From Aneurinibacillus soli (GTDB lineage Bacteria; Bacillota; Bacilli; Aneurinibacillales; Aneurinibacillaceae): 64,000 nt of DNA. A program made the translations under genes and the position numbers. The notes under the pieces were generated by a model that saw only the letters and a program-made list of their open reading frames with translations, was not told the origin of the DNA and searched no databases. This document shows positions 1-64,000 of this stretch, one piece after another (the stretch's first letter is position 1; every line of letters begins with the position of its first letter). The stretch lies in NCBI RefSeq assembly GCF_002355375.1, contig NZ_AP017312.1:3847001-3911000 (forward strand), read 5' to 3'.

Positions 1-294
1 ATAAAGACTAAGGCCACTATTAATGAATTTGATCAAAATAACGACATTGATTTTTTACAGAAGCAGGCAAGCCAAATCATTGAGAAAGAAGTGCAACATA
101 CCTATCAAAAAGCATTGGAATTACATGCGGATGTGTATCAATTATCCGAGACATTATACAAGCGAGAAATCAAAACGTGGAAACAAATCGAAAAAAATGG
201 AGCCATTCCATTATCTAACGACTCTATTACTGTGCATGCTGAAGTGTTCATCACCGACTCCGGTAAACAACTTCCACTACAAACGATCGAGTAA
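1..294 (+). CDS. Ger(x)C family spore germination protein, C-terminal part (partial)
   Basis: The reading frame is open from the first base and stops at TAA 292-294, so only about 97 C-terminal residues are present. The pattern (ADVYQLSE, then a Trp-containing basic stretch WKQIEKNG, then ITVHAEVFI near the end) is that of the C-terminal domain of GerAC/GerBC/GerKC-like lipoproteins. These are the C subunits of membrane nutrient germinant receptors in spores. The rest of the receptor operon would lie left of the window. A terminator follows at 339-368. The family call rests on this tail only; a GTG at 91 could be mistaken for a start but lies inside the domain. Confidence 0.72.
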   Translation: MKTKATINEFDQNNDIDFLQKQASQIIEKEVQHTYQKALELHADVYQLSETLYKREIKTWKQIEKNGAIPLSNDSITVHAEVFITDSGKQLPLQTIE

Positions 295-338
295 TAGGAC
301 ATCCAGGACGACAAAATTTAAAGTTGAGTAAAATGATA

Positions 339-368
339 AGCCCCTGAAAACAGTATGTTCCAGGGGCT
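339..368. terminator. Bidirectional terminator hairpin
   Basis: AGCCCCTG and CAGGGGCT form a perfect 8-bp stem around a 14-nt loop, between the converging ger tail and the leftward gene 425-721. The U-tract is poor on both sides. Confidence 0.6.
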
Positions 369-424
369 TACTTATGTCATTACGCTATGCTCATCGCACC
401 ACCAGACACAAACCGGAATACTCC

Positions 425-721
425 TCAGGATGAAACACGCTTGCGCACGGCAAAAGCTAGAGCTTCATTATCAAACGCCAGCAATACATTCAACAGCGTG
501 CCGGTTTCAATTTCACCCGCTTCTTCTTTAGGTACCGTTAACTCCAGCATACCGACAAGCTCGGGTGGAACTCCCTGATCGGGGTACGCTTCTCTGTATA
601 ATTCCATTGGATCAAGCTCATGGTTTACACACCACTGCGCAAAAATAAGCACCATCGCGTTTGTATCACGGCGATAACTATCTGCAAGCTGTCCTTCCAG
701 ACCCTTTTGTTTATCTTCCAT
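425..721 (-). CDS. Conserved hypothetical acidic protein, 98 aa
   Basis: I do not recognise this protein. It is soluble, acidic and mainly helical (LADSYRRDTNAMVLIFAQW, then HELDPMELYREAYPD), with no signal peptide or membrane segment. The ATG at 721 is preferred over the TTG three bases upstream because a GGGGGG ribosome site sits six bases before the ATG. It is a monocistronic-looking gene between a terminator and a divergent 53-codon gene. Confidence 0.6.
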   Translation of the reverse strand: MEDKQKGLEGQLADSYRRDTNAMVLIFAQWCVNHELDPMELYREAYPDQGVPPELVGMLELTVPKEEAGEIETGTLLNVLLAFDNEALAFAVRKRVSS

Positions 722-876
722 CAAAATCCCCCCTTACTCTTTACTGTCCGCCAAGTCATTTGCGAATAAGACGAACGCTTCCTGCCCATTATAAACAAGA
801 ATGCATCTACTGTCACAATACCACTTTCCGGAAAATGTGATATAATGTAGGAGTAACGTGAAGGGAGGACGACCGC

Positions 877-1038
877 ATGAATCTGTATGTATGCCTCTCC
901 TGCTTTCAAGTAAAGCGGGGAGATCCCCACCGTGTCGACCTGAATGTATGTGAAAATTGCGCCCAGCTCTCTGAAAACGTTGCCATTGAACCCAAAAGTA
1001 CAAATGATGATTCATATCCATCGGTAAGGGGCTGCTAA
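877..1038 (+). CDS. Small protein with two CxxC pairs (53 aa), zinc-ribbon-like
   Basis: ATG 877 follows GGGAGG (864-869) by 7 bases and is read to TAA 1036-1038. The product has CLSC near the N-terminus (Cys6 and Cys9) and CENC about 16 residues later (Cys26 and Cys29). This is the ligand spacing of a small zinc ribbon. The C-terminal half is polar and ends in Cys. No neighbour shares its direction closely enough to form an operon (98 bases to pssA). The function is unknown. Coding is supported by the ribosome site and by the CxxC pairs, not by recognised homology. Confidence 0.6.
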   Translation: MNLYVCLSCFQVKRGDPHRVDLNVCENCAQLSENVAIEPKSTNDDSYPSVRGC

Positions 1039-1136
1039 AGCAGTCCCATTATACTGTCGGTCTATGATTTTTTGACTGTCCATGCCTTCACTGTGGTAAA
1101 ATGCTAACTAAACAAAAACATATAACGAGGTGAAGC

Positions 1137-1625
1137 ATGAGCTATTTTCGTCGCTCAATCCCAAATAGTTTTACACTCGGCAACCTTGTATGCGGAATTT
1201 TTTCGCTGACATTTGCCATGAACGAATATTACCGCATGGCCGCTCTGTTGATTCTTCTGGCCGCTGTATGTGATCTGTTTGATGGAAAACTCGCCCGCAT
1301 GCTAAAAGTAGACAGTCCGATGGGAGTCGAGCTGGACTCACTCGCAGATATTGTCAGTTTCGGCGTTGCTCCAGCTATTTTGATGCACACAATGGAACAA
1401 CCTTCATTTCTTGTCACACTTGCGTTTATCGCCTTTCCAATCGCAGGTGCCTGGCGGCTTGGCCGGTTTAACATCCAGCCGACGATTGGCTACTATATGG
1501 GAATTCCGATCACCTTTGCCGGGTTGCTGGTGGCTTTTCTGGCCCTTTTCTCGTTTTCCAGCCCGCTTCTTACCCTTGTCCTGGCTATCTTGATGGTCAG
1601 CCCGATTCGTGTTCCCAAGCTATAA
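1137..1625 (+). CDS. pssA: CDP-diacylglycerol--serine O-phosphatidyltransferase
   Basis: This is a 162-aa integral membrane enzyme that makes phosphatidylserine from CDP-diacylglycerol and serine, the precursor of phosphatidylethanolamine. The CDP-alcohol phosphatidyltransferase signature D-G-x2-A-R-x8-G-x3-D-x3-D is complete (Asp49, Gly50, Ala53, Arg54, Gly63, Asp67, Asp71). About five hydrophobic segments surround it. The length is slightly under the 177 aa of Bacillus subtilis PssA and the C-terminus is short. GAGGTG lies upstream of ATG 1137. A strong terminator follows directly, so it looks monocistronic. Confidence 0.93.
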   Translation: MSYFRRSIPNSFTLGNLVCGIFSLTFAMNEYYRMAALLILLAAVCDLFDGKLARMLKVDSPMGVELDSLADIVSFGVAPAILMHTMEQPSFLVTLAFIAFPIAGAWRLGRFNIQPTIGYYMGIPITFAGLLVAFLALFSFSSPLLTLVLAILMVSPIRVPKL

Positions 1626-1630
1626 TCTAC

Positions 1631-1666
1631 ACAAAGAAAACCACCTTCAAAGGCGGTTTTCTTTGT
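1631..1666 (+). terminator. Rho-independent terminator of pssA
   Basis: ACAAAGAAAACC pairs with GGTTTTCTTTGT through a CC/GG core around TTCAAA, followed by TTTA. It starts six bases after the pssA stop codon. Confidence 0.85.
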
Positions 1667-1732
1667 TTTAGAGCCACTTACATAACGAGTATGATATGAT
1701 ACACGAAGACTATTCAGCGAAAGGATTGTAGT

Positions 1733-2419
1733 ATGAGAATCAATAAATTTATAAGCGAAACCGGGATTTGTTCGAGACGGGAAGCGGACAAATGGATCGA
1801 AGCGGGACGCGTTACCATCAATGGGGTGCGGGCTGAACTCGGAAGTATAGCGGAAGCGGGGGATGATGTTCGCGTGGACGGCAGACCGATCGGGACCAAA
1901 AAAACATCGGTCTATATCGCCCTGAACAAGCCAGTGGGCATTACATCCACAACCGAGAATAAAATTAAGGGCAATATCGTCGATTTTGTCAACCATCCAG
2001 AGCGTATCTTTCCCATTGGACGGCTCGATAAAGACTCCGAGGGGCTAATCCTGCTGACGAATGACGGTGATATCGTTAATAAAATTTTGCGTGCGGAGAA
2101 CAACCACGAGAAGGAATACATCGTGACTGTGAACAAGCCAATTACCCCTGCCTTTGTAAAAGGAATGTCAGAAGGCGTCCGCATTCTGGGTACCCGGACG
2201 AAACCGTGTCGTGTAACGCAGGTCAGCGATCGTGTCTTCCGCATTATCCTGACCCAGGGACTGAACCGTCAGATTCGGCGCATGTGTCAGGCGTTCGGCT
2301 ATAACGTCGTCAAGCTGCAGCGCATACGTATTATGAACATTCAACTTGGCAGCCTGAAAATCGGACAGTGGCGTAACCTGACAACCCGTGAACTTACGCA
2401 ATTAAACGAGCAACTCTAG
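1733..2419 (+). CDS. rluF: 23S rRNA pseudouridine synthase, RluF type
   Basis: The 228-aa protein has an N-terminal S4 RNA-binding domain (about residues 1-50, [19 protein letters not shown]) and an RsuA/RluB/RluF catalytic domain. The catalytic aspartate is Asp99 in [19 protein letters not shown] near residue 190 and the segment HEKEYIVTV match RluF (E. coli RluF modifies U2604) better than RluB. NIVDFVNH, typical of RluF, is also present. The gene is single, between two terminators, so the role is rRNA modification in the cytoplasm. The choice of RluF over another RsuA-family member is from memory of the sequence. Confidence 0.85.
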
Positions 2420-2432
2420 GCTCATATAACAA

Positions 2433-2474
2433 AACAGCCCTGTAGCATCGCGTTTTGCATGCCACAGGGCTGTT
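2433..2474. terminator. Bidirectional terminator between rluF and a DUF1450 gene
   Basis: AACAGCCCTGT pairs perfectly with ACAGGGCTGTT, with U-rich sequence on the + side (TTATTTAT) and an A-rich left flank that serves the opposite strand. It lies five bases from the stop of the leftward gene. Confidence 0.8.
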
Positions 2475-2479
2475 ATTTA

Positions 2480-2710
2480 TTATCCGCACTTCTTAATAAG
2501 CTTGCCAACCTTTTTGACCACCTTCTTCGTAGATTTCGCGGTGACAACCTCATCTTTCCCGACGATGACAAATTGTTTTTTCCGGCCAAGCTTGCACATC
2601 GATTGGCAACCCATGCAAACTTTTGCATCCGGTGCAAGTCTCGCAAGTTTTTTCCTCAACTTCTTCACATCATCTGTACATTTCGGACAAATTCGCAGCT
2701 TCATTGTCAT
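2480..2710 (-). CDS. DUF1450 (YuzB-like) cysteine-containing small protein
   Basis: The 76-aa protein has CPKC near the N-terminus and CMGCQSMC about 24 residues later, then a KKQFVIVGKDEVVTAKS segment. This Cys-pair plus 'hydrophobic, G, V.A' layout matches the DUF1450/YuzB family of small, probably metal- or redox-linked proteins of unknown role. The C-terminus is very lysine-rich, which is unusual. The start may be ATG 2710 or ATG 2704. A promoter whose -35 lies in a perfect Fur box sits just upstream (2750-2787), so iron-responsive repression is likely. Confidence 0.7.
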   Translation of the reverse strand: MTMKLRICPKCTDDVKKLRKKLARLAPDAKVCMGCQSMCKLGRKKQFVIVGKDEVVTAKSTKKVVKKVGKLIKKCG

Positions 2711-2749
2711 CCCGCTCCATCCTTTCGAAGAATTGTGGTGAATACCTAT

Positions 2750-2787
2750 AGTGTATCACAAAAACAAAGCGTTGATAATAATTATCA
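2750..2787 (-). promoter_or_regulatory. Promoter overlapped by a perfect 7-1-7 Fur box
   Basis: Bases 2773-2787 read TGATAAT-A-ATTATCA, a perfect inverted repeat equal to the Bacillus Fur consensus (PerR and Zur boxes differ at positions 2-3). On the minus strand, TTATCA (2773-2778) is followed after exactly 17 bases by TACACT (2750-2755). This gives a sigma-A-like promoter for the DUF1450 gene with its -35 inside the box. It could also repress the divergent gene at 2887, for which I see no equally good promoter. Confidence 0.72.
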
Positions 2788-2886
2788 TTTCACAGAAAAA
2801 TATTTTGTATTGAAACCTTTTTGGCCTATATGCCGTCAAAAAGAATGGGATCCCAAACTACATTACTGCAAGGATGTGCCACAATC

Positions 2887-3930
2887 ATGAAACCAACAGC
2901 ATTATGGAAAGCAGCCTTATTCACGACGCTTTTTGCCACTACAACAACCTCAGCCTATGCGATGTATATACCCGATCAAGAAAAGAACATTACGAACGGT
3001 TACACCCAAGCACCTACCGTTATGCCAGCAGACTATTCGGCAAACGGACTTACACACCGTCTTGTTATAAACGGAACAGGCTATGCACCTGATCAAACAT
3101 CCATCTATACGAGCCACAATCAAATTATGGTTCCCGTACGCACAATTGCGGATGCGCTTGGATTTACACTAAACTGGCATAAAGAAAACAATACTCTTGA
3201 GCTTGTGAAAGGAAACCAGTGGTTCCAGATCAAAATTGGTGCGGATAATTACAACATTGCCAAAATGCCCGTTAAGTTAGGTGTCGCACCAGAACTTACG
3301 AACAGCAAGACATACGTCCCTCTTGCATTCTTCCGTGATGTAATCAAAGTAAATGTACAGGTTGATGAAACCGGAACGATTTCAATCTCTGACAAAGCGG
3401 AAGAAATGATGAGGCACGGTGTAATTACAAGCATCGACAAATCTCAAATTGGGATAAATGGATTCACGAACGGTTTGAAACTGAATATTACAGATTCCAC
3501 CATTATTTCAACAACTGATGGTCGGAAACTTTCATTCAAAGATCTAAAACTCGGAATGGATGTAGATGTTCGCCCGGAGAAATGGGCTACCTTAAGCATC
3601 CCACCAATGACGAACGCGGTACAGATTACGGTCAAAGATGCTAATATGAATGAAATGCTCGGCACAACAGGAGAAATCACAGATGTACAGGATATACAAA
3701 ACGGCATGAAGCAAATCACCGTAAAAGGAACGAAGCTATCCGAGCAAGCGCAAGATACAATCATGCTGGTCGTATCTAACAAAACAAACATCATCGGTAC
3801 AAAAGACAATCAGCCTGTTTCGATACAGGAGCTAAAAGCTGGCCAAAAGCTTCATGCATTCTACGGTCCGATCATGACGAGAAGCCTACCACCAATTGGC
3901 CAGGCTGAAAAACTGGTAATTGAAAACTAA
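2887..3930 (+). CDS. Secreted copper-amine-oxidase N-terminal domain protein
   Basis: The 347-aa product begins with a Sec signal peptide (MKPTALWKAALFTTLF, cleavage probably after AYA near residue 25). A copper amine oxidase N-terminal-like fold follows at about residues 60-165 (VPVRTIADALGFTLNWHKEN, then TYVPLAFFRD). This domain is common in Paenibacillaceae surface proteins, usually without oxidase activity. The remainder (about 175-347) has two beta-rich segments with repeated 'ITSIDKSQI...' and 'ITDVQDIQN...' patterns and contains no recognised catalytic site. ATG 2887 is chosen because AAGGA lies 12 bases upstream and the signal peptide starts there. A strong terminator follows. Confidence 0.8.
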   Translation: MKPTALWKAALFTTLFATTTTSAYAMYIPDQEKNITNGYTQAPTVMPADYSANGLTHRLVINGTGYAPDQTSIYTSHNQIMVPVRTIADALGFTLNWHKENNTLELVKGNQWFQIKIGADNYNIAKMPVKLGVAPELTNSKTYVPLAFFRDVIKVNVQVDETGTISISDKAEEMMRHGVITSIDKSQIGINGFTNGLKLNITDSTIISTTDGRKLSFKDLKLGMDVDVRPEKWATLSIPPMTNAVQITVKDANMNEMLGTTGEITDVQDIQNGMKQITVKGTKLSEQAQDTIMLVVSNKTNIIGTKDNQPVSIQELKAGQKLHAFYGPIMTRSLPPIGQAEKLVIEN

Positions 3931-3957
3931 ATAAACGTACATTTATACTTGCAATTT

Positions 3958-3994
3958 AAAGAAGGCTCAACACTCCAGATGTTGAGCCTTCTTT
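3958..3994 (+). terminator. Rho-independent terminator
   Basis: A perfect 15-bp stem (AAAGAAGGCTCAACA with TGTTGAGCCTTCTTT) with a 7-nt loop, running into a T-rich tail after the copper-amine-oxidase-domain gene. Confidence 0.9.
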
Positions 3995-4121
3995 AATAAT
4001 CTTTAAGCCTATCAAAATTCAGTATTTACTACATTCATCAAAAAAAATTTGTAAACAGTATTATTTTTATATCTTGGAATTCATAATTATTTAAAAAAAC
4101 TAAATATAGAAAGGAGACGAA

Positions 4122-4487
4122 ATGTACAAAATATTAGTCGTGGATGATGCGCTTTTCATTCGGTCCATTGTAAAAGGATATTTAACCGAAAATAACTTCG
4201 AGGTCGTAGCCGAAGCTCAAAATGGAAAAGAAGCGTTAGCAAAATATATAGAAACTTGTCCGGATATTGTAACAATGGATATTACGATGCCTGAAATGGA
4301 TGGCATCGAAACGATCAAACAAATCAAAAAGCATGATAGCAAGGCGAAAATTGTAATTTGTTCCGCAATGGGCCAGGAGCATATGGTAATTAAGGCCCTA
4401 AAAGCGGGAGCAGTCGATTTTGTTGTGAAGCCTTTGGATAAAGAAAGAGTTCTTGCTGCCATTAATAAAGCACTCACCAATGATTAG
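4122..4487 (+). CDS. cheY: Chemotaxis response regulator CheY
   Basis: This is a single-domain receiver of 121 aa. The acidic pocket is Asp8-Asp9, the phosphorylated residue is Asp53 in TMDITMPEMDG, the switch Ser is Ser81 in CSAMGQ, and Lys103 lies in VVKPL. TMDITMPEMDGI and CSAMGQ are characteristic of Bacillus CheY, which when phosphorylated binds FliM/FliN at the flagellar motor switch. AAAGGAG lies seven bases before ATG. It is not in a fla/che operon here, so another solitary CheY-like role cannot be excluded. A terminator follows. Confidence 0.82.
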   Translation: MYKILVVDDALFIRSIVKGYLTENNFEVVAEAQNGKEALAKYIETCPDIVTMDITMPEMDGIETIKQIKKHDSKAKIVICSAMGQEHMVIKALKAGAVDFVVKPLDKERVLAAINKALTND

Positions 4488-4546
4488 TATAAACAGAAAA
4501 TCTCCTTTTCACTTTGGCTACTACGGCCCGTATATACTTCTGATAC

Positions 4547-4585
4547 CTCCCTCTTTGGATCTCAATCCAGAGGGGGTTATTTTTA
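4547..4585 (+). terminator. Terminator downstream of cheY
   Basis: CCTCCCTCTTTGGAT and ATCCAGAGGGGG pair around CTCA, followed by TTATTTTT. Confidence 0.75.
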
Positions 4586-4683
4586 GTACGATGTATTTTC
4601 AGGAATTTTTCATTGAGGAATGGTATAGTCTATTTTACAACACACCGATGGGATATAAGTGAAATAAGGAGGAACTAGAAGCA

Positions 4684-5220
4684 ATGTCGCAATCGAAGCA
4701 ACCTATCATACAAAATCGCAAAGAAAGAACGCGCGTTTTCTGGACACTCGGTATTACCCTTATCTTTCTAGTATTAGGAGTCTGGTATACGTTTCATTCT
4801 TTTTCAGGCTCTTTTCATACACGACCTTTCACACACTTTTTTAAGGAATTTGGATCGTATGCCCGAATCGGATTTTTCGTCGTATTAGCTCATTTTGTCC
4901 TTATGTTTATTCTTCGGAAACGATATGTAGATGGCGTTGGGCAAATCAAACAACTTGTTATTTCGCTTTCACGAATTGCCCGTCAACTGCATGTTCCCTT
5001 AGCGATTATAGCTACGGGGATCGTGCTGATTCACGCGATTGGAGCTCTGTTATACGGATTTACATTCGACTTTACAAACAGTACAGGTTTACTCTCTCTT
5101 TTACTCCTTCTTCCGTTAGCTATCTCTGGAATTTTTCGATATAAAAAAATGGATCGAAAATGGCATTGGGGGCTCGGATTAGGCTTTGCTGTACTTTTCA
5201 TGGCACATTCATTTTTATAA
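4684..5220 (+). CDS. Five-helix membrane protein, candidate di-heme b-type cytochrome
   Basis: The 178-aa product has hydrophobic segments near residues 17-38, 60-78, 101-124, 133-151 and 161-178. Two of them carry histidines exactly 14 residues apart: His103/His117 and His161/His175. H-x13-H in two helices is the bis-histidine heme pattern of cytochrome b and of ferric reductase/NOX-type proteins, so a small transmembrane electron carrier or ferric-reductase-like subunit is plausible. No FAD/NAD(P)H domain is present. Family membership was not recognised directly, and the heme proposal rests on the spacing. AAGGAGG lies upstream of ATG, and a terminator follows. Confidence 0.6.
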   Translation: MSQSKQPIIQNRKERTRVFWTLGITLIFLVLGVWYTFHSFSGSFHTRPFTHFFKEFGSYARIGFFVVLAHFVLMFILRKRYVDGVGQIKQLVISLSRIARQLHVPLAIIATGIVLIHAIGALLYGFTFDFTNSTGLLSLLLLLPLAISGIFRYKKMDRKWHWGLGLGFAVLFMAHSFL

Positions 5221-5238
5221 TCAACTGTTCGAACTGGT

Positions 5239-5280
5239 TACAGCAAAAAAGCCCCCTGTATAGGCGGCTTTTTTGCTGTA
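5239..5280. terminator. Bidirectional terminator
   Basis: TACAGCAAAAAAGCC pairs with GGCTTTTTTGCTGTA between converging genes, with poly-A/poly-T on each arm. Confidence 0.85.
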
Positions 5281-5288
5281 TTTATAAC

Positions 5289-5639
5289 CTACTCTCCTGA
5301 AAGTGACTCTTGTCCTACTTTTAAAACACCCGCCTGATTTACGATATCATGCAGCCTTTTTCTCGCTTCTTCAATGTCCATCTCAAGTTGGATAAGAAGA
5401 TTCAATACACTATCCATGTTGGCTTGCTTTTTGAGCATAGAGAAAACAACTGGCCTCTCATGCTTAAGAACAGTCATGACTTCTACTGTTGCAAGCACTC
5501 CGTTAGACGTTTTGCTTCGTAAAAATAACTTTAGAAAATTCCTGAAAATAACTAAGTGTTCCGACTTATCCGGGTACTTCTCTAGCAATAGAAAAAATTC
5601 TCCTACCGCTCTTCCAAGACCCCATCCCTCACTTCTCAT
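5289..5639 (-). CDS. Hypothetical helical protein, 116 aa
   Basis: I do not recognise this protein. It is predicted all-helical and soluble, with heptad-like leucines (EFFLLLEKYPDKSEHLVIF, and a C-terminal amphipathic IQLEMDIEEARKRLHDI). ATG 5639 is chosen over an in-frame ATG ten codons upstream because AGGGGGAG sits seven bases before it. It has no operon partner. Confidence 0.55.
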   Translation of the reverse strand: MRSEGWGLGRAVGEFFLLLEKYPDKSEHLVIFRNFLKLFLRSKTSNGVLATVEVMTVLKHERPVVFSMLKKQANMDSVLNLLIQLEMDIEEARKRLHDIVNQAGVLKVGQESLSGE

Positions 5640-5965
5640 AACTTTCTCCCCCTGGTGACTGGTAGGCATAACTAAAAGTAGAAGCCCTTTTAGCTTTGCA
5701 TCATTACCTTTCTAGCCAGTTTCCCTTTTTCAATAGGAATATATTAGCACAAAATACAAAGTGGAAATAGGTGTAATATCATGCAAACATTGCATTACAT
5801 AATTTCAGTCAGCTTTTATCGGCTCTTTTTATGATCTCTTTCACTTTTTGCTTGTGTGTTCTATTGTGTTGGACTTTTAATTCTCAGGAAGCGAGATCAC
5901 ACCTCTTTCTCGCTTCTACTTTTTTATTACAAGTAAGGAATTTTAGAATCGAAAACCTTCATTTC
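5640..5965. other. Intergenic stretch, nothing definite
   Basis: AT-rich DNA between two leftward genes. It should contain the promoter of 5289-5639. A GCGGGG/CCCCGC hairpin at about 5975-5994 overlaps the end of comFB and could terminate it weakly. Short open frames here lack ribosome sites. Confidence 0.4.
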
Positions 5966-6250
5966 TTAGGAACCCCGCGGTATATTATGCGGGGAGGGAT
6001 GTTTAGCTACTAATGTGGTGGCACGTGTAATTTCGCACAAAATGTTTGTAAGGGATTGTTTGTTGAAGAATTCTGCCTTGATGAAGGCAAGTCCTAACTC
6101 TTTGGATGCGTATCGCGGCGGGAGAGAGTTGAGCGTTAAGGCATATACATCTCTTTTACAAATGTCGCACTTACAGGGCATCTCTATATGGCCCCATTGC
6201 TCCTCTAATGTTTGTAAGACGAGCTCTTCCATTACATTCACTACTTTCAT
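5966..6250 (-). CDS. comFB: Late competence development protein ComFB family
   Basis: The 94-aa protein carries the ComFB signature CKCDICKRDVYALTLNSLPP followed by RYASKELG. In Bacillus subtilis comFB lies between comFA and comFC, but its role is unknown and it is dispensable for transformation. ComFB-domain proteins elsewhere bind cyclic dinucleotides. Here it stands alone, away from comFA/comFC. GGGGGAG precedes ATG 6250 by seven bases. The cysteines (CKCDIC) could bind zinc. Confidence 0.82.
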   Translation of the reverse strand: MKVVNVMEELVLQTLEEQWGHIEMPCKCDICKRDVYALTLNSLPPRYASKELGLAFIKAEFFNKQSLTNILCEITRATTLVAKHPSPHNIPRGS

Positions 6251-6415
6251 GGTAGTCTCCCCCTCTTTTCCTTAGCCACACAAGCCTTTACAACAAGCCT
6301 TTACTATGATCTATTTCATAATTATTATTTTATTGTATATATTATACAGCGAAATATGCAGTTATATAAGACTAGCTATGAGTGAATATTTATACTTTTT
6401 CGCAATTATTTTGAC

Positions 6416-6545
6416 CTAGTTATGATATCCAACCAACAGCATAAACTCAGAAATCGTGAAGCCAAGATTCGTCGCAATAAACGCGAAAATACCTGTAAGA
6501 AAAGGGATGATCTTCTGTAAATAGAATTCTATACGAATATAAAAT
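6416..6545 (-). pseudogene. Possible remnant of a membrane-protein C-terminus
   Basis: The minus strand reads, between stops, a roughly 42-residue hydrophobic peptide containing KIIPFLTGIFAFIATNLGFT and ending in GYHN. It has no start codon with a ribosome site and is cut by a stop upstream. It resembles the last helix of a larger membrane protein and is probably decayed. The rest of the 6251-6633 gap is AT-rich and would hold the promoter of the gene at 6634. Confidence 0.3.
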
Positions 6546-6633
6546 CACTAAGGAACCATACAATAAAATTATGGATTTTACACCTTCTGAGTATTCAGTT
6601 TGTTCTTTATCATTCAAAATGTAAGGAAGGATA

Positions 6634-7434
6634 ATGATGAAAAAGTTGTTCCACCACTTCTCTCATCCATTTATAAAACACAAAAAAACCAATCCTTTAT
6701 CGCAAGTGAAAAGCTTTCAAATTTATTATGGGCATGTAGATGCTCAAGCCCTAAATGTACTGAAAACTGTTGATCTGGTAATCATCGAACCAAGAAATAT
6801 CGACTTTCATTTCGTACAACAGATTCGTGCTTCGGGGACGTTGGTGTTTGGGTATCTGAGCATTATGGAGACTCCCACATGGAATCGTGATCGATTCGAT
6901 CTATTGGATGGTTCGGATTTTTTAATGATAGAAGGAGAGAAAATGCATTTTCCAGCGTGGAACTCCTATTTGATGGATCTACGTAAGATTCATTATCAAG
7001 GACTTCTGCTACAAGAAATGAAAACCCAAATCATTCAAAAGAATATGGATGGCATTTTCCTAGATACAATAGGCGATATAGAAGAATACATCCGGAAAGG
7101 TTCGATACAGCAAGAGATGAATCAGGCGTATCTTAACCTACTTGCCAAGATCGGTACTATTCACCCTCATTTATCCTTAATTCAAAATCGCGGATTTGCT
7201 TTGTTACAAGGAACGAAGCACTTTCTGGACGGCTTTCTTTGGGAGGATTGGCGTAGTGAGTTAGCTAATCAGGATGAATGGTTCAAAAAAAAGCTGCAGC
7301 TCATCAAGAAGTATCAAAAAAAAGGGCTGAAAATCTTCACGGTCTCTTCCATTCAAGAACACGTTCATACGCAAGCCGCAAAGGAAAGAAGTTTTGTTCA
7401 TCTGGTACGTCCTGACGGATACAATACGCTTTAG
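6634..7434 (+). CDS. GH114-like endo-alpha-1,4-polygalactosaminidase family protein
   Basis: The 266-aa product has the TIM-barrel signature of the GH114/TM1410 family: FQIYYGHVDA, VDLVIIEPRN, VFGYLSIMETPTWNRD and MDGIFLDTIGDIEEYI, where the acidic residues are the presumed catalytic ones. The hydrolase domain of Pel-locus protein PelA belongs to the same superfamily and cuts galactosamine polymers. There is no clear signal peptide; the N-terminus is basic and His/Lys-rich. It faces a Pel-like operon across a terminator, so trimming of that polymer is a reasonable inference. AAGGAAGG precedes the tandem ATG at 6634/6637. Confidence 0.78.
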   Translation: MMKKLFHHFSHPFIKHKKTNPLSQVKSFQIYYGHVDAQALNVLKTVDLVIIEPRNIDFHFVQQIRASGTLVFGYLSIMETPTWNRDRFDLLDGSDFLMIEGEKMHFPAWNSYLMDLRKIHYQGLLLQEMKTQIIQKNMDGIFLDTIGDIEEYIRKGSIQQEMNQAYLNLLAKIGTIHPHLSLIQNRGFALLQGTKHFLDGFLWEDWRSELANQDEWFKKKLQLIKKYQKKGLKIFTVSSIQEHVHTQAAKERSFVHLVRPDGYNTL

Positions 7435-7458
7435 CCATATTGATCCACTCAAAATTTT

Positions 7459-7490
7459 TAGGTCTCGTGCGTGTTACGCATCGAGACCTA
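7459..7490. terminator. Bidirectional terminator between the glycosidase and the EPS operon end
   Basis: TAGGTCTCG and CGAGACCTA form a long stem extended by TGCGT/ACGCA, with AT-rich flanks, at the point where the two transcripts converge. Confidence 0.7.
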
Positions 7491-7517
7491 ATGGATGAAT
7501 CGTTGTTAGATTGAGGG

Positions 7518-9371
7518 TTATCTTCTAGAGATTGCCTCCGTGTAGACAAAGCACGTTTCGCACGACTTGCCATGTGCTTGACAATTGTTTTGATTGACTT
7601 CCCAACAATTTTTTTCCGTTTGCTGAAATGCAGGGCACGTTGCGCAAATCTCGGAAGGGGTGCAACACATTTCCCAGCAGGGACCAAGCGAATGATTTAC
7701 ATTACGCAAACTGTTCCGCTTTCTTTGTAACCAACGGTCGAACGCATCTACAACCGCTGGGTCTAGTTGCGAGCCTGTCGAGGATTTTAGCAGTTCTAAC
7801 GCTTTATCAAAAGGCAGTGCTGTACGATATTTCCGGCTGTTCATCTTCGCCAAAAAGACCTGGACAACTGCTATAATGCGAGCGCCGAGTGGAATCTGCT
7901 GACCTCTCAGGCCTGCTGGGTAGCCATTGCCATCCATTCGTTCGTGGTGATAACGAATGTAGCTTGCGACAGTTTTGTTGCCGATTAGCATCTCGATGAT
8001 ATCCGCCCCAACTTCCGCGTGAAGCTTCATCTTCTCGTATTCGATCTCCGAGAATTTCCCTTCCTTCAGATAGATTTCTTCCGATAAGCCAAGCACACCA
8101 ATATTACTAAGGTATGCAGCGAGTGAGATGTCTTGCTTCTCGCGAGGAGAAAGGCCCATCTCTTGTGCAATGACAATCGAATAGCGACTCATGAGTTCAG
8201 AGTAGCCAACTGTATAAGGACTTAAGTTGTCAATTGTACGAGATAGCAATTTTAGCAGTTCTACATACGAGGTGGTCATTGGTTTGATATTGTTTTGGGT
8301 CTGTAGTAATTTAGCTATTTGCTTGGACAACGTACGGAGCGATATCATCATTTGCTCGTCTGACAACCCTGACCCATCTTGATCATGAACGCGGCAAACA
8401 ATGAGTCCTTCTCTCCCGCCTTCGATGAACTTGCTAATTAAGAGCATTTTCGCACTTCGATCCTGCAGTAGTAAAGCGAGTTTTGAATGAGGAGTGTCCC
8501 CTTTATGAATGACAGCCGCCTCACGATTATCGAGCGCCATCCACAATTGGGAACACAGCTCTTTGTCGTGGATGATCGTCTGCTGCATCTCAAAGGACCA
8601 GCCAATCAATGCCGGTACTTGAAAGCCCCCCGTTTGCTGAATCAAGAGGAAACAATCCGGAATCCCTAAGGCACTGGCGAACATCCCCAATGTCTTTTGG
8701 ATAATTGACTCCGAATCTAATGCCATGGAACTGATTGAGCGTAGCGCATGCTCACTTGTAACCACAACGTCGGTTTTCATCTTCAGAACGTCAGTCTCAA
8801 TCAAACTTTCAAGCATCTGTGGAAGCAAATCAGTAACAAATTCTAGCTTAGATCGAATCGCCTTAGGTAGACGTGAGATAGGACCAATACGAATCAATCC
8901 CCTTTCACCACGAATAGGAATCAAGAGTAACGGCACTTCCCCCTCTTTGATCAAATCAATGCCCTGTCTAGTAGCATTGGGTGAAAGGCTGAGCGGAGGC
9001 TGGTATACCTCTTTTTCATAGGAAGCGAGCCCACTATAGGAAGGGGCTACTTGATCCTTGTCACCGTGACGTTGGCGCACCGCCTTGAGTAAGTACTTAT
9101 TTTGCTTGTTATCCAATATATAAAACGAGTAGCCATGTGCATCCACAATGGTGCTGTAGATCTCCAGTATGATATTTAAATTGCTCTCTAGCTCTGTAGA
9201 TGTTTTCACATGACGTAAAAGCCGGGTTACATGTTCTAACTGTTCAACATGCCTTTTTTTCGCACGCATTTGACTCATAAACAGTACCAGAAACAAGACG
9301 ATGAGAGCACCGGCTCCAAGCAAAAACACTGCTAAATAGGGTTGAACCAAAGTATCTAAATGAGACAACAT
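7518..9371 (-). CDS. Membrane GAF/HD-GYP protein with degenerate active site (possible c-di-GMP receptor)
   Basis: The 617-aa product has one N-terminal membrane helix (about 13-33), two GAF-like regions (about 50-170 and 210-350), an HD-GYP domain (about 365-550) and a Cys-rich tail (12 Cys after residue 560). The motif HHERMDGNGYPAG (475-487) is intact. The HD pair is replaced by Ser-Asn in AAYLSNIGVLG (422-423), and the earlier GHS histidine is Tyr (VGYSELMSRY). Metal binding and c-di-GMP hydrolysis are therefore doubtful. As last gene of a Pel-like operon that lacks PelD, it may instead sense c-di-GMP. AAAGGAGG precedes ATG 9371; the gap to the upstream gene is 23 bases. Confidence 0.8.
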   Translation of the reverse strand: MLSHLDTLVQPYLAVFLLGAGALIVLFLVLFMSQMRAKKRHVEQLEHVTRLLRHVKTSTELESNLNIILEIYSTIVDAHGYSFYILDNKQNKYLLKAVRQRHGDKDQVAPSYSGLASYEKEVYQPPLSLSPNATRQGIDLIKEGEVPLLLIPIRGERGLIRIGPISRLPKAIRSKLEFVTDLLPQMLESLIETDVLKMKTDVVVTSEHALRSISSMALDSESIIQKTLGMFASALGIPDCFLLIQQTGGFQVPALIGWSFEMQQTIIHDKELCSQLWMALDNREAAVIHKGDTPHSKLALLLQDRSAKMLLISKFIEGGREGLIVCRVHDQDGSGLSDEQMMISLRTLSKQIAKLLQTQNNIKPMTTSYVELLKLLSRTIDNLSPYTVGYSELMSRYSIVIAQEMGLSPREKQDISLAAYLSNIGVLGLSEEIYLKEGKFSEIEYEKMKLHAEVGADIIEMLIGNKTVASYIRYHHERMDGNGYPAGLRGQQIPLGARIIAVVQVFLAKMNSRKYRTALPFDKALELLKSSTGSQLDPAVVDAFDRWLQRKRNSLRNVNHSLGPCWEMCCTPSEICATCPAFQQTEKNCWEVNQNNCQAHGKSCETCFVYTEAISRR

Positions 9372-9394
9372 CTTTTGTGACCTCCTTTCTTACG

Positions 9395-9775
9395 TTAATG
9401 TTCCTCGTTTTTTGCTACTGGAATTTCAGCAAGATGAGGTTTAGTGTCCAAATGCTGCTGGATTGCTATATGCTGGGCAATTTGCTTAAGCTTGTTTTGT
9501 AAAACTGAGATCTGGATCGATTGATATAAGACCACCAACAATAAAATTAAAGTCGAAAACAAAAACAACAGCGATGGAGGATAGCTAACCCCGAGCCTAC
9601 TAGCTAGCCAGTCAACCAGTTCGGGATTGGCAGATACGATCAATATAGCCACCGCACCTGACAACCACGTAATCACGTTCCATTCACTAATCTTTTTCTT
9701 CAAAAGCAAATAGAAGACCGCTAACAAAAACGAACAACCGCATCCTACTAGAAACAATTTGAGCACGTTATTCAT
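9395..9775 (-). CDS. DUF2304 membrane protein
   Basis: The 126-aa product has hydrophobic segments at about residues 5-24, 34-52 and 64-86, then a cytoplasmic helical tail (SIQISVLQNKLKQIAQHIAI). This matches DUF2304 proteins, which are usually encoded next to a GT2 dolichol-phosphate-mannose-synthase-like enzyme. It overlaps that gene by 8 bases here, suggesting translational coupling and a shared job (membrane anchoring, or lipid-linked sugar handling). Confidence 0.75.
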   Translation of the reverse strand: MNNVLKLFLVGCGCSFLLAVFYLLLKKKISEWNVITWLSGAVAILIVSANPELVDWLASRLGVSYPPSLLFLFSTLILLLVVLYQSIQISVLQNKLKQIAQHIAIQQHLDTKPHLAEIPVAKNEEH

Positions 9776-10499
9776 GATACGACACCTTTTTCGTCAGTTT
9801 GAATTGAATAAGGACAGTCATAATACTGAGCGAGACCTTCATGATGTATAACAGGGGCTTAATTCCTGCATGCATGCTAACGCCCACTTCTCGCATCCTC
9901 ATATGGGCAGGAATCTCTCGAATTCGATATTCAAGTAGAATCATTTGGATAAGGATATCTGCATCAGGAAAATCTGCCGGAAAACGGTCGCTTACCGAAT
10001 AATAGTGAAAAACCGATTGGGAGATGCCTCGAAGACCTGACGTAGGATCGCTAATTTTTACGCCAGTCAAAGTTTTGATCAGCCAGTGAAAAAAGCAAAC
10101 GCCAAACTTTTTTATCGGTCCAATTTTGAACGTTGAGCCTCCTTCTAGATAACGTGACCCCATAACGATGTCAACATCTCTTCGTTCTAATTCCTGCATG
10201 ATAGGCTTTAAATCTTCTGGATTATGTTGATCATCAGCGTCGAATTGTAATATAAATTCATATCCTTTCGCCGTTGCATATTTGTATCCGGTTTGCAAGG
10301 CTGCACCGTACCCTAAGTTGTAAGGATGAGAGATTACTTTTACGGGATAGGTACTAGCAGCCATCGCTGTACGATCCCTTGAACCGTCATCGACGACTAA
10401 AATGTCAGCCTTTAACTTCATAGCCAGTAATCCCTGCAAAACTTTGCCGATGTTCTGCTCTTCGTTAAAAGAAGGAATGACGATTAGGAAGCGGTTCAT
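9768..10499 (-). CDS. GT2 family glycosyltransferase (polyprenyl-phosphate sugar transferase type)
   Basis: The 243-aa GT-A enzyme has IVIPSFNEEQNIG at the N-terminus, the nucleotide-binding VVDDGSRDRT, the metal-binding FDADDQHNPED and SGLRGISQ, as in dolichyl-phosphate mannose synthases. It has no added membrane helices, which the adjacent DUF2304 protein may supply. ATG 10499 is chosen because GTAGGTG precedes it; an in-frame GTG lies three codons upstream. It overlaps the flippase gene by 35 bases. Confidence 0.86.
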   Translation of the reverse strand: MNRFLIVIPSFNEEQNIGKVLQGLLAMKLKADILVVDDGSRDRTAMAASTYPVKVISHPYNLGYGAALQTGYKYATAKGYEFILQFDADDQHNPEDLKPIMQELERRDVDIVMGSRYLEGGSTFKIGPIKKFGVCFFHWLIKTLTGVKISDPTSGLRGISQSVFHYYSVSDRFPADFPDADILIQMILLEYRIREIPAHMRMREVGVSMHAGIKPLLYIMKVSLSIMTVLIQFKLTKKVSYHE

Positions 10500-11895
10500 A
10501 CTCAGCACCTACTTTCATATATTTTCGAAGGTCACGATAGGCAAACAGCATTATCCCAGACGCGTTGACAAGAGCTCCACATGCAGCTCCATACCCCAGG
10601 CCTGCTGCTCCTATGTGAAAAGTAAGCAGTTGATCACAAACGACATTGACGAGCAATGCAATGAAACTGATTATGGTTGGAGCTATCATTCGTTCCACAG
10701 CCATGAAATACCGCATCCCCACAGCAGACAACGCTTGCGAGACGATTGCAAGCGAGTAACCCGCCAAAATGTTTGATGTAATTTGAACGGAATGCTGATC
10801 AAACGAACCATGTTGAAACAACAATGAGATTAAAGGAATTCTTCCTAAGAAAAAGATCACGGTCACAGGGACAGTGATGATTAAGGTCATTTTTACTGCG
10901 CTGTTCATCGCAGCACTCGCAAGCTTAAGATTGTTCTCACCCACCGCTTTTGAAATCGAAGGAAGAAGAACCGTAGTAAGAGCCGCTACAAACACCCAGT
11001 TGGGGAATTGCGCCAAACGGAAGGCATAATTGAGTCCGGCAATCGTCCCGCTTTCCATCTTCGATGCGATATTTCGTTCGACAGCAAGAACCAATTGTGT
11101 GCTAAGCAAAATCATCAAATACGGGACAAACGTTCGCAACACACGTATAAAGTCATCTTGTATGCAAAATGCTAACTGCCATATGTTTTTATCGTATCGA
11201 TACCAACGAACTTGATCGTCACCTTTTCTGTGCAGTCCCAACCAGACGAGCATGACCATACTGCAAACGCCGATGAAAATCCCGACTGCCACAACTATTG
11301 CTCCTCGATCCGGGGAGACATGTTGAACAAACAAACAGGCAATGGCTCCTAAGTAGATGCTGTTAAACACCACAGGTGTAAAGGCAGATCTCACATACAT
11401 TCCTTTTGCTTGCAGCGCGGCACTTCCGATCATCCAAAGCGGAAATAACACCATCGTAGGCAATAAGATCATCAAAAGATGTTTACATTGACTATACACT
11501 TCAGGTGTAAAACCCTGGCCTAGCCAATGCAGTAATGGGTTTTGAAATAAATAAAACAAAAGGAAACATCCACCCGAAAAGAGGAACGTGTATACAGTTA
11601 CCCGGATAAAGAGCAGTTGAAGTCGCTTTGTCTCTCGTTGTACCAGCAACTTGCAAAACATTGGTACACAAGCAACACCGATCGCAGACGCCAGCAGATT
11701 ATTACCAACCGTGTCCGGTATGAAAAAGGCCAAGGTAAGTGCATCGGCTGACGGAGAAGTTCCAAAATAGGTCGCTTGCATAAGATCCTTGCCAAACGCG
11801 ACGATGGCTAACAACAAATTAATCAAAGCAACACCATTTGTCCCCATTCCTCCGAAAGAAATGAGTTTGCTGAACCATTCACGGATACGAACCAT
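10465..11895 (-). CDS. MurJ/Wzx-type lipid-linked oligosaccharide flippase
   Basis: The 476-aa membrane protein of the MOP superfamily has about 13-14 helices. The N-terminal FGKDLMQATYFGTSPSADAL and FFIPDTVGNNLLASAIGVAC are typical of MviN/MurJ. In an EPS operon it is more likely to flip a polysaccharide precursor than lipid II. ATG 11895 follows GAGGGGG by six bases; the 22-codon upstream extension overlaps the deacetylase gene and lacks a ribosome site. Confidence 0.85.
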   Translation of the reverse strand: MVRIREWFSKLISFGGMGTNGVALINLLLAIVAFGKDLMQATYFGTSPSADALTLAFFIPDTVGNNLLASAIGVACVPMFCKLLVQRETKRLQLLFIRVTVYTFLFSGGCFLLFYLFQNPLLHWLGQGFTPEVYSQCKHLLMILLPTMVLFPLWMIGSAALQAKGMYVRSAFTPVVFNSIYLGAIACLFVQHVSPDRGAIVVAVGIFIGVCSMVMLVWLGLHRKGDDQVRWYRYDKNIWQLAFCIQDDFIRVLRTFVPYLMILLSTQLVLAVERNIASKMESGTIAGLNYAFRLAQFPNWVFVAALTTVLLPSISKAVGENNLKLASAAMNSAVKMTLIITVPVTVIFFLGRIPLISLLFQHGSFDQHSVQITSNILAGYSLAIVSQALSAVGMRYFMAVERMIAPTIISFIALLVNVVCDQLLTFHIGAAGLGYGAACGALVNASGIMLFAYRDLRKYMKVGAEYEPLPNRHSFF

Positions 11896-11896
11896 T

Positions 11897-12763
11897 CTAG
11901 CCCCCTCGCCCTGATGAGGTAAGCGCGATGGGCGAGAATGTTTGGCTGGCAATGAGCTCACCTAGCGTCGTAAAGCTAAATTCTTGCAACAAACGCTCCA
12001 GCTTCCGGCGGGTGGTACCCAGATTGTAATAATGGACAAACCGAATGAGCGGTGACGTTTTCAATCGTGGCTGCTCTGTATCGACCTCCCAGGGGTGAAC
12101 ATAAATCATGCCAAGACGGGTACGATTCACTTGCCGCAGCGCCCAGGTCAAAAATGAAGTGGGTAAGGCACGGAGGTAGAACCCACCGCAAAAAGGAAAC
12201 GTGACTCCCCCCTTTTTTAAGACCACGGGTGGAAATTCAAGCAGGCTAAGCGCCTCTCCATTCAATACAGGGATGAATGGGGTATGCGGTGCACCTTTAA
12301 TACCGGACAATGGCGTTCGAAACGGCTGTAGGCTGGAATCACAAACAAACCCTTCATTGGCTAGAATCCTCAGTACCTCATAGCGTTCCGGGGTAATGGA
12401 CCAGGAGGGTGCACGATACAATTGTACATTTTGCCCGGTGATGCCCTCCAGGATATGCTTCGAATAAAGAAGGTCCTCGTGAAACTGCTCAATGGACATC
12501 GAATTAACCATCTGATGCCATCCACCATGCGAGCCAATTTCATGACCTCTCCTTGCAATCTCTTCCACCAGAGTGGGATGCTTCTCAGCAACGCATCCGA
12601 GTATAAAGAACGTTCCTTTTACCTGATAGTAAGAAAACAGTTCAAGGAGCTGCATCGTATTCTGAACGACACGATCTTCGAATGTATCCCATGTCGAGAC
12701 ATCAAAATGAAAATCACTTGTCATATACCAATCCTCAACATCCACAGTCAAAGCATTTTTCAT
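11897..12763 (-). CDS. Polysaccharide deacetylase with DUF3473 tail (XrtA-type EPS deacetylase)
   Basis: The 288-aa protein has a NodB/CE4 domain: VDVEDWY (residues 7-13), TFFILG (51-56), SHGGWHQ (78-84) and RAPSWSIT. The C-terminal block YVHPWEVDTEQPR then RFVHYYNLG is the DUF3473 extension seen in deacetylases of exosortase/PEP-CTERM polysaccharide loci, which is unusual for a Firmicute. It lacks a signal peptide, so a cytoplasmic or lipid-linked substrate is possible. GGGGGGAG precedes ATG; the next gene starts one base after its stop. It could fill the role of the PelA deacetylase domain. Confidence 0.85.
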   Translation of the reverse strand: MKNALTVDVEDWYMTSDFHFDVSTWDTFEDRVVQNTMQLLELFSYYQVKGTFFILGCVAEKHPTLVEEIARRGHEIGSHGGWHQMVNSMSIEQFHEDLLYSKHILEGITGQNVQLYRAPSWSITPERYEVLRILANEGFVCDSSLQPFRTPLSGIKGAPHTPFIPVLNGEALSLLEFPPVVLKKGGVTFPFCGGFYLRALPTSFLTWALRQVNRTRLGMIYVHPWEVDTEQPRLKTSPLIRFVHYYNLGTTRRKLERLLQEFSFTTLGELIASQTFSPIALTSSGRGG

Positions 12764-12778
12764 TCTCTTTTCTCCCCC

Positions 12779-13948
12779 CTAACGTTTAAACATCATGTTC
12801 CAGATTTTACGATCGAATAAGAGTCTGAAAGCCCCTGTCATAAACCCGAATACTGGCATCGGATCGTCCCATGATAAAATATCGTCTCTAAGTGATGGGT
12901 TCCCGAACGAGAAAAAGGGGGGATTCATCGAGCGTCTGTTTCCGGCAGACAAAAAGTGAAGAATTTCACCCGGCAGAAGGTTGCAACAAAACTTTCCTAT
13001 CGTATAGTGATGGACTTCTTTGGCGTCTCCTTTTATTGCCGCCTGGTACATCATATAGGGAAAATCCACACCAGACTGTATCGCCATCTCGAGTGAGTTC
13101 CAGTATCTCGGATTGATTTCCATCAACTTTGGAATCCCGTCACGCGGGTCTTGCATGAACTCGATCTCCACGACCCCGCACCAGGGCAGATTTTGCATGA
13201 GCGTCTTTGCTTGCTCTACAAGCTCTGGCATCCAAACGCTCTTTTGAACCGTGCTTGGACCTATGTCCACCGGGAAATGCCTGACTTCTTTTTGTACGAA
13301 TGATCCTCGAAGTTCCCCGTTCCGGTTATAAAGCAAACAGACGTCATAACGTTCACCGAGTGGAATGAATTCCTGAATCATCGGGCGCGTATATTGCATC
13401 GCAATCTGTTGATATAGACTCACTAACTCTTCTCGATGCTTAACGATTCGAATCCCACGGGAACCCGAACTCTTCCGTGGTTTGATGACAACCGGATACG
13501 AGAGTTTCTCCGCTAAGCACTTCACTTCTTCCATATCTTTCGGACATAGCGTTTGTGGACAGGGGATCCCTGCCTTCATTGCAAGAAGAGTCGTCGTATA
13601 TTTATCTGCTGCTTGTTCATAGCTCTTGTTCGGAGGTAATAAACAAGTTGTGAGGGCCTCAATTTTCTCCCGATGTTCAATGACGATTTGCATGACGATA
13701 TCATCACTTGGAATCAGCAATTCATAGCGTCTGAACTGCAAGGTCTGTATGAGCCATTCCAAAAACGCTTGTGGGTTTCTTGAGGGATCCGGATACACCA
13801 AGGCACGGGTGCAATATTTTGAAAAGGCAGAAGGTGTGAATCTGGTTCGGTCTGCTGTATACGTCGCGATGCCTTTCGACCCTAGCGATCGGGTCAGAGC
13901 CAAAGATTTGCGCAGTAGACCATCCGTTATTAAGACAGAAGACATCAT
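12779..13948 (-). CDS. ATP-grasp carboxylate-amine ligase-like protein
   Basis: The 389-aa product has an N-terminal Rossmann-like segment (VLITDGLLRKSLALTRSLG), a central ATP-grasp fold (YPVVIKPRKSSGSRGIRIV, then MIQEFIPLGERYDV) and a Mg-binding end (KLMEINPRYWNSLEMA). Such enzymes join a carboxylate to an amine or hydroxyl through an acyl-phosphate. Its EPS-operon position suggests that it decorates a sugar with an amino acid or acyl group; this is an inference. ATG 13948 is chosen from several Met codons because AGGTG lies eight bases upstream. Confidence 0.8.
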   Translation of the reverse strand: MMSSVLITDGLLRKSLALTRSLGSKGIATYTADRTRFTPSAFSKYCTRALVYPDPSRNPQAFLEWLIQTLQFRRYELLIPSDDIVMQIVIEHREKIEALTTCLLPPNKSYEQAADKYTTTLLAMKAGIPCPQTLCPKDMEEVKCLAEKLSYPVVIKPRKSSGSRGIRIVKHREELVSLYQQIAMQYTRPMIQEFIPLGERYDVCLLYNRNGELRGSFVQKEVRHFPVDIGPSTVQKSVWMPELVEQAKTLMQNLPWCGVVEIEFMQDPRDGIPKLMEINPRYWNSLEMAIQSGVDFPYMMYQAAIKGDAKEVHHYTIGKFCCNLLPGEILHFLSAGNRRSMNPPFFSFGNPSLRDDILSWDDPMPVFGFMTGAFRLLFDRKIWNMMFKR

Positions 13949-13975
13949 ACACATCACACCTCTACATGAACTTGA

Positions 13976-15967
13976 TTAAGACTTGCCCCAAACTTGCTCC
14001 TGTTTCTTTCCAGGATATTCTTCTTTATGCAGATGATAAATACGTAAGTTCTCATCTTCATAGAAGATCTGGAGGTTATCATGTGAAGCTTGGTACGTTG
14101 TAATCCATTGCCTCAATTCTTCATTGTCTTTCTTTCGCTGTTTATATTTTTCAGCGAGTAGCGGATAAATAGCGTGGCTCTTGGATAACTCAAATACCTT
14201 CTTTTCGTTGTAGATGAAAATATCGTTCGCAATACCTGCATCAGGCTTATTTTCTCCTTTTCTCGTCAATATTGAGCGAGAAGGGTCGTACTGATCAAGT
14301 AAATCGTGCAGGTACATATGATAGCCGTTTCCTAATGCCAATGCATATCCTTCATTCTGTGAAACGATCAACCAAGTCTTAGGACGGTATGACTCAGCGA
14401 TCCGCAAATACTGCTCGGCGCTTGTGTCCCATTCCATTTTATATGGAATGATCGGCATCAAATGGGTCTGTTTAACAAGGGCGAAAATGAGAATAGAACA
14501 GGTACTTGCTTGAAGGATATTATGGCCTTTCATGCGATCAAAAAGCCTCCAGACTGCGTGTAAGCCAATACCTATAGAAAAAGGAATAGCAAGTGCCCAT
14601 AAACTACTTGAACGTGTCGCGAGCAGCAAACTATGCGTGACCGCCCCCCCGAATTCGTAAAGCAAGAAAGTAGACGTTCCGATCCCTATAGCAAACCAAT
14701 CCATCACTTTTTCGTAACGAAGCTTACGAGTGAACAGTACCGTAAGTAAGAAAACAACCAATGCCGCTAATGCCGTATAGTCTAATAGGTGCAACTCAGG
14801 CGGAGGCACTTGAACTGTTCTTGTCAAAAAATCTTCTGAAGACCCGTGAACCTCTCTGCCAAGAATTTTTCCTAGCAAGTACGGAATAATTGCTATCACA
14901 ACGGAAGCTGCTCCGGCCAAACAGAGATTCCAGACACGTTTACCTAATAATCGAAACCCAGTTACCAGCCCAAGCACAATCAGTATCCCAAGCCCCATTC
15001 CTATGTAGCCAAATATAAGTGAGTGTACCAATCCAGTTACAGCGCATCCTGCTGCAGCCGTCCACAGATCCGCACGATCTCCTTCTTTCATATAGCGTGC
15101 AAGGAAATACAGTGTCGGAAAGACAAAGATCATGGCAAATTCTTGTGAGTTGGTAGATGCTTGACGAATCCAATCATAACCGTGTAACGCCTCACCCGTG
15201 AGGCCATACAAAGCCGCGGCAGCAATACCTGCAAAATGGTTATTGACCCAACGTGAAACAGCAAAATAAAGACCCAGTGTAATCAAAACACCGCTAAAAG
15301 ATCCCATATACTTTAAAACATACACTTGATCAATGGCAGCAAACTTATGCAGGTAAGCGAGAATAATATGAAAGCCTTGTGGGTAGATCCCATCATGGAA
15401 CAATACCCTACTTTCAATGTACTTCATCCACGCGAGTGTTACGTATCCGTCCGACATCGCCGGAGCTGCATGTTCCCATGCGTCATAAAAACGTACGTAC
15501 GCGGAGCCAGCAAGGACTGCTAGCAGCAAGAGTCCAGGCAGTATCGCCTGTCGAAACTGCTTTCCAAACAGAAAAGCCCTCATGCCTGATACGAAGCCTG
15601 CACGCCAGCGAAGCCAGAATTGACGAATGCGAAAGCGAATGTCTAATGTCTCGTAAAATAAGAGCCCCACAGCAGTCATCGCGCGCGTTCTTACGGTGGC
15701 CGCATTTCTACGAAGATAGTGACGAAATCCAAGCAACAAAAGGACCGCTACAATTGCTAATACTTCAAACAACTTCAACAGGACTAGCACATATCCAATG
15801 ACGATGTATACGAAGACTCCTCGTAAAAAGCGGGCAAACAAGCACGCACCTGTATCCTCTATCTTTGATCTAGCAAAGAGAAAACGCGGCACGATCACCA
15901 TCAAAAGGAGAAATGAGAAGGTGAAATGGGCCATTTCGTACAATTGATTCAGTATCGAAGCGTACAC
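13976..15967 (-). CDS. Large multi-pass membrane protein, GT-C glycosyltransferase-like
   Basis: This 663-aa protein has about 12-14 membrane helices and a soluble C-terminal domain of about 150 residues. The early loop holds the acidic residues of GT-C enzymes (FYDAWEHAAP, then YPQGFHIILAYLHKF). It probably transfers sugars from polyprenyl-phosphate donors on the outer membrane face, or polymerises the EPS. No specific family was recognised. GTG 15967 is preferred over TTG 15973 because GAGGAGG is seven bases before it. The gap to the upstream gene is small (12 bases). Confidence 0.7.
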   Translation of the reverse strand: MYASILNQLYEMAHFTFSFLLLMVIVPRFLFARSKIEDTGACLFARFLRGVFVYIVIGYVLVLLKLFEVLAIVAVLLLLGFRHYLRRNAATVRTRAMTAVGLLFYETLDIRFRIRQFWLRWRAGFVSGMRAFLFGKQFRQAILPGLLLLAVLAGSAYVRFYDAWEHAAPAMSDGYVTLAWMKYIESRVLFHDGIYPQGFHIILAYLHKFAAIDQVYVLKYMGSFSGVLITLGLYFAVSRWVNNHFAGIAAAALYGLTGEALHGYDWIRQASTNSQEFAMIFVFPTLYFLARYMKEGDRADLWTAAAGCAVTGLVHSLIFGYIGMGLGILIVLGLVTGFRLLGKRVWNLCLAGAASVVIAIIPYLLGKILGREVHGSSEDFLTRTVQVPPPELHLLDYTALAALVVFLLTVLFTRKLRYEKVMDWFAIGIGTSTFLLYEFGGAVTHSLLLATRSSSLWALAIPFSIGIGLHAVWRLFDRMKGHNILQASTCSILIFALVKQTHLMPIIPYKMEWDTSAEQYLRIAESYRPKTWLIVSQNEGYALALGNGYHMYLHDLLDQYDPSRSILTRKGENKPDAGIANDIFIYNEKKVFELSKSHAIYPLLAEKYKQRKKDNEELRQWITTYQASHDNLQIFYEDENLRIYHLHKEEYPGKKQEQVWGKS

Positions 15968-15979
15968 CTTCAAACCTCC

Positions 15980-17593
15980 TCATAAAGCTGCGAATAAATA
16001 TTCGTCCAGATGACGAAGTACGTGATTGATCTGGCGATACGAAAGAATGGCAAACACGATCGTCCCAGCTAGCAATCCGAACACCCCATAGCTGTACTCA
16101 AACCAACGGCTCAAGAGAAAGCCAACGACCGCGTTGACTACTATGGCTGGCAAAATAGCACGATTGACCAGCTTTGGTTGGGACAATGAGAACAGGATCA
16201 CCGCATTCATAAGCGCCATCGCAAGGATCAAGTATGCAATCAAAGCACAAATGAAGACAAAATATGTCGTATGACCAAATAGCAAATCCTTACCTGCAAA
16301 CGCGTAATAGCTGTCATTAGCAAGGAGCAAGGTAATAAAAACGAGAAGGCAACTCACTACTGAAGCGACTGCTGTAACTAAAAACCACTTGTGGTAGAGT
16401 TTTAAAAAATGTCGACAAAGTCGCTCGATCTCAAATCCCGAATACCCTTTTTGGCTGTCTTCCAAATCTTGCATCATTTTATTTACAACAACCTCGCTCA
16501 CGCCAAGCGGCAGCATCAGTGCGAGTAATGCAAAATCGAGCCCTAATTCATAATCTCCACGAAACCAGATGAAAAAGGGCATAAACTCGCTGTTTGCCGA
16601 CCAGGCCATCACTCGGTCTACATAAAGAAAAAAGAAGTATAAAAAACCGTAAATAAAGTAAGGCATGACTAAGTAGGTAATGACTGCCAGACGAGGTAGC
16701 TTAGGAACAATGCCTTTTTCTTCTCTCTTCTCTTCTCTTTTGAAAAAATAGAGAGATAACACCATCCCGAGAAGCGCCACAAATGCAATGGCGATCAATT
16801 GAGAAAACAGGATATCGATCTTCAACAGAACAAACAAGACAAAAACGATAAAGATTCCCAAAAGGATTAATCCGGAAAAAATGAATTCTTTACGCAGGAT
16901 ATACATCACAGTTACCGACAACCAGATCAAAGTTAAGAACACGAAATAAAGCAAAAAAATCAGAAACAAATGGTACGGCAATAAATTGAAGATGATATTG
17001 ATAAGACAAACCACCACAATGGTTAAAGCACAGAGAATATATCCCAAGCGAATAAAATAGAACGTGATCCGCCGTCCCATATTGTAATATCCTTGTTGTA
17101 AATAGAAGAATCCCCGACGGGCGATCGCTTGTGTAAATCCCCCAACAAGTAAAAAGCTAAGAATCGTAGCGATTGCAATACATGTAGCGAGATCAACTGA
17201 CAAATTCTCATATGACCAAAGGGAAAATTTAAGTGAAAGCATGGAAAAAACAGAGATCGCCATAGGTAAAGCAAAAAGTAGACCACGTAAAAAACTTCTC
17301 AACATCTCATAAAGAAGCACCCATTTACTTTTCTCCTGAGGCTTAGAAAAGGATGTAAAAACAATTTTCTGCTGCAACAGTTCCCAAATTTCCTCGGCAA
17401 GCTCAAATACCCCTTCAAGACGAAATGCTTCATACACGCGTTTGTCGTTCCATCCCATCGTCTCCAATAACACAGCAATTTCATATCGATCTTGTGGATG
17501 AATGCTGCGTTTCAGAAGATCATCAAGCAACTGGTTTAACAATTTTTTGCGGTCTGAATTGTTTTGCGTAATGGAAAATGTAGCGTTTCGCAT
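15980..17593 (-). CDS. PelG-like multi-pass membrane protein with N-terminal cytoplasmic extension
   Basis: The 537-aa product has a soluble N-terminus of about 105 residues (IHPQDRYEIAVLLETMGW, possibly helical-repeat) followed by about 12 membrane helices. These include LLVGGFTQAIARRGFFYLQ and several polytopic segments that resemble the Pel exporter PelG. PelG is the MOP-type protein working with glycosyltransferase PelF. Context supports the call, since a PelF-like gene lies three genes upstream. The N-terminal extension is not in ordinary PelG (about 450 aa) and might dock the coiled-coil proteins encoded just before it. Similarity is judged by eye. Confidence 0.6.
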   Translation of the reverse strand: MRNATFSITQNNSDRKKLLNQLLDDLLKRSIHPQDRYEIAVLLETMGWNDKRVYEAFRLEGVFELAEEIWELLQQKIVFTSFSKPQEKSKWVLLYEMLRSFLRGLLFALPMAISVFSMLSLKFSLWSYENLSVDLATCIAIATILSFLLVGGFTQAIARRGFFYLQQGYYNMGRRITFYFIRLGYILCALTIVVVCLINIIFNLLPYHLFLIFLLYFVFLTLIWLSVTVMYILRKEFIFSGLILLGIFIVFVLFVLLKIDILFSQLIAIAFVALLGMVLSLYFFKREEKREEKGIVPKLPRLAVITYLVMPYFIYGFLYFFFLYVDRVMAWSANSEFMPFFIWFRGDYELGLDFALLALMLPLGVSEVVVNKMMQDLEDSQKGYSGFEIERLCRHFLKLYHKWFLVTAVASVVSCLLVFITLLLANDSYYAFAGKDLLFGHTTYFVFICALIAYLILAMALMNAVILFSLSQPKLVNRAILPAIVVNAVVGFLLSRWFEYSYGVFGLLAGTIVFAILSYRQINHVLRHLDEYLFAAL

Positions 17594-17595
17594 GG

Positions 17596-18585
17596 CTATT
17601 TATCTTCCGTTACACTAGGAATTCTCATGTTCACGATCAGATCAGGAAGTTTTCCTTCTTGTTCCGCTAGCCTTATAATTTCCAATGTAATCGCCTCTTT
17701 TTCTGCAATAATTAGACGACCATCTTGCGCAAATAAATCTTTGCCTGCCAATTTACCGACAATGTATCGGTTGCGAATTGACATAATCTCAGATGATAAT
17801 GCCGCACTTTCCTTCGAATCCTCATTACTTTCTGTTCTCTTGTCTTGTGGCTTCAGTTCTGATTGGGGGTTCTTTGGCTCAAAGAAATCAAAGGTTTCTA
17901 AATCTGAGGACAAATTGCTCACATTCGCGGGGGCAGAGGATAATTCTGGTTCCACTAAATCAATGGTTTCATACGGCTGAATACTTCCCCAAAATTCAGA
18001 GGGCCCTTCCTGTTGTTCTGAAGTCGAGACTGTTTTAAGCTGAGTGATTGTTACTTTTTCTTCTTCGCTAACCTCAAAAAGGGAAGGACGATCCTCATGT
18101 TGTGATGCTGCTAAGTCAGACAGTGATGGGTCATCACTTTCTAGCAAGTTCAGCGAGGACGAGTGGAATTTTTGTATTGTAGATCCAAACTCCTGCAGTT
18201 GCGATTCCAAAACCTGCCCGTAATAATCGGCTTGTTTCTCAATGCGATGAATCATTTGTTCGTGCTTCGCTCTTTTTTGTTCCATTTGTTGTTGCAAATC
18301 GAAAAGTTCTTGTTGCGTATGACGCTGTAGTGCTTGAATTGCATCTTGTGTACGCTTCAAAACTAAGTCCTGAAACAATTGATAAGAGGAGATAGTTGGT
18401 TTCTTGTGTGAAAGTTCCTCCCATTCCGCCTGCAAGCACTCTTGTTCTGCAACCTGTGCTTCCACTTTAGACTGCAGTTCTAACAATTGCTGTTCTTGCA
18501 GATGTTTCAATTTGAGAATATACGCCGATACCTTTTTTGGACTTAACCCGAACAGAGAACGTCTAAGGCGCAAACGATCATCCAT
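17596..18585 (-). CDS. Coiled-coil protein with DivIVA-like N-terminal motif and small C-terminal beta domain
   Basis: The 329-aa product begins with LFGLSPKKVSAYILKL, similar in pattern to the membrane-binding G-Y/L...V..[YF]I motif of DivIVA/GpsB proteins. A coiled coil (about 20-140, very Gln/Glu-rich) and a low-complexity acidic linker follow. A conserved-looking tail (about 270-320) contains VGKLAGKDLFAQDGRLIIAE then KLPDLIVNM. I know this type of tail as a PRC-barrel-like module but cannot prove it. The gene sits two bases before the PelG-like gene and overlaps the other coiled-coil gene by eight bases. The likely job is scaffolding or placing the EPS machine. Confidence 0.6.
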   Translation of the reverse strand: MDDRLRLRRSLFGLSPKKVSAYILKLKHLQEQQLLELQSKVEAQVAEQECLQAEWEELSHKKPTISSYQLFQDLVLKRTQDAIQALQRHTQQELFDLQQQMEQKRAKHEQMIHRIEKQADYYGQVLESQLQEFGSTIQKFHSSSLNLLESDDPSLSDLAASQHEDRPSLFEVSEEEKVTITQLKTVSTSEQQEGPSEFWGSIQPYETIDLVEPELSSAPANVSNLSSDLETFDFFEPKNPQSELKPQDKRTESNEDSKESAALSSEIMSIRNRYIVGKLAGKDLFAQDGRLIIAEKEAITLEIIRLAEQEGKLPDLIVNMRIPSVTEDK

Positions 18586-18991
18586 GTTCTCCCTCCCTTA
18601 TTCTTCTCTGAATCAAAGACTCAAGATTGCCGAGTTTTTCAAGCGCCTGACTCACAACTGCTTTCTGGTGCAACTGATTGATCTTCAGTATTTCTTCGTC
18701 TTTTTGCTCAAAAATTTTCAACTCTTCGTGCATCTCAAAAACTGCTTTTGTCTGTTCAATGTGAGCTTGTAGCAGCGTCGATACATGCTGATCCATGTCG
18801 GACGTTTCTTGAAGCTCCTGTTGCAAATTTATTATCTCAGCACGAAGTTTTTTGTTCGTATGCGCAAGTTCTTCCAGACGTTCTTGTAGCTGCTGATACC
18901 GTTTCTCGTGTTCGAGCTGCAGAGATTGGATCAATTGTTTGACGGAATTCGAGGAATATCCCCACAATGCCAACTTGGTAATCTTATCCAT
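18578..18991 (-). CDS. Short coiled-coil protein, paired with the next gene
   Basis: The 137-aa product is almost entirely coiled coil (residues 20-125). Its N-terminus LALWGYSSNSVKQLIQSL shares the pattern L-x-G-[YL]-S-x3-V-x3-I with the N-terminus of the following protein, suggesting a paralogous or interacting pair. It has no enzyme motif. GATAGGGGG precedes ATG. The gap to the upstream PelF-like gene is 58 bases, and the overlap with the next gene is eight bases. Confidence 0.6.
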   Translation of the reverse strand: MDKITKLALWGYSSNSVKQLIQSLQLEHEKRYQQLQERLEELAHTNKKLRAEIINLQQELQETSDMDQHVSTLLQAHIEQTKAVFEMHEELKIFEQKDEEILKINQLHQKAVVSQALEKLGNLESLIQRRIREGEHG

Positions 18992-19049
18992 AAAAACCCC
19001 CTATCAGAAATTCTTTTCAGGCAGTCTCGCGGTCCATATCTTCCAGCAG

Positions 19050-20783
19050 TTATACCAACGCTGAGTATTTTTCAAGTTCTTGAAAGGCTAAGTCGTATTC
19101 ACCCAAACGATTGTAGGCTTCGGATATTTCGGTCAATAGAACAGGCGTGTAAGGGGACTCCACCTTTTCTTTTAATGCAGTGCGAAAATGAGAGATTGCT
19201 TCCTGATACAGACCACAAGACATAAGGGCATACCCTTTTTCCAGCAAAAGCTTTTGATTTTCAAGCTTCGTATCCTTTCGGAAGATCAAAACGTTTTCTT
19301 TCGCATGAGACGCTAAGCGAATGTAACTTTTCAAATACAAATCCAATACTTTATCTAGTGTAAAAAAGTTAAGCGCGCGCTCTCTGGCTTCTCTACCCAG
19401 TTCACTTCGAAGCAAAGAATTGTTTAACAATTTTAAAATTGCCTCAGCGAATGCTTCCGGGTCAATGGGATCTACCAGAAGGCCTGTGTTCCCTAGTGCT
19501 TCTTTCACACCGCCTACATCGGTTGCAACCACTGGCTTCCCAACCATCATCGCTTCGACAACAGAGTACGGAAAAGCTTCTGAAATGCTGGTCAAGGCAA
19601 TGATATCTCCACTTTGATATGCAGCTACTATATTACTTGTATGTCCAGCAAAGATAAAAGAGTCATGTAATCGTAGTTTTTCGCGCAACTCCTTACATTC
19701 TTCAAAATACTCTGAAACCGATACAGACCCGTACAAGACGAATTTTACATTTGGGAAACGATCTCGGACGATGGCAGCCGCCCGCAAAAACGTCAGAATA
19801 TCTTTTACCGGGTCAATGCGAGCTGTCATGACCACTGTAGGAATAACATTCGGCGAAGAAGGCGTATCCGTAAACACATGTTGATCGACACCGTTCTGGA
19901 TGACATGAATTCGATCGATTGGAACCCCGAATCTTGTTTCCCACCGGGTATTATATTGACAGACCGGTGACACTTGATCCGCATATGTGTAATTTAAAGT
20001 AGAGATCGATTGAATGAACCGGATCAAGAACGTAGTCAAAAAAGAAGAATACCCACGCTTTGACAGGGAAATGTATTGTTCGCGAAGATATATGCCGTGC
20101 TCAGTAAGCAAGAATGGTGTATTATTTTTCAACTTTGCCAACACACATGGGATGCCACAAAAAGCAGCCGCAGTAGAATGTGTCACATGGGTCTCTGGTA
20201 TGGGTGCATTGACGATGCTCAGAAATCTGTACAACCAGCCTAAACTTTGAATTAAACCGTACACATCCGGTTGGCTCAATCGGAATGTTTTATTAGATGA
20301 AGCTTTAAGAATAAAATCTTTATACACATTCCAGGTGAGCTCCGATTTAAAACTTACCTGGTAGTCAAACTTTTGGAAGTAATGATAAAGATCGAGTAAC
20401 ACGTGAGCAAATTGTTGAGGTTTTTTCACTTCACTGATAACTTCTTCTATCAATCGAATAAAAAGAGGGATAAAGTGCTCTTGAACAGTTAGTGTAGTCG
20501 TATTTTCTTTTGAAAGATAGATTTCAGAAAACGGGACAGCAAGATGTTCTTTTGGCTCCTCCATTCCCCACAAAGGCACTGTTTGCAGACTCGCATTCTT
20601 CGGTAGTTGAAATTTTTGTGTCACAAAAGGGTTGGCTATGATGCTGTAAATAAAAAAATCCACCACATCCAGCTTGTTGATCAAATTTTCACACCACGTA
20701 CTGACTCCACCTTGATGAAAAGGATATGTGCCTTCTGTCGATAACAACACTCGAATTTGGTCTGTCAACGGATTCAACTCCAC
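19050..20783 (-). CDS. pelF: PelF-like GT4 glycosyltransferase with C-terminal TPR
   Basis: The 577-aa product begins RVLLSTEGTYPFHQGGVSTW, the hallmark of PelF, the UDP-sugar-dependent cytoplasmic transferase of Pel polysaccharide. The GT4 nucleotide-sugar site is in EAFPYSVVEAMMVGKPVVAT (E-x7-E). Ordinary PelF ends near residue 500. Here about 70 extra residues form a TPR-like pair (KGYALMSCGLYQEAISHF, then AYNRLGEYDLAFQELEK), a role usually played by PelE. It is the first gene of the leftward operon. The start is uncertain: GTG 20783, or TTG 20768 behind GTGGAG. Confidence 0.85.
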   Translation of the reverse strand: MELNPLTDQIRVLLSTEGTYPFHQGGVSTWCENLINKLDVVDFFIYSIIANPFVTQKFQLPKNASLQTVPLWGMEEPKEHLAVPFSEIYLSKENTTTLTVQEHFIPLFIRLIEEVISEVKKPQQFAHVLLDLYHYFQKFDYQVSFKSELTWNVYKDFILKASSNKTFRLSQPDVYGLIQSLGWLYRFLSIVNAPIPETHVTHSTAAAFCGIPCVLAKLKNNTPFLLTEHGIYLREQYISLSKRGYSSFLTTFLIRFIQSISTLNYTYADQVSPVCQYNTRWETRFGVPIDRIHVIQNGVDQHVFTDTPSSPNVIPTVVMTARIDPVKDILTFLRAAAIVRDRFPNVKFVLYGSVSVSEYFEECKELREKLRLHDSFIFAGHTSNIVAAYQSGDIIALTSISEAFPYSVVEAMMVGKPVVATDVGGVKEALGNTGLLVDPIDPEAFAEAILKLLNNSLLRSELGREARERALNFFTLDKVLDLYLKSYIRLASHAKENVLIFRKDTKLENQKLLLEKGYALMSCGLYQEAISHFRTALKEKVESPYTPVLLTEISEAYNRLGEYDLAFQELEKYSALV

Positions 20784-20959
20784 TAAGATTTATTCAAATA
20801 TAGAACTATCCTATATGACTCTCCACTTACACGAGCAATTATGTTATTTTTCCTTCCCGTCCTTACTTTTACTTCATCCTCATACAAATTATGATAACGA
20901 TTTTTCTAAAAAAATAAAAAATACGTACCTCCACTTTTGTCCCCTTTTTACCTATTCCT

Positions 20960-21114
20960 AACAAGAAAAAGTTATGCTAGAAAAGCAGGAAAAAGGTGCA
21001 AGGAATCAGGATTTCTCCTTTTTTCTCACACCTTTTTTCCGCTCTTTTGCACAACTTTATTTCAATTTTGCTACGAGTTTATTTTATGTGGCACAGGTTT
21101 ATTTTTTGGTTACA
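20960..21114 (+). repeat. Diverged solo right end of an older related transposon
   Basis: These 155 bases match the last part of the 462-bp repeats (about 90% by eye), including three packed sites GCACAACTTTATT, GCTACGAGTTTATT and GGCACAGGTTTATT and the terminus GGTTACA (21108-21114). It is followed by ACACA, the same five bases found after the intact right end at 62163. It is therefore a remnant of an earlier element at the same attachment point; its left part is missing. Confidence 0.8.
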
Positions 21115-21119
21115 ACACA
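21115..21119. repeat. Target-site duplication, left copy (ACACA)
   Basis: Five bases ACACA directly before the left terminus TGTTCCG. They are repeated at 62164-62168 directly after the right terminus CGTTACA. A 5-bp duplication is the rule for Tn7-like insertion. Confidence 0.85.
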
Positions 21120-21581
21120 TGTTCCGAATTAATAAAGTCGTGCTACCCAATCCCCCTTCAACCCGCATTCCTATGCCACCTAATTTATCCCATTTGAAAT
21201 AAAGTCGTTCACGAATCGCTCATTTTCCCGATTTTTTTCTCCATTTTTTCTGCCACAACTTTATTCTTTTATAAATAAAGTCGTGCTACAAAGGAAAGGG
21301 ATTGGGGGCACAGGTACAGGCTTTTTTTCTGCCTTTTTTCATGCTTTTGGGGTTCGTAGAACCCTCCTCTCTTTCTTTTCAATCCTTGTTATAATAAGGT
21401 TTTTTCACTTTTCATCAGCTTTTTAAACCAGGAAAAAGGTATGGTATCAAAACAAGAAAAAGGTGCAAGGAATCGGGATTTCTCCTTTTTTCTCACACCT
21501 TTTTTCAGCTCTTTTGAGCAACTTTATTTCGATTTTGCTACGAGTTTATTTAATGTGGCACGGGTTTATTTTTTCGTTACA
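21120..21581 (+). repeat. 462-bp mini-element copy A (complete left and right Tn7-like ends)
   Basis: Identical to 61702-62163 by eye. Left-type sites (AATAAAGTCG...) are at 21131-21146, 21198-21213 and 21274-21289, spaced 67 and 76 bases. Right-type sites are at 21516-21528, 21537-21550 and 21557-21570, about 20 bases apart. One inverted site lies at 21252-21265. Three dispersed left sites and packed right sites reproduce the TnsB-site layout of Tn7. The roughly 220 bases between the ends contain no gene. Confidence 0.88.
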
Positions 21582-21633
21582 TAGTAGGAATAAGGATTAA
21601 AGAAAAAGGTAACTTACTCACCTTCTCCACCAT

Positions 21634-22749
21634 TCAGATATTTAAATTACTGAGCAATTCCTCTACTCGATCTTTTTCTTTTTTTGTAAAGGAGGATACC
21701 TTTCTTTCAATTTTAGATAATATTGATTCATCTTCTAAAGTTCTTTTGGATTTTTCCATACTCTTGATTATATTGATGAGTTCCTTTTTTGTTATGAAAT
21801 TCTTAACGTCATTAGGTAGAACACTCTCCGATTGTCGAGATATGACTATTTTGTCCCAAAACTTTTTCGTGAGTATTCTGTAACCAGTTGCAATTGACAC
21901 CATTTCATTAACTCTACCTTTTCTATAAGAAAACATACTATCATCTTTCATAGCGATATAAACAGGGTTATTTACATTTTCACTTGAGAATATTACCCTC
22001 TCATCACTAGACAAAAGAACTAACGTACTTAATAATGCATCAAATTCATCATCAGTAATAATTGTCTTATCGGTTTCAGCGACAATCGAAAAATCCTCTA
22101 ATAGTTTAGCAAATCGATCAGATTTTTCCGTTTTACCAGAAAGAGAATGTGTTATCCATGCCCCTTCTTTCATATCCCATTGTGCCAAAGTTTCCTTGTA
22201 TTGCCTCATGTCACCTTTTCCATTCAAATCATTCTGATTGCCTTCCCTATAAAGTTGAAGGATAGTTGCGGCAGGATACGTTTCAAACAATCTTTTATTT
22301 AATGGATCCTTACCGTTTTTCATTAAGCACTTCATCCCACTACGAATTCCTTCTGCTCTTTTTGACAGAGTCTCTAAGCGACCTGGTGGGGCGCCATTAA
22401 AAAATTTATCAACATCTCGTGAAATGTACTCCCAAAACCTTCGCCAATTTTTTTCTTCTACAGGCGGGACAATTAATGGCTCGATTGGGGCATCAATAAC
22501 AAGTGGATAAAGTTTATTTTTTAAAATAAACCTTATATCATTTTTCTCAAGTACCTCTACAGGTTGATTATTATCCTGATTAGGAAAATATGGCATTATA
22601 TTGGATATTATTTTTATTTCTTTCTTTCCAACATTACTGTCGCAATCCTGATCAATTCGTTGAGATTTGACCAATGCACCTTTGTCACTTCCGTATCCGA
22701 CCAAATCCAAGCCATATACCCATGTAATTTTTTCCTCATTACTATGCAT
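21634..22749 (-). CDS. DUF429 domain protein (predicted RNase H-fold nuclease)
   Basis: The 371-aa product has WVYGLDLVGYGSDKGALV at the N-terminus, PLVIDAPIEPL, ETYPAATILQLY and a later DDEFDALLSTLVLL. This order (G-x-D, IDAP, YPAA, D-x2-DALL) is that of DUF429 proteins, predicted RNase H-like nucleases. ATG 22749 follows AAAGGA by nine bases. It is the second gene of a pair with DUF1643 (28 bases apart). In an island of defence genes a nuclease effector role is plausible but unproven. Confidence 0.7.
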   Translation of the reverse strand: MHSNEEKITWVYGLDLVGYGSDKGALVKSQRIDQDCDSNVGKKEIKIISNIMPYFPNQDNNQPVEVLEKNDIRFILKNKLYPLVIDAPIEPLIVPPVEEKNWRRFWEYISRDVDKFFNGAPPGRLETLSKRAEGIRSGMKCLMKNGKDPLNKRLFETYPAATILQLYREGNQNDLNGKGDMRQYKETLAQWDMKEGAWITHSLSGKTEKSDRFAKLLEDFSIVAETDKTIITDDEFDALLSTLVLLSSDERVIFSSENVNNPVYIAMKDDSMFSYRKGRVNEMVSIATGYRILTKKFWDKIVISRQSESVLPNDVKNFITKKELINIIKSMEKSKRTLEDESILSKIERKVSSFTKKEKDRVEELLSNLNI

Positions 22750-22777
22750 ATTAGACGTTCCTTTCAATTTATCGAGA

Positions 22778-23320
22778 CTAAATCACACATATGTTGCCAT
22801 TATTGTCTACCTTACAACTTATCAACTCATTACTATCACCAAGAGTGCGTACATATTTAGGCTGGGACTTGTTTGTAATACCGAAGCACCACAATTTATG
22901 ATTGTGTTTTTTTAGAAGTTCAATAAACCTTGGATTCTTACTAACCACAGATCCACCATTACCCCAAAATAGTACAACCTTCTCGGATTCCTCAACAACT
23001 TTCTGGATATATTCGAAATTTTCGCTATCAAACTTCTTATATTCCCTTGGGAATAATTTCTTTGAGTCGCTTGTCTTTGCAAATAAGTTTACCACTTCAA
23101 TCGAACCATGTTGGTGTTGGTCAACGAGCAACTTGGTTATTTTCCCCAATGTTTGACCAAGTACAAACGGGTTGGGATTTACTTGTTTTGGATTAAACAT
23201 GATCACTCCAACTTTAGGCTTTGTACTGTCCCACCTTCTAAATAATCGGTATCGAACGTCCTTTTCCATATCAAAATCATTATAGGCATCCAATATATAC
23301 CATTTCTGTTCACTCGACAT
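22778..23320 (-). CDS. DUF1643 domain protein
   Basis: The 180-aa product shows YRLFRRWDSTKPKVGVIMFN (in place of the usual R..L.R.W....V.fIMLNPS), EVVNLFA, VVLFWGNGG and LWCFGITNKSQPKY, the DUF1643 signature. The biochemical function is unknown, and members are common in phages and mobile elements. It begins the two-gene unit with the DUF429 gene. GGGGG precedes a tandem ATG (23323/23320). Confidence 0.82.
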   Translation of the reverse strand: MSSEQKWYILDAYNDFDMEKDVRYRLFRRWDSTKPKVGVIMFNPKQVNPNPFVLGQTLGKITKLLVDQHQHGSIEVVNLFAKTSDSKKLFPREYKKFDSENFEYIQKVVEESEKVVLFWGNGGSVVSKNPRFIELLKKHNHKLWCFGITNKSQPKYVRTLGDSNELISCKVDNNGNICVI

Positions 23321-23542
23321 CATTCCACCCCCATTTCTCTCATGCCCTTGCCCATAATTGAATTACTGTTTAGTTCGTGAAAAGAAAAAGATACCTTTGC
23401 ATAATAACTGGTAAAAGCAGTTTAACAAAAGAAGTAGCTACCTTAGACTTGATTGGCTTGTATACATGCTATTAGCTGAATCTTTGGTTTGCGGTAATTT
23501 TCCGAAATATATATCAGCTGGGAAATCATTAAATATTACCTA

Positions 23543-24406
23543 TTACATTACTTCTCGTACATTCAAAACTCGATCTTCTGAAACACTTTGTTCATCTATC
23601 ATTCGAACAATAGGATTATCGTGTTCACTCCAGGATCGGCAATACTGATTACATAGATAATACAAACAGTGGCGTATAATACGGTATTGAGTCTGCTTAA
23701 TGTTAAGTTTCTTCGATCCATCAAAAATGATCTCTCCAACATTAGCCTTAAAAGTGATAATAAACGGAGTCACTTCCTTACACAAATTCCTGATAGCTTG
23801 TTGTTCTCCTAATACCCTAAGCATATTGTCAACAATCTCAGGAAGATATCGAATATGTCGTACATCTCCGTTTTCGAAAATATCCCCGTTAAACAGAAAG
23901 CCATTAACACACTTATCTGGAGGACTAAAGCGATTCCCTTCCAAACGATTAATAATCATTTGTGCAGTAGGTGACTCGCTCCCATTCAGAAATGATCTCC
24001 AATCAATTAGATTACCTTTGAAAAATGTTATTAGCCTATCTTTTTCTTTGTAAAATGTTAATCCAATTTTTTCTAATCTATATTTTAGTTCGTTGTTTTC
24101 AGTCAATGCATCAAACAAATTGTAAAGTGGTTCTTTTTCTATAATCTGTTTTGAAGTTCTTGTCGTTAAATGAAACAATGTTATGAAATCAAAATTAGGT
24201 ATAGTTGTCATATCAAGGTGGGTTATTTCAGAAAGAAAACTCAGAAAATGTGGGATACTTATTTCCGTTTGTGGTGGATACTTTTCTTTCAGTTTATTTA
24301 AGTTTCTTAGTATATAATATTGAATGAACTCTTTTTTCACTTTCAACAATTGCTCAAGAGAATCGTATATTGAATTTTGGTTTGATGTATCTATTATGAC
24401 TTCCAT
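23543..24406 (-). CDS. Unknown protein, 287 aa
   Basis: I do not recognise this protein. It is soluble and mixed alpha/beta, with an Asn/Asp-rich middle (FLFNGDIFENGDVRHIRYLP) and a C-terminal RHCLYYLCNQYCRSW. AGGAAGG precedes ATG. It is third in a leftward set with the XRE-ImmA/IrrE gene (68-base gap) and the 25710-26453 gene, which may be one module. Confidence 0.6.
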   Translation of the reverse strand: MEVIIDTSNQNSIYDSLEQLLKVKKEFIQYYILRNLNKLKEKYPPQTEISIPHFLSFLSEITHLDMTTIPNFDFITLFHLTTRTSKQIIEKEPLYNLFDALTENNELKYRLEKIGLTFYKEKDRLITFFKGNLIDWRSFLNGSESPTAQMIINRLEGNRFSPPDKCVNGFLFNGDIFENGDVRHIRYLPEIVDNMLRVLGEQQAIRNLCKEVTPFIITFKANVGEIIFDGSKKLNIKQTQYRIIRHCLYYLCNQYCRSWSEHDNPIVRMIDEQSVSEDRVLNVREVM

Positions 24407-24474
24407 TATTTATCCTTCCTAAGATCTTTACAATTTACAAGAAAAAGTCGATCAGATTGACCGACTGATAATAA

Positions 24475-25680
24475 TTATGTGTAGTTGTTTGAACTCCTGA
24501 ACTGTAATAAAACCTCTACGTTATCCTTTTTCTCCTCACTTAACGTACCTTTTTCAAGGTTTAGCAAATACTCCACAATCTCCTGTGTGAGCATTAAGCC
24601 GTCCGCTTCTATAATATCCCTTGGCTTCAAAACATTAGCCTTTAATAACATTTCCACTGCTTTTCTTATTAACATAGGTTGCGGAACATTTAAAACATCA
24701 TCCAATGGCTCTTTTTTTCTCATATTTTTTTGATTCATTTTCTTCATCAAGTAAGTGTACTGATTATAATTTATTGCGTCCAAATGAAATGCTCTTACTA
24801 TCATAGCTTGAATTGATACTTTCCATTTTTTCTTCAATTCTATATAGAAGTTTAGATTATTTGGGTAATGGAGATCTTTTAGGAAAGAATCTTTGGGCAA
24901 TAAAAATGCCCCTGCAAATGAATCTGCCTGTTGCTCAATTAAGCGGTGCTCCTCAAGATAAATATCATTAAAATCAGTATTCCAGTTATGTAATAGCATA
25001 TGGCCTAACTCATGAGCAGTATCAAATTGCCTTCTACATGCCGACTGTTTACCATCACCAAGAATAATCACATATCTCTCTCTATTATTTATCATTTGTC
25101 TCTGGCTAAAGGCATCAATTTTATGAGTGTCTGTAGCTAAAGATGTCATAACAACTCCATTTTTCTCCAATAAGAAAACGATATTAGTTATTGGATCTTC
25201 ACCAATCCCCCAATATTTCCTCAAAGCCAATGCTATGTCTTCAATATCCTCACGTTCCAATAAATGTGGATTGTCCACTTTCTTGTCTGTAAGCTCAATC
25301 AAATCCTTAATGCTCGGTAAATTTACTGTAGGAAAATCAATGTATCTTTCGAGGAAATCACAGATCCTCGAAAAGTACCTTGTTTTTTCGATTTGAGACA
25401 AACGTTCTTTTTTTGATGTGGATACCAATGACCTAAAGAAAGTGTTTCCAACTTGAACTTCTTCAATTGAATCTGCTTCATAAAAATATTCTCTCGGGAG
25501 TTTAAGAACATACATAAGCTTCATAAGTGTTTCTAAGGTTGGTTTATTTTTACCATTCTCAAACTGAGAAATCGCTTGCTTTGAAACACCTGATTGTTCG
25601 GCTAAATCGGATATCGTAAACCCTGAAAATATTCTTGCTGACTTCAACCTGTTTTTATTAAAGGTATTTACGAAAACCAT
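24475..25680 (-). CDS. XRE-family regulator fused to ImmA/IrrE metallopeptidase
   Basis: The 401-aa product has an N-terminal helix-turn-helix (FTISDLAEQSGVSKQAISQF, about residues 20-45) and a central zinc-peptidase motif TAHELGHMLLHNW (HExxH, about residue 220). An EQQADSFAGAFLLP helix supplies the third ligand. Such fusions typically cleave a repressor or act as antitoxin-like sensors, as ImmA does in ICEBs1. The roughly 130-residue C-terminal part is unassigned. ATG 25680 follows GAGGGG. It lies between two unknown genes in one transcription unit. Confidence 0.85.
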   Translation of the reverse strand: MVFVNTFNKNRLKSARIFSGFTISDLAEQSGVSKQAISQFENGKNKPTLETLMKLMYVLKLPREYFYEADSIEEVQVGNTFFRSLVSTSKKERLSQIEKTRYFSRICDFLERYIDFPTVNLPSIKDLIELTDKKVDNPHLLEREDIEDIALALRKYWGIGEDPITNIVFLLEKNGVVMTSLATDTHKIDAFSQRQMINNRERYVIILGDGKQSACRRQFDTAHELGHMLLHNWNTDFNDIYLEEHRLIEQQADSFAGAFLLPKDSFLKDLHYPNNLNFYIELKKKWKVSIQAMIVRAFHLDAINYNQYTYLMKKMNQKNMRKKEPLDDVLNVPQPMLIRKAVEMLLKANVLKPRDIIEADGLMLTQEIVEYLLNLEKGTLSEEKKDNVEVLLQFRSSNNYT

Positions 25681-25709
25681 CACAAACCCCTCTTTAATAA
25701 TTATTTATA

Positions 25710-26453
25710 TTAATCTTCATCTTGATCCTTTTGCTTACGCTTAAGCTTAAGTAAATCACTGATAACCTGTTCGTGCATTTCATCCGATAGTTCTTCATAC
25801 TGTGGTTCAACAGCAAATCCAACTGATTCATCTTCATTGTCGTAAGAAACAATATACTCACTCAGATCTTCTTCAAATATTGAAGGTAATGTTATTTCAG
25901 GGTTCAAAACCCTTGCCTTAACAGAAATCACTTTGCCTCGAACAACATCATATGTAATTAGCTGGGTAACTTCAACATCTATGCCTTTGATGACTTCCTC
26001 AACCTTTTGTTGGATTAGAAGCTCTTTGTGAGATCCAATACCTTCATCCAAGAATGCCAATTGTCCTATCGGCATGAGGGAGTCCTTAATCATCCAACGA
26101 TTCCTGTAAGCATAAGCATATAAGTAGTGGACGGATACGTTCGAGTTATCTTTTTGCACCAATTGCTCTTGGAAGGTCGTCTCCCTTAATGGTACATACA
26201 AATGCTTATTCTCAACTGAATACATACGAATATGTTCATAACCATTTTCTTTGTAAGTGTCAATAATGTATTTATCTTTAAAATTCTCATACACAACTTG
26301 ATTTACTTCGTCCGAGTTGGAGTTTCTGAATTTATTTTTAGTTATACCCTTGTCCGCATTCTTTTTCTCAGCATTAATTGCAGTACCGCTCATCAGACAT
26401 TCAACTAACTTTCTCTTTTCTTCAAAACTCTGCAAGGCAAAATTAGTAGACAA
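25710..26453 (-). CDS. Unknown protein, about 247 aa, first gene of a three-gene unit
   Basis: This protein was not firmly recognised. Its centre (YEHIRMYSVENKHLYVPLRE, SVHYLYAYAYRNRWMIKD) is beta-rich, and the C-terminus is acidic with a Lys/Asp-rich end. It may belong to the DUF5986-type proteins found with XRE-IrrE genes, which I cannot confirm. TTG 26453 behind GAAGGGG is the likely start; TTG 26471 gives six more residues. It precedes the XRE-ImmA/IrrE gene by 29 bases. Confidence 0.58.
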   Translation of the reverse strand: MSTNFALQSFEEKRKLVECLMSGTAINAEKKNADKGITKNKFRNSNSDEVNQVVYENFKDKYIIDTYKENGYEHIRMYSVENKHLYVPLRETTFQEQLVQKDNSNVSVHYLYAYAYRNRWMIKDSLMPIGQLAFLDEGIGSHKELLIQQKVEEVIKGIDVEVTQLITYDVVRGKVISVKARVLNPEITLPSIFEEDLSEYIVSYDNEDESVGFAVEPQYEELSDEMHEQVISDLLKLKRKQKDQDED

Positions 26454-26471
26454 GGATATCATCCCCTTCAA

Positions 26472-26970
26472 CTTGTATATAAATTACATTACTATTTTTT
26501 TGTATTTTTGTCTAGTTGATTACCATATTTCTTAATAATGTCACACCATATTCCAACCTATACATCAATCATATAGTTCAAGAACAATTTGATATGATAA
26601 AGTAAATGGAGAATGCCCTCATGTCATTTAGTTAAGTAATCTACATGAATCGAGAAATGAATAATTTTATACTCTTTGAACGAATTGAGGTGATTACAAA
26701 ATTGGAAAACAAGATTATTTCCCCCGAAAAATAAATGATGGGGAAGTATTTACTCTCTTCCCCATCTCAATCTGCACAGACAGATTCAATTCTTGAACGA
26801 ACTCATATTCATCCTTTCTCAGTTCTTCCTTTAGATCGTCAGTGAATATTTTAAGGGGTTACAATTCCCCCCCTTCAGACAACTGTATATTTTCCCCGCA
26901 GTATTTACAAACCACGTCTCCTTACTTATCAATTTTCAGTTTAATTTCGTACCCATATTCATCTGAAGTA
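26472..26970. other. Intergenic region with a terminator hairpin at 26737-26766
   Basis: GATGGGGAA and TTCCCCATC pair around a 12-nt loop with T-rich sequence on the minus side. It probably ends the leftward tns/endonuclease transcript. The rest is AT-rich, should hold the promoter of the three-gene unit to the left, and has no convincing gene. Confidence 0.6.
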
Positions 26971-27439
26971 TTAAATAATTTCTCTTTCTTTCAAGTCACG
27001 AATAGGCATATGTACAAAATAAATTTGGTTGTTCTTATCTAAGGAGAGTGCTTTCTCTGCACTCTTGATACCATAATAAAGCCATACTTTCCATTCAGAA
27101 GTTCCTACTAGAAGTTTCTTTACCGATTTGCGTGGAGACGAATCAATTTCCAACAACAGCTTATTCCATCAATCTCCTTCCAAACCACATCAATATATCC
27201 ATTTCTTCGTTCTTCATATCCTTCAATCAAGAATTTTTTATCTCCAAGTACCCCATACTTATCTGCCAATTCAACTAATCCATTTTGTAAAGCATCATGA
27301 AACTTTCGCTTCTTTCCCCTAAACAATCCATCTTTTTTTCCATAAAAACTGTAATCATCTGTTTAACTAATTCCTGTATGTCTGCTATGATACTATCTAT
27401 TTTCAATTCCTTTAGCTCTGTCAAATCAAATAATGACAT
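26971..27439 (-). pseudogene. Broken PD-(D/E)xK endonuclease-like gene
   Basis: Three reading-frame pieces join into one roughly 155-aa protein: ATG 27439 (SLFDLTELKELKIDSIIADI), then KKRKFHDALQNG...RRNGYIDVVWKEIDG, then LEIDSSPRKSVKKLL...KVWLYYG. GYIDVVW plus LEIDSSP resembles the D...ExD/K core of restriction-endonuclease-fold proteins. The first break is at an A7 run (27333-27339, one base short). The second is near 27155. It follows tnsD in the same direction, where Tn7 has tnsE, but shows no resemblance to TnsE. Confidence 0.6.
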
Positions 27440-27589
27440 CTAATCTACCTCGTTTTTTAAAACAAAGAGAAAATCTACCGTCTTATTCGTTAATATTTAT
27501 CCTTATTTTTCCGAAATTTGATACAACAATTTTAACAACGTACTCCAATAACTGGAAAAATGGTCAAAAACATTCTTAACGGCTAAAAA

Positions 27590-27626
27590 GAAAGACAGTC
27601 CTTTTTTTAGCGAGGAACTGCCTTTA
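27590..27626 (-). terminator. Terminator-like hairpin after tnsD
   Basis: On the minus strand AAAGGCAGTTCC pairs imperfectly with GGACTGTCTTT, followed by CTTTTT, 19 bases after the tnsD stop. Confidence 0.55.
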
Positions 27627-27644
27627 TAACGCCAGATACTATTT

Positions 27645-29153
27645 TCATTTTTCTGATATGTATTGGATTAAAGACTTGATTTTCTTGTTTCCTCCTCCAA
27701 ATCCTGCTTTCAACTGAATTTTATATACCGTAAGTCTTTCACCATTCTTATTCATTTCATCAATTGCCCATTTAATTTTTCGCACCCGATAACTTTCAAT
27801 ATCTTCAGTTACCTCTTTTAAATACTGTTGGGTTTTTACAAGATTATCATTTAAAAACCATCTCTTAACACCAATCGTTCTTCTTATATTACTCGGAACA
27901 ATCCGTATTGGTTTTCCTTCTGTATGTAAAAGCTTTTCTACAGCTTTTTTTGCAAGTACTAAACACGTTTCATCTCTCTTCTCCCAGTCTACAGTTTCAG
28001 TTTTTTCCTTTCTTATTTTAGTCTTGGGAGTTACTTCATCATACCAATCCTTATCATGAGCGTATATCCACGTATGAAGACCTTTACCTAATCGCTTTAA
28101 TTCACTTCGATTAGCTTCTGGATTAGCTTCAATCAATTTTAACCATTCTCTTCTTTTTTCTCCAATTGAATAGGAAGGCATACGATTTCCTACGACCGCT
28201 CGTTTACCAATTGCTGTATTACTCTCAAACAGTTCTTCTACGCCAATCTCCAAAAATTGCAGAAAGAGAATATGTCTCAGGGGACTTCTGTTCTTGTTGT
28301 TGTTTCTGACAAAGAGCCTTAGCCAGTTTGCTTCTTGTTTAACGTCTATACTACTTTGCATTAGCTCTAAATAGCCCGATGGATAAAAATACGAAAAGGC
28401 CTCTAACAGCTTAGCTATATACAAAGTACCGCCCTTAGATGCAAATCCCTTTTTCCTCAACTTATCAATGTAAAATTTTATAATAAAGGAAAGCTCCTTC
28501 CTCGCTTGATTACGAAACAATAAATATGAAGCATTCTCCATGTACTTCAAATTCAGTTCTCTGACTTGATTTGAATAAAAATCCTCTGTTAAATCAGCAT
28601 TACATGTCTCCTCATCCGCACACAAAAAATCATTTCGGCTGTCTGTTATTACTACGTTGCTGTTTTTAAAAAGAACCTGATGCTTTGGACAGTACAAAGC
28701 CCCAGGAATTTGGGGAAGTCTTCTCCAATAACTTTCTCCCAATTTCTCCATATCTTCTTTAAAGCATAGAGGGCAATATTTTAAATAGTTATCCGACTTA
28801 ACTTTGCTTCCGGCCATTCCAACCATCGTCTCAATCGATTTGCCATTTTCTTTAACCATACCATTAAACACCAAGTCTGATTTTTCGCGAGATAAGAAAG
28901 CTGTATAAAACGGATACATGGTATGATTTAAAATAACCTCCTGTACGGACAGCTTAGACGCAGGAGGAAGATTTGCTATGAATGCACTTAAGTTTTGTGG
29001 GAACAGAACTGATTTCCGTCCCATCCTATTATATATTTTGAATAAGTCCCATTCTAAAGCACGTTTACTAAGCATTCCGCACATTTGCTTATACCTGCAA
29101 ACAATGCTAAACAACAATTCATCCTGATATATGAGAGGCAAGAAGTTTATCAC
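27645..29153 (-). CDS. tnsD: Tn7-like target selector TnsD (TniQ family)
   Basis: The 502-aa product has the TniQ N-terminus INFLPLIYQDELLFSIVCRY and a zinc-binding segment YCPLCFKEDMEKLG...LYCPKHQVLF (CPxC...CxxH, about residues 125-165). The long C-terminal part carries several helix-turn-helix-like segments. TnsD binds a fixed attachment site and recruits TnsC. The candidate site here is the 3' end of rlmD next to the right end. GTG 29153 overlaps the tnsC stop as GTGA and follows AAGAAGG. The length matches TnsD (508 aa in Tn7) rather than short CRISPR-type TniQ. Confidence 0.92.
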   Translation of the reverse strand: MINFLPLIYQDELLFSIVCRYKQMCGMLSKRALEWDLFKIYNRMGRKSVLFPQNLSAFIANLPPASKLSVQEVILNHTMYPFYTAFLSREKSDLVFNGMVKENGKSIETMVGMAGSKVKSDNYLKYCPLCFKEDMEKLGESYWRRLPQIPGALYCPKHQVLFKNSNVVITDSRNDFLCADEETCNADLTEDFYSNQVRELNLKYMENASYLLFRNQARKELSFIIKFYIDKLRKKGFASKGGTLYIAKLLEAFSYFYPSGYLELMQSSIDVKQEANWLRLFVRNNNKNRSPLRHILFLQFLEIGVEELFESNTAIGKRAVVGNRMPSYSIGEKRREWLKLIEANPEANRSELKRLGKGLHTWIYAHDKDWYDEVTPKTKIRKEKTETVDWEKRDETCLVLAKKAVEKLLHTEGKPIRIVPSNIRRTIGVKRWFLNDNLVKTQQYLKEVTEDIESYRVRKIKWAIDEMNKNGERLTVYKIQLKAGFGGGNKKIKSLIQYISEK

Positions 29154-30652
29154 TTTACAACACCTTCTTGCCAAATACGCATATTATCAATGTATCCCTT
29201 CTCCAACAAAATCTGATAAGCCGACCTCTCACTTTTACTTGCTTGTTTCAGTAAACTCCTTAAATCATCTTCACTGTAATCAATATTCTTAGCTTTGGAT
29301 TCTTTGGGAACTATTGTTGTTTTTGGAATTCTAATTTGCTTTTGCTTTAATTCTTGTGCCACTTTATTGATTTTTTTCGCATTCGGAATGGAGTTATCTT
29401 TCTTTTGGGCCGTACCTTCGGATAGCTCTACTCTTCGCAAATCCTCATACTGAACCATTTTATATGGATTCTTCGATTTTATTGCTTCCAACATCGGCTT
29501 CATCAACTTGAACTGCTCTTTAGCAACCTTGTTGACCATATCAGCCGTAAATTCTTCTTTCCCACTGGAAATAGCCATCATCTGGACATTTACAAATAAT
29601 TTAACGATTAAGTCCGAAACCCCTTGTGTTTCTTCATAAAACACTTTTATCAATTCTTCATTTAAAGGTGTAAACTTCTGATTCCACTGGTATTTCCATA
29701 TGGACTCTAACAAGAAACGAAACTCTTTACCATTCTCCATGTTATTCCAAATGATTTCTCCGTTACCCGAAACTCGCCTTGCAATTCTAAACTCATTTTG
29801 AAAAATTGCATAGGACGCTGGCGTACCAATGAAAAGCACAGGTACACCAAATGAATTCATGAGCGTTACAAAATAGTTCATCATTTGCTGTACTCCACGA
29901 TTCTGCAGATGTTGAATTTCATCAATGACAAGCATTCCTAAACCTATGTTGTGGGCAACTTGCCCCATCAAAGGCAACATGGCATCAGTAGAAAGATTTC
30001 GAGAGACATGTTTTTGAAAAGTATTTGTGCCAAGAAGTTCATCGACCTTCATGAAAAACTGCAAAGTCAACGCTTTCAGACTGGAATTGTGGGGTGTTTG
30101 CAAAGTTAAATGGGATAGCTGGATTTGATTAAAATGTTGATCATTGTAATGATTGTGCACAATGATTTGAGGAATATTACTAAGGATTCTATTTACGGTA
30201 GTGGTCTTGCCCATACCCGAATATCCGATAAGAGTTGCACAACTTGCGGTAGTCCGAAAATTCGATCTACTGTTTATATCGAAGGATCTGTTAATAATTC
30301 GTTTCCCTGTTTCGTTGATGTATCCCCTGTATTCCTTATCAAACGGATTTCTTGCTATATATCCCTGATATAACAACGAAAAAATTACGTTCCAAATGTC
30401 CACATGAATCGGCAAGGGTTGAAATAACTTGTACAATCTTTGAATCATATGAAGCCTATAGGAACCGTCCCAGTTACGTTCTTCTACGTTAAAAGAAATG
30501 GGTAACATTAAATTCTTAATAATGGTTTGTTTATTCATCAATGGAGGAAGGGTTTGTATAAATGGATTACTATTGTATTCTTCCAAAGGAAATTCATTAT
30601 AGGAAGCCTCCGTTGCCTCCATTCCATTATCCATAAAAATCCTATTCATCAT
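29150..30652 (-). CDS. tnsC: Tn7-like transposition regulator TnsC (AAA+ ATPase)
   Basis: The 500-aa AAA+ ATPase has Walker A GYSGMGKTTTVNRIL (about residues 143-157) and Walker B GMLVIDEIQHL. It links the target-selector TnsD to the TnsAB transposase and provides target immunity. The C-terminal 100 residues are Lys-rich, where Tn7 TnsC contacts TnsA/B. ATG 30652 is preferred because GGGGGG lies nine bases upstream; the frame is open eleven codons further. It overlaps tnsB by 11 bases and tnsD by 4. Confidence 0.93.
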   Translation of the reverse strand: MMNRIFMDNGMEATEASYNEFPLEEYNSNPFIQTLPPLMNKQTIIKNLMLPISFNVEERNWDGSYRLHMIQRLYKLFQPLPIHVDIWNVIFSLLYQGYIARNPFDKEYRGYINETGKRIINRSFDINSRSNFRTTASCATLIGYSGMGKTTTVNRILSNIPQIIVHNHYNDQHFNQIQLSHLTLQTPHNSSLKALTLQFFMKVDELLGTNTFQKHVSRNLSTDAMLPLMGQVAHNIGLGMLVIDEIQHLQNRGVQQMMNYFVTLMNSFGVPVLFIGTPASYAIFQNEFRIARRVSGNGEIIWNNMENGKEFRFLLESIWKYQWNQKFTPLNEELIKVFYEETQGVSDLIVKLFVNVQMMAISSGKEEFTADMVNKVAKEQFKLMKPMLEAIKSKNPYKMVQYEDLRRVELSEGTAQKKDNSIPNAKKINKVAQELKQKQIRIPKTTIVPKESKAKNIDYSEDDLRSLLKQASKSERSAYQILLEKGYIDNMRIWQEGVVK

Positions 30653-32765
30653 AGTCACTTTCCCCCCACTCTCTAAACATGGCAAATTCGTCTATTTCAT
30701 CATTCAATTCATCAGAAAATTCCTTAAACACCGATTCTTCTTTTGCTTTCTTTCGTTGCAACATCCGCTCATTTCTCTGATTTTCCTTGATTCCTTTAAT
30801 TCTCTGTGATTTGCTCTTGCTGTGGTCTTTTTCAGCTTCCGTTCTTTCTCTGGCTTCTTTTACAATGTTCTCTATCTCACTGTACAGTTTTATTTTTTCT
30901 TGCAGTTCCTTTTCTTTATTCTTACTGTCTATTTCCTGCTCATGCTTTTTAAGCTGTTCAATTTCATTCACCCCTTTATTCGAGTACATGGACAAGTGTT
31001 CTAAAAGACTAAATTTATGTAACTCTCCATTTTCATCAAACATAAGCAACTCCGACAAATCCATTGGGTTGTAGCAAATTTTAACCTTTTTACTGCCTTC
31101 GATTCGTGCCTTTTGAAACCATCCATTTTTCAAGGCATACTCTGAAGCAAAAAGTAACTTACGATAGGACAAACCTCTGGCAGTTAAAGTTGCATAGTCT
31201 GTGGGAAATAAGTGTGTTTTAATCACTTTTTCTGGTAGGATTCGTAATTGACCTTTTTTATATTTCAGTCCATGCTCCCAAATCTTGATTGGAATTTTTT
31301 CTACCTTTTTCTCAATCATCGTTTCATCTAAAACATATTCATTCAACACATGATGATTATTGTGAAATAAAATGCACTTGATTACGATTTTTGTAAATTC
31401 ATCAAGCGATAACGTGCCCTTCAGACGATAATCATATTCGCCACGCTCTTTTCCTTTCTTGTTCCCGTTAACTACCACACCGTCTGCGAAGGGCTTTACC
31501 TTCAAATTAAGTATATTGAAGCTGGATTCTATGATTCCCTTAAAATCTGCATGATAAGGGGGTGTTTGCTGTATAGTTATCCCTAAGTTCTCGATTGCAT
31601 TTTCAATCTGACTACTAACAAGTTCCCCTCGGTCTGTAAGGATGCGTTGAGGAACACAGAACGGGAATTCCTCATCTGTAATGTCCATTCCATATTTTCT
31701 GCACAGCCCCACCTTTGATGTCATGCTATTCGCAAGAGCTACCATTGCACCAGAGTACGAGTTAAGCGATTCAAAACCTATGTTAAATCCCAGTATTACA
31801 CGTGAGTATATATCTACTACTAGGAACAATATTGGTCTTCCAACGATAAGATCTCGATTGAATGAAGAGACCAAGTAAATATCAAACATCGTACTATCAA
31901 TTTGGAAAAGTGTTCCTGGCCCTGTTCCAGCATCTTGAGTGGAATTCCCTATGATCGCTCGATAATTCTGCTGATACACTCTTGTACCATTTCTACTGAT
32001 TATTTGTTTGGTACTATTGTTTGTCTTCCTGAACCAGTAAAGAAACTGTTCATAGGTCGGCAGTTTCTTCATCTCAACTAAAATAGGTATTCTAACTCCG
32101 CTTTCTTCTACTGTTTCCGTTGTAAAATAGTCCCGCAAGATTAATTCATAAGTTGTTTTCAAACTATTTTTTCGATGATTGTAATAGTAACGATTCAATC
32201 CTACTTTAAAAAATTTTTTAATGTTGTCGTCAATATTTACACCTACATTTTCATTCTTTTGACGTGGGCGACCACGCTTTTTCTCTCCTACCTTTCGTTC
32301 TTTCCCTCTCGCACCACATCTAAAATAATTGGGTAACAAACCACTTTTGATTTTACCTCCTTTTAAATATTTGATAAGGTATTTCTTTAACCCGTTGTAA
32401 CTAATATTAAAAGTTTCCATTGTTTTTTTTATAGCTGTTTGACGAAATTTACTGATATACATATGTTCTTCATTTACCAAGTTGCTTTTGAAAAATGATA
32501 CAATCTCCCAGGAATGATCTCGTTTCATTTTCTCAATATTATTTAGCTCTTCTTCGGGAACAGCTCGACTATAAATATCCTCTTCTACTACAATGATTTC
32601 TCGATTTTTATGAAGGATCAAAAAGTCTGCTCTGGTAACGGGGTAGGGCCACCTACTACTGTCCATATCGATGATATATATAATAGAAGTAACTGGATTG
32701 ATAAATAAAATCCGTATTACTTTTCCATTCCCATACTTAAACAACATGTTTTCTACCAGTTTCAC
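30642..32765 (-). CDS. tnsB: Tn7-like DDE transposase TnsB
   Basis: The 707-aa product has an N-terminal DNA-binding part, then an rve/DDE core with Asp290 (FQIDSTMFD), Asp378 (ILTDRGEL) and Glu413 (KGIIESSF). The spacings of 88 and 35 equal those of Tn7 TnsB (Asp273, Asp361, Glu396). It binds the end repeats and joins the 3' ends to the target. The C-terminal 120 residues are highly charged coiled coil, where TnsB normally contacts TnsC. GTG 32765 follows GGGGGGG. All catalytic residues are present, unlike in TnsA. Confidence 0.94.
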   Translation of the reverse strand: MKLVENMLFKYGNGKVIRILFINPVTSIIYIIDMDSSRWPYPVTRADFLILHKNREIIVVEEDIYSRAVPEEELNNIEKMKRDHSWEIVSFFKSNLVNEEHMYISKFRQTAIKKTMETFNISYNGLKKYLIKYLKGGKIKSGLLPNYFRCGARGKERKVGEKKRGRPRQKNENVGVNIDDNIKKFFKVGLNRYYYNHRKNSLKTTYELILRDYFTTETVEESGVRIPILVEMKKLPTYEQFLYWFRKTNNSTKQIISRNGTRVYQQNYRAIIGNSTQDAGTGPGTLFQIDSTMFDIYLVSSFNRDLIVGRPILFLVVDIYSRVILGFNIGFESLNSYSGAMVALANSMTSKVGLCRKYGMDITDEEFPFCVPQRILTDRGELVSSQIENAIENLGITIQQTPPYHADFKGIIESSFNILNLKVKPFADGVVVNGNKKGKERGEYDYRLKGTLSLDEFTKIVIKCILFHNNHHVLNEYVLDETMIEKKVEKIPIKIWEHGLKYKKGQLRILPEKVIKTHLFPTDYATLTARGLSYRKLLFASEYALKNGWFQKARIEGSKKVKICYNPMDLSELLMFDENGELHKFSLLEHLSMYSNKGVNEIEQLKKHEQEIDSKNKEKELQEKIKLYSEIENIVKEARERTEAEKDHSKSKSQRIKGIKENQRNERMLQRKKAKEESVFKEFSDELNDEIDEFAMFREWGESDYDE

Positions 32766-32782
32766 AACGCCCCCCCTTTTTG

Positions 32783-33550
32783 TTATAAAAGAATATCTTT
32801 AACCTTGTGACCCAAATTGATTTTTTCACTCATGTTAACTGTAAGCTTTTTCTTTGCGATTAAATATCGAAAGAGATACAACCCTGTTCCAGTAGCTATC
32901 CCTTCTACTTGGTCAAAGCTTTTTACTACATCCTTTACCTGCTTGTCCATATTTTTCAATAGGTGTGTATGCAAGATATCCGATAATGGCTCTTTACCTG
33001 TTTCACTATCCTCCAACAAAGTCTCTCTAACCCATTGCAGGTTATTGGCCACTTGTTTCGGTAATTGTTTATCCGTAATCACCTTCCAATTAACCCCTTT
33101 TACTTCCCAGTATCTCCGTTCTATCTCCAGTTTTTCAAACGTAATTCTTTTATCTAACTTGGATGAGTTTTTTATTGTTCTTGCGACATGTATTTCATTT
33201 CCATCCGCATCTATTACCGTTAAAACAAAGTTCGTACAGATGACCAGTTGCTCTCCCGTTTCTTTATCACAAAATTTATCAAAACGTAGATTTTCTTTAT
33301 GATCGATTACTTCCATGACATCGAGAAGTGGGTAGCTTTCTCGAATATCAATCACGTTGTCATTAAACTCGAAAGTTAAGAAGGCACGCAACTGATTATC
33401 AGAATGTAGGTGATGAATCCGTCCCGTTTTTATTCCCATTATTCTTGTTGCTCTTCCCTTACTGGAAAAGTCGTGAATTTTCGTCCAGGGAACATAGTCT
33501 TTCCCCGTTCCCTGCCCTCTTCCTTCCTTTATATATCGTTTAAATCCCAT
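32783..33550 (-). CDS. tnsA: Tn7-like endonuclease subunit TnsA with substituted catalytic residues
   Basis: The 255-aa protein aligns without gaps to Tn7 TnsA around IKEGRGQGTGKDYVPW, KTGRIHHLHSD and IDIRESYPLL, so position assignments are firm. Tn7 Glu63 corresponds to Gln (codon 33392-33394, CAG) in HLHSDNQLRAF. Tn7 Asp114 corresponds to Asn (codon 33230-33232, AAC) in ICTNFVL. Lys132 is kept (ARTIKNSS). Each change is one base from Glu/Asp. TnsA normally cuts the 5' ends, so this version should be unable to do so. ATG 33550 is chosen behind GGAGA. Confidence 0.9.
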   Translation of the reverse strand: MGFKRYIKEGRGQGTGKDYVPWTKIHDFSSKGRATRIMGIKTGRIHHLHSDNQLRAFLTFEFNDNVIDIRESYPLLDVMEVIDHKENLRFDKFCDKETGEQLVICTNFVLTVIDADGNEIHVARTIKNSSKLDKRITFEKLEIERRYWEVKGVNWKVITDKQLPKQVANNLQWVRETLLEDSETGKEPLSDILHTHLLKNMDKQVKDVVKSFDQVEGIATGTGLYLFRYLIAKKKLTVNMSEKINLGHKVKDILL

Positions 33551-33734
33551 CTTCTTCTCCACGCATTCTATTTCCCTTCAACAAGGCTTGGACTTTTCCA
33601 AAAACTATTTTATTTACCAATGGTGTATGACTCCCCTCGATAATTACATCGCCGTGCCTCAACACACCCTTATAAAAATCATTCTTCAAGATAGTCGGCA
33701 TAGCACATTCTTTTATTGCTGTTGTTCCTATCAC
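33540..33734 (-). pseudogene. Fragment of a large serine recombinase
   Basis: About 53 residues (ILKNDFYKGVLRHGDVIIEG then HTPLVNKIVFGKVQALLKG) match the middle 'Recombinase' domain of large serine integrases. That domain has the typical pattern ILkN..YiG...y...G.HepiI....F..vq..L. No catalytic domain or C-terminus is present, and the frame ends at tnsA codon 4. The remnant lies immediately upstream of tnsA and so marks a recombination junction in the island's past. Confidence 0.65.
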
Positions 33735-34045
33735 TCTACACCTTTCTCACCCTATTCCATCATTTTTATCGCTAGCTTTCTTGCCAATTTCTTAATACAA
33801 CTGGCCCGTTCTTACCTTATCCATTCTAGGTGTGTATTACTATCATACGGCCTACATGTTTTCGTATCTAGCATCTTGAAAGTTGTACACCTTTTCCATT
33901 GCTATTCATTTTAGATACAGTACGATCTTGGAACGAAAAAAATTTTTTTCAAATGTTCAAATGTATACATTTTATTTGAGAAACTCTTGTTCTGTTTTTA
34001 CAAAAAAGGGATGTATAAATAAAAAACAGGAGGGAGTAAATAGAG

Positions 34046-34147
34046 ATGAATGTAAGAATCAAAGATTGGTTGGAGTTAACCATGTCTGAGAGAGTGTGGA
34101 TTCTGATTCAAATTTCCGAAATGCAAGAGCGGAAAAGAGGGCTATAA
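34046..34147 (+). CDS. Possible 33-aa small protein
   Basis: ATG 34046 follows AGGAGGG (34029-34035) and a TATAAAT box (34013-34019). The peptide MNVRIKDWLELTMSERVWIL plus 13 residues is amphipathic. A strong + strand terminator follows at 34299. It was not recognised. The case for expression is the ribosome site; the spacing (10 bases) is slightly long. Confidence 0.4.
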   Translation: MNVRIKDWLELTMSERVWILIQISEMQERKRGL

Positions 34148-34298
34148 TTGAAAATGAATAAAATTCATATTTTTGATTAAAAGTTCGTAATCTCATCTTT
34201 TTACAGGGGTTCCAAAAGAAACTCTGTCATTATTCAATTTTGAACAATCATATGGAATTTATTATGTAAACACAGTATAATAAACGTAAGAAAAATAG

Positions 34299-34350
34299 AC
34301 CTCCCGTCGTCGCCATTTGCTAAACTCACGGGAGGTTTTTTTATTTTTTT
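34299..34350 (+). terminator. Strong Rho-independent terminator
   Basis: ACCTCCCGT and ACGGGAGGT form a perfect 9-bp stem around 20 bases, followed by a T7 run and further Ts. It ends + strand transcription before the convergent gene 34418-34912. Confidence 0.82.
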
Positions 34351-34417
34351 GGACGTATGACCATATTTTTAATCAAACGATTCGCTATATTCACTTTTTC
34401 ACACGATCGTATAGGAA

Positions 34418-34912
34418 CTATCTTAGCCCGTACAGATACAAAACGCTACCCCATCCTGGCTCTATTCCGAGACTGACATCTTCTTTGCGCAATCCATAGT
34501 CAACTATCATCTCCAGCATATATAGTGCGTGAAAAAATGCCTCAACAATCGGGCGTGTTTCTTCTTCCCAACGGCAGTTCATGTCATGAGTAAATTTCTT
34601 TCCAGTTCCTGACTCCATAATCCGCATGAAGTTTGCATTCAATTCCTGGGAATCACCGTCCCATTGGATCAGAGATCGAAAAAAATCAATAAGTTGCTCA
34701 GTGTATTTTTGCATGCCAAAATATACCTTTGCACTCGTGCGATAATAGCGATAGACACCATCGTCTCGAACTCTTTTTCCTTTTTCGTAGAGAGATATGA
34801 TTTCACTTTTTCGTTTTTGGATACCTTGAAGTAATTTTCCCTCTTTTTCCATTTTCGCTCTTAAAATGGGGTTTTTGGGATACTTATTGTCTTCCGAATA
34901 ATTCTCGTGCAT
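34418..34912 (-). CDS. Unknown protein, 164 aa
   Basis: I do not recognise this protein. It is helical, with a basic N-terminal half (LRAKMEKEGKLLQGIQKRKS) and a conserved-looking acidic/aromatic end (WEEETRPIVEAFFHALYMLE, ending in GWGSVLYLYGLR). There is no signal or membrane segment. It is single and convergent with the small + strand unit. Confidence 0.5.
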   Translation of the reverse strand: MHENYSEDNKYPKNPILRAKMEKEGKLLQGIQKRKSEIISLYEKGKRVRDDGVYRYYRTSAKVYFGMQKYTEQLIDFFRSLIQWDGDSQELNANFMRIMESGTGKKFTHDMNCRWEEETRPIVEAFFHALYMLEMIVDYGLRKEDVSLGIEPGWGSVLYLYGLR

Positions 34913-35054
34913 ATCCCCACTTCTTTCCTATATATTTTCTTCAGTTGGTATGTGATCTTCCTAATAAGTTCCGCTTCATTCTTCTATGAAAAATCTTACA
35001 ATCCCCCCTTATAAATAAGCAAATCTGGTGTTTGGTTAAACTCTGATGTTAATT

Positions 35055-35300
35055 TTACATGTAATACCTGATCGTCAGCGTTGCACCTTTCCCTTTCAGT
35101 GGTGCTTTTAGAATTTCATCACGGTCTTTTTTCATGGATTGCATCACTGCACAACAGGTTGCCATTCTGTGATTTGAAGAAGGGTAGCCTCCAACCTGAC
35201 GGTGAACATCTCCTGAGGTGATGTCTACATATTGGTATCCCTTCTCTTTTCCTTCATCTAATAGCCTTTGTATTTCCGCCATGAATTTTTCAGCTGTCAT
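35055..35300 (-). CDS. Small conserved protein with a His/Cys motif, 81 aa
   Basis: The product contains TSGDVHRQVGGYPSSNHRM followed by ATCCAVM and, at the end, KGKGATLTIRYYM. This SGD-x-H-x3-GGYP-x4-HRM-x3-CC pattern belongs to a widespread family of unknown function seen beside restriction and HNH endonuclease genes; the His and Cys residues could bind metal. ATG 35300 is chosen because GGAGAG lies seven bases upstream. No partner restriction gene is adjacent here. Confidence 0.6.
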   Translation of the reverse strand: MTAEKFMAEIQRLLDEGKEKGYQYVDITSGDVHRQVGGYPSSNHRMATCCAVMQSMKKDRDEILKAPLKGKGATLTIRYYM

Positions 35301-35388
35301 AATGAATCTCTCCATTTCGTGATAATACCTTTAATACTATTCATTTTTGGAAATTTTATCAAGTTATTAGAAAGGTGTGACTTAGGTG

Positions 35389-35566
35389 GTGTGATTCAAC
35401 ACACATTCCTTAAAGGTATACCTTTAAGGATATTAAAAACTGGTAGACTTCAATGTTGTTAAAGGTTTAAAAACATTTTAAAAAACGTTTATTAAATAAC
35501 ACACACATTTACAAACACTTTAGGTATAATTCGATTAAAGACTAATACATGGAGTGTTTGTAAATG
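35389..35566 (+). promoter_or_regulatory. Inverted-repeat-rich region upstream of the resolvase (candidate res site/operator)
   Basis: Three inverted repeats lie within 180 bases. GTGTG-ATTCAA-CACAC is at 35389-35404. A perfect 24-base palindrome (TCCTTAAAGGTA and its complement) is at 35407-35430. CATTTACAAACACT is at 35506-35519 with its complement at 35553-35566, flanking a TATAAT box (35525-35530) and reaching the start codon at 35564. Several dyads before a divergent-type serine resolvase gene is the layout of Tn3-family res sites and also gives autoregulation. Confidence 0.6.
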
Positions 35567-36193
35567 AATCAGAAAATCTTTGCATACATAAGAGTTAGTG
35601 CCAAAGACCAGAACGAAGACAGGCAGTTAAAAGAAATGTTAGATATAAGTATTAGTGAAAGGGATATATTCATAGATAAAGAAAGTGGTAAAGATTTTAA
35701 TAGACCGCAGTACCAAGCGTTGAAGCAGTGCTTACGTGAAGGTGATCTTCTTTATATCAAGTCGATCGATCGTTTTGGGCGGAATAGCAAAGAGATTAAA
35801 CGAGAATGGGAGTACATAACGCAAGAAATTAGAGCAGACATAAAAGTACTGGATATGCCATTGCTTGATACAACTCAACACAAAGACACACTAGGAACAT
35901 TTGTAAGTGAATTAGTTCTGCAAGTTTTATCCTTTGTAGCTGAGAAAGAGCGAGAGAACATCAAACAACGCCAAGCGGAAGGAATAGCCATTGCAAAAGC
36001 CAAAGGTAAACATTTAGGCAGACCACAAATGAATGTGCATACATTAAGCAAAGAACAACAGCAAACATTAGAACAGAACTATCAGGCATGGAAGGATAAA
36101 CAGATAACAGGTGTACAATTCATGGAGAAGCTAGAAATCAAGAAAAATACATTCTACAAAATCGTAAAGGAATATGAGAAGTCACTATCATAG
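35564..36193 (+). CDS. Small serine recombinase (resolvase/invertase family)
   Basis: The 209-aa product has the resolvase N-terminus FAYIRVSAKDQNEDRQLKEM with catalytic Ser10, LLYIKSIDRFGRNSKEI with the conserved Arg pair, and a long E-helix ending in a HTH tail (GRPQMNVHTLS...GVQFMEKLEIKKNTFYKIV). The size equals that of Tn3/Tn5053-type resolvases. It lies 2 kb from tnsA but on the other strand. A role resolving cointegrates made by the tns system is inferred from the TnsA substitutions. Confidence 0.9.
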   Translation: MNQKIFAYIRVSAKDQNEDRQLKEMLDISISERDIFIDKESGKDFNRPQYQALKQCLREGDLLYIKSIDRFGRNSKEIKREWEYITQEIRADIKVLDMPLLDTTQHKDTLGTFVSELVLQVLSFVAEKERENIKQRQAEGIAIAKAKGKHLGRPQMNVHTLSKEQQQTLEQNYQAWKDKQITGVQFMEKLEIKKNTFYKIVKEYEKSLS

Positions 36194-36423
36194 GCGACTT
36201 TTTCTATCTAAACTCAGTAAAAATTTGCGCAATTCTAGAATAGTCTACTCAGTGAAGGAGAAATCCCGATATTCATTTAACAGACTCATAAACTGGAATT
36301 AATACCCACTACATGACCCATTTTTACACGTATCTCGGCTGAACGGTTTTTTAATAGACTTACATACTCTGCTTTAATAGAATTACGATAGGGGAGATAA
36401 TCTTTGAAGGGATGGTAGTTTAT

Positions 36424-37428
36424 ATGGGTGAAAGGTATAGTATTCTCAAGCCTTTAACAATGGAACTTGCTGAAGTACTAACAGTAGAAATCTTAGGGTT
36501 CTTTGCTCCTTTGAATGCTCAAAAAATGGGAAAGTTATTAGGGAAGCAAGTTAATGAAGAAGTGCTTACTCCGTTATCGGTTAATGACTTTTTTAAATAC
36601 ATGGAGACGCAAAAGGGAATCCTAGATATTAGAAGATACCAACAAAACGTCCTACAACTAATAAAAAGACTGGAGCAAGGAAATTTCTTGTGTTCTGCTG
36701 GGGTGGAAAATGGTTTTACGCTAGGAGGGGAAAAGTGTTACTACTTTACTAGAGAACTATCAAACCTTCAACAGAAGAACCTATTATGGTTGGGTGAGTG
36801 TTTAGGATTAGAATTTATCCTTCATAAGACAAAGAACTTTGTTATTCCGATAGCTGGGGAAGAACCTACCGGGAAAATAGGAATCGGTACAGGTACTTTA
36901 ATTAACAGCGATACTATACTAACGTGTAGTCACGTCCTGAATGACATGAAGGTTGATAAAACTGTTAATATTGGTGGTAGAAAAATTGAAATTGCATATC
37001 ACAAATCACATGATAAAGTTGACGTGGGTATTGTTAAGCTAACTGAAAAGGTGAATTTAGGGTTTCAACTTATTTTTGGTGATGCAATGTTGCTAGATGA
37101 AATACTTACTATGGGGTATCCTCCAGTACCAATGACAAGAGACTGCTACCTTATTTCACAAAAGGGGGAAGTAAACTCATTGGTGCAGAACTACGATGGA
37201 ATCGAGCATTTTATTTACTCATCAATTACAAGACCAGGAAATAGTGGCGGCCCAATATTCACAAACAAAGGACATATAGTAGGTATTACTTCGCAACACG
37301 TTGAGAGGGAATCCGATAAGGAAAAGAATGTGGTACCATTCTTTCAAGGCATCACATCTAATCAAGTAATACAGGCCATACATGAGATAGACCAAAGCAT
37401 TGAAATAGCATACGAAGATTACAACTAG
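36424..37428 (+). CDS. Trypsin-like serine protease with an N-terminal accessory domain
   Basis: The 334-aa product has an N-terminal helical domain of about 140 residues (LTVEILGFFAPLNAQKMGKL) and a chymotrypsin-like protease. The triad is His in LTCSHVLND, Asp in KVDVGIVKL and Ser in RPGNSGGPIF. There is no signal peptide, so it acts in the cytoplasm. Such proteases with added sensor domains occur as effectors in phage-defence modules, and this one sits in such an island. ATG 36424 is preferred; ATG 36412 is possible but too close to GAAGGG. Confidence 0.8.
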   Translation: MGERYSILKPLTMELAEVLTVEILGFFAPLNAQKMGKLLGKQVNEEVLTPLSVNDFFKYMETQKGILDIRRYQQNVLQLIKRLEQGNFLCSAGVENGFTLGGEKCYYFTRELSNLQQKNLLWLGECLGLEFILHKTKNFVIPIAGEEPTGKIGIGTGTLINSDTILTCSHVLNDMKVDKTVNIGGRKIEIAYHKSHDKVDVGIVKLTEKVNLGFQLIFGDAMLLDEILTMGYPPVPMTRDCYLISQKGEVNSLVQNYDGIEHFIYSSITRPGNSGGPIFTNKGHIVGITSQHVERESDKEKNVVPFFQGITSNQVIQAIHEIDQSIEIAYEDYN

Positions 37429-38143
37429 GTGGGGGCTAAAGAGCAACCGTAAAAAGCCTGTGGTATACCCCTGAGTTACAATGAAATGACGCTTGTGGAC
37501 AAACAGAAGAAGAATCGCATTCTTGTTACCTAGCTAAGCTCATAGTAATGAAAACGCGACCTTTAGGATAGGAGCATCTTTAATTAAACCTCTATACTAA
37601 TACCCAACTACCTAATCAAAACCTCGAATCCTTTGATCCAATCCCAGAGAACAATTTTATTATCACAGGGGGGCATTAGGGTAACCAAAGGGAATCAACG
37701 GATACTACGCTTTTCCCTTATATATTCTATGATCAGAAGCAGGCAGGGGTAAAAGGGGAAGACCTCTTACTTTAGAAAGAATACCGATTTATAATCGCAG
37801 AACTTACTGTGGACTATCCCTTATACAATTAAAAAACTGCATGGGGGAGCATGAGGTTTGCTACAAGATTGATATGTATAACCGTAAACTCTTCATGCTC
37901 CATCCTATGTTTTGCTTATACAGAGCAATGAAGCCTTGATTTATACCGCATGCTTTGTATAAAAGCAAAATCTTGGGCTACACCCTGGATTTGGACATCA
38001 GTCTTCTTTTCTATACAACATAATAGACTATGTATTACTATCTTAGGTTTTGGGAGAGAGAAAACCTCTCCCATCACTAATAGAGTACCTATTTCCCCTA
38101 TACCAAGAAAAATCCAGGAATGACGAGCGTTTAGCATCGTATC
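37429..38143. other. 715-base region without a convincing gene, with strong dyads
   Basis: GGAGCATGA (near 37843) pairs with TCATGCTCC (near 37893) across about 40 bases, extended by GGTTT/AAACT. GGGAGAG/CTCTCCC forms a hairpin near 38050-38070, and CGTATC/GATACG pairs near 38141-38160 at the end of the next gene. A 73-codon minus frame (37916-38137) has no ribosome site. The region could encode a structured RNA or be a decayed gene; I cannot tell which. Confidence 0.35.
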
Positions 38144-39592
38144 CTACAAAGATACGGTATTCCCCTTATTCCCCTGCGATGGGTGTGAAGTATCAAGCAA
38201 AACAAACGGGTTGACCAGATAGGTTAGTCCCTTGTCATTTCCAGAGTTAACCTTAGGTTTAATATACATATGCTCCTCCAAGGTACGAAGAACGGATTTT
38301 AAAGTGTTTGCATTCTTGCACCGCTTCTTGGTTGCTTGCCAAATATCCTGATACTTAACTTCTTCTCCTTTACCACGAATAGACTTTAAAACGTACTGAG
38401 CATCCTCAATGCTTTGATCCGTTCCCATGGCATCAAAGGCAATCTTGGCCTGCTGGATAAAATACTCCGAGAATTGAATAGCTTTCTCTACAGTTGCCAG
38501 TGCGATCTCCTGGGGAACCCCGCCAGTGTTTTCCGCAACATGTAAAAGGCCAGCAATTCGGTAGATCACGCCCACATGTTTGTTGCCCCACTCCACGATT
38601 GGTGCAAGCTCTCCTCTTTCCGGGGCAAGCTTCTTTTCGATTGATGTTTTAAAGCGAATCATCCTCTCATCCGCTTCTCGGCTTAAAGTTAAAACTTTAG
38701 GATGATCAGGGACAGGTTGAGCAAGCAATTGCTGTATCAGTCTTTCATACTGCTCCTTTACCTTCTGTTCAATGAGTCGCGGTCTTGGATTTCTAAATCC
38801 CACAAACGAATTAGGAAACGTAAAAAGGAATCGAGCCAGTAGCCCTCTTTGTTGGTAGATTTTATTTTTAGCCAAGTTTTTTATTACCTCAGGCTGAACA
38901 GTGATGCCTAAGGTTAGTAACGGAGAACGTAAAATTTCTGTACGGGTCATTCGATCAACGACGCAATATTCACCAGAATATGCCTTCAAAAACACCGTAA
39001 AGTGTGAGCTTTTGTCATTCGAATAACGACCTGCTATATTCTCAAACACATCACCTTCAGGAGAGAATATCCCAAGCCGTTCTTGATTTTCGAGTAAGAT
39101 TCCGACTAACTTTTCCACTGTTACATCATCCGCAGTCAGACGTGGCGGATTAAGTGGAGAGACCGCCTTCTCCCCAACTTGTGTTTGTTTCGACTCTCTC
39201 CAGTCCTGTTGCAACATTTGTTCATATTCATATACTGGAGAAAGGAGATGACGAAAAACTGGACTCTTTCCTGTTCCAGAAGGTGAAGCAATGAGCACGA
39301 ATAAATTCAGCGGTTCCATCCACTGCCCATACGGGTTTACGACATATTTTTTGGCTACTGCTAGCGCTAGAACGGCTAAAGACAGCATCCCTCCTATATG
39401 TGTGACAGTTTGGGTTTCTTCTGCCACCTGTGTAATATAGTCGCCGATAACCGGTGGCAGAAGTTCAATAGGAAATGGGCCTGTTTTTTGCTGACCAAAC
39501 ACTGTTAACGGAATAGGCTCACTCCATCCATCAAATTTTTGTTGTAGATCTGCAGAGTTATTTTTGAGGAACATCGTTTGTTTATTTTCCAT
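38144..39592 (-). CDS. DUF3987 (YfjI-like) P-loop protein
   Basis: The 482-aa product has FVLIASPSGTGKSPVFRHLL (Walker A, about residue 105), IFSPEGDVFENIAGRYS and VDRMTRTEILRSPLLTLGIT, the order seen in DUF3987 proteins of plasmids, SaPI-like islands and phages, usually with primase/helicase roles. The last 100 residues form a winged-helix-like module (GEEVKYQDIWQATKKRCK). AAAGGAG precedes ATG. It is separate from the BREX operon (540-base gap with two terminator-like hairpins) and may derive from the replication module of an ancestral plasmid or island. Confidence 0.8.
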   Translation of the reverse strand: MENKQTMFLKNNSADLQQKFDGWSEPIPLTVFGQQKTGPFPIELLPPVIGDYITQVAEETQTVTHIGGMLSLAVLALAVAKKYVVNPYGQWMEPLNLFVLIASPSGTGKSPVFRHLLSPVYEYEQMLQQDWRESKQTQVGEKAVSPLNPPRLTADDVTVEKLVGILLENQERLGIFSPEGDVFENIAGRYSNDKSSHFTVFLKAYSGEYCVVDRMTRTEILRSPLLTLGITVQPEVIKNLAKNKIYQQRGLLARFLFTFPNSFVGFRNPRPRLIEQKVKEQYERLIQQLLAQPVPDHPKVLTLSREADERMIRFKTSIEKKLAPERGELAPIVEWGNKHVGVIYRIAGLLHVAENTGGVPQEIALATVEKAIQFSEYFIQQAKIAFDAMGTDQSIEDAQYVLKSIRGKGEEVKYQDIWQATKKRCKNANTLKSVLRTLEEHMYIKPKVNSGNDKGLTYLVNPFVLLDTSHPSQGNKGNTVSL

Positions 39593-40129
39593 GGCTTGTT
39601 ACTCCTTTATACTTTTTATAATGAATTCATACATTTGAACTGATAATGAATGCAAAATATCTATATACTTTGATCTCGTATCCGGTCTGAGCATACTTCC
39701 TCCTTCATAGTGTTAAAAATAATAGAAAAACGGCAATACCAAATAGCATTCTGCATCTCCATATGCTCACTTTCCTTTCCATCTGTCCTTAGGTTGTAAA
39801 TAAAAACAGCCAACCGTTCCCAGGAAGGAGACAGTCAGCTGTTTAAAAACCTATTCTTTTTTGCAAACACAAAGAGGCCAAGTGTATAGTTTGTACACCA
39901 TACGCTTGACCTCGTATTTCTATATTCACATTTTTCACGATAACAATTCTTCCAAATAAGGGTAATTATTTCCCTCAATTACAATATACCAAAGCATTCA
40001 TTCTTTGTACATAACATCTTAGAAAAAATTAAGTGTTTTTTGCAAAAGTGGTCTGGTACGCTGATTTTTTATTTTGCCATCTTACTTGACTTATAAAAGG
40101 ATAAATCCAGAGAACATCTCTGAATGATG
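39593..40129. terminator. Gap holding two hairpins: BREX operon end and DUF3987 promoter region
   Basis: At 39874-39913 GAGGCCAAG pairs with CTTGACCTC with a further GTATA/TATAC-like extension. At about 39807-39846 CAGCCAAC pairs with GTCAGCTG, with a TTTTTAT tail on the minus strand. Both suit termination of the leftward BREX transcript. The remaining bases should hold the DUF3987 promoter. No gene is seen. Confidence 0.55.
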
Positions 40130-43100
40130 TTAATTTACAAACAAAGATTGGGTACTGGAAATCTCTTGTACAATTTGCCCATTCTTAATCACATATAAAA
40201 CAGTTCTATCTAGCACATCTCCCAAATCTTTCTTTTGAACTGAAGATAGCTCAAATGCTGGATTATCCGTCAAAATCATAAACCGACCTTCCCCTTCATA
40301 TGTCTCGCTATAAAAATCAACAAGCCCAAAAGCCGGAAAGACCTGTAGTTTCGTCCGTCCATTCAATGCTTCATACTGCTGTACCACATTCGCCCATTCC
40401 TCTGGAAAAAGCCTGTTCATCTGCTGTCCGTTAGGTACAATTCCTATTTGCAAACACCGATGGGTCGGTCGTAATGTAATACTTCGCTCCCGCTCAATCT
40501 CTAGCATTCGTTCTTCACTACGCTCCTCAATCTCTATCAACTGAGCATTCATTTGGTTAATTAAAGCACTGTTGCGGTTCTCTTCATTCATAGATTGATA
40601 TTCCGTCAGCTTACGCACGGTATCCTGATACTGCGCCTCAAAGGTACGCTGTAGAAATTGACTCTTTTTATTCAGTTGCTGTTCCCGTTTTTGCTTTACA
40701 AGTAACAAACGCTTTTGCGCCTCACGAATCGCCTGCGCCCGGAATGCACTATTTTCTATCAAGGGTTGTACAGTGCATTCACCCTGCCATTGATTTTGAA
40801 AAATCCAGTATGGGGAAAAGCAAGTAAAGGAACCGTCCTCTTTTTGAGCAATGTACATCAATTCCCTAGCCAGTTCACGCCCTGTTCCATCAGTAACACT
40901 CATTTCATGCACTTCTACCAGTAACGGAGAAGAAACAGGGAAGGAAAGCTGAATACGATCTAAAGCTACTTTTTGCATTAACTGCTCAGCAAATGCCATA
41001 GATAATTGAAATAAAGGATGATCATTTATCAGCAGTTCAACTGCATCACTTTCTTTATCCACATTTCCAGTGAAACGAAGTGACGCTTCTTTTGTAGACA
41101 AACGAATACTATGCTTGCGGGCAAATTCACGTACCGATTTTGGCAATCGTTCTATGCGAAACGTATCATTCGCTTCATGCACTTTTACCCGATTATTGGC
41201 TAACACTTCTCTGGAAAACTCGGCATACGCACGTACCGGTATACTCGTCACAGAAAGCATATATCGTTCGCGCTTCATACCCGGCAAATCGACAGTTTGT
41301 TCGTCCATCTTTTCTTGCGCGGCAATTTGTAATAACCGCTTATGCTCTTCAGATATTGTTTTTTCCAATCCATCAATGATTTCATCCAAGCGTTCCCGAT
41401 TCATAATCGCTTCTTGCATTAAATGTTCAAGGCTTACATACTGATCTTCAATAACCTCACCCATGAAATCATAGACTAGATCACTTCCGAGGTCTTCACG
41501 CATTTGTTCCATTTTATTAAGCAGGCGATACATCACTTCACCCTCGCGTGTATCAACAGCAACAAGATTAAAAACGAATGTTTCATTCTTCTGGCCGATT
41601 CGGTGAATCCGTCCCATTCGCTGTTCTAGCTTATTTGGATTCCACGGAATATCATAGTTCACCATCTGGTTACAAAACTGCAGATTTATTGATTCGCCCC
41701 CGGCATCTGTTGCCAACATAATGGAACATTCACTCTTAAACAACTCAACCTGACGCCGACGTTCGTCCATCGAATAATACCCTACGATTTTTGCAAGCTT
41801 CGGTACTCGTTCTAACAACCGTTTTTCTAGGTAATGCAACGTATCGGCGAACTCAGTAAAAATCAGAATCTTTTCGCCGTTTTTTAGTAGACCATTCTCT
41901 CCAAAGATGGTTTGTTCCAGCTCTACGTATTTTCGCTCCGCCGTATTCTCGTGTAAATACTTGCTCTTCTCCACCAAATTTTCTAACACAAATATCTCTG
42001 CCTGCAACTCTTCAACATTTACTGAAGTGGTCACAGCCTCAAGTTTATCCTCCAGATCTTGCTGTACCTCAGTCGTCTCTTCTTCGTATGCGGTTATATC
42101 AATTGTGTTTATTTCTCTTAGGACTGCCTCTCGCTCTTCCAGCGATTGTTCTAATAGTGCTCGAAGCTTTTCATAACGACGCTTGAGTGAAAAATGAACA
42201 GCTTCAACCGAGGAGCTGAGACGACGTTGAAGAACCATCATGGCAAATGTGATGTTACGGTTTCCACTCTGCTCTCCCCGGTTAAAATGTTCGCGCACAT
42301 AGGCCGTTACCTCTTCGTATAGCTCTTTTTCCAATCGAGACATATTGAAAGCAACGGTTTGCGTGGTTCGTTTCGGAAATAATGGTGTATTGTCGAAGGT
42401 TACCATACTTTCCTTCAACCGCCGGATGATAAACGGATTACTTTTTTCTCGAAGCGTTTCACCGGCTCCCACCTGTGAAAAGATGTCCTCATCAATCAAT
42501 TGCATAAGATGACGGAAATTCTCTATATCCCCTTTATGAGGTGTAGCCGTTAGTAATAGTCGATGATTTGCATGACGCAATAATGCTTCTCCTAATTGAT
42601 ACAGTCTGGTTCGCTTCGTTTTTTTCTTTTTTACTCCGTGAGTGTACGCGGCCATTTTGTGAGCTTCATCTACAATAATCAAATCAAAATTAGCTTCCAA
42701 TACATAGCTTTTTACATCATCCCTTGCCGCCCAATATACAGAAGCCAGGCATAATGAGTGTTCGAGAAATGGATTACGTCCTCCGTTTTCCCGTAGGGTA
42801 GCCCTGGTGATAATCTTAAATTCTTCTCCGAACTTTTGCTCTAATTCTTCCTGCCACTGATACAATACAAGCGGTGGAGTCAATATAAGGATGCGTTCTG
42901 CCCCTTTCCGGGCGCGCAACTCTCGAATTAACATACCAGACATAATCGTCTTTCCTGCCCCTGGGTCATCAGCAAGAAGAAACCGAACTCTCGGGGACTG
43001 AAGCATCCGATCATAAACTGCCTCAATCTGATGTGGCAATGGCATAATTTTTTATTACCAAGCGCCCGAGCGTCCGAAAATTTCCGATCAATATCCATGG

Positions 43101-43338
43101 CATAAAAGTGAAGAATCCGCTGAGCTTCAGATGCCTGTATGGTTTCACTTTCTGCTTGTACACTCAATCTCTCTACTATTTCAACCTGAAATGGCTCCAG
43201 TAGGTTTTGGTAATAGGTCTGGGTGGAACGGCCTAAAGCCTCGATTTCAAAAAACACTCCATCAATCGACTCACACTTTTTTATCTCAACCGTCTCTGGC
43301 CAATGCGGGCCACGTACGATTTCCCCTACAGATAGCAT
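40130..43338 (-). CDS. SNF2-type helicase of the BREX cluster, split by a one-base shift
   Basis: Two frames make one roughly 1069-aa protein. Codons from ATG 43338 (MLSVGEIVRGPHWPETVEI) run into an A6 run at 43048-43053. The rest (MPLPHQIEAVYDRML onward) is in the -1 frame from ATG 43045. Adding one A gives ...LGNKKIMPLPHQIE without loss. Motifs are LADDPGAGKTIMSG (Walker A), LIIVDEAHKM (DEAH), LLLTATPH and, in the second lobe, DAGGESINLQFCNQ and EQRMGRIHRIGQK. This matches the BrxHII/DrmD-like helicase class. It follows pglZ by 14 bases. Ribosomal -1 slippage, re-start at ATG 43045 or true loss are all possible. Confidence 0.82.
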
Positions 43339-43352
43339 GCCTTTCCTCCTTC

Positions 43353-45878
43353 CTACATCAACATGTCATAGATCCGTACGTCAAATAGTTCTTCCCTGTA
43401 TAGCTTTGTTTTCGAGTCTGTAACATCTTCCATCCGTAAGACGCATTTCTCACCCACACTCACGCTGTGCTCCCTTAACGAGAAAAATACATCTAACTGT
43501 CGGTCTGCTGTATCACCAGTTAAATCAAATACAAGCGTTGTTTCGTTAGAAATCCGCACCTCATCTTTATAAAAAGCAACCCGAAGATGGCGAAGCATTC
43601 TTTCTTCAGATATTTTTTGCTCTTGGAAGAAGGACACCTTGAATCGGTAATTCGTCAGGATACGTTCCCGATTCATAACTCGTACATCTACTCGCTCTTC
43701 CTGCTTTTTCTTCGCTAAACCACGGATTTGATGATACATAATCACCGGCACAACCGTTTCCTGTGGCATGGCACCACCATGGACAAACTTCAATCCACCA
43801 CCCTGTATTTGAAAACGGTTTGTACCAAGAGCAATGGCCGCCTCCTCTTCCAATCCAAGATAAGTAAGTGAGACTTTTTTCGCTCCAATCGGAACAGACA
43901 ACCCGTATCCAAGAGCAAAACGGCGGTTTCCATCAATGATATCACCACTAACCGCCATCATTTTATTCGGCGCATCGACTTTCCGCGTCTGATATAAGAA
44001 GCCGTGGTCAGTCGTAATAAAAATCCGTACGGCACTGTACGTACCAACTAACTTTTGAACGACACCTTCTAAATCACGAAGGGTATCTTCCACTGCACCA
44101 TACGCATAGTTCTCCGATTTTTGTTTATCGCCAACGGAATCAATTCGATCATGATACAAATAAATTAATCGGCGTCCTCGAATCCATTCCGCCTGATTGG
44201 ATGCCATAAATTCGGTTACATTCATTGCTCCTGCTGTCGCTTCCCGTTTCTGTAATACAGCTTCTCGCTTATCTAACCCCCGGGTACTCATGCCGTCTCG
44301 CAGAACCGTCTTTCCTTGATAACCGAATGTGCGTCCTGGCAGTAAGCTGGCCATCCCTAATTGTGTGTATGAAGGAAGCGAAGCCTGCATTGAGCGCAAC
44401 TCAACTTCTGCATTCATACGTTTTTGCAACCGTTCTGCTAACTCAACTCCAGCCTCATATCGTAAAGCATCAGAAATAATAACAAATACGCGCTCTGTTG
44501 TTTTCTCAATGAAAGGATGAATGAGTTGCTGATAGAATGATTGCTGTTGAAGCATACCAGGAATCGGCCATTTTTCCTTACCCTGCTGTTCTAGAAAATC
44601 GTCCGTCCATTGTGCGACTTTGCTTAGATAACGATGCTCATACCAATCCGTCATCTGCTCAATTAACTGAGCAAATCGTTCCATATAATTGATTCGCTCA
44701 TATGCATATATCATCTTGCGGTAATGCAAATCAATTTTGTAGACACTTTCCGTATATTGCTTCATCCATTCTTCGCCATTTTTTGGCGCGAACACCTGTT
44801 GGAAACTATGTTTTTGTTCCAATATAGAAAGTGCCGCTTCCAACACCGCATACAGCTTATCAAATCCTTTTTCGTACCAGTGTTTGGTACGCCGTACAAA
44901 CAAAATATCCTGCCATTTACCCGTATGTGCTGTTTCCTGTGTACATTCATCCAGCAATTTCTCCACCAATAATTGCTCAATTACACGAAATGTATCACAG
45001 CGCGAATATGCTTCGTAAGATTCTTCTAACAACCACTCACGTATCGACCACTTTGCTTCAACATCAGCCAGGTATTCTTCCAGTACTACCGTTTCCTTTT
45101 CTGTTCCTTTAAGCCAGTCCTCTAATAAAATCCGGCAGGTATTTTGAAGACGAGAAGGATAGCGGTACGGGAATTGTACCGGAAGGTCAAAATCGATTTC
45201 ACTGGAAAAATGTGCATACACAAATGTCTGAAAAAGCGTCTGAAGAGAAATCTCTTCCTGTTCAATCCCGAAATAGGCACGCACATGTTGCCAAAGAATA
45301 TCTGTACTGAAAAACTTACTAATATCCTGATAAACAGGATTTTTTTCTTCATCCAGTCCCCTTAACAGAATATGTTTAATAATTGTCGGCATTGTTGCAC
45401 TGGGGCTTCCGGATAATACGGCCAACATTCCAAGAATGACCTGTTCTTGATTCGGATTCCCTTGTAACAAATTTTCTAACTTTTGGGCTCGCCGCTTGTC
45501 ATTAAAAAAAGCACGATATTGTGCAAACAAATCACGCACCGACAATTGTTCGACATGGTAACGGTGCATCAACATAGCAATGTCATCTGCTTCAAACGTT
45601 TCACTGTATAACACAATATCAAGCAAGCTATTATCTATATCATCCGGTCGTGGAAACCGAGCATAAATCAAGTAAGGGGTATCCGGGTCATTCACTTCTA
45701 GTTGATACTTCGTAGCAAAAGCATTATTTTCATGGAGTTCCCACACTTGCACACCAAACTCCGTCATTGCTTCCTGAATCGGCTCTAATTCCCGATTTGG
45801 TACTGTATCATACCAAAATACGATTTGACGCCCCTGTCCCGATTTTGGCAACGCCTCAAACCTTTTTTGCAACTCCAT
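43353..45878 (-). CDS. pglZ: BREX protein PglZ (alkaline-phosphatase superfamily)
   Basis: The 841-aa product has the PglZ core in its second half: VIISDALRYEAGVELAERL (about residue 465), then IRIFITTDHGFLYQTRK (about 620) with the metal-binding TDHG. The N-terminal half is the helical region usual in type 1-like PglZ (FWYDTVPNRE at the start). PglZ is the core protein shared by all BREX systems. ATG 45878 follows GGAG by seven bases; the frame is open four codons upstream. Confidence 0.93.
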   Translation of the reverse strand: MELQKRFEALPKSGQGRQIVFWYDTVPNRELEPIQEAMTEFGVQVWELHENNAFATKYQLEVNDPDTPYLIYARFPRPDDIDNSLLDIVLYSETFEADDIAMLMHRYHVEQLSVRDLFAQYRAFFNDKRRAQKLENLLQGNPNQEQVILGMLAVLSGSPSATMPTIIKHILLRGLDEEKNPVYQDISKFFSTDILWQHVRAYFGIEQEEISLQTLFQTFVYAHFSSEIDFDLPVQFPYRYPSRLQNTCRILLEDWLKGTEKETVVLEEYLADVEAKWSIREWLLEESYEAYSRCDTFRVIEQLLVEKLLDECTQETAHTGKWQDILFVRRTKHWYEKGFDKLYAVLEAALSILEQKHSFQQVFAPKNGEEWMKQYTESVYKIDLHYRKMIYAYERINYMERFAQLIEQMTDWYEHRYLSKVAQWTDDFLEQQGKEKWPIPGMLQQQSFYQQLIHPFIEKTTERVFVIISDALRYEAGVELAERLQKRMNAEVELRSMQASLPSYTQLGMASLLPGRTFGYQGKTVLRDGMSTRGLDKREAVLQKREATAGAMNVTEFMASNQAEWIRGRRLIYLYHDRIDSVGDKQKSENYAYGAVEDTLRDLEGVVQKLVGTYSAVRIFITTDHGFLYQTRKVDAPNKMMAVSGDIIDGNRRFALGYGLSVPIGAKKVSLTYLGLEEEAAIALGTNRFQIQGGGLKFVHGGAMPQETVVPVIMYHQIRGLAKKKQEERVDVRVMNRERILTNYRFKVSFFQEQKISEERMLRHLRVAFYKDEVRISNETTLVFDLTGDTADRQLDVFFSLREHSVSVGEKCVLRMEDVTDSKTKLYREELFDVRIYDMLM

Positions 45879-46042
45879 AATAATCTCCATAAAAAGTGTT
45901 CCTCTCTACAACATTCTTTTATACAAATTTTAACACGAAGTATGAACTCTCCCAAACAAAAAGGATAGAGCGATCGCCTATCCCAATAAACACCTCTTTT
46001 TCATTCTATTTTAAAAAATATAAAACAAAAGCTACCTTACCT

Positions 46043-46447
46043 TTACAAACAATTTCTTGTTATGTATTGCCACACTTTTAATCCAGTTTCTTCATTCATC
46101 GAGACCATAGTTTGTCCCCAGACCACGCTGTATCCTACAATCTCACTTACCTTGGACGCCAGCAAAGGATTACGTAGATACTGGAACTTTTCTAAATTCA
46201 TGTAATGTTCTTCATCTACATCTCCACGGTAATCTTTTACCTCTACGATTCCTGTTGCTACTCCTCTGGCAATAATTCCACGTTGATTGCTATATAGAAA
46301 CACCATTTCATTTGCTTTGATAGCATCAATCTTGTGTTTCCATGGATCATAATAAGCGGCACACTTTTGCATACCAATCATATCCACTTCATCTTCTCCG
46401 GCAGGATTGTTGGTTCGGTTTGTGTTAACAATGTATGACTTCCCCAC
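46043..46447 (-). CDS. EVE/PUA-like domain protein inside the BREX operon
   Basis: The 134-aa product resembles EVE domains (SYIVNTNRTNNPA, AAYYDPWKHKID, ANEMVFLYSNQRGIIARGVA, ending in LKVWQYI), which bind modified bases in DNA or RNA. GTG 46447 follows GGGGGG by six bases. It lies between pglX and pglZ, replacing no known core gene. A reader of the PglX methylation mark, or of modified phage DNA, is an attractive inference. Confidence 0.75.
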   Translation of the reverse strand: MGKSYIVNTNRTNNPAGEDEVDMIGMQKCAAYYDPWKHKIDAIKANEMVFLYSNQRGIIARGVATGIVEVKDYRGDVDEEHYMNLEKFQYLRNPLLASKVSEIVGYSVVWGQTMVSMNEETGLKVWQYITRNCL

Positions 46448-46551
46448 TTTGTTCCCCCCTAGCTATTTTTTCTTCTATTTAATTTATCAGCATGGTAAAA
46501 GCCTACTATGAAGGAACACTATAAATTCCAGTGTCCCTTGTGACGTGAAAT

Positions 46552-49500
46552 CTATTTTATTTTTGCTAACACATCCTGCAGTTTTGCATAATTTGCTACA
46601 ACCCCATTATCAAGGTCAAGGGTAATCCGCTGATTAGCCAAACTTGCCAATCTCTTATCGAACTCTACCAGTTCCTCTTGTCTTTCCCTCAACAACTTTA
46701 TCCTCTTCTGTGCCGCTGTCTTTTCTTGCCGAGACAGTGAAGGATTAGTCAGGCGATCATTCAATACCTTTTCTTCATGAGTATACTTCGTCTGTAGATT
46801 ATGCAAGTAATTTACCCTTACACCAGCTAATGTTTCTAGTGAATAGCGATGCAAATACACGAGAGCACGGAATCCTTTCTTTTTCCCCGATTCAATCATC
46901 CAGTAAATCGGGCGCTTTTGGTATGTTTGTACATGGTCTTGGTAAAATTCATCAAAGAAATAGCGACGGAGACGTTCTAAAGGTGTTTCATTTTGCTTCA
47001 TCTCTAGCGCTTCAGCTAACCAGTGTAAGTTTTCTTGTAAAGTTTCCAAGCCAAAAATAGCTTTAAGAAATTGCTCAAGTCGGGCAATAATATCATCTTC
47101 AAAATATATCTGATCAGTAAGTGGTAAAATACCATTTGCATCTGGTAAGAATACCTGATACTTTGTAGCATCCCACTCTCCACCGGCGTATGCTAATCCA
47201 GGAATATCAAGCGAATAGCGTCCCATAACACAACCAACAAAATATGATAAGAATGACTTAACTTCGCGCAATTGATGAGCCTGTCGTACTGTTACTTCTT
47301 CATCTGGAACCTCTGGTATCAACTCGTCTTGTAAGCCGTATAAATCAATAAAGATACGGTTTAATTTTTCTTCATTTTGTTGTAACTCGTAAAACTGTTG
47401 CTCAGTATGAACTTTCCAATTGTCATAAACCTCTGCTAACTTGTTACCGTTACGGTGGATAAGGAATGGATGTTGTTGAAAATCCCAAGAACTCTCAAAA
47501 GAGTCCCAGTCATTTTTCGAAAGATTTATATTCCTTTCAGCAATAGTTTGTATTTCCTGATTAGTTGAAGCACTTTGGCTAACAATATATGGAACTAAGG
47601 ATAATGGCCCCTGACTATAATCTAAAGTAGGTGTTATTATATCTAAAATATACTGGGCAACTTTGGTATTCATATATGCTAAAAGCGATAACAAATTATC
47701 ATGCTCAAACATAGTGGTACAAATAGGCCCTTTTTGATCAAATACAAACCCATTGGACACATATCTCATGGAAAATTTCCCACTAGTTACTGCAGACCAA
47801 GTTAAAGATCTTTTGAAATAAAACTCTTTTCCATCATGGCGGTGTCCCTTTAACTTCCGCATCTCATTCAAATGATAATTATTATAAGCTATAATATATT
47901 CGAAGTTTCCATACCATCTTCTAAAATTACCTCCTTTTGTATAGGGGGCATACACTTTTACTGAATTCATAAACTCATCTCTGGTTTTCGCACAGAGGTT
48001 AATACTGTTTAATTTAACTTCAAACCAATATCTTAGAAATCTCGGATTATCTCCAGTGGATAATCCTTTTTTAACCAGGAATTTATTTCCTATATTAGGA
48101 TTTTCATTAAAAACGTCATCGATTTTCTTGCTTCTCCAGTATGCAAGAGGTGAACCTTTGATTTTTTCGAAATGTTTCCCATTAAAACAATAACGGTACC
48201 ATACCTTATCTTTATAAACAGCTTCTTTTACTTTAATAGGTTGAATATCTTCCCCCTTAAATGTTGTTAATCTGATATATTGCCCAATTGTTTCTTTACT
48301 TTGGTTTTGAATCACAAAAGTACATATAGGTACCGTAGCCTCTTTGAAGGAGGAATATTCCAACTGTATTAAACTTGATATACTCTGATGATTAATAATA
48401 TTCTTACGTAACTTTTCATAAGAAGACAAAAACATCCATGTAAATGGTGTCATTAAACCTATATATCCATATTGTTTTGTCATTTGAGTACAACGATAGA
48501 TAAATGATGAATATAGGTCAGCCTTGTAATCTTTATAATTATTTACAAGAAACTCTTTTAAATTAGAGTTATATTTATTGTGATATGGAGGATTTGTAAC
48601 TACTATGTCATATTTGCTTTTTAGCCAATCCGCTTGCTGTAAAACAGGCAACAATTCTTGCTTCAGTTCTCCAGCATACATCTGTTCCGTGAGGTTCCCA
48701 CCATGTTTAACTAGATCCTCAATTTTGGATATGTAGCCTACATAATCAACTTTAGGTGAAATACTTAGCGAACCAAACTGCTTTGCATTCGAAAAAGCAG
48801 AAATTACTTCCTTGATTTCTTCTTTTTGCTGTGAAGTCATACACAATAAATTTATAGAATCTTCTGACGGAAAACGAGCATCAATGAACTCAGCAACATT
48901 TAACTTCAGCTCTTTTGCTTTTCGGAAAAAACGACGACTTTTCTCTCTTGCTTTCATCATGAGTGCAAAGCTTGTCATCTGAACTGCACGCTTGTCGATA
49001 TCCAAACCATACAAGTTTTTTTGTAAAATTAATAATGGGATGTCACTGCTTGCGTACCCTCTACTAGCATACATGTCATACAGCATATCGAACGCGTAAA
49101 CAAGAATGTGCCCTGAACCACAGGCAGGGTCAATAAACTTTACCTCTTCCAACTCCATCATAGTTCCGGGTGGCAGGCTCGATTTCTCATGTTTTAGATA
49201 ATATTCCCATTGCTTAGGCAAATCGCTGTTTGGGTTGATCTCATTCCACATCTTCCCTAGCGAATTTTGCACCATATATTGCACGATCCATTTCGGCGTG
49301 AACAGTTGAGTAGCGGCTGGTAGCTCTTCTTTTGAAACTGTACCTTTATTCATACCAACAATTTCTCGTTGCTTTTCAGAAATATAATATTGGTACAACC
49401 AACCGATAACCTCAACTTGTTGGAAATCTTCTTCGGCAATTTTATCAATCATTTTATGAATGACCGAATCAATATGAAGCAACATATCTGGTAAAAGAAG

Positions 49501-50028
49501 TTCAGTATAATCATTGCTGTTCTCAAACAAAAACGGCATTATTTCACTAAGTTCATTACATTGTGCTAACAACAGCAAACGATACGCTTCCTCTCGCTTT
49601 TCTAGCGTTCCTTCTGCGAGTAAACTTTCCACCTTGGTTACATCGACCGACAACCCTGATTCCCGGAAATGAACCAGAATATCCGGCTCCGCCTTCCCCG
49701 TCTCACTCGACAACATACGAATTCCAGAAGGTAAATAGCGATGAATCTCTATAAAACGGAGGGCAATCAAACGGTTAAACCATGTATACGCCACTTCTTC
49801 AATTACTTGTTCGTAACCTTTACGCTTCCACTCACTGGTAAGCGCTCGATATGGTCTCTCTAATGTCTTATCATACGTCTTTCCATTAATAAGAATATGA
49901 TCTGTACCAATTTCCAACTTTCCTACGTTCTCTTCTGTAACTCCAAAGCGGAGCGCCTGGGCGGCGACCTGCTGAAGCAATTCCACCCGCGCGTTTACCG
50001 CAAAATCCTTTAACGCTTTTTTATTCAT
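46552..50028 (-). CDS. pglX: BREX adenine-specific DNA methyltransferase PglX (BrxX)
   Basis: The 1158-aa N6-adenine methyltransferase has the SAM motif FIDPACGSGHILVYAFD (about residue 300) and the catalytic NPPY in IVVTNPPYHNKYN (about 477). The target-recognition region and a coiled-coil C-terminus follow. In BREX it methylates a non-palindromic host motif and is needed for defence. ATG 50028 lies inside the end of brxC (8-base overlap), behind GAAAGGAAAGG. Confidence 0.95.
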   Translation of the reverse strand: MNKKALKDFAVNARVELLQQVAAQALRFGVTEENVGKLEIGTDHILINGKTYDKTLERPYRALTSEWKRKGYEQVIEEVAYTWFNRLIALRFIEIHRYLPSGIRMLSSETGKAEPDILVHFRESGLSVDVTKVESLLAEGTLEKREEAYRLLLLAQCNELSEIMPFLFENSNDYTELLLPDMLLHIDSVIHKMIDKIAEEDFQQVEVIGWLYQYYISEKQREIVGMNKGTVSKEELPAATQLFTPKWIVQYMVQNSLGKMWNEINPNSDLPKQWEYYLKHEKSSLPPGTMMELEEVKFIDPACGSGHILVYAFDMLYDMYASRGYASSDIPLLILQKNLYGLDIDKRAVQMTSFALMMKAREKSRRFFRKAKELKLNVAEFIDARFPSEDSINLLCMTSQQKEEIKEVISAFSNAKQFGSLSISPKVDYVGYISKIEDLVKHGGNLTEQMYAGELKQELLPVLQQADWLKSKYDIVVTNPPYHNKYNSNLKEFLVNNYKDYKADLYSSFIYRCTQMTKQYGYIGLMTPFTWMFLSSYEKLRKNIINHQSISSLIQLEYSSFKEATVPICTFVIQNQSKETIGQYIRLTTFKGEDIQPIKVKEAVYKDKVWYRYCFNGKHFEKIKGSPLAYWRSKKIDDVFNENPNIGNKFLVKKGLSTGDNPRFLRYWFEVKLNSINLCAKTRDEFMNSVKVYAPYTKGGNFRRWYGNFEYIIAYNNYHLNEMRKLKGHRHDGKEFYFKRSLTWSAVTSGKFSMRYVSNGFVFDQKGPICTTMFEHDNLLSLLAYMNTKVAQYILDIITPTLDYSQGPLSLVPYIVSQSASTNQEIQTIAERNINLSKNDWDSFESSWDFQQHPFLIHRNGNKLAEVYDNWKVHTEQQFYELQQNEEKLNRIFIDLYGLQDELIPEVPDEEVTVRQAHQLREVKSFLSYFVGCVMGRYSLDIPGLAYAGGEWDATKYQVFLPDANGILPLTDQIYFEDDIIARLEQFLKAIFGLETLQENLHWLAEALEMKQNETPLERLRRYFFDEFYQDHVQTYQKRPIYWMIESGKKKGFRALVYLHRYSLETLAGVRVNYLHNLQTKYTHEEKVLNDRLTNPSLSRQEKTAAQKRIKLLRERQEELVEFDKRLASLANQRITLDLDNGVVANYAKLQDVLAKIK

Positions 50029-53000
50029 GATGTACCTTTCCTTTCTTTGAAAGTACAAGTATATGGTTATCCAGCAAAGCTTTAACTTTTTGATCCAAGC
50101 GCTTTATATAAGCATCCCACTGCTCTGTTGATTCAATAATAATTTCCTCTTGCTGACCAACCAACATATTATACAACCCTTCTGCTGTGATCACCCTTTC
50201 TTCTTTTGTATGATAGAGTTGTCCTTCTTTTTCTGGATCTTTCACAGTCGTTGGAGGGTCAATATCAATAACACGTTTTGCTTGTTCTCGTTTTTCCAAT
50301 ATCGCTTTTACTTTTGCTTTTCCTTCATTTAGAGCACGTTGGGCCATCCCTAAACTCATAAAGATTTCCGATACACTCTGTCTTGCTTCACACTGGCGTA
50401 CCTTTTCTTCCGCACTTTCTTTCTCTCTCATGAGCCATCCGCTCAACTCTGCATCAAAGCCATGTTCTGTTTGTAAGATATCCCATTCCCTTACAATGGC
50501 CTGCAGGACAGGAAGTGTTTTTTCTCTTTCTGTTTCTAGTAATTCATTCAATTTGTCCGTTAATTGCGGGCAAATGCGGTTTAATTGCTGAATACGCGAG
50601 TATGGCTTTTCTTCCCTTAAGATCGCTTCAATATTGCTTTTGATTTGCTGGATATCAACATGATGTGCCGCACCTTGAATGTCCATTTGCTTTTCCTGTA
50701 AAAGCGAGACAGCCCCGTTAAAAATCTTAATTTGATCGCCTAAATAAAATTCTTCAAGCTGTTCCATTTGCTCAAACCAGTCATCCAACTCATCTTCTTT
50801 TTCGACCAATTCATGGACAAAGCGCTCGGCATCACGAATGCCTATACACTCTTGTACAAACTGTAGCAAACGCATTAAAGTCATGGTTCCTGGATATGGG
50901 TAACCTGGTTTTTCGGCACGCTTAATCTCTTGGACATTGGAAAGAGGCTGTTTCATTTTTTCGTTGATGACCTGACGAAATTCATCTGCCACTTCTTCAT
51001 ACGTTTCCCCAACGATAAATTGTTTTTTAAAGAACTCACGCATTATAGTAAGTGCGTTATCTTTAATATTTCGTGGGATTTTTACCTTGATATCAATAAT
51101 GACCTTTTCACGTTCTGCCATTTTAAATAGACGATCAGTAAATTTTGAATCATTTTCATCAAAAGGAACAGCATTATATTCAAGTTTAATTTTTTGGTCA
51201 TGAAGTAACAAAGCAACTAGACCTATGATGTCATTTTCATTCCATCCATAGACTCCACGGCTGAAATATTCAATGATGCCCTTTAACGATGTACGGCGAG
51301 CTTTTGGCTCTTCTAAATAACGTTCCATTTCTTCCAAAGCCTGATGGTTCTCTTTTGTCCCGTCTAACTTGTATTCTGCTCCGTCTTTCGCCCACTCTAC
51401 AATCACCTTGTGCGCATTTTTAATCGGTAAACGCTTGTCCACATAGCCAAGCTTCGTGTACGTGTTTGCAATCAAAGAGGAAAATGCTTTTTGTAATTGG
51501 CTTTTAGCATCTCCATTAAACGTTACCGGCTTGCCTTGGATATAGAAAGTCGCTCGGCGGCATGCATCGATAAGCAATCTTTTCCCTTTATCCTGAAACT
51601 CCGTAATTTGATGCTGTTTTTCATCAAAGATTCGATGTTGTAACGGCGTCAAGTTTGGCGCTTGCTTAAAAAGCAAAAACTGCTCGATCTGTGCCGCATA
51701 CTCAAAAGCTTCCATAAAATCAATTCTGTCCTTAGATACACTTTCCGGCAAACGCATAACGACGACACCAGAGTTTGCTTCTAATATTGCTTTTTCAACT
51801 GGAACATCACTTGTATACACTTTTAATGTTAAAGCATGAACTGTACTGCCATATGCCACATCATTGAACTGACGGTTGAATGAAAAATCGTACCCACTTT
51901 CCGTCCGAACACTTGTTTCGGGAAAAATATCCCCAAAGAACATACTGGACACTTTACTTAATACAGCCATATCGTCTACGTATGTGCTTTTGATCTCACG
52001 ATTGACTTCCTGCTCTTCATCAGACAGGAATACATACGTTTGATCAGCATTTTGTTCAATTAATAATACTTGCTTTAAACGGTTTAAAGATGCAACTACC
52101 TGTTTTTGTACATCGTCCTTAATATCATCTACATGCCCAAGTAATAACGTTGCAATATTCTCTTCGGTTGCATTTATTTCTTGAATGCCTTTAATAAGGT
52201 ACAACGTTTTTAATACAGGTATATCTCCCGGTTCTAATCCGTCATGCTCGTCCGCGCGCTGAATCGCTTTCTTAATGGTATTCACAACAGATGTATCAAG
52301 GAAACGCCAGATAGTATCATAGAATTGGGCAAACGTCGCCAACTTCCCCGTTTCTTCTCTGCTAAGCCGAATGGCTACATCTTGAAAGGCGCGAAGAAGT
52401 GAACGTTCGCCATGTGCCAAATGTTTCCCCGCTTCCCCTTGTCTTCGAACTTTCTCGAATACTTTTTGAAGTAAGTCTACTTGATACGGGACAAATGGAT
52501 ATATTTGAATAAATTCATCCAGCGATTTGTAACCATTTCGTAAAGTAGAGCGATTTGTTTCAAACGAAAGTATATTTTTCAGAGACTGTTCACGCTTCAT
52601 GTACTGAGAAGCCAATAGAGAATGTACTTGCTCCTCTTTTTCTAACAAACGTCGCTTGATAACTTCATCTGTATTCGCACTGGACAAGCTGATGCGTGTC
52701 GCAAATCGCCCTTGAATTTTTGAAAAGTCATCGCCTTTTACCTTAGTGACTGCATCAATTTTTTCCTGTGAAGTGACAGCAACCCATACTTGTCCTCCAC
52801 AGTAATTACCAAGATCTTCGACAATCGTTTGGAGGTTCAACATTAGTGATGTGTCATCTCCAATGTATTGTCCGATCTCATCCACAAGGAAAATCAGGCG
52901 ATACTGCGACCCTTTTTTTCGGCAATGTTCAGCGACAATATGAGCAAATTGATCCGAACTCATTTCATACATTTTTTTGCTTGCATCTAAGAACATTTTT

Positions 53001-53659
53001 GCCGTTTCTTCATCATATCCGATTTGCTCCATGGCCTGTACGAATGCTTTTTTATGAAGCATAATACGTGAACGTGATTTCTCCCAGGGATTTTTATCGA
53101 ACATCTCAAATGCCCGCTTGAACGCTTCATATTTTTCTTCCTCATCTAGTTGACGTTCGATACTGGCAATCCAGGCGGTACTTGAATAACCTAGGCTTTC
53201 ATTAAAGACCCGAAGAAATACATCAACGATTTTATCTTTTTCGTTCTTGGCGCTTGTACTATTTTTGGACTCGATGTTAAATAAAAGTGCATCTGCTGGA
53301 TACTTCGCGCATGTTTTTAAATTTTCGAGTAGCTTTTGATTTTTTGTTTTCTCCTCAAAGTACTCAACTGCCGGTTTTCCTTGCGGAGCTATATTTGCTA
53401 GTAAATAGGAAAGGATTTTTAAAAAGTGAGATTTACCTGAACCAAAGAAGCCGGAAATCCATACCCCCATTTGTCCAGTTGGCTGAAACAAGCTTTTTGT
53501 ATAATGTTCATAGAAGGTAGCAAGATACTCACCTGCTTCCTCTGTTATTACATATTCTTCAAGTTCCGTTTGAATTGTTGAAGCGTCCTGCTGTCCAGCT
53601 TGAATAACCCCATTGATTGGCCGATGAATATCTTTTTTAAATACCTTATCTATCTGCAT
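50021..53659 (-). CDS. brxC: BREX ATPase BrxC
   Basis: The 1212-aa P-loop ATPase begins IDKVFKKDIHRPINGVIQAG, typical of BrxC/PglY. Walker A is GFFGSGKSHFLKIL (about 70-83) and Walker B LIFLVDEIGQYIG. The full length equals that of type 1 BrxC (about 1200 aa), so it looks intact. GAGGGGGAG precedes ATG, and brxB ends 22 bases upstream. It is required for BREX defence; the exact action is unknown. Confidence 0.95.
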   Translation of the reverse strand: MQIDKVFKKDIHRPINGVIQAGQQDASTIQTELEEYVITEEAGEYLATFYEHYTKSLFQPTGQMGVWISGFFGSGKSHFLKILSYLLANIAPQGKPAVEYFEEKTKNQKLLENLKTCAKYPADALLFNIESKNSTSAKNEKDKIVDVFLRVFNESLGYSSTAWIASIERQLDEEEKYEAFKRAFEMFDKNPWEKSRSRIMLHKKAFVQAMEQIGYDEETAKMFLDASKKMYEMSSDQFAHIVAEHCRKKGSQYRLIFLVDEIGQYIGDDTSLMLNLQTIVEDLGNYCGGQVWVAVTSQEKIDAVTKVKGDDFSKIQGRFATRISLSSANTDEVIKRRLLEKEEQVHSLLASQYMKREQSLKNILSFETNRSTLRNGYKSLDEFIQIYPFVPYQVDLLQKVFEKVRRQGEAGKHLAHGERSLLRAFQDVAIRLSREETGKLATFAQFYDTIWRFLDTSVVNTIKKAIQRADEHDGLEPGDIPVLKTLYLIKGIQEINATEENIATLLLGHVDDIKDDVQKQVVASLNRLKQVLLIEQNADQTYVFLSDEEQEVNREIKSTYVDDMAVLSKVSSMFFGDIFPETSVRTESGYDFSFNRQFNDVAYGSTVHALTLKVYTSDVPVEKAILEANSGVVVMRLPESVSKDRIDFMEAFEYAAQIEQFLLFKQAPNLTPLQHRIFDEKQHQITEFQDKGKRLLIDACRRATFYIQGKPVTFNGDAKSQLQKAFSSLIANTYTKLGYVDKRLPIKNAHKVIVEWAKDGAEYKLDGTKENHQALEEMERYLEEPKARRTSLKGIIEYFSRGVYGWNENDIIGLVALLLHDQKIKLEYNAVPFDENDSKFTDRLFKMAEREKVIIDIKVKIPRNIKDNALTIMREFFKKQFIVGETYEEVADEFRQVINEKMKQPLSNVQEIKRAEKPGYPYPGTMTLMRLLQFVQECIGIRDAERFVHELVEKEDELDDWFEQMEQLEEFYLGDQIKIFNGAVSLLQEKQMDIQGAAHHVDIQQIKSNIEAILREEKPYSRIQQLNRICPQLTDKLNELLETEREKTLPVLQAIVREWDILQTEHGFDAELSGWLMREKESAEEKVRQCEARQSVSEIFMSLGMAQRALNEGKAKVKAILEKREQAKRVIDIDPPTTVKDPEKEGQLYHTKEERVITAEGLYNMLVGQQEEIIIESTEQWDAYIKRLDQKVKALLDNHILVLSKKGKVHHE

Positions 53660-53680
53660 ACTTCTCCCCCTCTTCTCGTT

Positions 53681-54229
53681 TTATGTAATGTGAAACGCTC
53701 GGTAATAATTATTACTAGAAAAACGATTGAACAACCGTAAATCCTGGCCACTGTATGTACCCGGATAAAATAAAATAAGTGGTATGTCCATTTGACACGA
53801 AAACAGCTTATTCAGCACATCATGCGCTCTCATCATCGGATACACACTTCCGACTCCAGTCAAAAACAGAACTTGCGCATCTTGGATTTGCTGTTCTAGC
53901 TGATACACCCACTCCCCTTCTTCAATCGTCGGCTCAATTACATCCTGAAATAAAGAATCTGTTCCTTCTTCGACTTCATAATCCAACAGACTTTCTATCC
54001 CGTCTTCTTCAAACAAACTCAATAAAAAGTGATATAAGTTAACTTCAGTAATTTTGACAGGCATTCGCACAAGAGTTTGCTGGATAAACTCACGGACAAT
54101 ACATTCATCTTCTGGCGCATAATCAAAAATTGAATATGGCACTTCGTTCGCTAACCCTTGTTTCTGCAAAAACTCAGGGCTTTGAATAAAATTGTATAAG
54201 CAGTTTAACCGCGCTTCAATTTTTAGCAT
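53681..54229 (-). CDS. brxB: BREX protein BrxB (DUF1788)
   Basis: The 182-aa product has VYQLEQQIQDAQVLFLTGVG followed by GSVYPMMRAHDVLN and IPLILFYPGTYSG, the DUF1788 core. It is required in type 1 BREX; its molecular role is unknown. GAAGGGGAG precedes ATG, with 24 bases from brxA and 21 to brxC. Confidence 0.92.
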   Translation of the reverse strand: MLKIEARLNCLYNFIQSPEFLQKQGLANEVPYSIFDYAPEDECIVREFIQQTLVRMPVKITEVNLYHFLLSLFEEDGIESLLDYEVEEGTDSLFQDVIEPTIEEGEWVYQLEQQIQDAQVLFLTGVGSVYPMMRAHDVLNKLFSCQMDIPLILFYPGTYSGQDLRLFNRFSSNNYYRAFHIT

Positions 54230-54253
54230 CTCTCTCCCCTTCTCTTTGTTTTT

Positions 54254-54853
54254 TTATTGGTATAAGACATAAGTTAATAGCACCTGGTATGTTGAATGCT
54301 GGGATACATATGTGCGCAGAGACTCGCTAATTGCCAGTGGCATAACACGCCATTCATTACCTTCTTTCTCCAGCAACCCGCATTCAATTAAAAGATTGAG
54401 CATGATTTGACGAAGTTTTCGCTTCGTTTCTGTTGACCAGCCTGATACCACAGGGCTTTGCTCAGCTTTTTGCTCGAAAAAGGTCAGAATATCCCCGAAA
54501 GTTACCCTGTTCTTTTTACGATGTTTCCAATTGTAATAGACGACTTCCAAAAAAAACTCACGCGGCAACCGGTATACGGTTAAAAATGCATAAAGTAAAA
54601 TCGCCAGGCTATCGTTCCGTGAGCCATGTAAAAACATCTGTTGAAGCGTTTCATCCAAGCAGGCAATTCTTCTTTGAACCATAGCCAACGTCTTTGTGAT
54701 TGCTCGTTGGCTTCGCATATGAAACAAATTTTGTTCAACAATATGAGAACGAATTTCTTCTTTACTTAGCCCTTGTTGAAGAAACGGAATAACAATGCGC
54801 ATCTCATTCCTAAATACACGTTCCGAAGTAAAGGCGGAATAGTCGTTTTGCAT
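54254..54853 (-). CDS. brxA: BREX protein BrxA (DUF1819)
   Basis: The 199-aa product has FTSERVFRNEMRIVIPFLQQ at the N-terminus and a central LAILLYAFLTVYRLPREFFL, as in DUF1819/BrxA, a small DNA-binding protein of winged-helix type. It is the first gene of the BREX operon. The 177-base gap upstream contains a terminator of the preceding gene and should hold the BREX promoter. Confidence 0.92.
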   Translation of the reverse strand: MQNDYSAFTSERVFRNEMRIVIPFLQQGLSKEEIRSHIVEQNLFHMRSQRAITKTLAMVQRRIACLDETLQQMFLHGSRNDSLAILLYAFLTVYRLPREFFLEVVYYNWKHRKKNRVTFGDILTFFEQKAEQSPVVSGWSTETKRKLRQIMLNLLIECGLLEKEGNEWRVMPLAISESLRTYVSQHSTYQVLLTYVLYQ

Positions 54854-54939
54854 AAATAACCTCGCTCTCTCCTATTCAACATTTTATCCTATTTTTGTAT
54901 GTATTTATATTTCGTTTTTCCTATAAATTCCGATTAACA

Positions 54940-54990
54940 AAAAAGAAAGCCACCTAAAATTCTACTTTAGAATTAAGATGACATCGGCCC
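54940..54990 (-). terminator. Terminator of the CoiA-like gene
   Basis: On the minus strand CATCTTAATTCTA pairs with TAGAATTTTAGGTG around AAG, followed by GC and TTTCTTTTTT. It separates the CoiA-like gene from brxA. Confidence 0.7.
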
Positions 54991-55030
54991 TTTATTATAT
55001 CAAATTATGAGAACATACTTAGTTGGAAGT

Positions 55031-56800
55031 TTATCCATATACAACCCATCTATAAAACCGTTCGCCCTTCTCGTTTCCTTTATAAGTGACAAGCCCGCAA
55101 CCCACAAGGAAATCAAGATACTGACAAACAAAGGGGTATAGTCTGTACTTTCCTGTATGTTCGTATCTTGCTGAACTCGCTCCATGTTCAGAAATAAGAT
55201 TTTCTGTAATTTCTTTTGCACTTTCAGTTCCCTGTTTTAAATAATGTTTAACAGCTTGCTTTTCCATGTCTGATAGACCGCTTATTTCTTCGTGGATATT
55301 TCTTTTTTCATTCTCACTCACTTTAATCCGAGAGCAGGTCTTTACTGCTGTGGCTGTCATACTATGTTGATAGGCAGGAAAAACGTTGCTTGAATGGGCT
55401 TTTACGGCAAAATGCTTTTTCTCATCTGTTATCTCTGCTTCTTCATAAGTTCTTCCTATTGCCTGCAAAAAGTCAGAGTAGAATTGAGGTATCTGTGAAT
55501 CATTTCTATAAAGTTCATAAGGTAGTGTTTCTTCTATCCCCATCGTAATGATGGCATTTTGCTTCTCCTCATGGTAAATGGGCAATTCATCTACTACAAC
55601 AAAGTAATATTTTCCCCGCGTGTCTATCCTCGCCAGCATATGTATTTGTTCGAGATTATGTACGAACGAATAAAAAGCAAAAGAAAAGTGAGGATCTTTA
55701 CTATATTTACCTAATCGCATCATCCCTTTATCTTTTAGTCTTAAAAATCGCTTTGTAACCTCCGGCATCCAAAGCTTCCGTCCTCTTTTCTGATAAATAA
55801 ATTCATTATATATCCATAACTTCCATAACTGAACTGGTGTAGCAATCAATTCAGAATAATTGGTTTGGGCATGGAAAAGACCCGGAAAGTTCTGAGAAGT
55901 GAATTGATGTTTTTGGCATAATTGAAGAAAGAGCATCTTTTCTTTTTCTGTCATACTTTTTGTTAACTGTCTTCGTTCCTGCACAATCGCTTTGTATCTT
56001 TGTCTAGCTTGCTCAATCTCGGTTTGTTTTCTTTCCTGCTCTTGTCTTTTCTCTTCCTCTTTTCTTTTTCGCTCTGCTTCTTCTTTTATATATAAAAGCT
56101 CAATTTCTCTTGACCACCATCGCTGTTTGTTAATCGTTACGTTTTGAAGCGGAATAATAAGTTCTGTTGGGTAGTAAAGAAGTGTGGTATCCAAATCTCC
56201 ATTTTTTATATAACGGAAAATTTTTTGTTCTGTATTTATATAATGAAGATGTGCAGTATGCTTATATATAACTTGCTCTAATTCCACCAAACGATGCTTT
56301 TCTTTATCCTCTTCATGATCTGTCTTCCCATAACGATGTATGGAATCCCCAAGTACCCAAAAGTCTTTAATTCCGGCCTTTTTATATAGTCGATGGCGTT
56401 GGAGCCATGCTTCTCCTGAGATTTTATAACATTGGAATTCAAACGCCCACTTTTCTCCATCCGGGTGAATAACGATTACGTCTGATCGTTGATTCGTTTC
56501 TTCAATACGATGCTCTATTTCTACCTGTGACTTCGGAAACAAACCTCTAAGCTTGTTATATAATAACAACTTGCCCTCTAGGTGTTCTTTTGTTTCCGGT
56601 TCATAATAAGGATACGTACACACTACTTTGGGCTGGTGAGCAAAATGTGCGCGGCGTAAACGTCCTGCTCGAAAAACCATCTGTTCCTTACATTCCGGAC
56701 AGATAACCCGTTTCTCTACATTGGTCAATTGTCGAAGCCAGTCCTCGCTATTATGTATACAATTGACCGAGTGCCCCTCTTTTGTGACAGCCGAAAACAT
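55031..56800 (-). CDS. CoiA-like nuclease-domain protein upstream of BREX
   Basis: The 589-aa product has a CoiA-type N-terminus: ICPECKEQMVFRAGRLRRAH with a zinc CxxC, then AHFAH, and a restriction-fold core RSDVIVIHPDG...WAFEFQCYKISGEAW (D...ExQ). A coiled coil (about 250-300, Lys/Glu-rich) and a helical C-terminal region follow. Standard CoiA is about 350 aa and acts in competence; long CoiA-domain proteins also sit in mobile elements and defence islands. It reads into the BREX operon across a terminator. Confidence 0.75.
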   Translation of the reverse strand: MFSAVTKEGHSVNCIHNSEDWLRQLTNVEKRVICPECKEQMVFRAGRLRRAHFAHQPKVVCTYPYYEPETKEHLEGKLLLYNKLRGLFPKSQVEIEHRIEETNQRSDVIVIHPDGEKWAFEFQCYKISGEAWLQRHRLYKKAGIKDFWVLGDSIHRYGKTDHEEDKEKHRLVELEQVIYKHTAHLHYINTEQKIFRYIKNGDLDTTLLYYPTELIIPLQNVTINKQRWWSREIELLYIKEEAERKRKEEEKRQEQERKQTEIEQARQRYKAIVQERRQLTKSMTEKEKMLFLQLCQKHQFTSQNFPGLFHAQTNYSELIATPVQLWKLWIYNEFIYQKRGRKLWMPEVTKRFLRLKDKGMMRLGKYSKDPHFSFAFYSFVHNLEQIHMLARIDTRGKYYFVVVDELPIYHEEKQNAIITMGIEETLPYELYRNDSQIPQFYSDFLQAIGRTYEEAEITDEKKHFAVKAHSSNVFPAYQHSMTATAVKTCSRIKVSENEKRNIHEEISGLSDMEKQAVKHYLKQGTESAKEITENLISEHGASSARYEHTGKYRLYPFVCQYLDFLVGCGLVTYKGNEKGERFYRWVVYG

Positions 56801-57626
56801 ACCTTTCTCCTTGTGCTTTTAATATTTTCTTATCCATAATAATACCTGCGTATCTATCTTATTCTCACCAATAATTCTCATATTCTCTCGAAGCACGGCT
56901 TGGCTTAAATACATCGGCAGAATTGTATACAGACGACTTGCTTTGCGATCGAGGCGAACCGTGCGTGACTATAGGACGCTCTCGCTTGATATATATTGTC
57001 TCGCTCTTCAAAGTGCTTTGGTTTCTTTTGATTTTTCGCTTTCTGTTTTTTTAGGTGTTTGATTCGACAGGCAAGGAGCCTTTTCTGCTACTATCTTATT
57101 ATTTTTTTGCACAATGGCTTCTTTCTGAGTATTGGCTCGCACCGTATATTATTCGAGTCTAAAACACTTTGAAAAGCAGAGCGAATAAAGCCAGTATTGC
57201 AAAGTGTACAATGCAGTACATCTGTGATCATGTATTGCACTATTGCTAGCACGAATCCACTGCACCTGCACTTTCCTTGCCTGAAGCTTTCCACCACATC
57301 GGGAACAGCACGTGAGAAACCGATCCGTAATATGTACAAAATAAGTCGAATCATACTATTTACTGCAAAAAGTAGCGACACGACAACTCCATACATTTAT
57401 TGGTATTTTGTACAAACAAGTATATCATTTTTCCTATCCTAAAAGAGTGTGTTTTTTAATAAGTCAGAAAATAATTAAACTTCTATATGTTATTGCTGTA
57501 TAATCGAAAAAATTGTTACTGAAAAAGCAAAAAAACCGTACTTCTCCCTTTGTGAGAGAAATACGGCTTTTTCACTTTTTTAATTGATGGCAACGCTTTT
57601 AATTTTATTTATCCTACCAAATACCT
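56801..57626. other. 826-base region without a secure gene
   Basis: A minus frame at 57091-57396 (101 codons) predicts a two-helix peptide but has no ribosome site. Another minus stretch ending at 56819 reads about 48 codons (LYTILPMYLSQAVLREN) between two stops and looks like a fragment. A terminator hairpin for the gene at 57627 lies at 57536-57566. Base composition is mixed, so decayed genes are likely. Confidence 0.35.
57536..57566 (-). terminator. Rho-independent terminator
   Basis: CCGTATTTCTC and GAGAAGTACGG pair on the minus strand, followed by a T7 run, 60 bases after the stop of the 73-aa gene. Confidence 0.78.
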
Positions 57627-57848
57627 CTATTTAAATTTAACATTGTACTCTCGAATGATATGCTCTACCCACTCATCTGTAGATTTTTCTGCTCGCTTCT
57701 CATCAGGAGAATAGATGAACATGCGATAAAAACGTGATGCGAGTAAGATTTCCGTAGCAGTTGAACCGAGGCGATTAACAAGTTCATGATGAATACGAAG
57801 CACGAATCTCATGTCATCTTCATCGAACTCAATCATTCCTTTTTTCAT
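57627..57848 (-). CDS. Small acidic hypothetical protein, 73 aa
   Basis: I do not recognise this protein. It is helical and charged (FDEDDMRFVLRIHHELVNRL, ending in WVEHIIREYNVKFK). GGAGGG precedes ATG, and a terminator follows. It lies 94 bases downstream of the XRE regulator in the same direction and could be its partner. Confidence 0.55.
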   Translation of the reverse strand: MKKGMIEFDEDDMRFVLRIHHELVNRLGSTATEILLASRFYRMFIYSPDEKRAEKSTDEWVEHIIREYNVKFK

Positions 57849-57942
57849 CGAATTAACCCTCCGATTTGTAATTTATTCAGTATTGCCCTGTAGCAAACGA
57901 CTATAATCATGCTTATTCGTTTTAAAGGGTAGTATCTATTCT

Positions 57943-58341
57943 TCATTCTCTATCCAAATCCTTCTGATAGTGAAGAACTTTAAAAATCTCAGCCAAATTT
58001 AGGATATTTTTTAACTCTTCCTGTCCAAGCGCTTTTGTTTCTCCTTTCAAACGAATAGTAACTTCCAACACTGGCTCATTTGCGGGAATATTTTTTTGTA
58101 CAACGGAAATATCCTCCCGATTGTTCGTGATGCTTTCGCCAAGAAGCAGGTAGTCACATGACACTTCGAAATATCTCGCAAGCTTTACGATTGTATCCAT
58201 ACACGGCTCCCTTCTGCCGAGTTCATAACTGGCATAGGCCGCTCGATGCACACTGATAGCTCGTGCAACATCTTTCTGTACTTTTCCCTGTTCCTTCCTT
58301 AGTTTTATTAGGTGTTGGCCAAACCCTGTATATTTTTTCAT
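57943..58341 (-). CDS. XRE-family transcriptional regulator, 132 aa
   Basis: The N-terminal helix-turn-helix (LIKLRKEQGKVQKDVARAIS, then AYASYELGRREP) spans about residues 12-65 and ends in FEVSCDYLLLGES, typical of Xre/SinR-like repressors. A short dimerisation tail follows. A GCCTGC/GCAGGC hairpin sits just before its start (58346-58370), possibly an operator. It is a candidate regulator of the adjacent cargo. Confidence 0.85.
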   Translation of the reverse strand: MKKYTGFGQHLIKLRKEQGKVQKDVARAISVHRAAYASYELGRREPCMDTIVKLARYFEVSCDYLLLGESITNNREDISVVQKNIPANEPVLEVTIRLKGETKALGQEELKNILNLAEIFKVLHYQKDLDRE

Positions 58342-58709
58342 CTTCTTTCGCCTGCTGTTTTATACCGCAGGCTCCCTCCTTTTTAAAATGTAAAAAAGCG
58401 CACCTTGCCCAAAGGCAAAATACGCTTTAAAAAAACTCTCATTCATTATTCTTCGTTTTGTTCCACAAAGGGACTGTACGAAATCCTAAATTATCTTCCG
58501 CTGATACTCTACATGTTGGAAACAACGGATATAAAATCATGTTCTATATGGAGTATACGCCAATTAATTACAATAACAAATCTAAACGCAAACAAATTCT
58601 TATAATTTACATATCGCTATAGCCCTACTTATTTATGCATGATTTTACTATACTTTATTCATTAGACGTCATCCCACATACACTATCACCTGATACCTCT
58701 TACGTCCTG

Positions 58710-58778
58710 ATACCTCTGTACATTCCATCCCGGTACCTCCGTACATTGCATCTCGATACCTCCGTACATTGCATCTCG
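58710..58778 (+). repeat. Three tandem 23-bp repeats (iteron-like)
   Basis: Units at 58710-58732, 58733-58755 and 58756-58778 share ATACCTCCGTACATTGCATC with few changes. Partial units lie on both sides (GATACCTCTTACGTCC and ATACC). The surrounding 58.6-59.05 kb is AT-rich, has no gene, and also holds GGTATAGAATC (about 58890) and its complement GATTCTATACC (about 59030). Direct 20-23-bp repeats of this kind are typical of plasmid replication origins (iterons). Confidence 0.7.
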
Positions 58779-59127
58779 ATACCTAAAGTATATAAAAATG
58801 TCGAATGTACCACCTAACCTTCTCACTTTCTTACTAAAATCCCGTCAAAAAAAATAGCCGTACCTGTCCTACAAAAATACGAAAAAGTGGTATAGAATCA
58901 GGACTAAAGAAAAAATAGCGATTTTTTATGTCTACACACCAGAAAAAACTGATGAATTGTCGCCATTTTATGTAGTATCGAATCAGTATACCCGATAATT
59001 TACCGGGATTTCTATACGGGAACAAGCTGGGATTCTATACCTCGCTTCCTTTATTTTTCTTCGAAAATCTGCTGTTTCATAGGACGGAAAAACTAATGAA
59101 CACTTATTTTAAGAAAGGGGATTCTCC

Positions 59128-59304
59128 ATGAAACTGGATCGGAAAGAATTTGAAAAGTTAAAGATACTCGAAGATGTCGCTCGAGAAGGATATGTACTCT
59201 CTTCTCCTATGTCTCAAGAAGAACAAATAGAGCTGGATGAGGTCACAAAAAGAGCCATAGAAGCTCGAAAGGCAAAAAAGAAAAGCCCTAACAGCGACTC
59301 TTAA
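59128..59304 (+). CDS. Small charged protein, 58 aa
   Basis: ATG 59128 follows AAGAAAGGGG by seven bases. The product MKLDRKEFEKLKILEDVARE continues to a lysine-rich C-terminus (ARKAKKKSPNSDS). It is helical and rich in Lys/Glu, with no recognised family. It lies between the iteron-like repeats and the palindrome array, so it may belong to the same ancestral replicon module. Confidence 0.55.
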   Translation: MKLDRKEFEKLKILEDVAREGYVLSSPMSQEEQIELDEVTKRAIEARKAKKKSPNSDS

Positions 59305-59385
59305 TCTTAGAGAATCATACGTTTGACGGGAATGTATACAACAAATTCCCTTTATTTATACGACTTCTTTCTATCTTACCAATGC

Positions 59386-59519
59386 GATTGTACACAATTG
59401 AGCCTGGAAGCAAAAAATAAACCCTTGATTGTTTACAATTTAGAGAAAGAATCGTCAAAAATAGCGTCAAATAAACAAAAACAATGTACACAATCCAAGA
59501 ACAGATTGTGTACAATTTT
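59386..59519. repeat. Four GATTGT-N-TACAATT palindromic sites in 134 bases
   Basis: Sites are at 59386-59400 (GATTGTACACAATTG), 59427-59441 (GATTGTTTACAATTT), 59483-59495 (AATGTACACAATC) and 59504-59519 (GATTGTGTACAATTTT). The consensus is a dyad, ATTGTNNACAAT. Multiple copies without a gene suggest operator or partition-site binding by one protein. The rest of 59305-59792 holds only a terminator. Confidence 0.6.
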
Positions 59520-59718
59520 CATCTACAACAACCGGAAACAGCTATAGAATTAGCCTTTTATTGTATACCTTCAAGTTGTTCGGAAACTGTTTTTTTCGAC
59601 CTGTGACTATATCATACATAAATACAGGTGTACACACTTCCACATCCATTTTATACAATCCAAGCATTGAGTAATGACAAACTTAAACACATATTCCCCA
59701 GAGATAATAATTGATGTA

Positions 59719-59767
59719 AAAAAGGCAGTACGAAACTCACTACCTGAGTTTCGTACTGCCTTTTTTA
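59719..59767. terminator. Strong bidirectional terminator
   Basis: AAAAAAGGCAGTACGAAACT pairs perfectly with its complement around CACTACCTG, with A- and T-runs on the arms, 26 bases after the stop of 59793-60173. Confidence 0.88.
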
Positions 59768-59792
59768 CTTACCCTTAATTAATTTAACTATA

Positions 59793-60173
59793 TCAGGACA
59801 TCTTGACATCTAACTGAGATTGATCAAAATAAATGGCTCTATTTATTTCTTCTAAAACGACCTTTTTCCCCTTATTATTCTTGATCACATAATCTAATAA
59901 CTTTGAGGAAACCTTTTTCTTACCATTTTGCCGTAAGATATAATCCCTGATATCAAGTTTAATGCACTTTTCATAGTCATAAACAAAAATCTTAATGTCT
60001 ATTGTAGTTCCATAATATTCAAAACCTGTGACGTATGAACCGTTTGAACCCAGAGTATTTTTATCTCTTTCGTACATCCTTTGTTTACTCTTCTTAATTC
60101 CTTGCGTTAAATAGCCTGCTTTATGAACATTTTTTTCTATTTCTACAATTCTTCCTTTAAGGTTGTTTGCCAT
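59793..60173 (-). CDS. Unknown protein, 126 aa, second gene of a pair
   Basis: I do not recognise this protein. It has a basic helical N-terminus (NNLKGRIVEIEKNVHKAG) and a beta-rich centre (TGFEYYGTTIDIKIFVYDYE). ATG 60173 is chosen because GGAGTG lies six bases upstream; the frame is open 20 codons further. The gap to the upstream 419-aa gene is 72 bases. Confidence 0.58.
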   Translation of the reverse strand: MANNLKGRIVEIEKNVHKAGYLTQGIKKSKQRMYERDKNTLGSNGSYVTGFEYYGTTIDIKIFVYDYEKCIKLDIRDYILRQNGKKKVSSKLLDYVIKNNKGKKVVLEEINRAIYFDQSQLDVKMS

Positions 60174-60245
60174 AACTAACACTCCTCTGCTATTTGATAC
60201 CTCAATTATGCAGAGAGTAAGTGGTTTTTTCACGGAAAGTTTTGC

Positions 60246-61505
60246 TTAAGAATTTTCCCCACCATACCAATATACAGATTCTCGATTAAGTCCCATTATT
60301 CTATAAAATATGTTCACTATAGTTTCAAACCAGGACTCTAACATTGTAGATTGATATTGATGGTTAAACGAAGTCATAATATCCTTGTACTCATCATTTA
60401 CAAAATCAATATACCGAAAAACAGTATTTAACCTCTCATTATCACCATTAAGTAAACCCTGAAGAATCGGTTGAATTCTATATTCAACCTTATCATTAAC
60501 CTCCATGAAATCAGCTTTTCTGTCATCCCTGTTATCCTTCTTACGTAAAAACAAATAATATGAAATAGGTATTACAACATTAGGAAAAGCATATTCTCCT
60601 TCTTCTTTATATTCTTGGATTTTCTCGTTAGTCTGGAAACTTTTTTTGATTTTGTCATAGGTTCTATCGATTATTGGCTTACTTGGCATATTATCACCAG
60701 TTGTTATTGTAGAAAGTATAATGGCAATATCTCGTAAACTATATTCGTGTTTCCCCAGAAAATTCACATTAAAATTTTTAAGATCAGAAAAATAATGCAT
60801 ATCAGGTAATGAAATGTTGTAATGATTTTTAATATAGGCATTTCTCATATACTGATACAGTGTTAGAAATGGGTTCTCATTTTGTGGTCTATCAATTGGC
60901 TTTTTATTTGCTTTTATTTTATTATAGTTCTCTATCGCTTCAAAAATGATGCCTTCAAGATTTTTGACGTTAAGTATTTCTGTTTTATTTTCAAAATAAT
61001 CGATAAATATTAATCGTAGAGTTTTATCAATATACTGGTTTAAATCCGTGGAACTTTCTACTATTCGTGCCAATAGAGTATCCATTTCAAAAAGAGCACA
61101 GGAGTCATCAGATTTCAGCATCGGAGAGGAATAACAATATTTCTTTTCCTGCATTTCAATATCTATATCCGATGAACTTTTATTACTTTTACATGCGGAT
61201 TCATAAAACATCGGCTGTAGTTCTTCATCATAGTACAATTTTTGTAACTGTAAGACCTCACATAAATCAGCCTCAAAATCAATCTTTTTTCTACTTTTAG
61301 CAGTAAGAGACCTTAAGGTAGTAGTTTTTTCATATAACCACTTAAATACAATATCTGCTTGCAGGGTGCTATCTAAGGATAATTTCTTCACTACATCGTT
61401 GTATCCCCTCAAGCAGGTATCAACTTGGGTTTCATAGTTTACATTATCTTCGTTGAGAAGGAGTAGTTTAGTAATTCTTGCTTTTTTAGTTGTTTTATTT
61501 TTCAT
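60246..61505 (-). CDS. Unknown protein, 419 aa, last cargo gene before the right end
   Basis: I do not recognise this protein. It has a basic N-terminus (MKNKTTKKARITKLLLL) and is helical, rich in Asn/Asp/Tyr, with no membrane segment or signature motif (ending MESWFETIVNIFYR-like, then GLNRESVYWYGG). Its AT content and codon use are unlike rlmD next door, in keeping with transfer. GGAGAGG precedes ATG. It forms a unit with 59793-60173; a replication or partition role is conceivable given the nearby repeats, but no motif shows it. Confidence 0.6.
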   Translation of the reverse strand: MKNKTTKKARITKLLLLNEDNVNYETQVDTCLRGYNDVVKKLSLDSTLQADIVFKWLYEKTTTLRSLTAKSRKKIDFEADLCEVLQLQKLYYDEELQPMFYESACKSNKSSSDIDIEMQEKKYCYSSPMLKSDDSCALFEMDTLLARIVESSTDLNQYIDKTLRLIFIDYFENKTEILNVKNLEGIIFEAIENYNKIKANKKPIDRPQNENPFLTLYQYMRNAYIKNHYNISLPDMHYFSDLKNFNVNFLGKHEYSLRDIAIILSTITTGDNMPSKPIIDRTYDKIKKSFQTNEKIQEYKEEGEYAFPNVVIPISYYLFLRKKDNRDDRKADFMEVNDKVEYRIQPILQGLLNGDNERLNTVFRYIDFVNDEYKDIMTSFNHQYQSTMLESWFETIVNIFYRIMGLNRESVYWYGGENS

Positions 61506-61701
61506 TATGCACGCCTCTCCATAAAAATTGCTCTCTCATTTACCAACTAATTAGCGAGGAACATTGCTTTAAATGATTTTATCGTGACAACACTGCCGCT
61601 TTTTCATTCTTTTTCAAGGTCTTAACACGATTCAGTATACCAGACTGCTACTTGCAAAAATACGCACCAACACTTTTATCCTCTTTTTTCGCCTATAACT
61701 A

Positions 61702-62163
61702 TGTTCCGAATTAATAAAGTCGTGCTACCCAATCCCCCTTCAACCCGCATTCCTATGCCACCTAATTTATCCCATTTGAAATAAAGTCGTTCACGAATCG
61801 CTCATTTTCCCGATTTTTTTCTCCATTTTTTCTGCCACAACTTTATTCTTTTATAAATAAAGTCGTGCTACAAAGGAAAGGGATTGGGGGCACAGGTACA
61901 GGCTTTTTTTCTGCCTTTTTTCATGCTTTTGGGGTTCGTAGAACCCTCCTCTCTTTCTTTTCAATCCTTGTTATAATAAGGTTTTTTCACTTTTCATCAG
62001 CTTTTTAAACCAGGAAAAAGGTATGGTATCAAAACAAGAAAAAGGTGCAAGGAATCGGGATTTCTCCTTTTTTCTCACACCTTTTTTCAGCTCTTTTGAG
62101 CAACTTTATTTCGATTTTGCTACGAGTTTATTTAATGTGGCACGGGTTTATTTTTTCGTTACA
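61702..62163 (+). repeat. 462-bp mini-element copy B, right border of the island
   Basis: Identical and in the same orientation as 21120-21581. Its right terminus CGTTACA is the outer end of the island and is followed by ACACA (62164-62168). Its left terminus TGTTCCG (61702) is internal. Five bases before it (AACTA) do not match the five after copy A (TAGTA), so neither copy alone has a target duplication. The last 16 bases of rlmD lie inside it. Confidence 0.88.
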
Positions 62164-63554
62164 ACACATTTAACAAGCAAGCAGACTGATTCCACATGCG
62201 CGGTATTTGGAAACATGTCCACCGGCTGAATCCACTCTATCCGGTATCCTTTCGCCAGATATGCGACATCCTTAGCCAGCGTCGACGGATTGCATGACAC
62301 ATACACCATTCGCGCAGGCTTCGCACGCAGAATCGCATCAAGCAGCGCACGGTCGCAGCCGGTACGCGGTGGGTCCACGACGACTACATCTGGGCGCTCG
62401 CCTTGCTTCACCCACTGTGGTAGCAACTCTTCCGCTCGCCCAACATAAAACGTTGCGTTCGTAGTCCCGTTCAGCACTGCGTTCTGCTTCGCATCTTCAA
62501 TCGCTTCTGGAATGATCTCAATCCCACGCACATCTTTTGCATCACGAGCCAACCAAAGCGCAATCGTTCCGACACCGCAGTACGCATCCACCACCCGCTC
62601 GTTTCCTGTCAGTGCCGCCGCTTCTGCTGCCGCCTTATATAACTTGATCGTCTGCGCCGGATTCAACTGGAAAAACGCCCGTGGCGATAGTGCATACGTA
62701 AGATCACCAAGCGTCTCCTTAATATACGGTTCACCCCAGAGCGGTACCGTTACATCACCAAAAATAAGCGATGTTTTTTTCAAATTAATATTATGGCTAA
62801 CACTCGTCAGCTTCGGTAGACGCATCCGCAGTTCGGATACGATCTCTTTTTTGCGTGGCAGTTCATTTGTTGCCGTCACAAAAATAAGTTGTTGCTCGCC
62901 CGTAGCAAATCCAGCGCGGGCAACAACTGTACGCACGACCCCTGTTCGTTTCTTCTCATTGTATGGAGCAATATGAAGCTTCTCCAGCACATCCCGGGCA
63001 GCCTGTACCATTTCATTCGTTGCCGGATGCTGCACCGGGCAGCCGCTAATATCAACCAGACTGTGACTCGCTGGAGAATACAACCCAACTGCAATTCTCC
63101 CATCCTGTGTTCCCACCTGAAGCTGAGCTTTATTGCGGTAACTCCACGGCTCATCCATGCCGAGAATCGGACGCAGTGGGATCTGATCTGTCCCCATATA
63201 GCGTGCGAATGCCCCCCGCACAATGTCTTCTTTTGCTTTCAACTGTCCATCATAAGACACATGCTGCATCTGGCAGCCGCCGCACTCTTCGTACACCGGA
63301 CAGGATGGCTTCTGGCGCTGCGCGGATGCCTGCTTAATTTTTTTGACAAGCCCTTCGGCAAATGTCGGACCGTCTTTTGTGATCTTAACTTCTACTACTT
63401 CATCCGGTAGCGCTCCCGGAATGAATACCGCTTTCTTCTTGTAATAACCGATTCCTTCTCCATTAATACCGATTCGCTTTATTGTAACGAGAATCTCCTG
63501 GCCGATCCGAAGCTGTACCGTGCCTGCCTGATTCGTATTTTTATTCTTCTGCAT
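62148..63554 (-). CDS. rlmD: 23S rRNA (uracil-C5)-methyltransferase RlmD/RlmCD
   Basis: The 468-aa product has an N-terminal TRAM domain (EILVTIKRIGINGEGIGYY), the Fe-S cysteines CPVYEECGGCQMQH (about 80-95), the SAM motif VVDAYCGVGTIALWL and the catalytic VYVSCNPSTLAKD. It methylates 23S rRNA uridines (U747/U1939 class). Its final codons are supplied by the transposon: Lys-Cys-Val come from the host and the target duplication, then Val-Thr-Lys-Lys-stop from the right end. The enzyme core is complete, so function is probably kept. Confidence 0.93.
   Translation of the reverse strand: MQKNKNTNQAGTVQLRIGQEILVTIKRIGINGEGIGYYKKKAVFIPGALPDEVVEVKITKDGPTFAEGLVKKIKQASAQRQKPSCPVYEECGGCQMQHVSYDGQLKAKEDIVRGAFARYMGTDQIPLRPILGMDEPWSYRNKAQLQVGTQDGRIAVGLYSPASHSLVDISGCPVQHPATNEMVQAARDVLEKLHIAPYNEKKRTGVVRTVVARAGFATGEQQLIFVTATNELPRKKEIVSELRMRLPKLTSVSHNINLKKTSLIFGDVTVPLWGEPYIKETLGDLTYALSPRAFFQLNPAQTIKLYKAAAEAAALTGNERVVDAYCGVGTIALWLARDAKDVRGIEIIPEAIEDAKQNAVLNGTTNATFYVGRAEELLPQWVKQGERPDVVVVDPPRTGCDRALLDAILRAKPARMVYVSCNPSTLAKDVAYLAKGYRIEWIQPVDMFPNTAHVESVCLLVKCVVTKK
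62164..62168. repeat. Target-site duplication, right copy (ACACA)
   Basis: Directly follows the right terminus and equals 21115-21119. It lies within the Cys and Val codons near the end of rlmD. Confidence 0.85.
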
Positions 63555-63624
63555 CCATCATTCATCCTTATTTCCTGCTAGGCAGGTTGTTCACATTATA
63601 TCGCCTCATTATAGCATACCAAAA

Positions 63625-63655
63625 ACCCCGCAGGCGTCGATACGACCTGCGGGGT
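63625..63655 (-). terminator. Terminator of the chemoreceptor-like gene
   Basis: ACCCCGCAGG and CCTGCGGGGT form a perfect 10-bp stem around 11 bases, with a T5 run on the minus side, between the CZB-domain gene and rlmD. Confidence 0.85.
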
Positions 63656-63676
63656 CCATAGCAGTAGCATTATTTA

Positions 63677-64000
63677 TTACATATACGAACGATGTTTTTG
63701 CTTCTCGGCGATAATACTCTCCTTCAAGCTCGTAAGCTTCTCCATTACTTCACGCGAAGCATCGGCCAGGTCACGCAAGCAGCGCTCAGCCGTTGGGCGA
63801 TCTCCCCGGTTATAAGCCTGAACCGCTTCTTTGGCCAGACTGTGGACACGGGCATGCGGTGCTTCAATCACTCGATACAGCGGACTGTCACCGAATAGGC
63901 GCTTCGCTTCTCCGTAGTACCACTTACCAAGACGGCAGTCAAAATGAGACGCCACATCTTTCTCATCAATTTTCTCAAATCCGAGCAGCAAATTGTAAAC
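63677..64000 (-). CDS. CZB-domain (chemoreceptor zinc-binding) protein, C-terminal part (partial)
   Basis: The frame is open to the window edge, so only about 107 C-terminal residues are seen. CRLGKWYYGEAKRLFGDSPL followed by IEAPHARVHSLAKEAV is the CZB domain, in which three His and one Cys bind zinc (the first His lies beyond the edge). This domain usually ends methyl-accepting chemotaxis proteins or diguanylate cyclases; which one is unknown. A terminator follows. Confidence 0.82.
   Translation of the reverse strand, partial: VYNLLLGFEKIDEKDVASHFDCRLGKWYYGEAKRLFGDSPLYRVIEAPHARVHSLAKEAVQAYNRGDRPTAERCLRDLADASREVMEKLTSLKESIIAEKQKHRSYM

Follow-up and report, generated by a model that had tools for sequence, protein, structure and literature searches.

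The window, which is the whole 64,000-nucleotide stretch of Aneurinibacillus soli DNA analysed here (contig NZ_AP017312.1, positions 3,847,001 to 3,911,000), contains a tnsABCD island whose TnsA is altered in its catalytic residues. This island is probably an integrated circle that was inserted by the tns machinery with replication of a short mini-transposon (hereafter, mini) and that can later be released by recombination. The loss of the catalytic aspartate is shared by a whole clade of TnsA proteins, and the same island architecture recurs in most of the clade members in which it could be looked for.

TnsA of the window lacks catalytic residues

The initial annotation of this DNA described a TnsA in which amides replace two catalytic acidic residues, with an alignment free of gaps around both sites and with Lys132 retained, and our analysis agrees with it. 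Re-read from the window sequence, the minus-strand codons in question are CAG at 33392-33394 and AAC at 33230-33232. The phmmer alignment to Tn7 TnsA (1f1z; E 7e-38) places Gln opposite Glu63 and Asn opposite Asp114, neither site being adjacent to a gap, and Lys opposite Lys132, with a two-residue gap intervening between the sites; the position of Tn7 Gln130 is occupied by Thr. From the catalytic set of a Tn7-like transposon, Glu63/Asp114/Lys132, the window protein has kept Lys alone. An AlphaFold2 model of TnsA built from 19 clade members (pLDDT 84.6) has TnsA as its top Foldseek match (1t0f, E 2e-20). It superposes on 1t0f with a VIA Z of 21.2 (rmsd 5.7 over 244 residues) and on 1f1z with a VIA Z of 20.8 (rmsd 5.6 over 246 residues); weak structural matches to non-TnsA structures were disregarded.

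Loss of Asp114 is a trait of one clade

TnsA relatives were drawn from genome contigs, at the level of order and class and then from one family, and the pattern at Asp114, first viewed in 37 rows, was placed on a later tree of 64 TnsA rows. Before counting, we removed L030/G196 (the P. acanthi record again), L180/G607 (the L006 locus again), L013 (a fragment) and L015 (a gene identical with that of L011). The residue counts cover fetched loci and G135:C18, and leave out two further TnsA homologues, 38-39% identical, on C32 and C26 of G016, the Alkalihalobacillus bogoriensis genome. In another genome, an element with an intact TnsA (G004:C16, L089-L093) lies a few kb past the tnsD side of an altered-TnsA island.

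The 25 rows without Asp114 make up one side of a single branch (100/99) that is present in 100% of 200 bootstrap trees, a concentration that is, on this tree, far beyond chance. The initial annotation had raised the possibility that the Gln/Asn pair is fixed in a clade, and this holds in part. Asp114 is replaced in 25/25 rows, by N, S or T, whereas position 63 is Gln in 16/25 and still Glu in 9/25. Lys132 is kept in 24/25, and the remaining 39 rows, Tn7 included, all retain both Glu63 and Asp114. Nine of 11 pairs of altered tnsA genes gave dN/dS values of 0.076-0.240 (the other two were saturated), which on this measure places the altered genes under purifying selection. Judged from the alignment and the tree, the loss of Asp114 is a trait of the clade and not one broken gene.

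The partner proteins look intact, as had been annotated for TnsB and TnsC of the window. The D, D and E of TnsB are kept in all 18 aligned altered-clade proteins, that of the window included (two short pieces were left unaligned), and TnsC has the Walker B Asp-Glu in 19/19 and the Walker A Lys in 18/19. The exception is G040, in which that piece of TnsC is absent and both TnsB and TnsC are split, so that at least one clade member is broken.

That TnsA of this clade still cuts, through a relocated active site or with the help of another nuclease, and that its elements are ordinary cut-and-paste transposons, is very improbable. Such a reading can draw on the near-universal Lys132, on the nine rows with Glu63 and on acidic residues other than the catalytic ones that are invariant in the clade. 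It has to be set against the replacement of Asp114 in every member, a model most of whose length superposes on Tn7 TnsA, and the cointegrate shape of the integrated structures described below.

Two identical minis flank the window island

A 463-bp sequence occurs twice in the window, in direct orientation and without a mismatch, at 21119-21581 and again at 61701-62163; 462 bp of it, from TGT to ACA, constitute a mini (Table 1). Each mini has TnsB-site-like AATAAAGTCGTGCTAC-type repeats at one end and their inverted counterparts at the other, and is gene-free, with stop-free stretches never above 80 codons. Two identical 462-bp minis with 5-bp duplications outside them give the island the form of a cointegrate, which supports the initial description of it as cointegrate-like. 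The TnsB-site-like arrays and the ACACA duplication are those expected of Tn7-like ends, and the tns genes lie between one L and one R end only when the unit is defined by its outermost ends. The older R end remnant beside the left duplication is evidently an earlier insertion at the same site.

The 40 kb between the minis carry tnsABCD, the serine recombinase and, as the main cargo, BREX genes. Similar genes occur in the G153 and G310 islands, and BREX phage-defence genes were present in three of six islands compared. The DUF3987 protein is possibly a replication-type gene of the circle. A Pfam scan of window island proteins found no conjugation families among them, and two island proteins without a Pfam match (25710-26471 and 21634-22767) have no similar ORF in five relative loci. 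At the right edge, the reading frame of the rlmD-type gene crosses the target duplication into the mini (62148-62163), which supplies its stop codon, so the insertion alters only the last residues of the protein.

Table 1. Features of the island and its surroundings in the window.
Feature	Position	Strand	Basis or remark
Older R end remnant, 90% identical, abutting left target duplication	20962..21114	(+)	
Target-site duplication ACACA, left	21115..21119	(+)	
Mini-transposon, left copy	21120..21581	(+)	L end TGTTCCG..., R end ...CGTTACA
Inner flank TAGTAGG beside left mini	21582..21588	(+)	repeated beside diverged mini elsewhere in genome
tnsD/tniQ target selector	27645..29174	(-)	PF15978, PF06527
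tnsC, AAA+ with Walker A and B	29150..30685	(-)	PF13401, PF05621
tnsB, DDE residues present	30642..32765	(-)	synteny, similarity to relatives' TnsB, DDE columns; no Pfam match
tnsA, catalytically altered (E63Q, D114N, Q130T; K132 kept)	32783..33562	(-)	PF08722 and PF08721, alignment to 1f1z, model
Resolvase-type serine recombinase, putatively acting on the two minis	35564..36193	(+)	PF00239
DUF3987 protein	38144..39592	(-)	PF13148
BREX-type defence cargo: helicase, PglZ, PglX-like methylase, BrxC, BrxB, BrxA	40130..54853	(-)	Pfam
Inner flank AACTA beside right mini	61697..61701	(+)	
Mini-transposon, right copy, identical to left	61702..62163	(+)	own-genome search: both copies 100%
Target-site duplication ACACA, right, at 3' end of rlmD/trmA-type gene	62164..62168	(+)	
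rlmD/trmA-type RNA uracil methyltransferase, target gene	62148..63554	(-)	PF05958 and TRAM

Mini-bounded islands recur across the clade

Eleven altered elements had at least 30 kb of sequence upstream and at least 12 kb downstream of tnsA on a contig not bounded by minis, as our repeat test needed. Direct repeats of 293-608 bp span tnsABCD in eight of them: the window, P. acanthi (474 bp), G004 (475 bp), G153 (608 bp), G263 (499 bp), G310 (505 bp, with extra nested copies), G664 (477 bp) and G675 (293 bp). The last two, both 100% identical pairs, were drawn freshly after the pattern had been noticed. The two minis of a pair match at 98.7% in P. acanthi and at 100% in the other seven elements, and the islands measure 41 to 65 kb. 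Outer 5-bp duplications were found in six of the eight (window, P. acanthi, G004, G263, G310 and G664) and were absent at G153 and G675. No spanning mini-type repeats were detected in the other three testable elements (G135:C32, G135:C18 and G040). At the G310 locus (L062-L065, L134-L141) minis are nested and in tandem, one is truncated by another, and an older mini has an inner-type flank; together they record repeated insertions, which were possibly intramolecular replicative events.

Elements too short for the repeat test or not fetched (G354, G534, G046, G115, G155 and G501) stood outside it, and several others reach into mini sequence. By eye, contigs G374, G210 and G531 start and finish in mini sequence and contig G007 starts and finishes at an inner flank; draft contigs bounded in this way fit either a circle or an island. 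A single mini or mini edge is present in G288 (seen by eye, without a CTA mark), Abogor, Sporo and Pvini.

Intact elements tend to have a different layout. None of nine has mini-type direct repeats spanning tnsA (G162 has one 93-bp match of 85%), a limited contrast because these controls reach about 40 kb per side at most, three of them less on one side, and only four of the eight positive elements have their repeats within about 40 kb of tnsA. In Tn7 itself a transposon end lies beside tnsA. Because inverted ends near tnsA gave clear matches in few of nine intact elements, we used a repeat-array statistic instead, in which an array counts when it exceeds all of 20 shuffles. Such arrays lie within 900 bp upstream of tnsA in 22/37 intact and 1/23 altered elements (Fisher p 1e-5; 23 of the 25 altered elements were scored, the window and G135:C18 being left out, and L185, with about 200 bp upstream of tnsA, entered neither this count nor that of recombinases below). 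Intact elements therefore tend to have an end beside tnsA and altered ones do not.

Decay, in which the island would be a dead remnant with point mutations and with repeats owed to chance or to assembly, has next to no probability. The split TnsB and TnsC of G040 are what it would predict; the repeats, however, sit in chromosome-sized contigs (G000, G153, G263, G310 and G664), four of which also show the 5-bp duplications. We rejected it on the clade-wide replacement of Asp114 together with dN/dS values well below 1.

A CTA/TAG mark adjoins the minis on the inner side

Of 28 inner flanks read, 23 have the trinucleotide CTA/TAG directly beside the mini, as against none of 16 outer flanks (Fisher p 2e-7, computed on 21/26 before G531 was included). 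Reading into the mini from the island, CTA precedes TGT in 13/16 tnsD-side inner flanks, and TAG follows ACA in 10/12 tnsA-side inner flanks, where G007 was taken from the contig ends. The mark is missing from both sides in G263 and G210, and it is also missing in G288. The longest match between inner flanks is CCCTACTA...TAGTAGGG in G153, which is inverted and so is not a target duplication of a mini in the circle. The position of the mark, outside the cut site, suggests that it may be read at both ends by TnsB or by a pseudo-nuclease TnsA, and its restriction to the inside suggests a built-in rule confining integration to the circular form.

These flanks bear on whether the island is instead a composite transposon, with the outermost ends real, the 41-kb unit moving as one piece and the inner ends as passengers. 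This reading predicts an identical island structure, and the target duplication does lie at the outer ends. An inverted mark confined to the inner flanks is nevertheless unexpected at a passenger junction, a cointegrate step is the simplest source of identical minis, and TnsA has lost Asp114 throughout the clade; we regard a composite transposon as unlikely.

Recombinase genes accompany the altered tnsA

The serine recombinase of the window lies 2 kb upstream of tnsA on the opposite strand, and is predicted to be a dedicated resolvase of the kind that characterizes Tn5053/Tn402. Across the clade a recombinase gene was found upstream of tnsA in 20/25 altered elements (16/20 and 4/5 in two draws) and in 0/37 intact ones, among which other kinds of recombinase could have been missed since the search profiles derive from altered elements. 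The contrast, uncorrected for relatedness, has a Fisher p of 6e-12, or of 3e-10 at 18/25 when the window and G155, whose recombinase genes reach beyond 1.5 kb upstream, are counted as misses. The 37 controls are 17 and 22 intact elements after removal of a duplicate and of an element with insufficient sequence; the upstream stretch read in them was mostly 1.5 kb, and in nine also 6 kb.

The genes counted encode serine recombinases or tyrosine recombinases, the latter aligned with the catalytic residues of that family. In G374 a serine recombinase replaces the tyrosine one directly upstream of tnsA, and the G534 recombinase is an 87-residue piece. No recombinase was found upstream of tnsA in G263, G210, G501, G007 and G004 (6 kb read; 1.5 kb in G501), and wider scans of the available sequence of G263, G210, G007 and G004 were also empty; G263, G210 and G501 belong to one subclade and G007 and G004 to another. 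A comparison of eight minis, in which palindromes were also sought, yielded no recombination site common to all, and five minis, set against the sequence preceding their own recombinase gene, likewise had nothing in common throughout. By eye, the window and P. acanthi minis share a GGGTTC/GAACCC inverted repeat.

Target genes, solo minis and circular forms

Four of the eight islands (window, P. acanthi, G153 and G664) lie directly against an rlmD/trmA-type methyltransferase gene, at its 3' end, and the gene next to the G263 island is rRNA-methyltransferase-like (PF22435). For G004 the adjacent gene is presumably glmS, a name that rests on reading the sequence by eye because the 70-residue N-terminal piece has no Pfam match. 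The G310 island sits in an older mini, and the window and G263 have an older end remnant outside the island on the tnsD side.

Minis also occur without an island. Three congeners in which TnsA had no match (G002, G005 and G006) have complete minis, 294-296 bp long, that lie between perfect 5-bp duplications: TTTTT in G005, where the mini adjoins an rlmD-type gene, and CCTTC in both G006 and G002, apparently one shared insertion. G006 has in addition a second mini with an imperfect duplication, and partial right ends at two rlmD-type genes. None of the complete solo minis of these three genomes has a CTA/TAG flank. The solo minis fit excision scars, although movement in trans could also have produced them. 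One more mini, diverged and 295 bp long (C1:3987320-3987614; L028, L163), is present in the genome of the window itself; its right flank, TAGTAGGAATAAG, is of the inner type but has no counterpart on the left, and this mini is probably the edge of a decayed island.

Solo minis raise another possibility, that a circle recombines, by RecA or with the recombinase as integrase, into a resident solo mini, the Tn7 machinery having only placed that mini earlier. The structure predicted is the same, outer duplication and inner flanks included, and duplication-flanked solo minis do exist in related genomes, in G005 beside an rlmD-type gene. Yet in seven of the eight islands the resident mini would have had to be identical along its full length, the island retains tnsABCD with tnsA under selection, and G310 and the islands beside older remnants have a target duplication of their own. 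We give this route a small share of the probability.

Searches for a circular or viral form found none among viral contigs (with TnsC and a TnsA alignment) or phages (with TnsA), and plasmid matches to TnsA and TnsC were all below 60% identity. Upstream of tnsA, the P. vini backbone encodes a ParM-like segregation protein (L003:2012-3001) and that of A. bogoriensis a DnaG/DnaB-type primase-helicase (L004:3902-5923); these two proteins suggest that some circles may replicate on their own.

Proposed mechanism of integration and release

In the reading that we prefer, insertion of a circle by replicative tns machinery, the window would hold an integrated copy of a circle of about 40.6 kb comprising tnsABCD, the recombinase, cargo and one gene-free 462-bp mini. 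TnsB would cut the 3' ends of the mini and join them to a site chosen by TnsD at the 3' end of the rlmD-type gene. The 5' strands would stay attached because TnsA is, we propose, a pseudo-nuclease. Replication across the mini, which its shortness would make easy, would then convert the branched intermediate into a cointegrate, with the whole circle between two minis and the 5-bp duplication outside. The circle would be freed, and a solo mini left behind, when the two minis recombine through RecA or through the element's own serine or tyrosine recombinase, and TnsA would now only aid assembly or read the CTA/TAG flank. The replicative reaction, the circle, its excision and the remaining role of TnsA are what we infer from these structures.

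The initial annotation had proposed a naturally replicative Tn7-like element converging on Tn5053. Replicative transposition is favored by the clade-wide loss of Asp114, intact-looking TnsB and TnsC, the recombinases and the cointegrate form. Simple convergence on Tn5053 does not stand, because the L and R ends of each mini enclose neither the tns genes nor the cargo.

Laboratory systems give the precedent for this outcome. TnsA active-site mutants of Tn7, in work of May and Craig in 1996, reportedly integrated the donor backbone between two mini-transposons, which is the arrangement seen here. According to PMC8188705, the D90A mutant of TnsA in a V. cholerae CRISPR transposon gave >95% cointegrates, with the whole donor plasmid between two mini-transposons. 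All these mutants were laboratory-made and acted with helper genes in trans, whereas the arrangement in this clade is natural and clade-wide. The accessible part of PMC10293859 reports 39.1% co-integrates for Tn6022, in which TnsA is present, so cointegrates alone are no proof of a dead TnsA.

Relation to known elements

With Tn7 and canonical Tn7-like elements the clade shares the order of TnsA/B/C/D, TnsB-site-like arrays, TGT...ACA ends, a 5-bp duplication and target sites at the 3' ends of conserved genes, which are of rlmD type in four islands and, as read by eye, glmS in G004. In contrast to them, it has lost Asp114 of TnsA and gained a recombinase gene near tnsA, and its tns genes and cargo are not enclosed by the L and R ends of either of the two matching, gene-free minis that flank the island. 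With Tn5053/Tn402 and the tnsA-less Tn7-like branches it shares predicted replicative transposition and a serine or tyrosine recombinase; unlike Tn5053/Tn402, it keeps TnsA, and keeps it under selection. Tn5053 has its machinery between its ends, and after resolution only the transposon remains, whereas in this clade the whole circle would stay between two minis.

In IS26-type translocatable units a one-copy circle integrates such that two direct copies flank the cargo. The clade resembles these units and pseudo-compound transposons in that a one-copy circle would yield two direct copies around cargo. However, the IS26 transposase is encoded inside the repeat and has no TnsD targeting, whereas the repeated element here is gene-free. 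TnGBS-type integrative and conjugative elements, as far as the available descriptions of them extend, are likewise large and use a DDE transposase as integrase, but that transposase is of another family, and no conjugation family was seen in the window island. We know of no double-mini structure in TnGBS.

The available text of PMC8649781 predicts replicative transposition from the loss of tnsA together with the gain of a resolvase and proposes it for tnsA-less branches; it states that point mutations in tnsA abolish cut-and-paste, and takes serine resolvases in tnsA-bearing elements as not supporting a replicative role. PMC11406308 and PMC10293859, in the portions accessible, class tnsA as separate, fused or absent. 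In the literature covered, which includes little of the subscription literature, we found no description of a natural clade with a non-catalytic TnsA or with tns genes outside the mini ends.

Implications

We tentatively put forward, at somewhat less than even probability, that these elements represent an undescribed class of integrating circles of Bacilli. Replicative Tn7 machinery would serve as the integrase and the gene-free mini as the attachment site, a pseudo-nuclease TnsA would read the mark and thereby restrict activity to the mini carried by the circle, and a tyrosine or serine recombinase would reverse the reaction by recombining the minis, leaving an inert, unmarked solo mini. For engineering, too, systems that insert an entire circle at a selected gene end are of interest. 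The clade shows that tnsA can be present and selected and yet lack the catalytic aspartate. Where the presence of tnsA is read as a sign that serine resolvases do not act in replicative transposition, as in the part of PMC8649781 available, such elements may be misread as cut-and-paste. The clade is a natural counterpart of the laboratory switch produced by TnsA mutants, and it makes the non-cutting role of TnsA testable.
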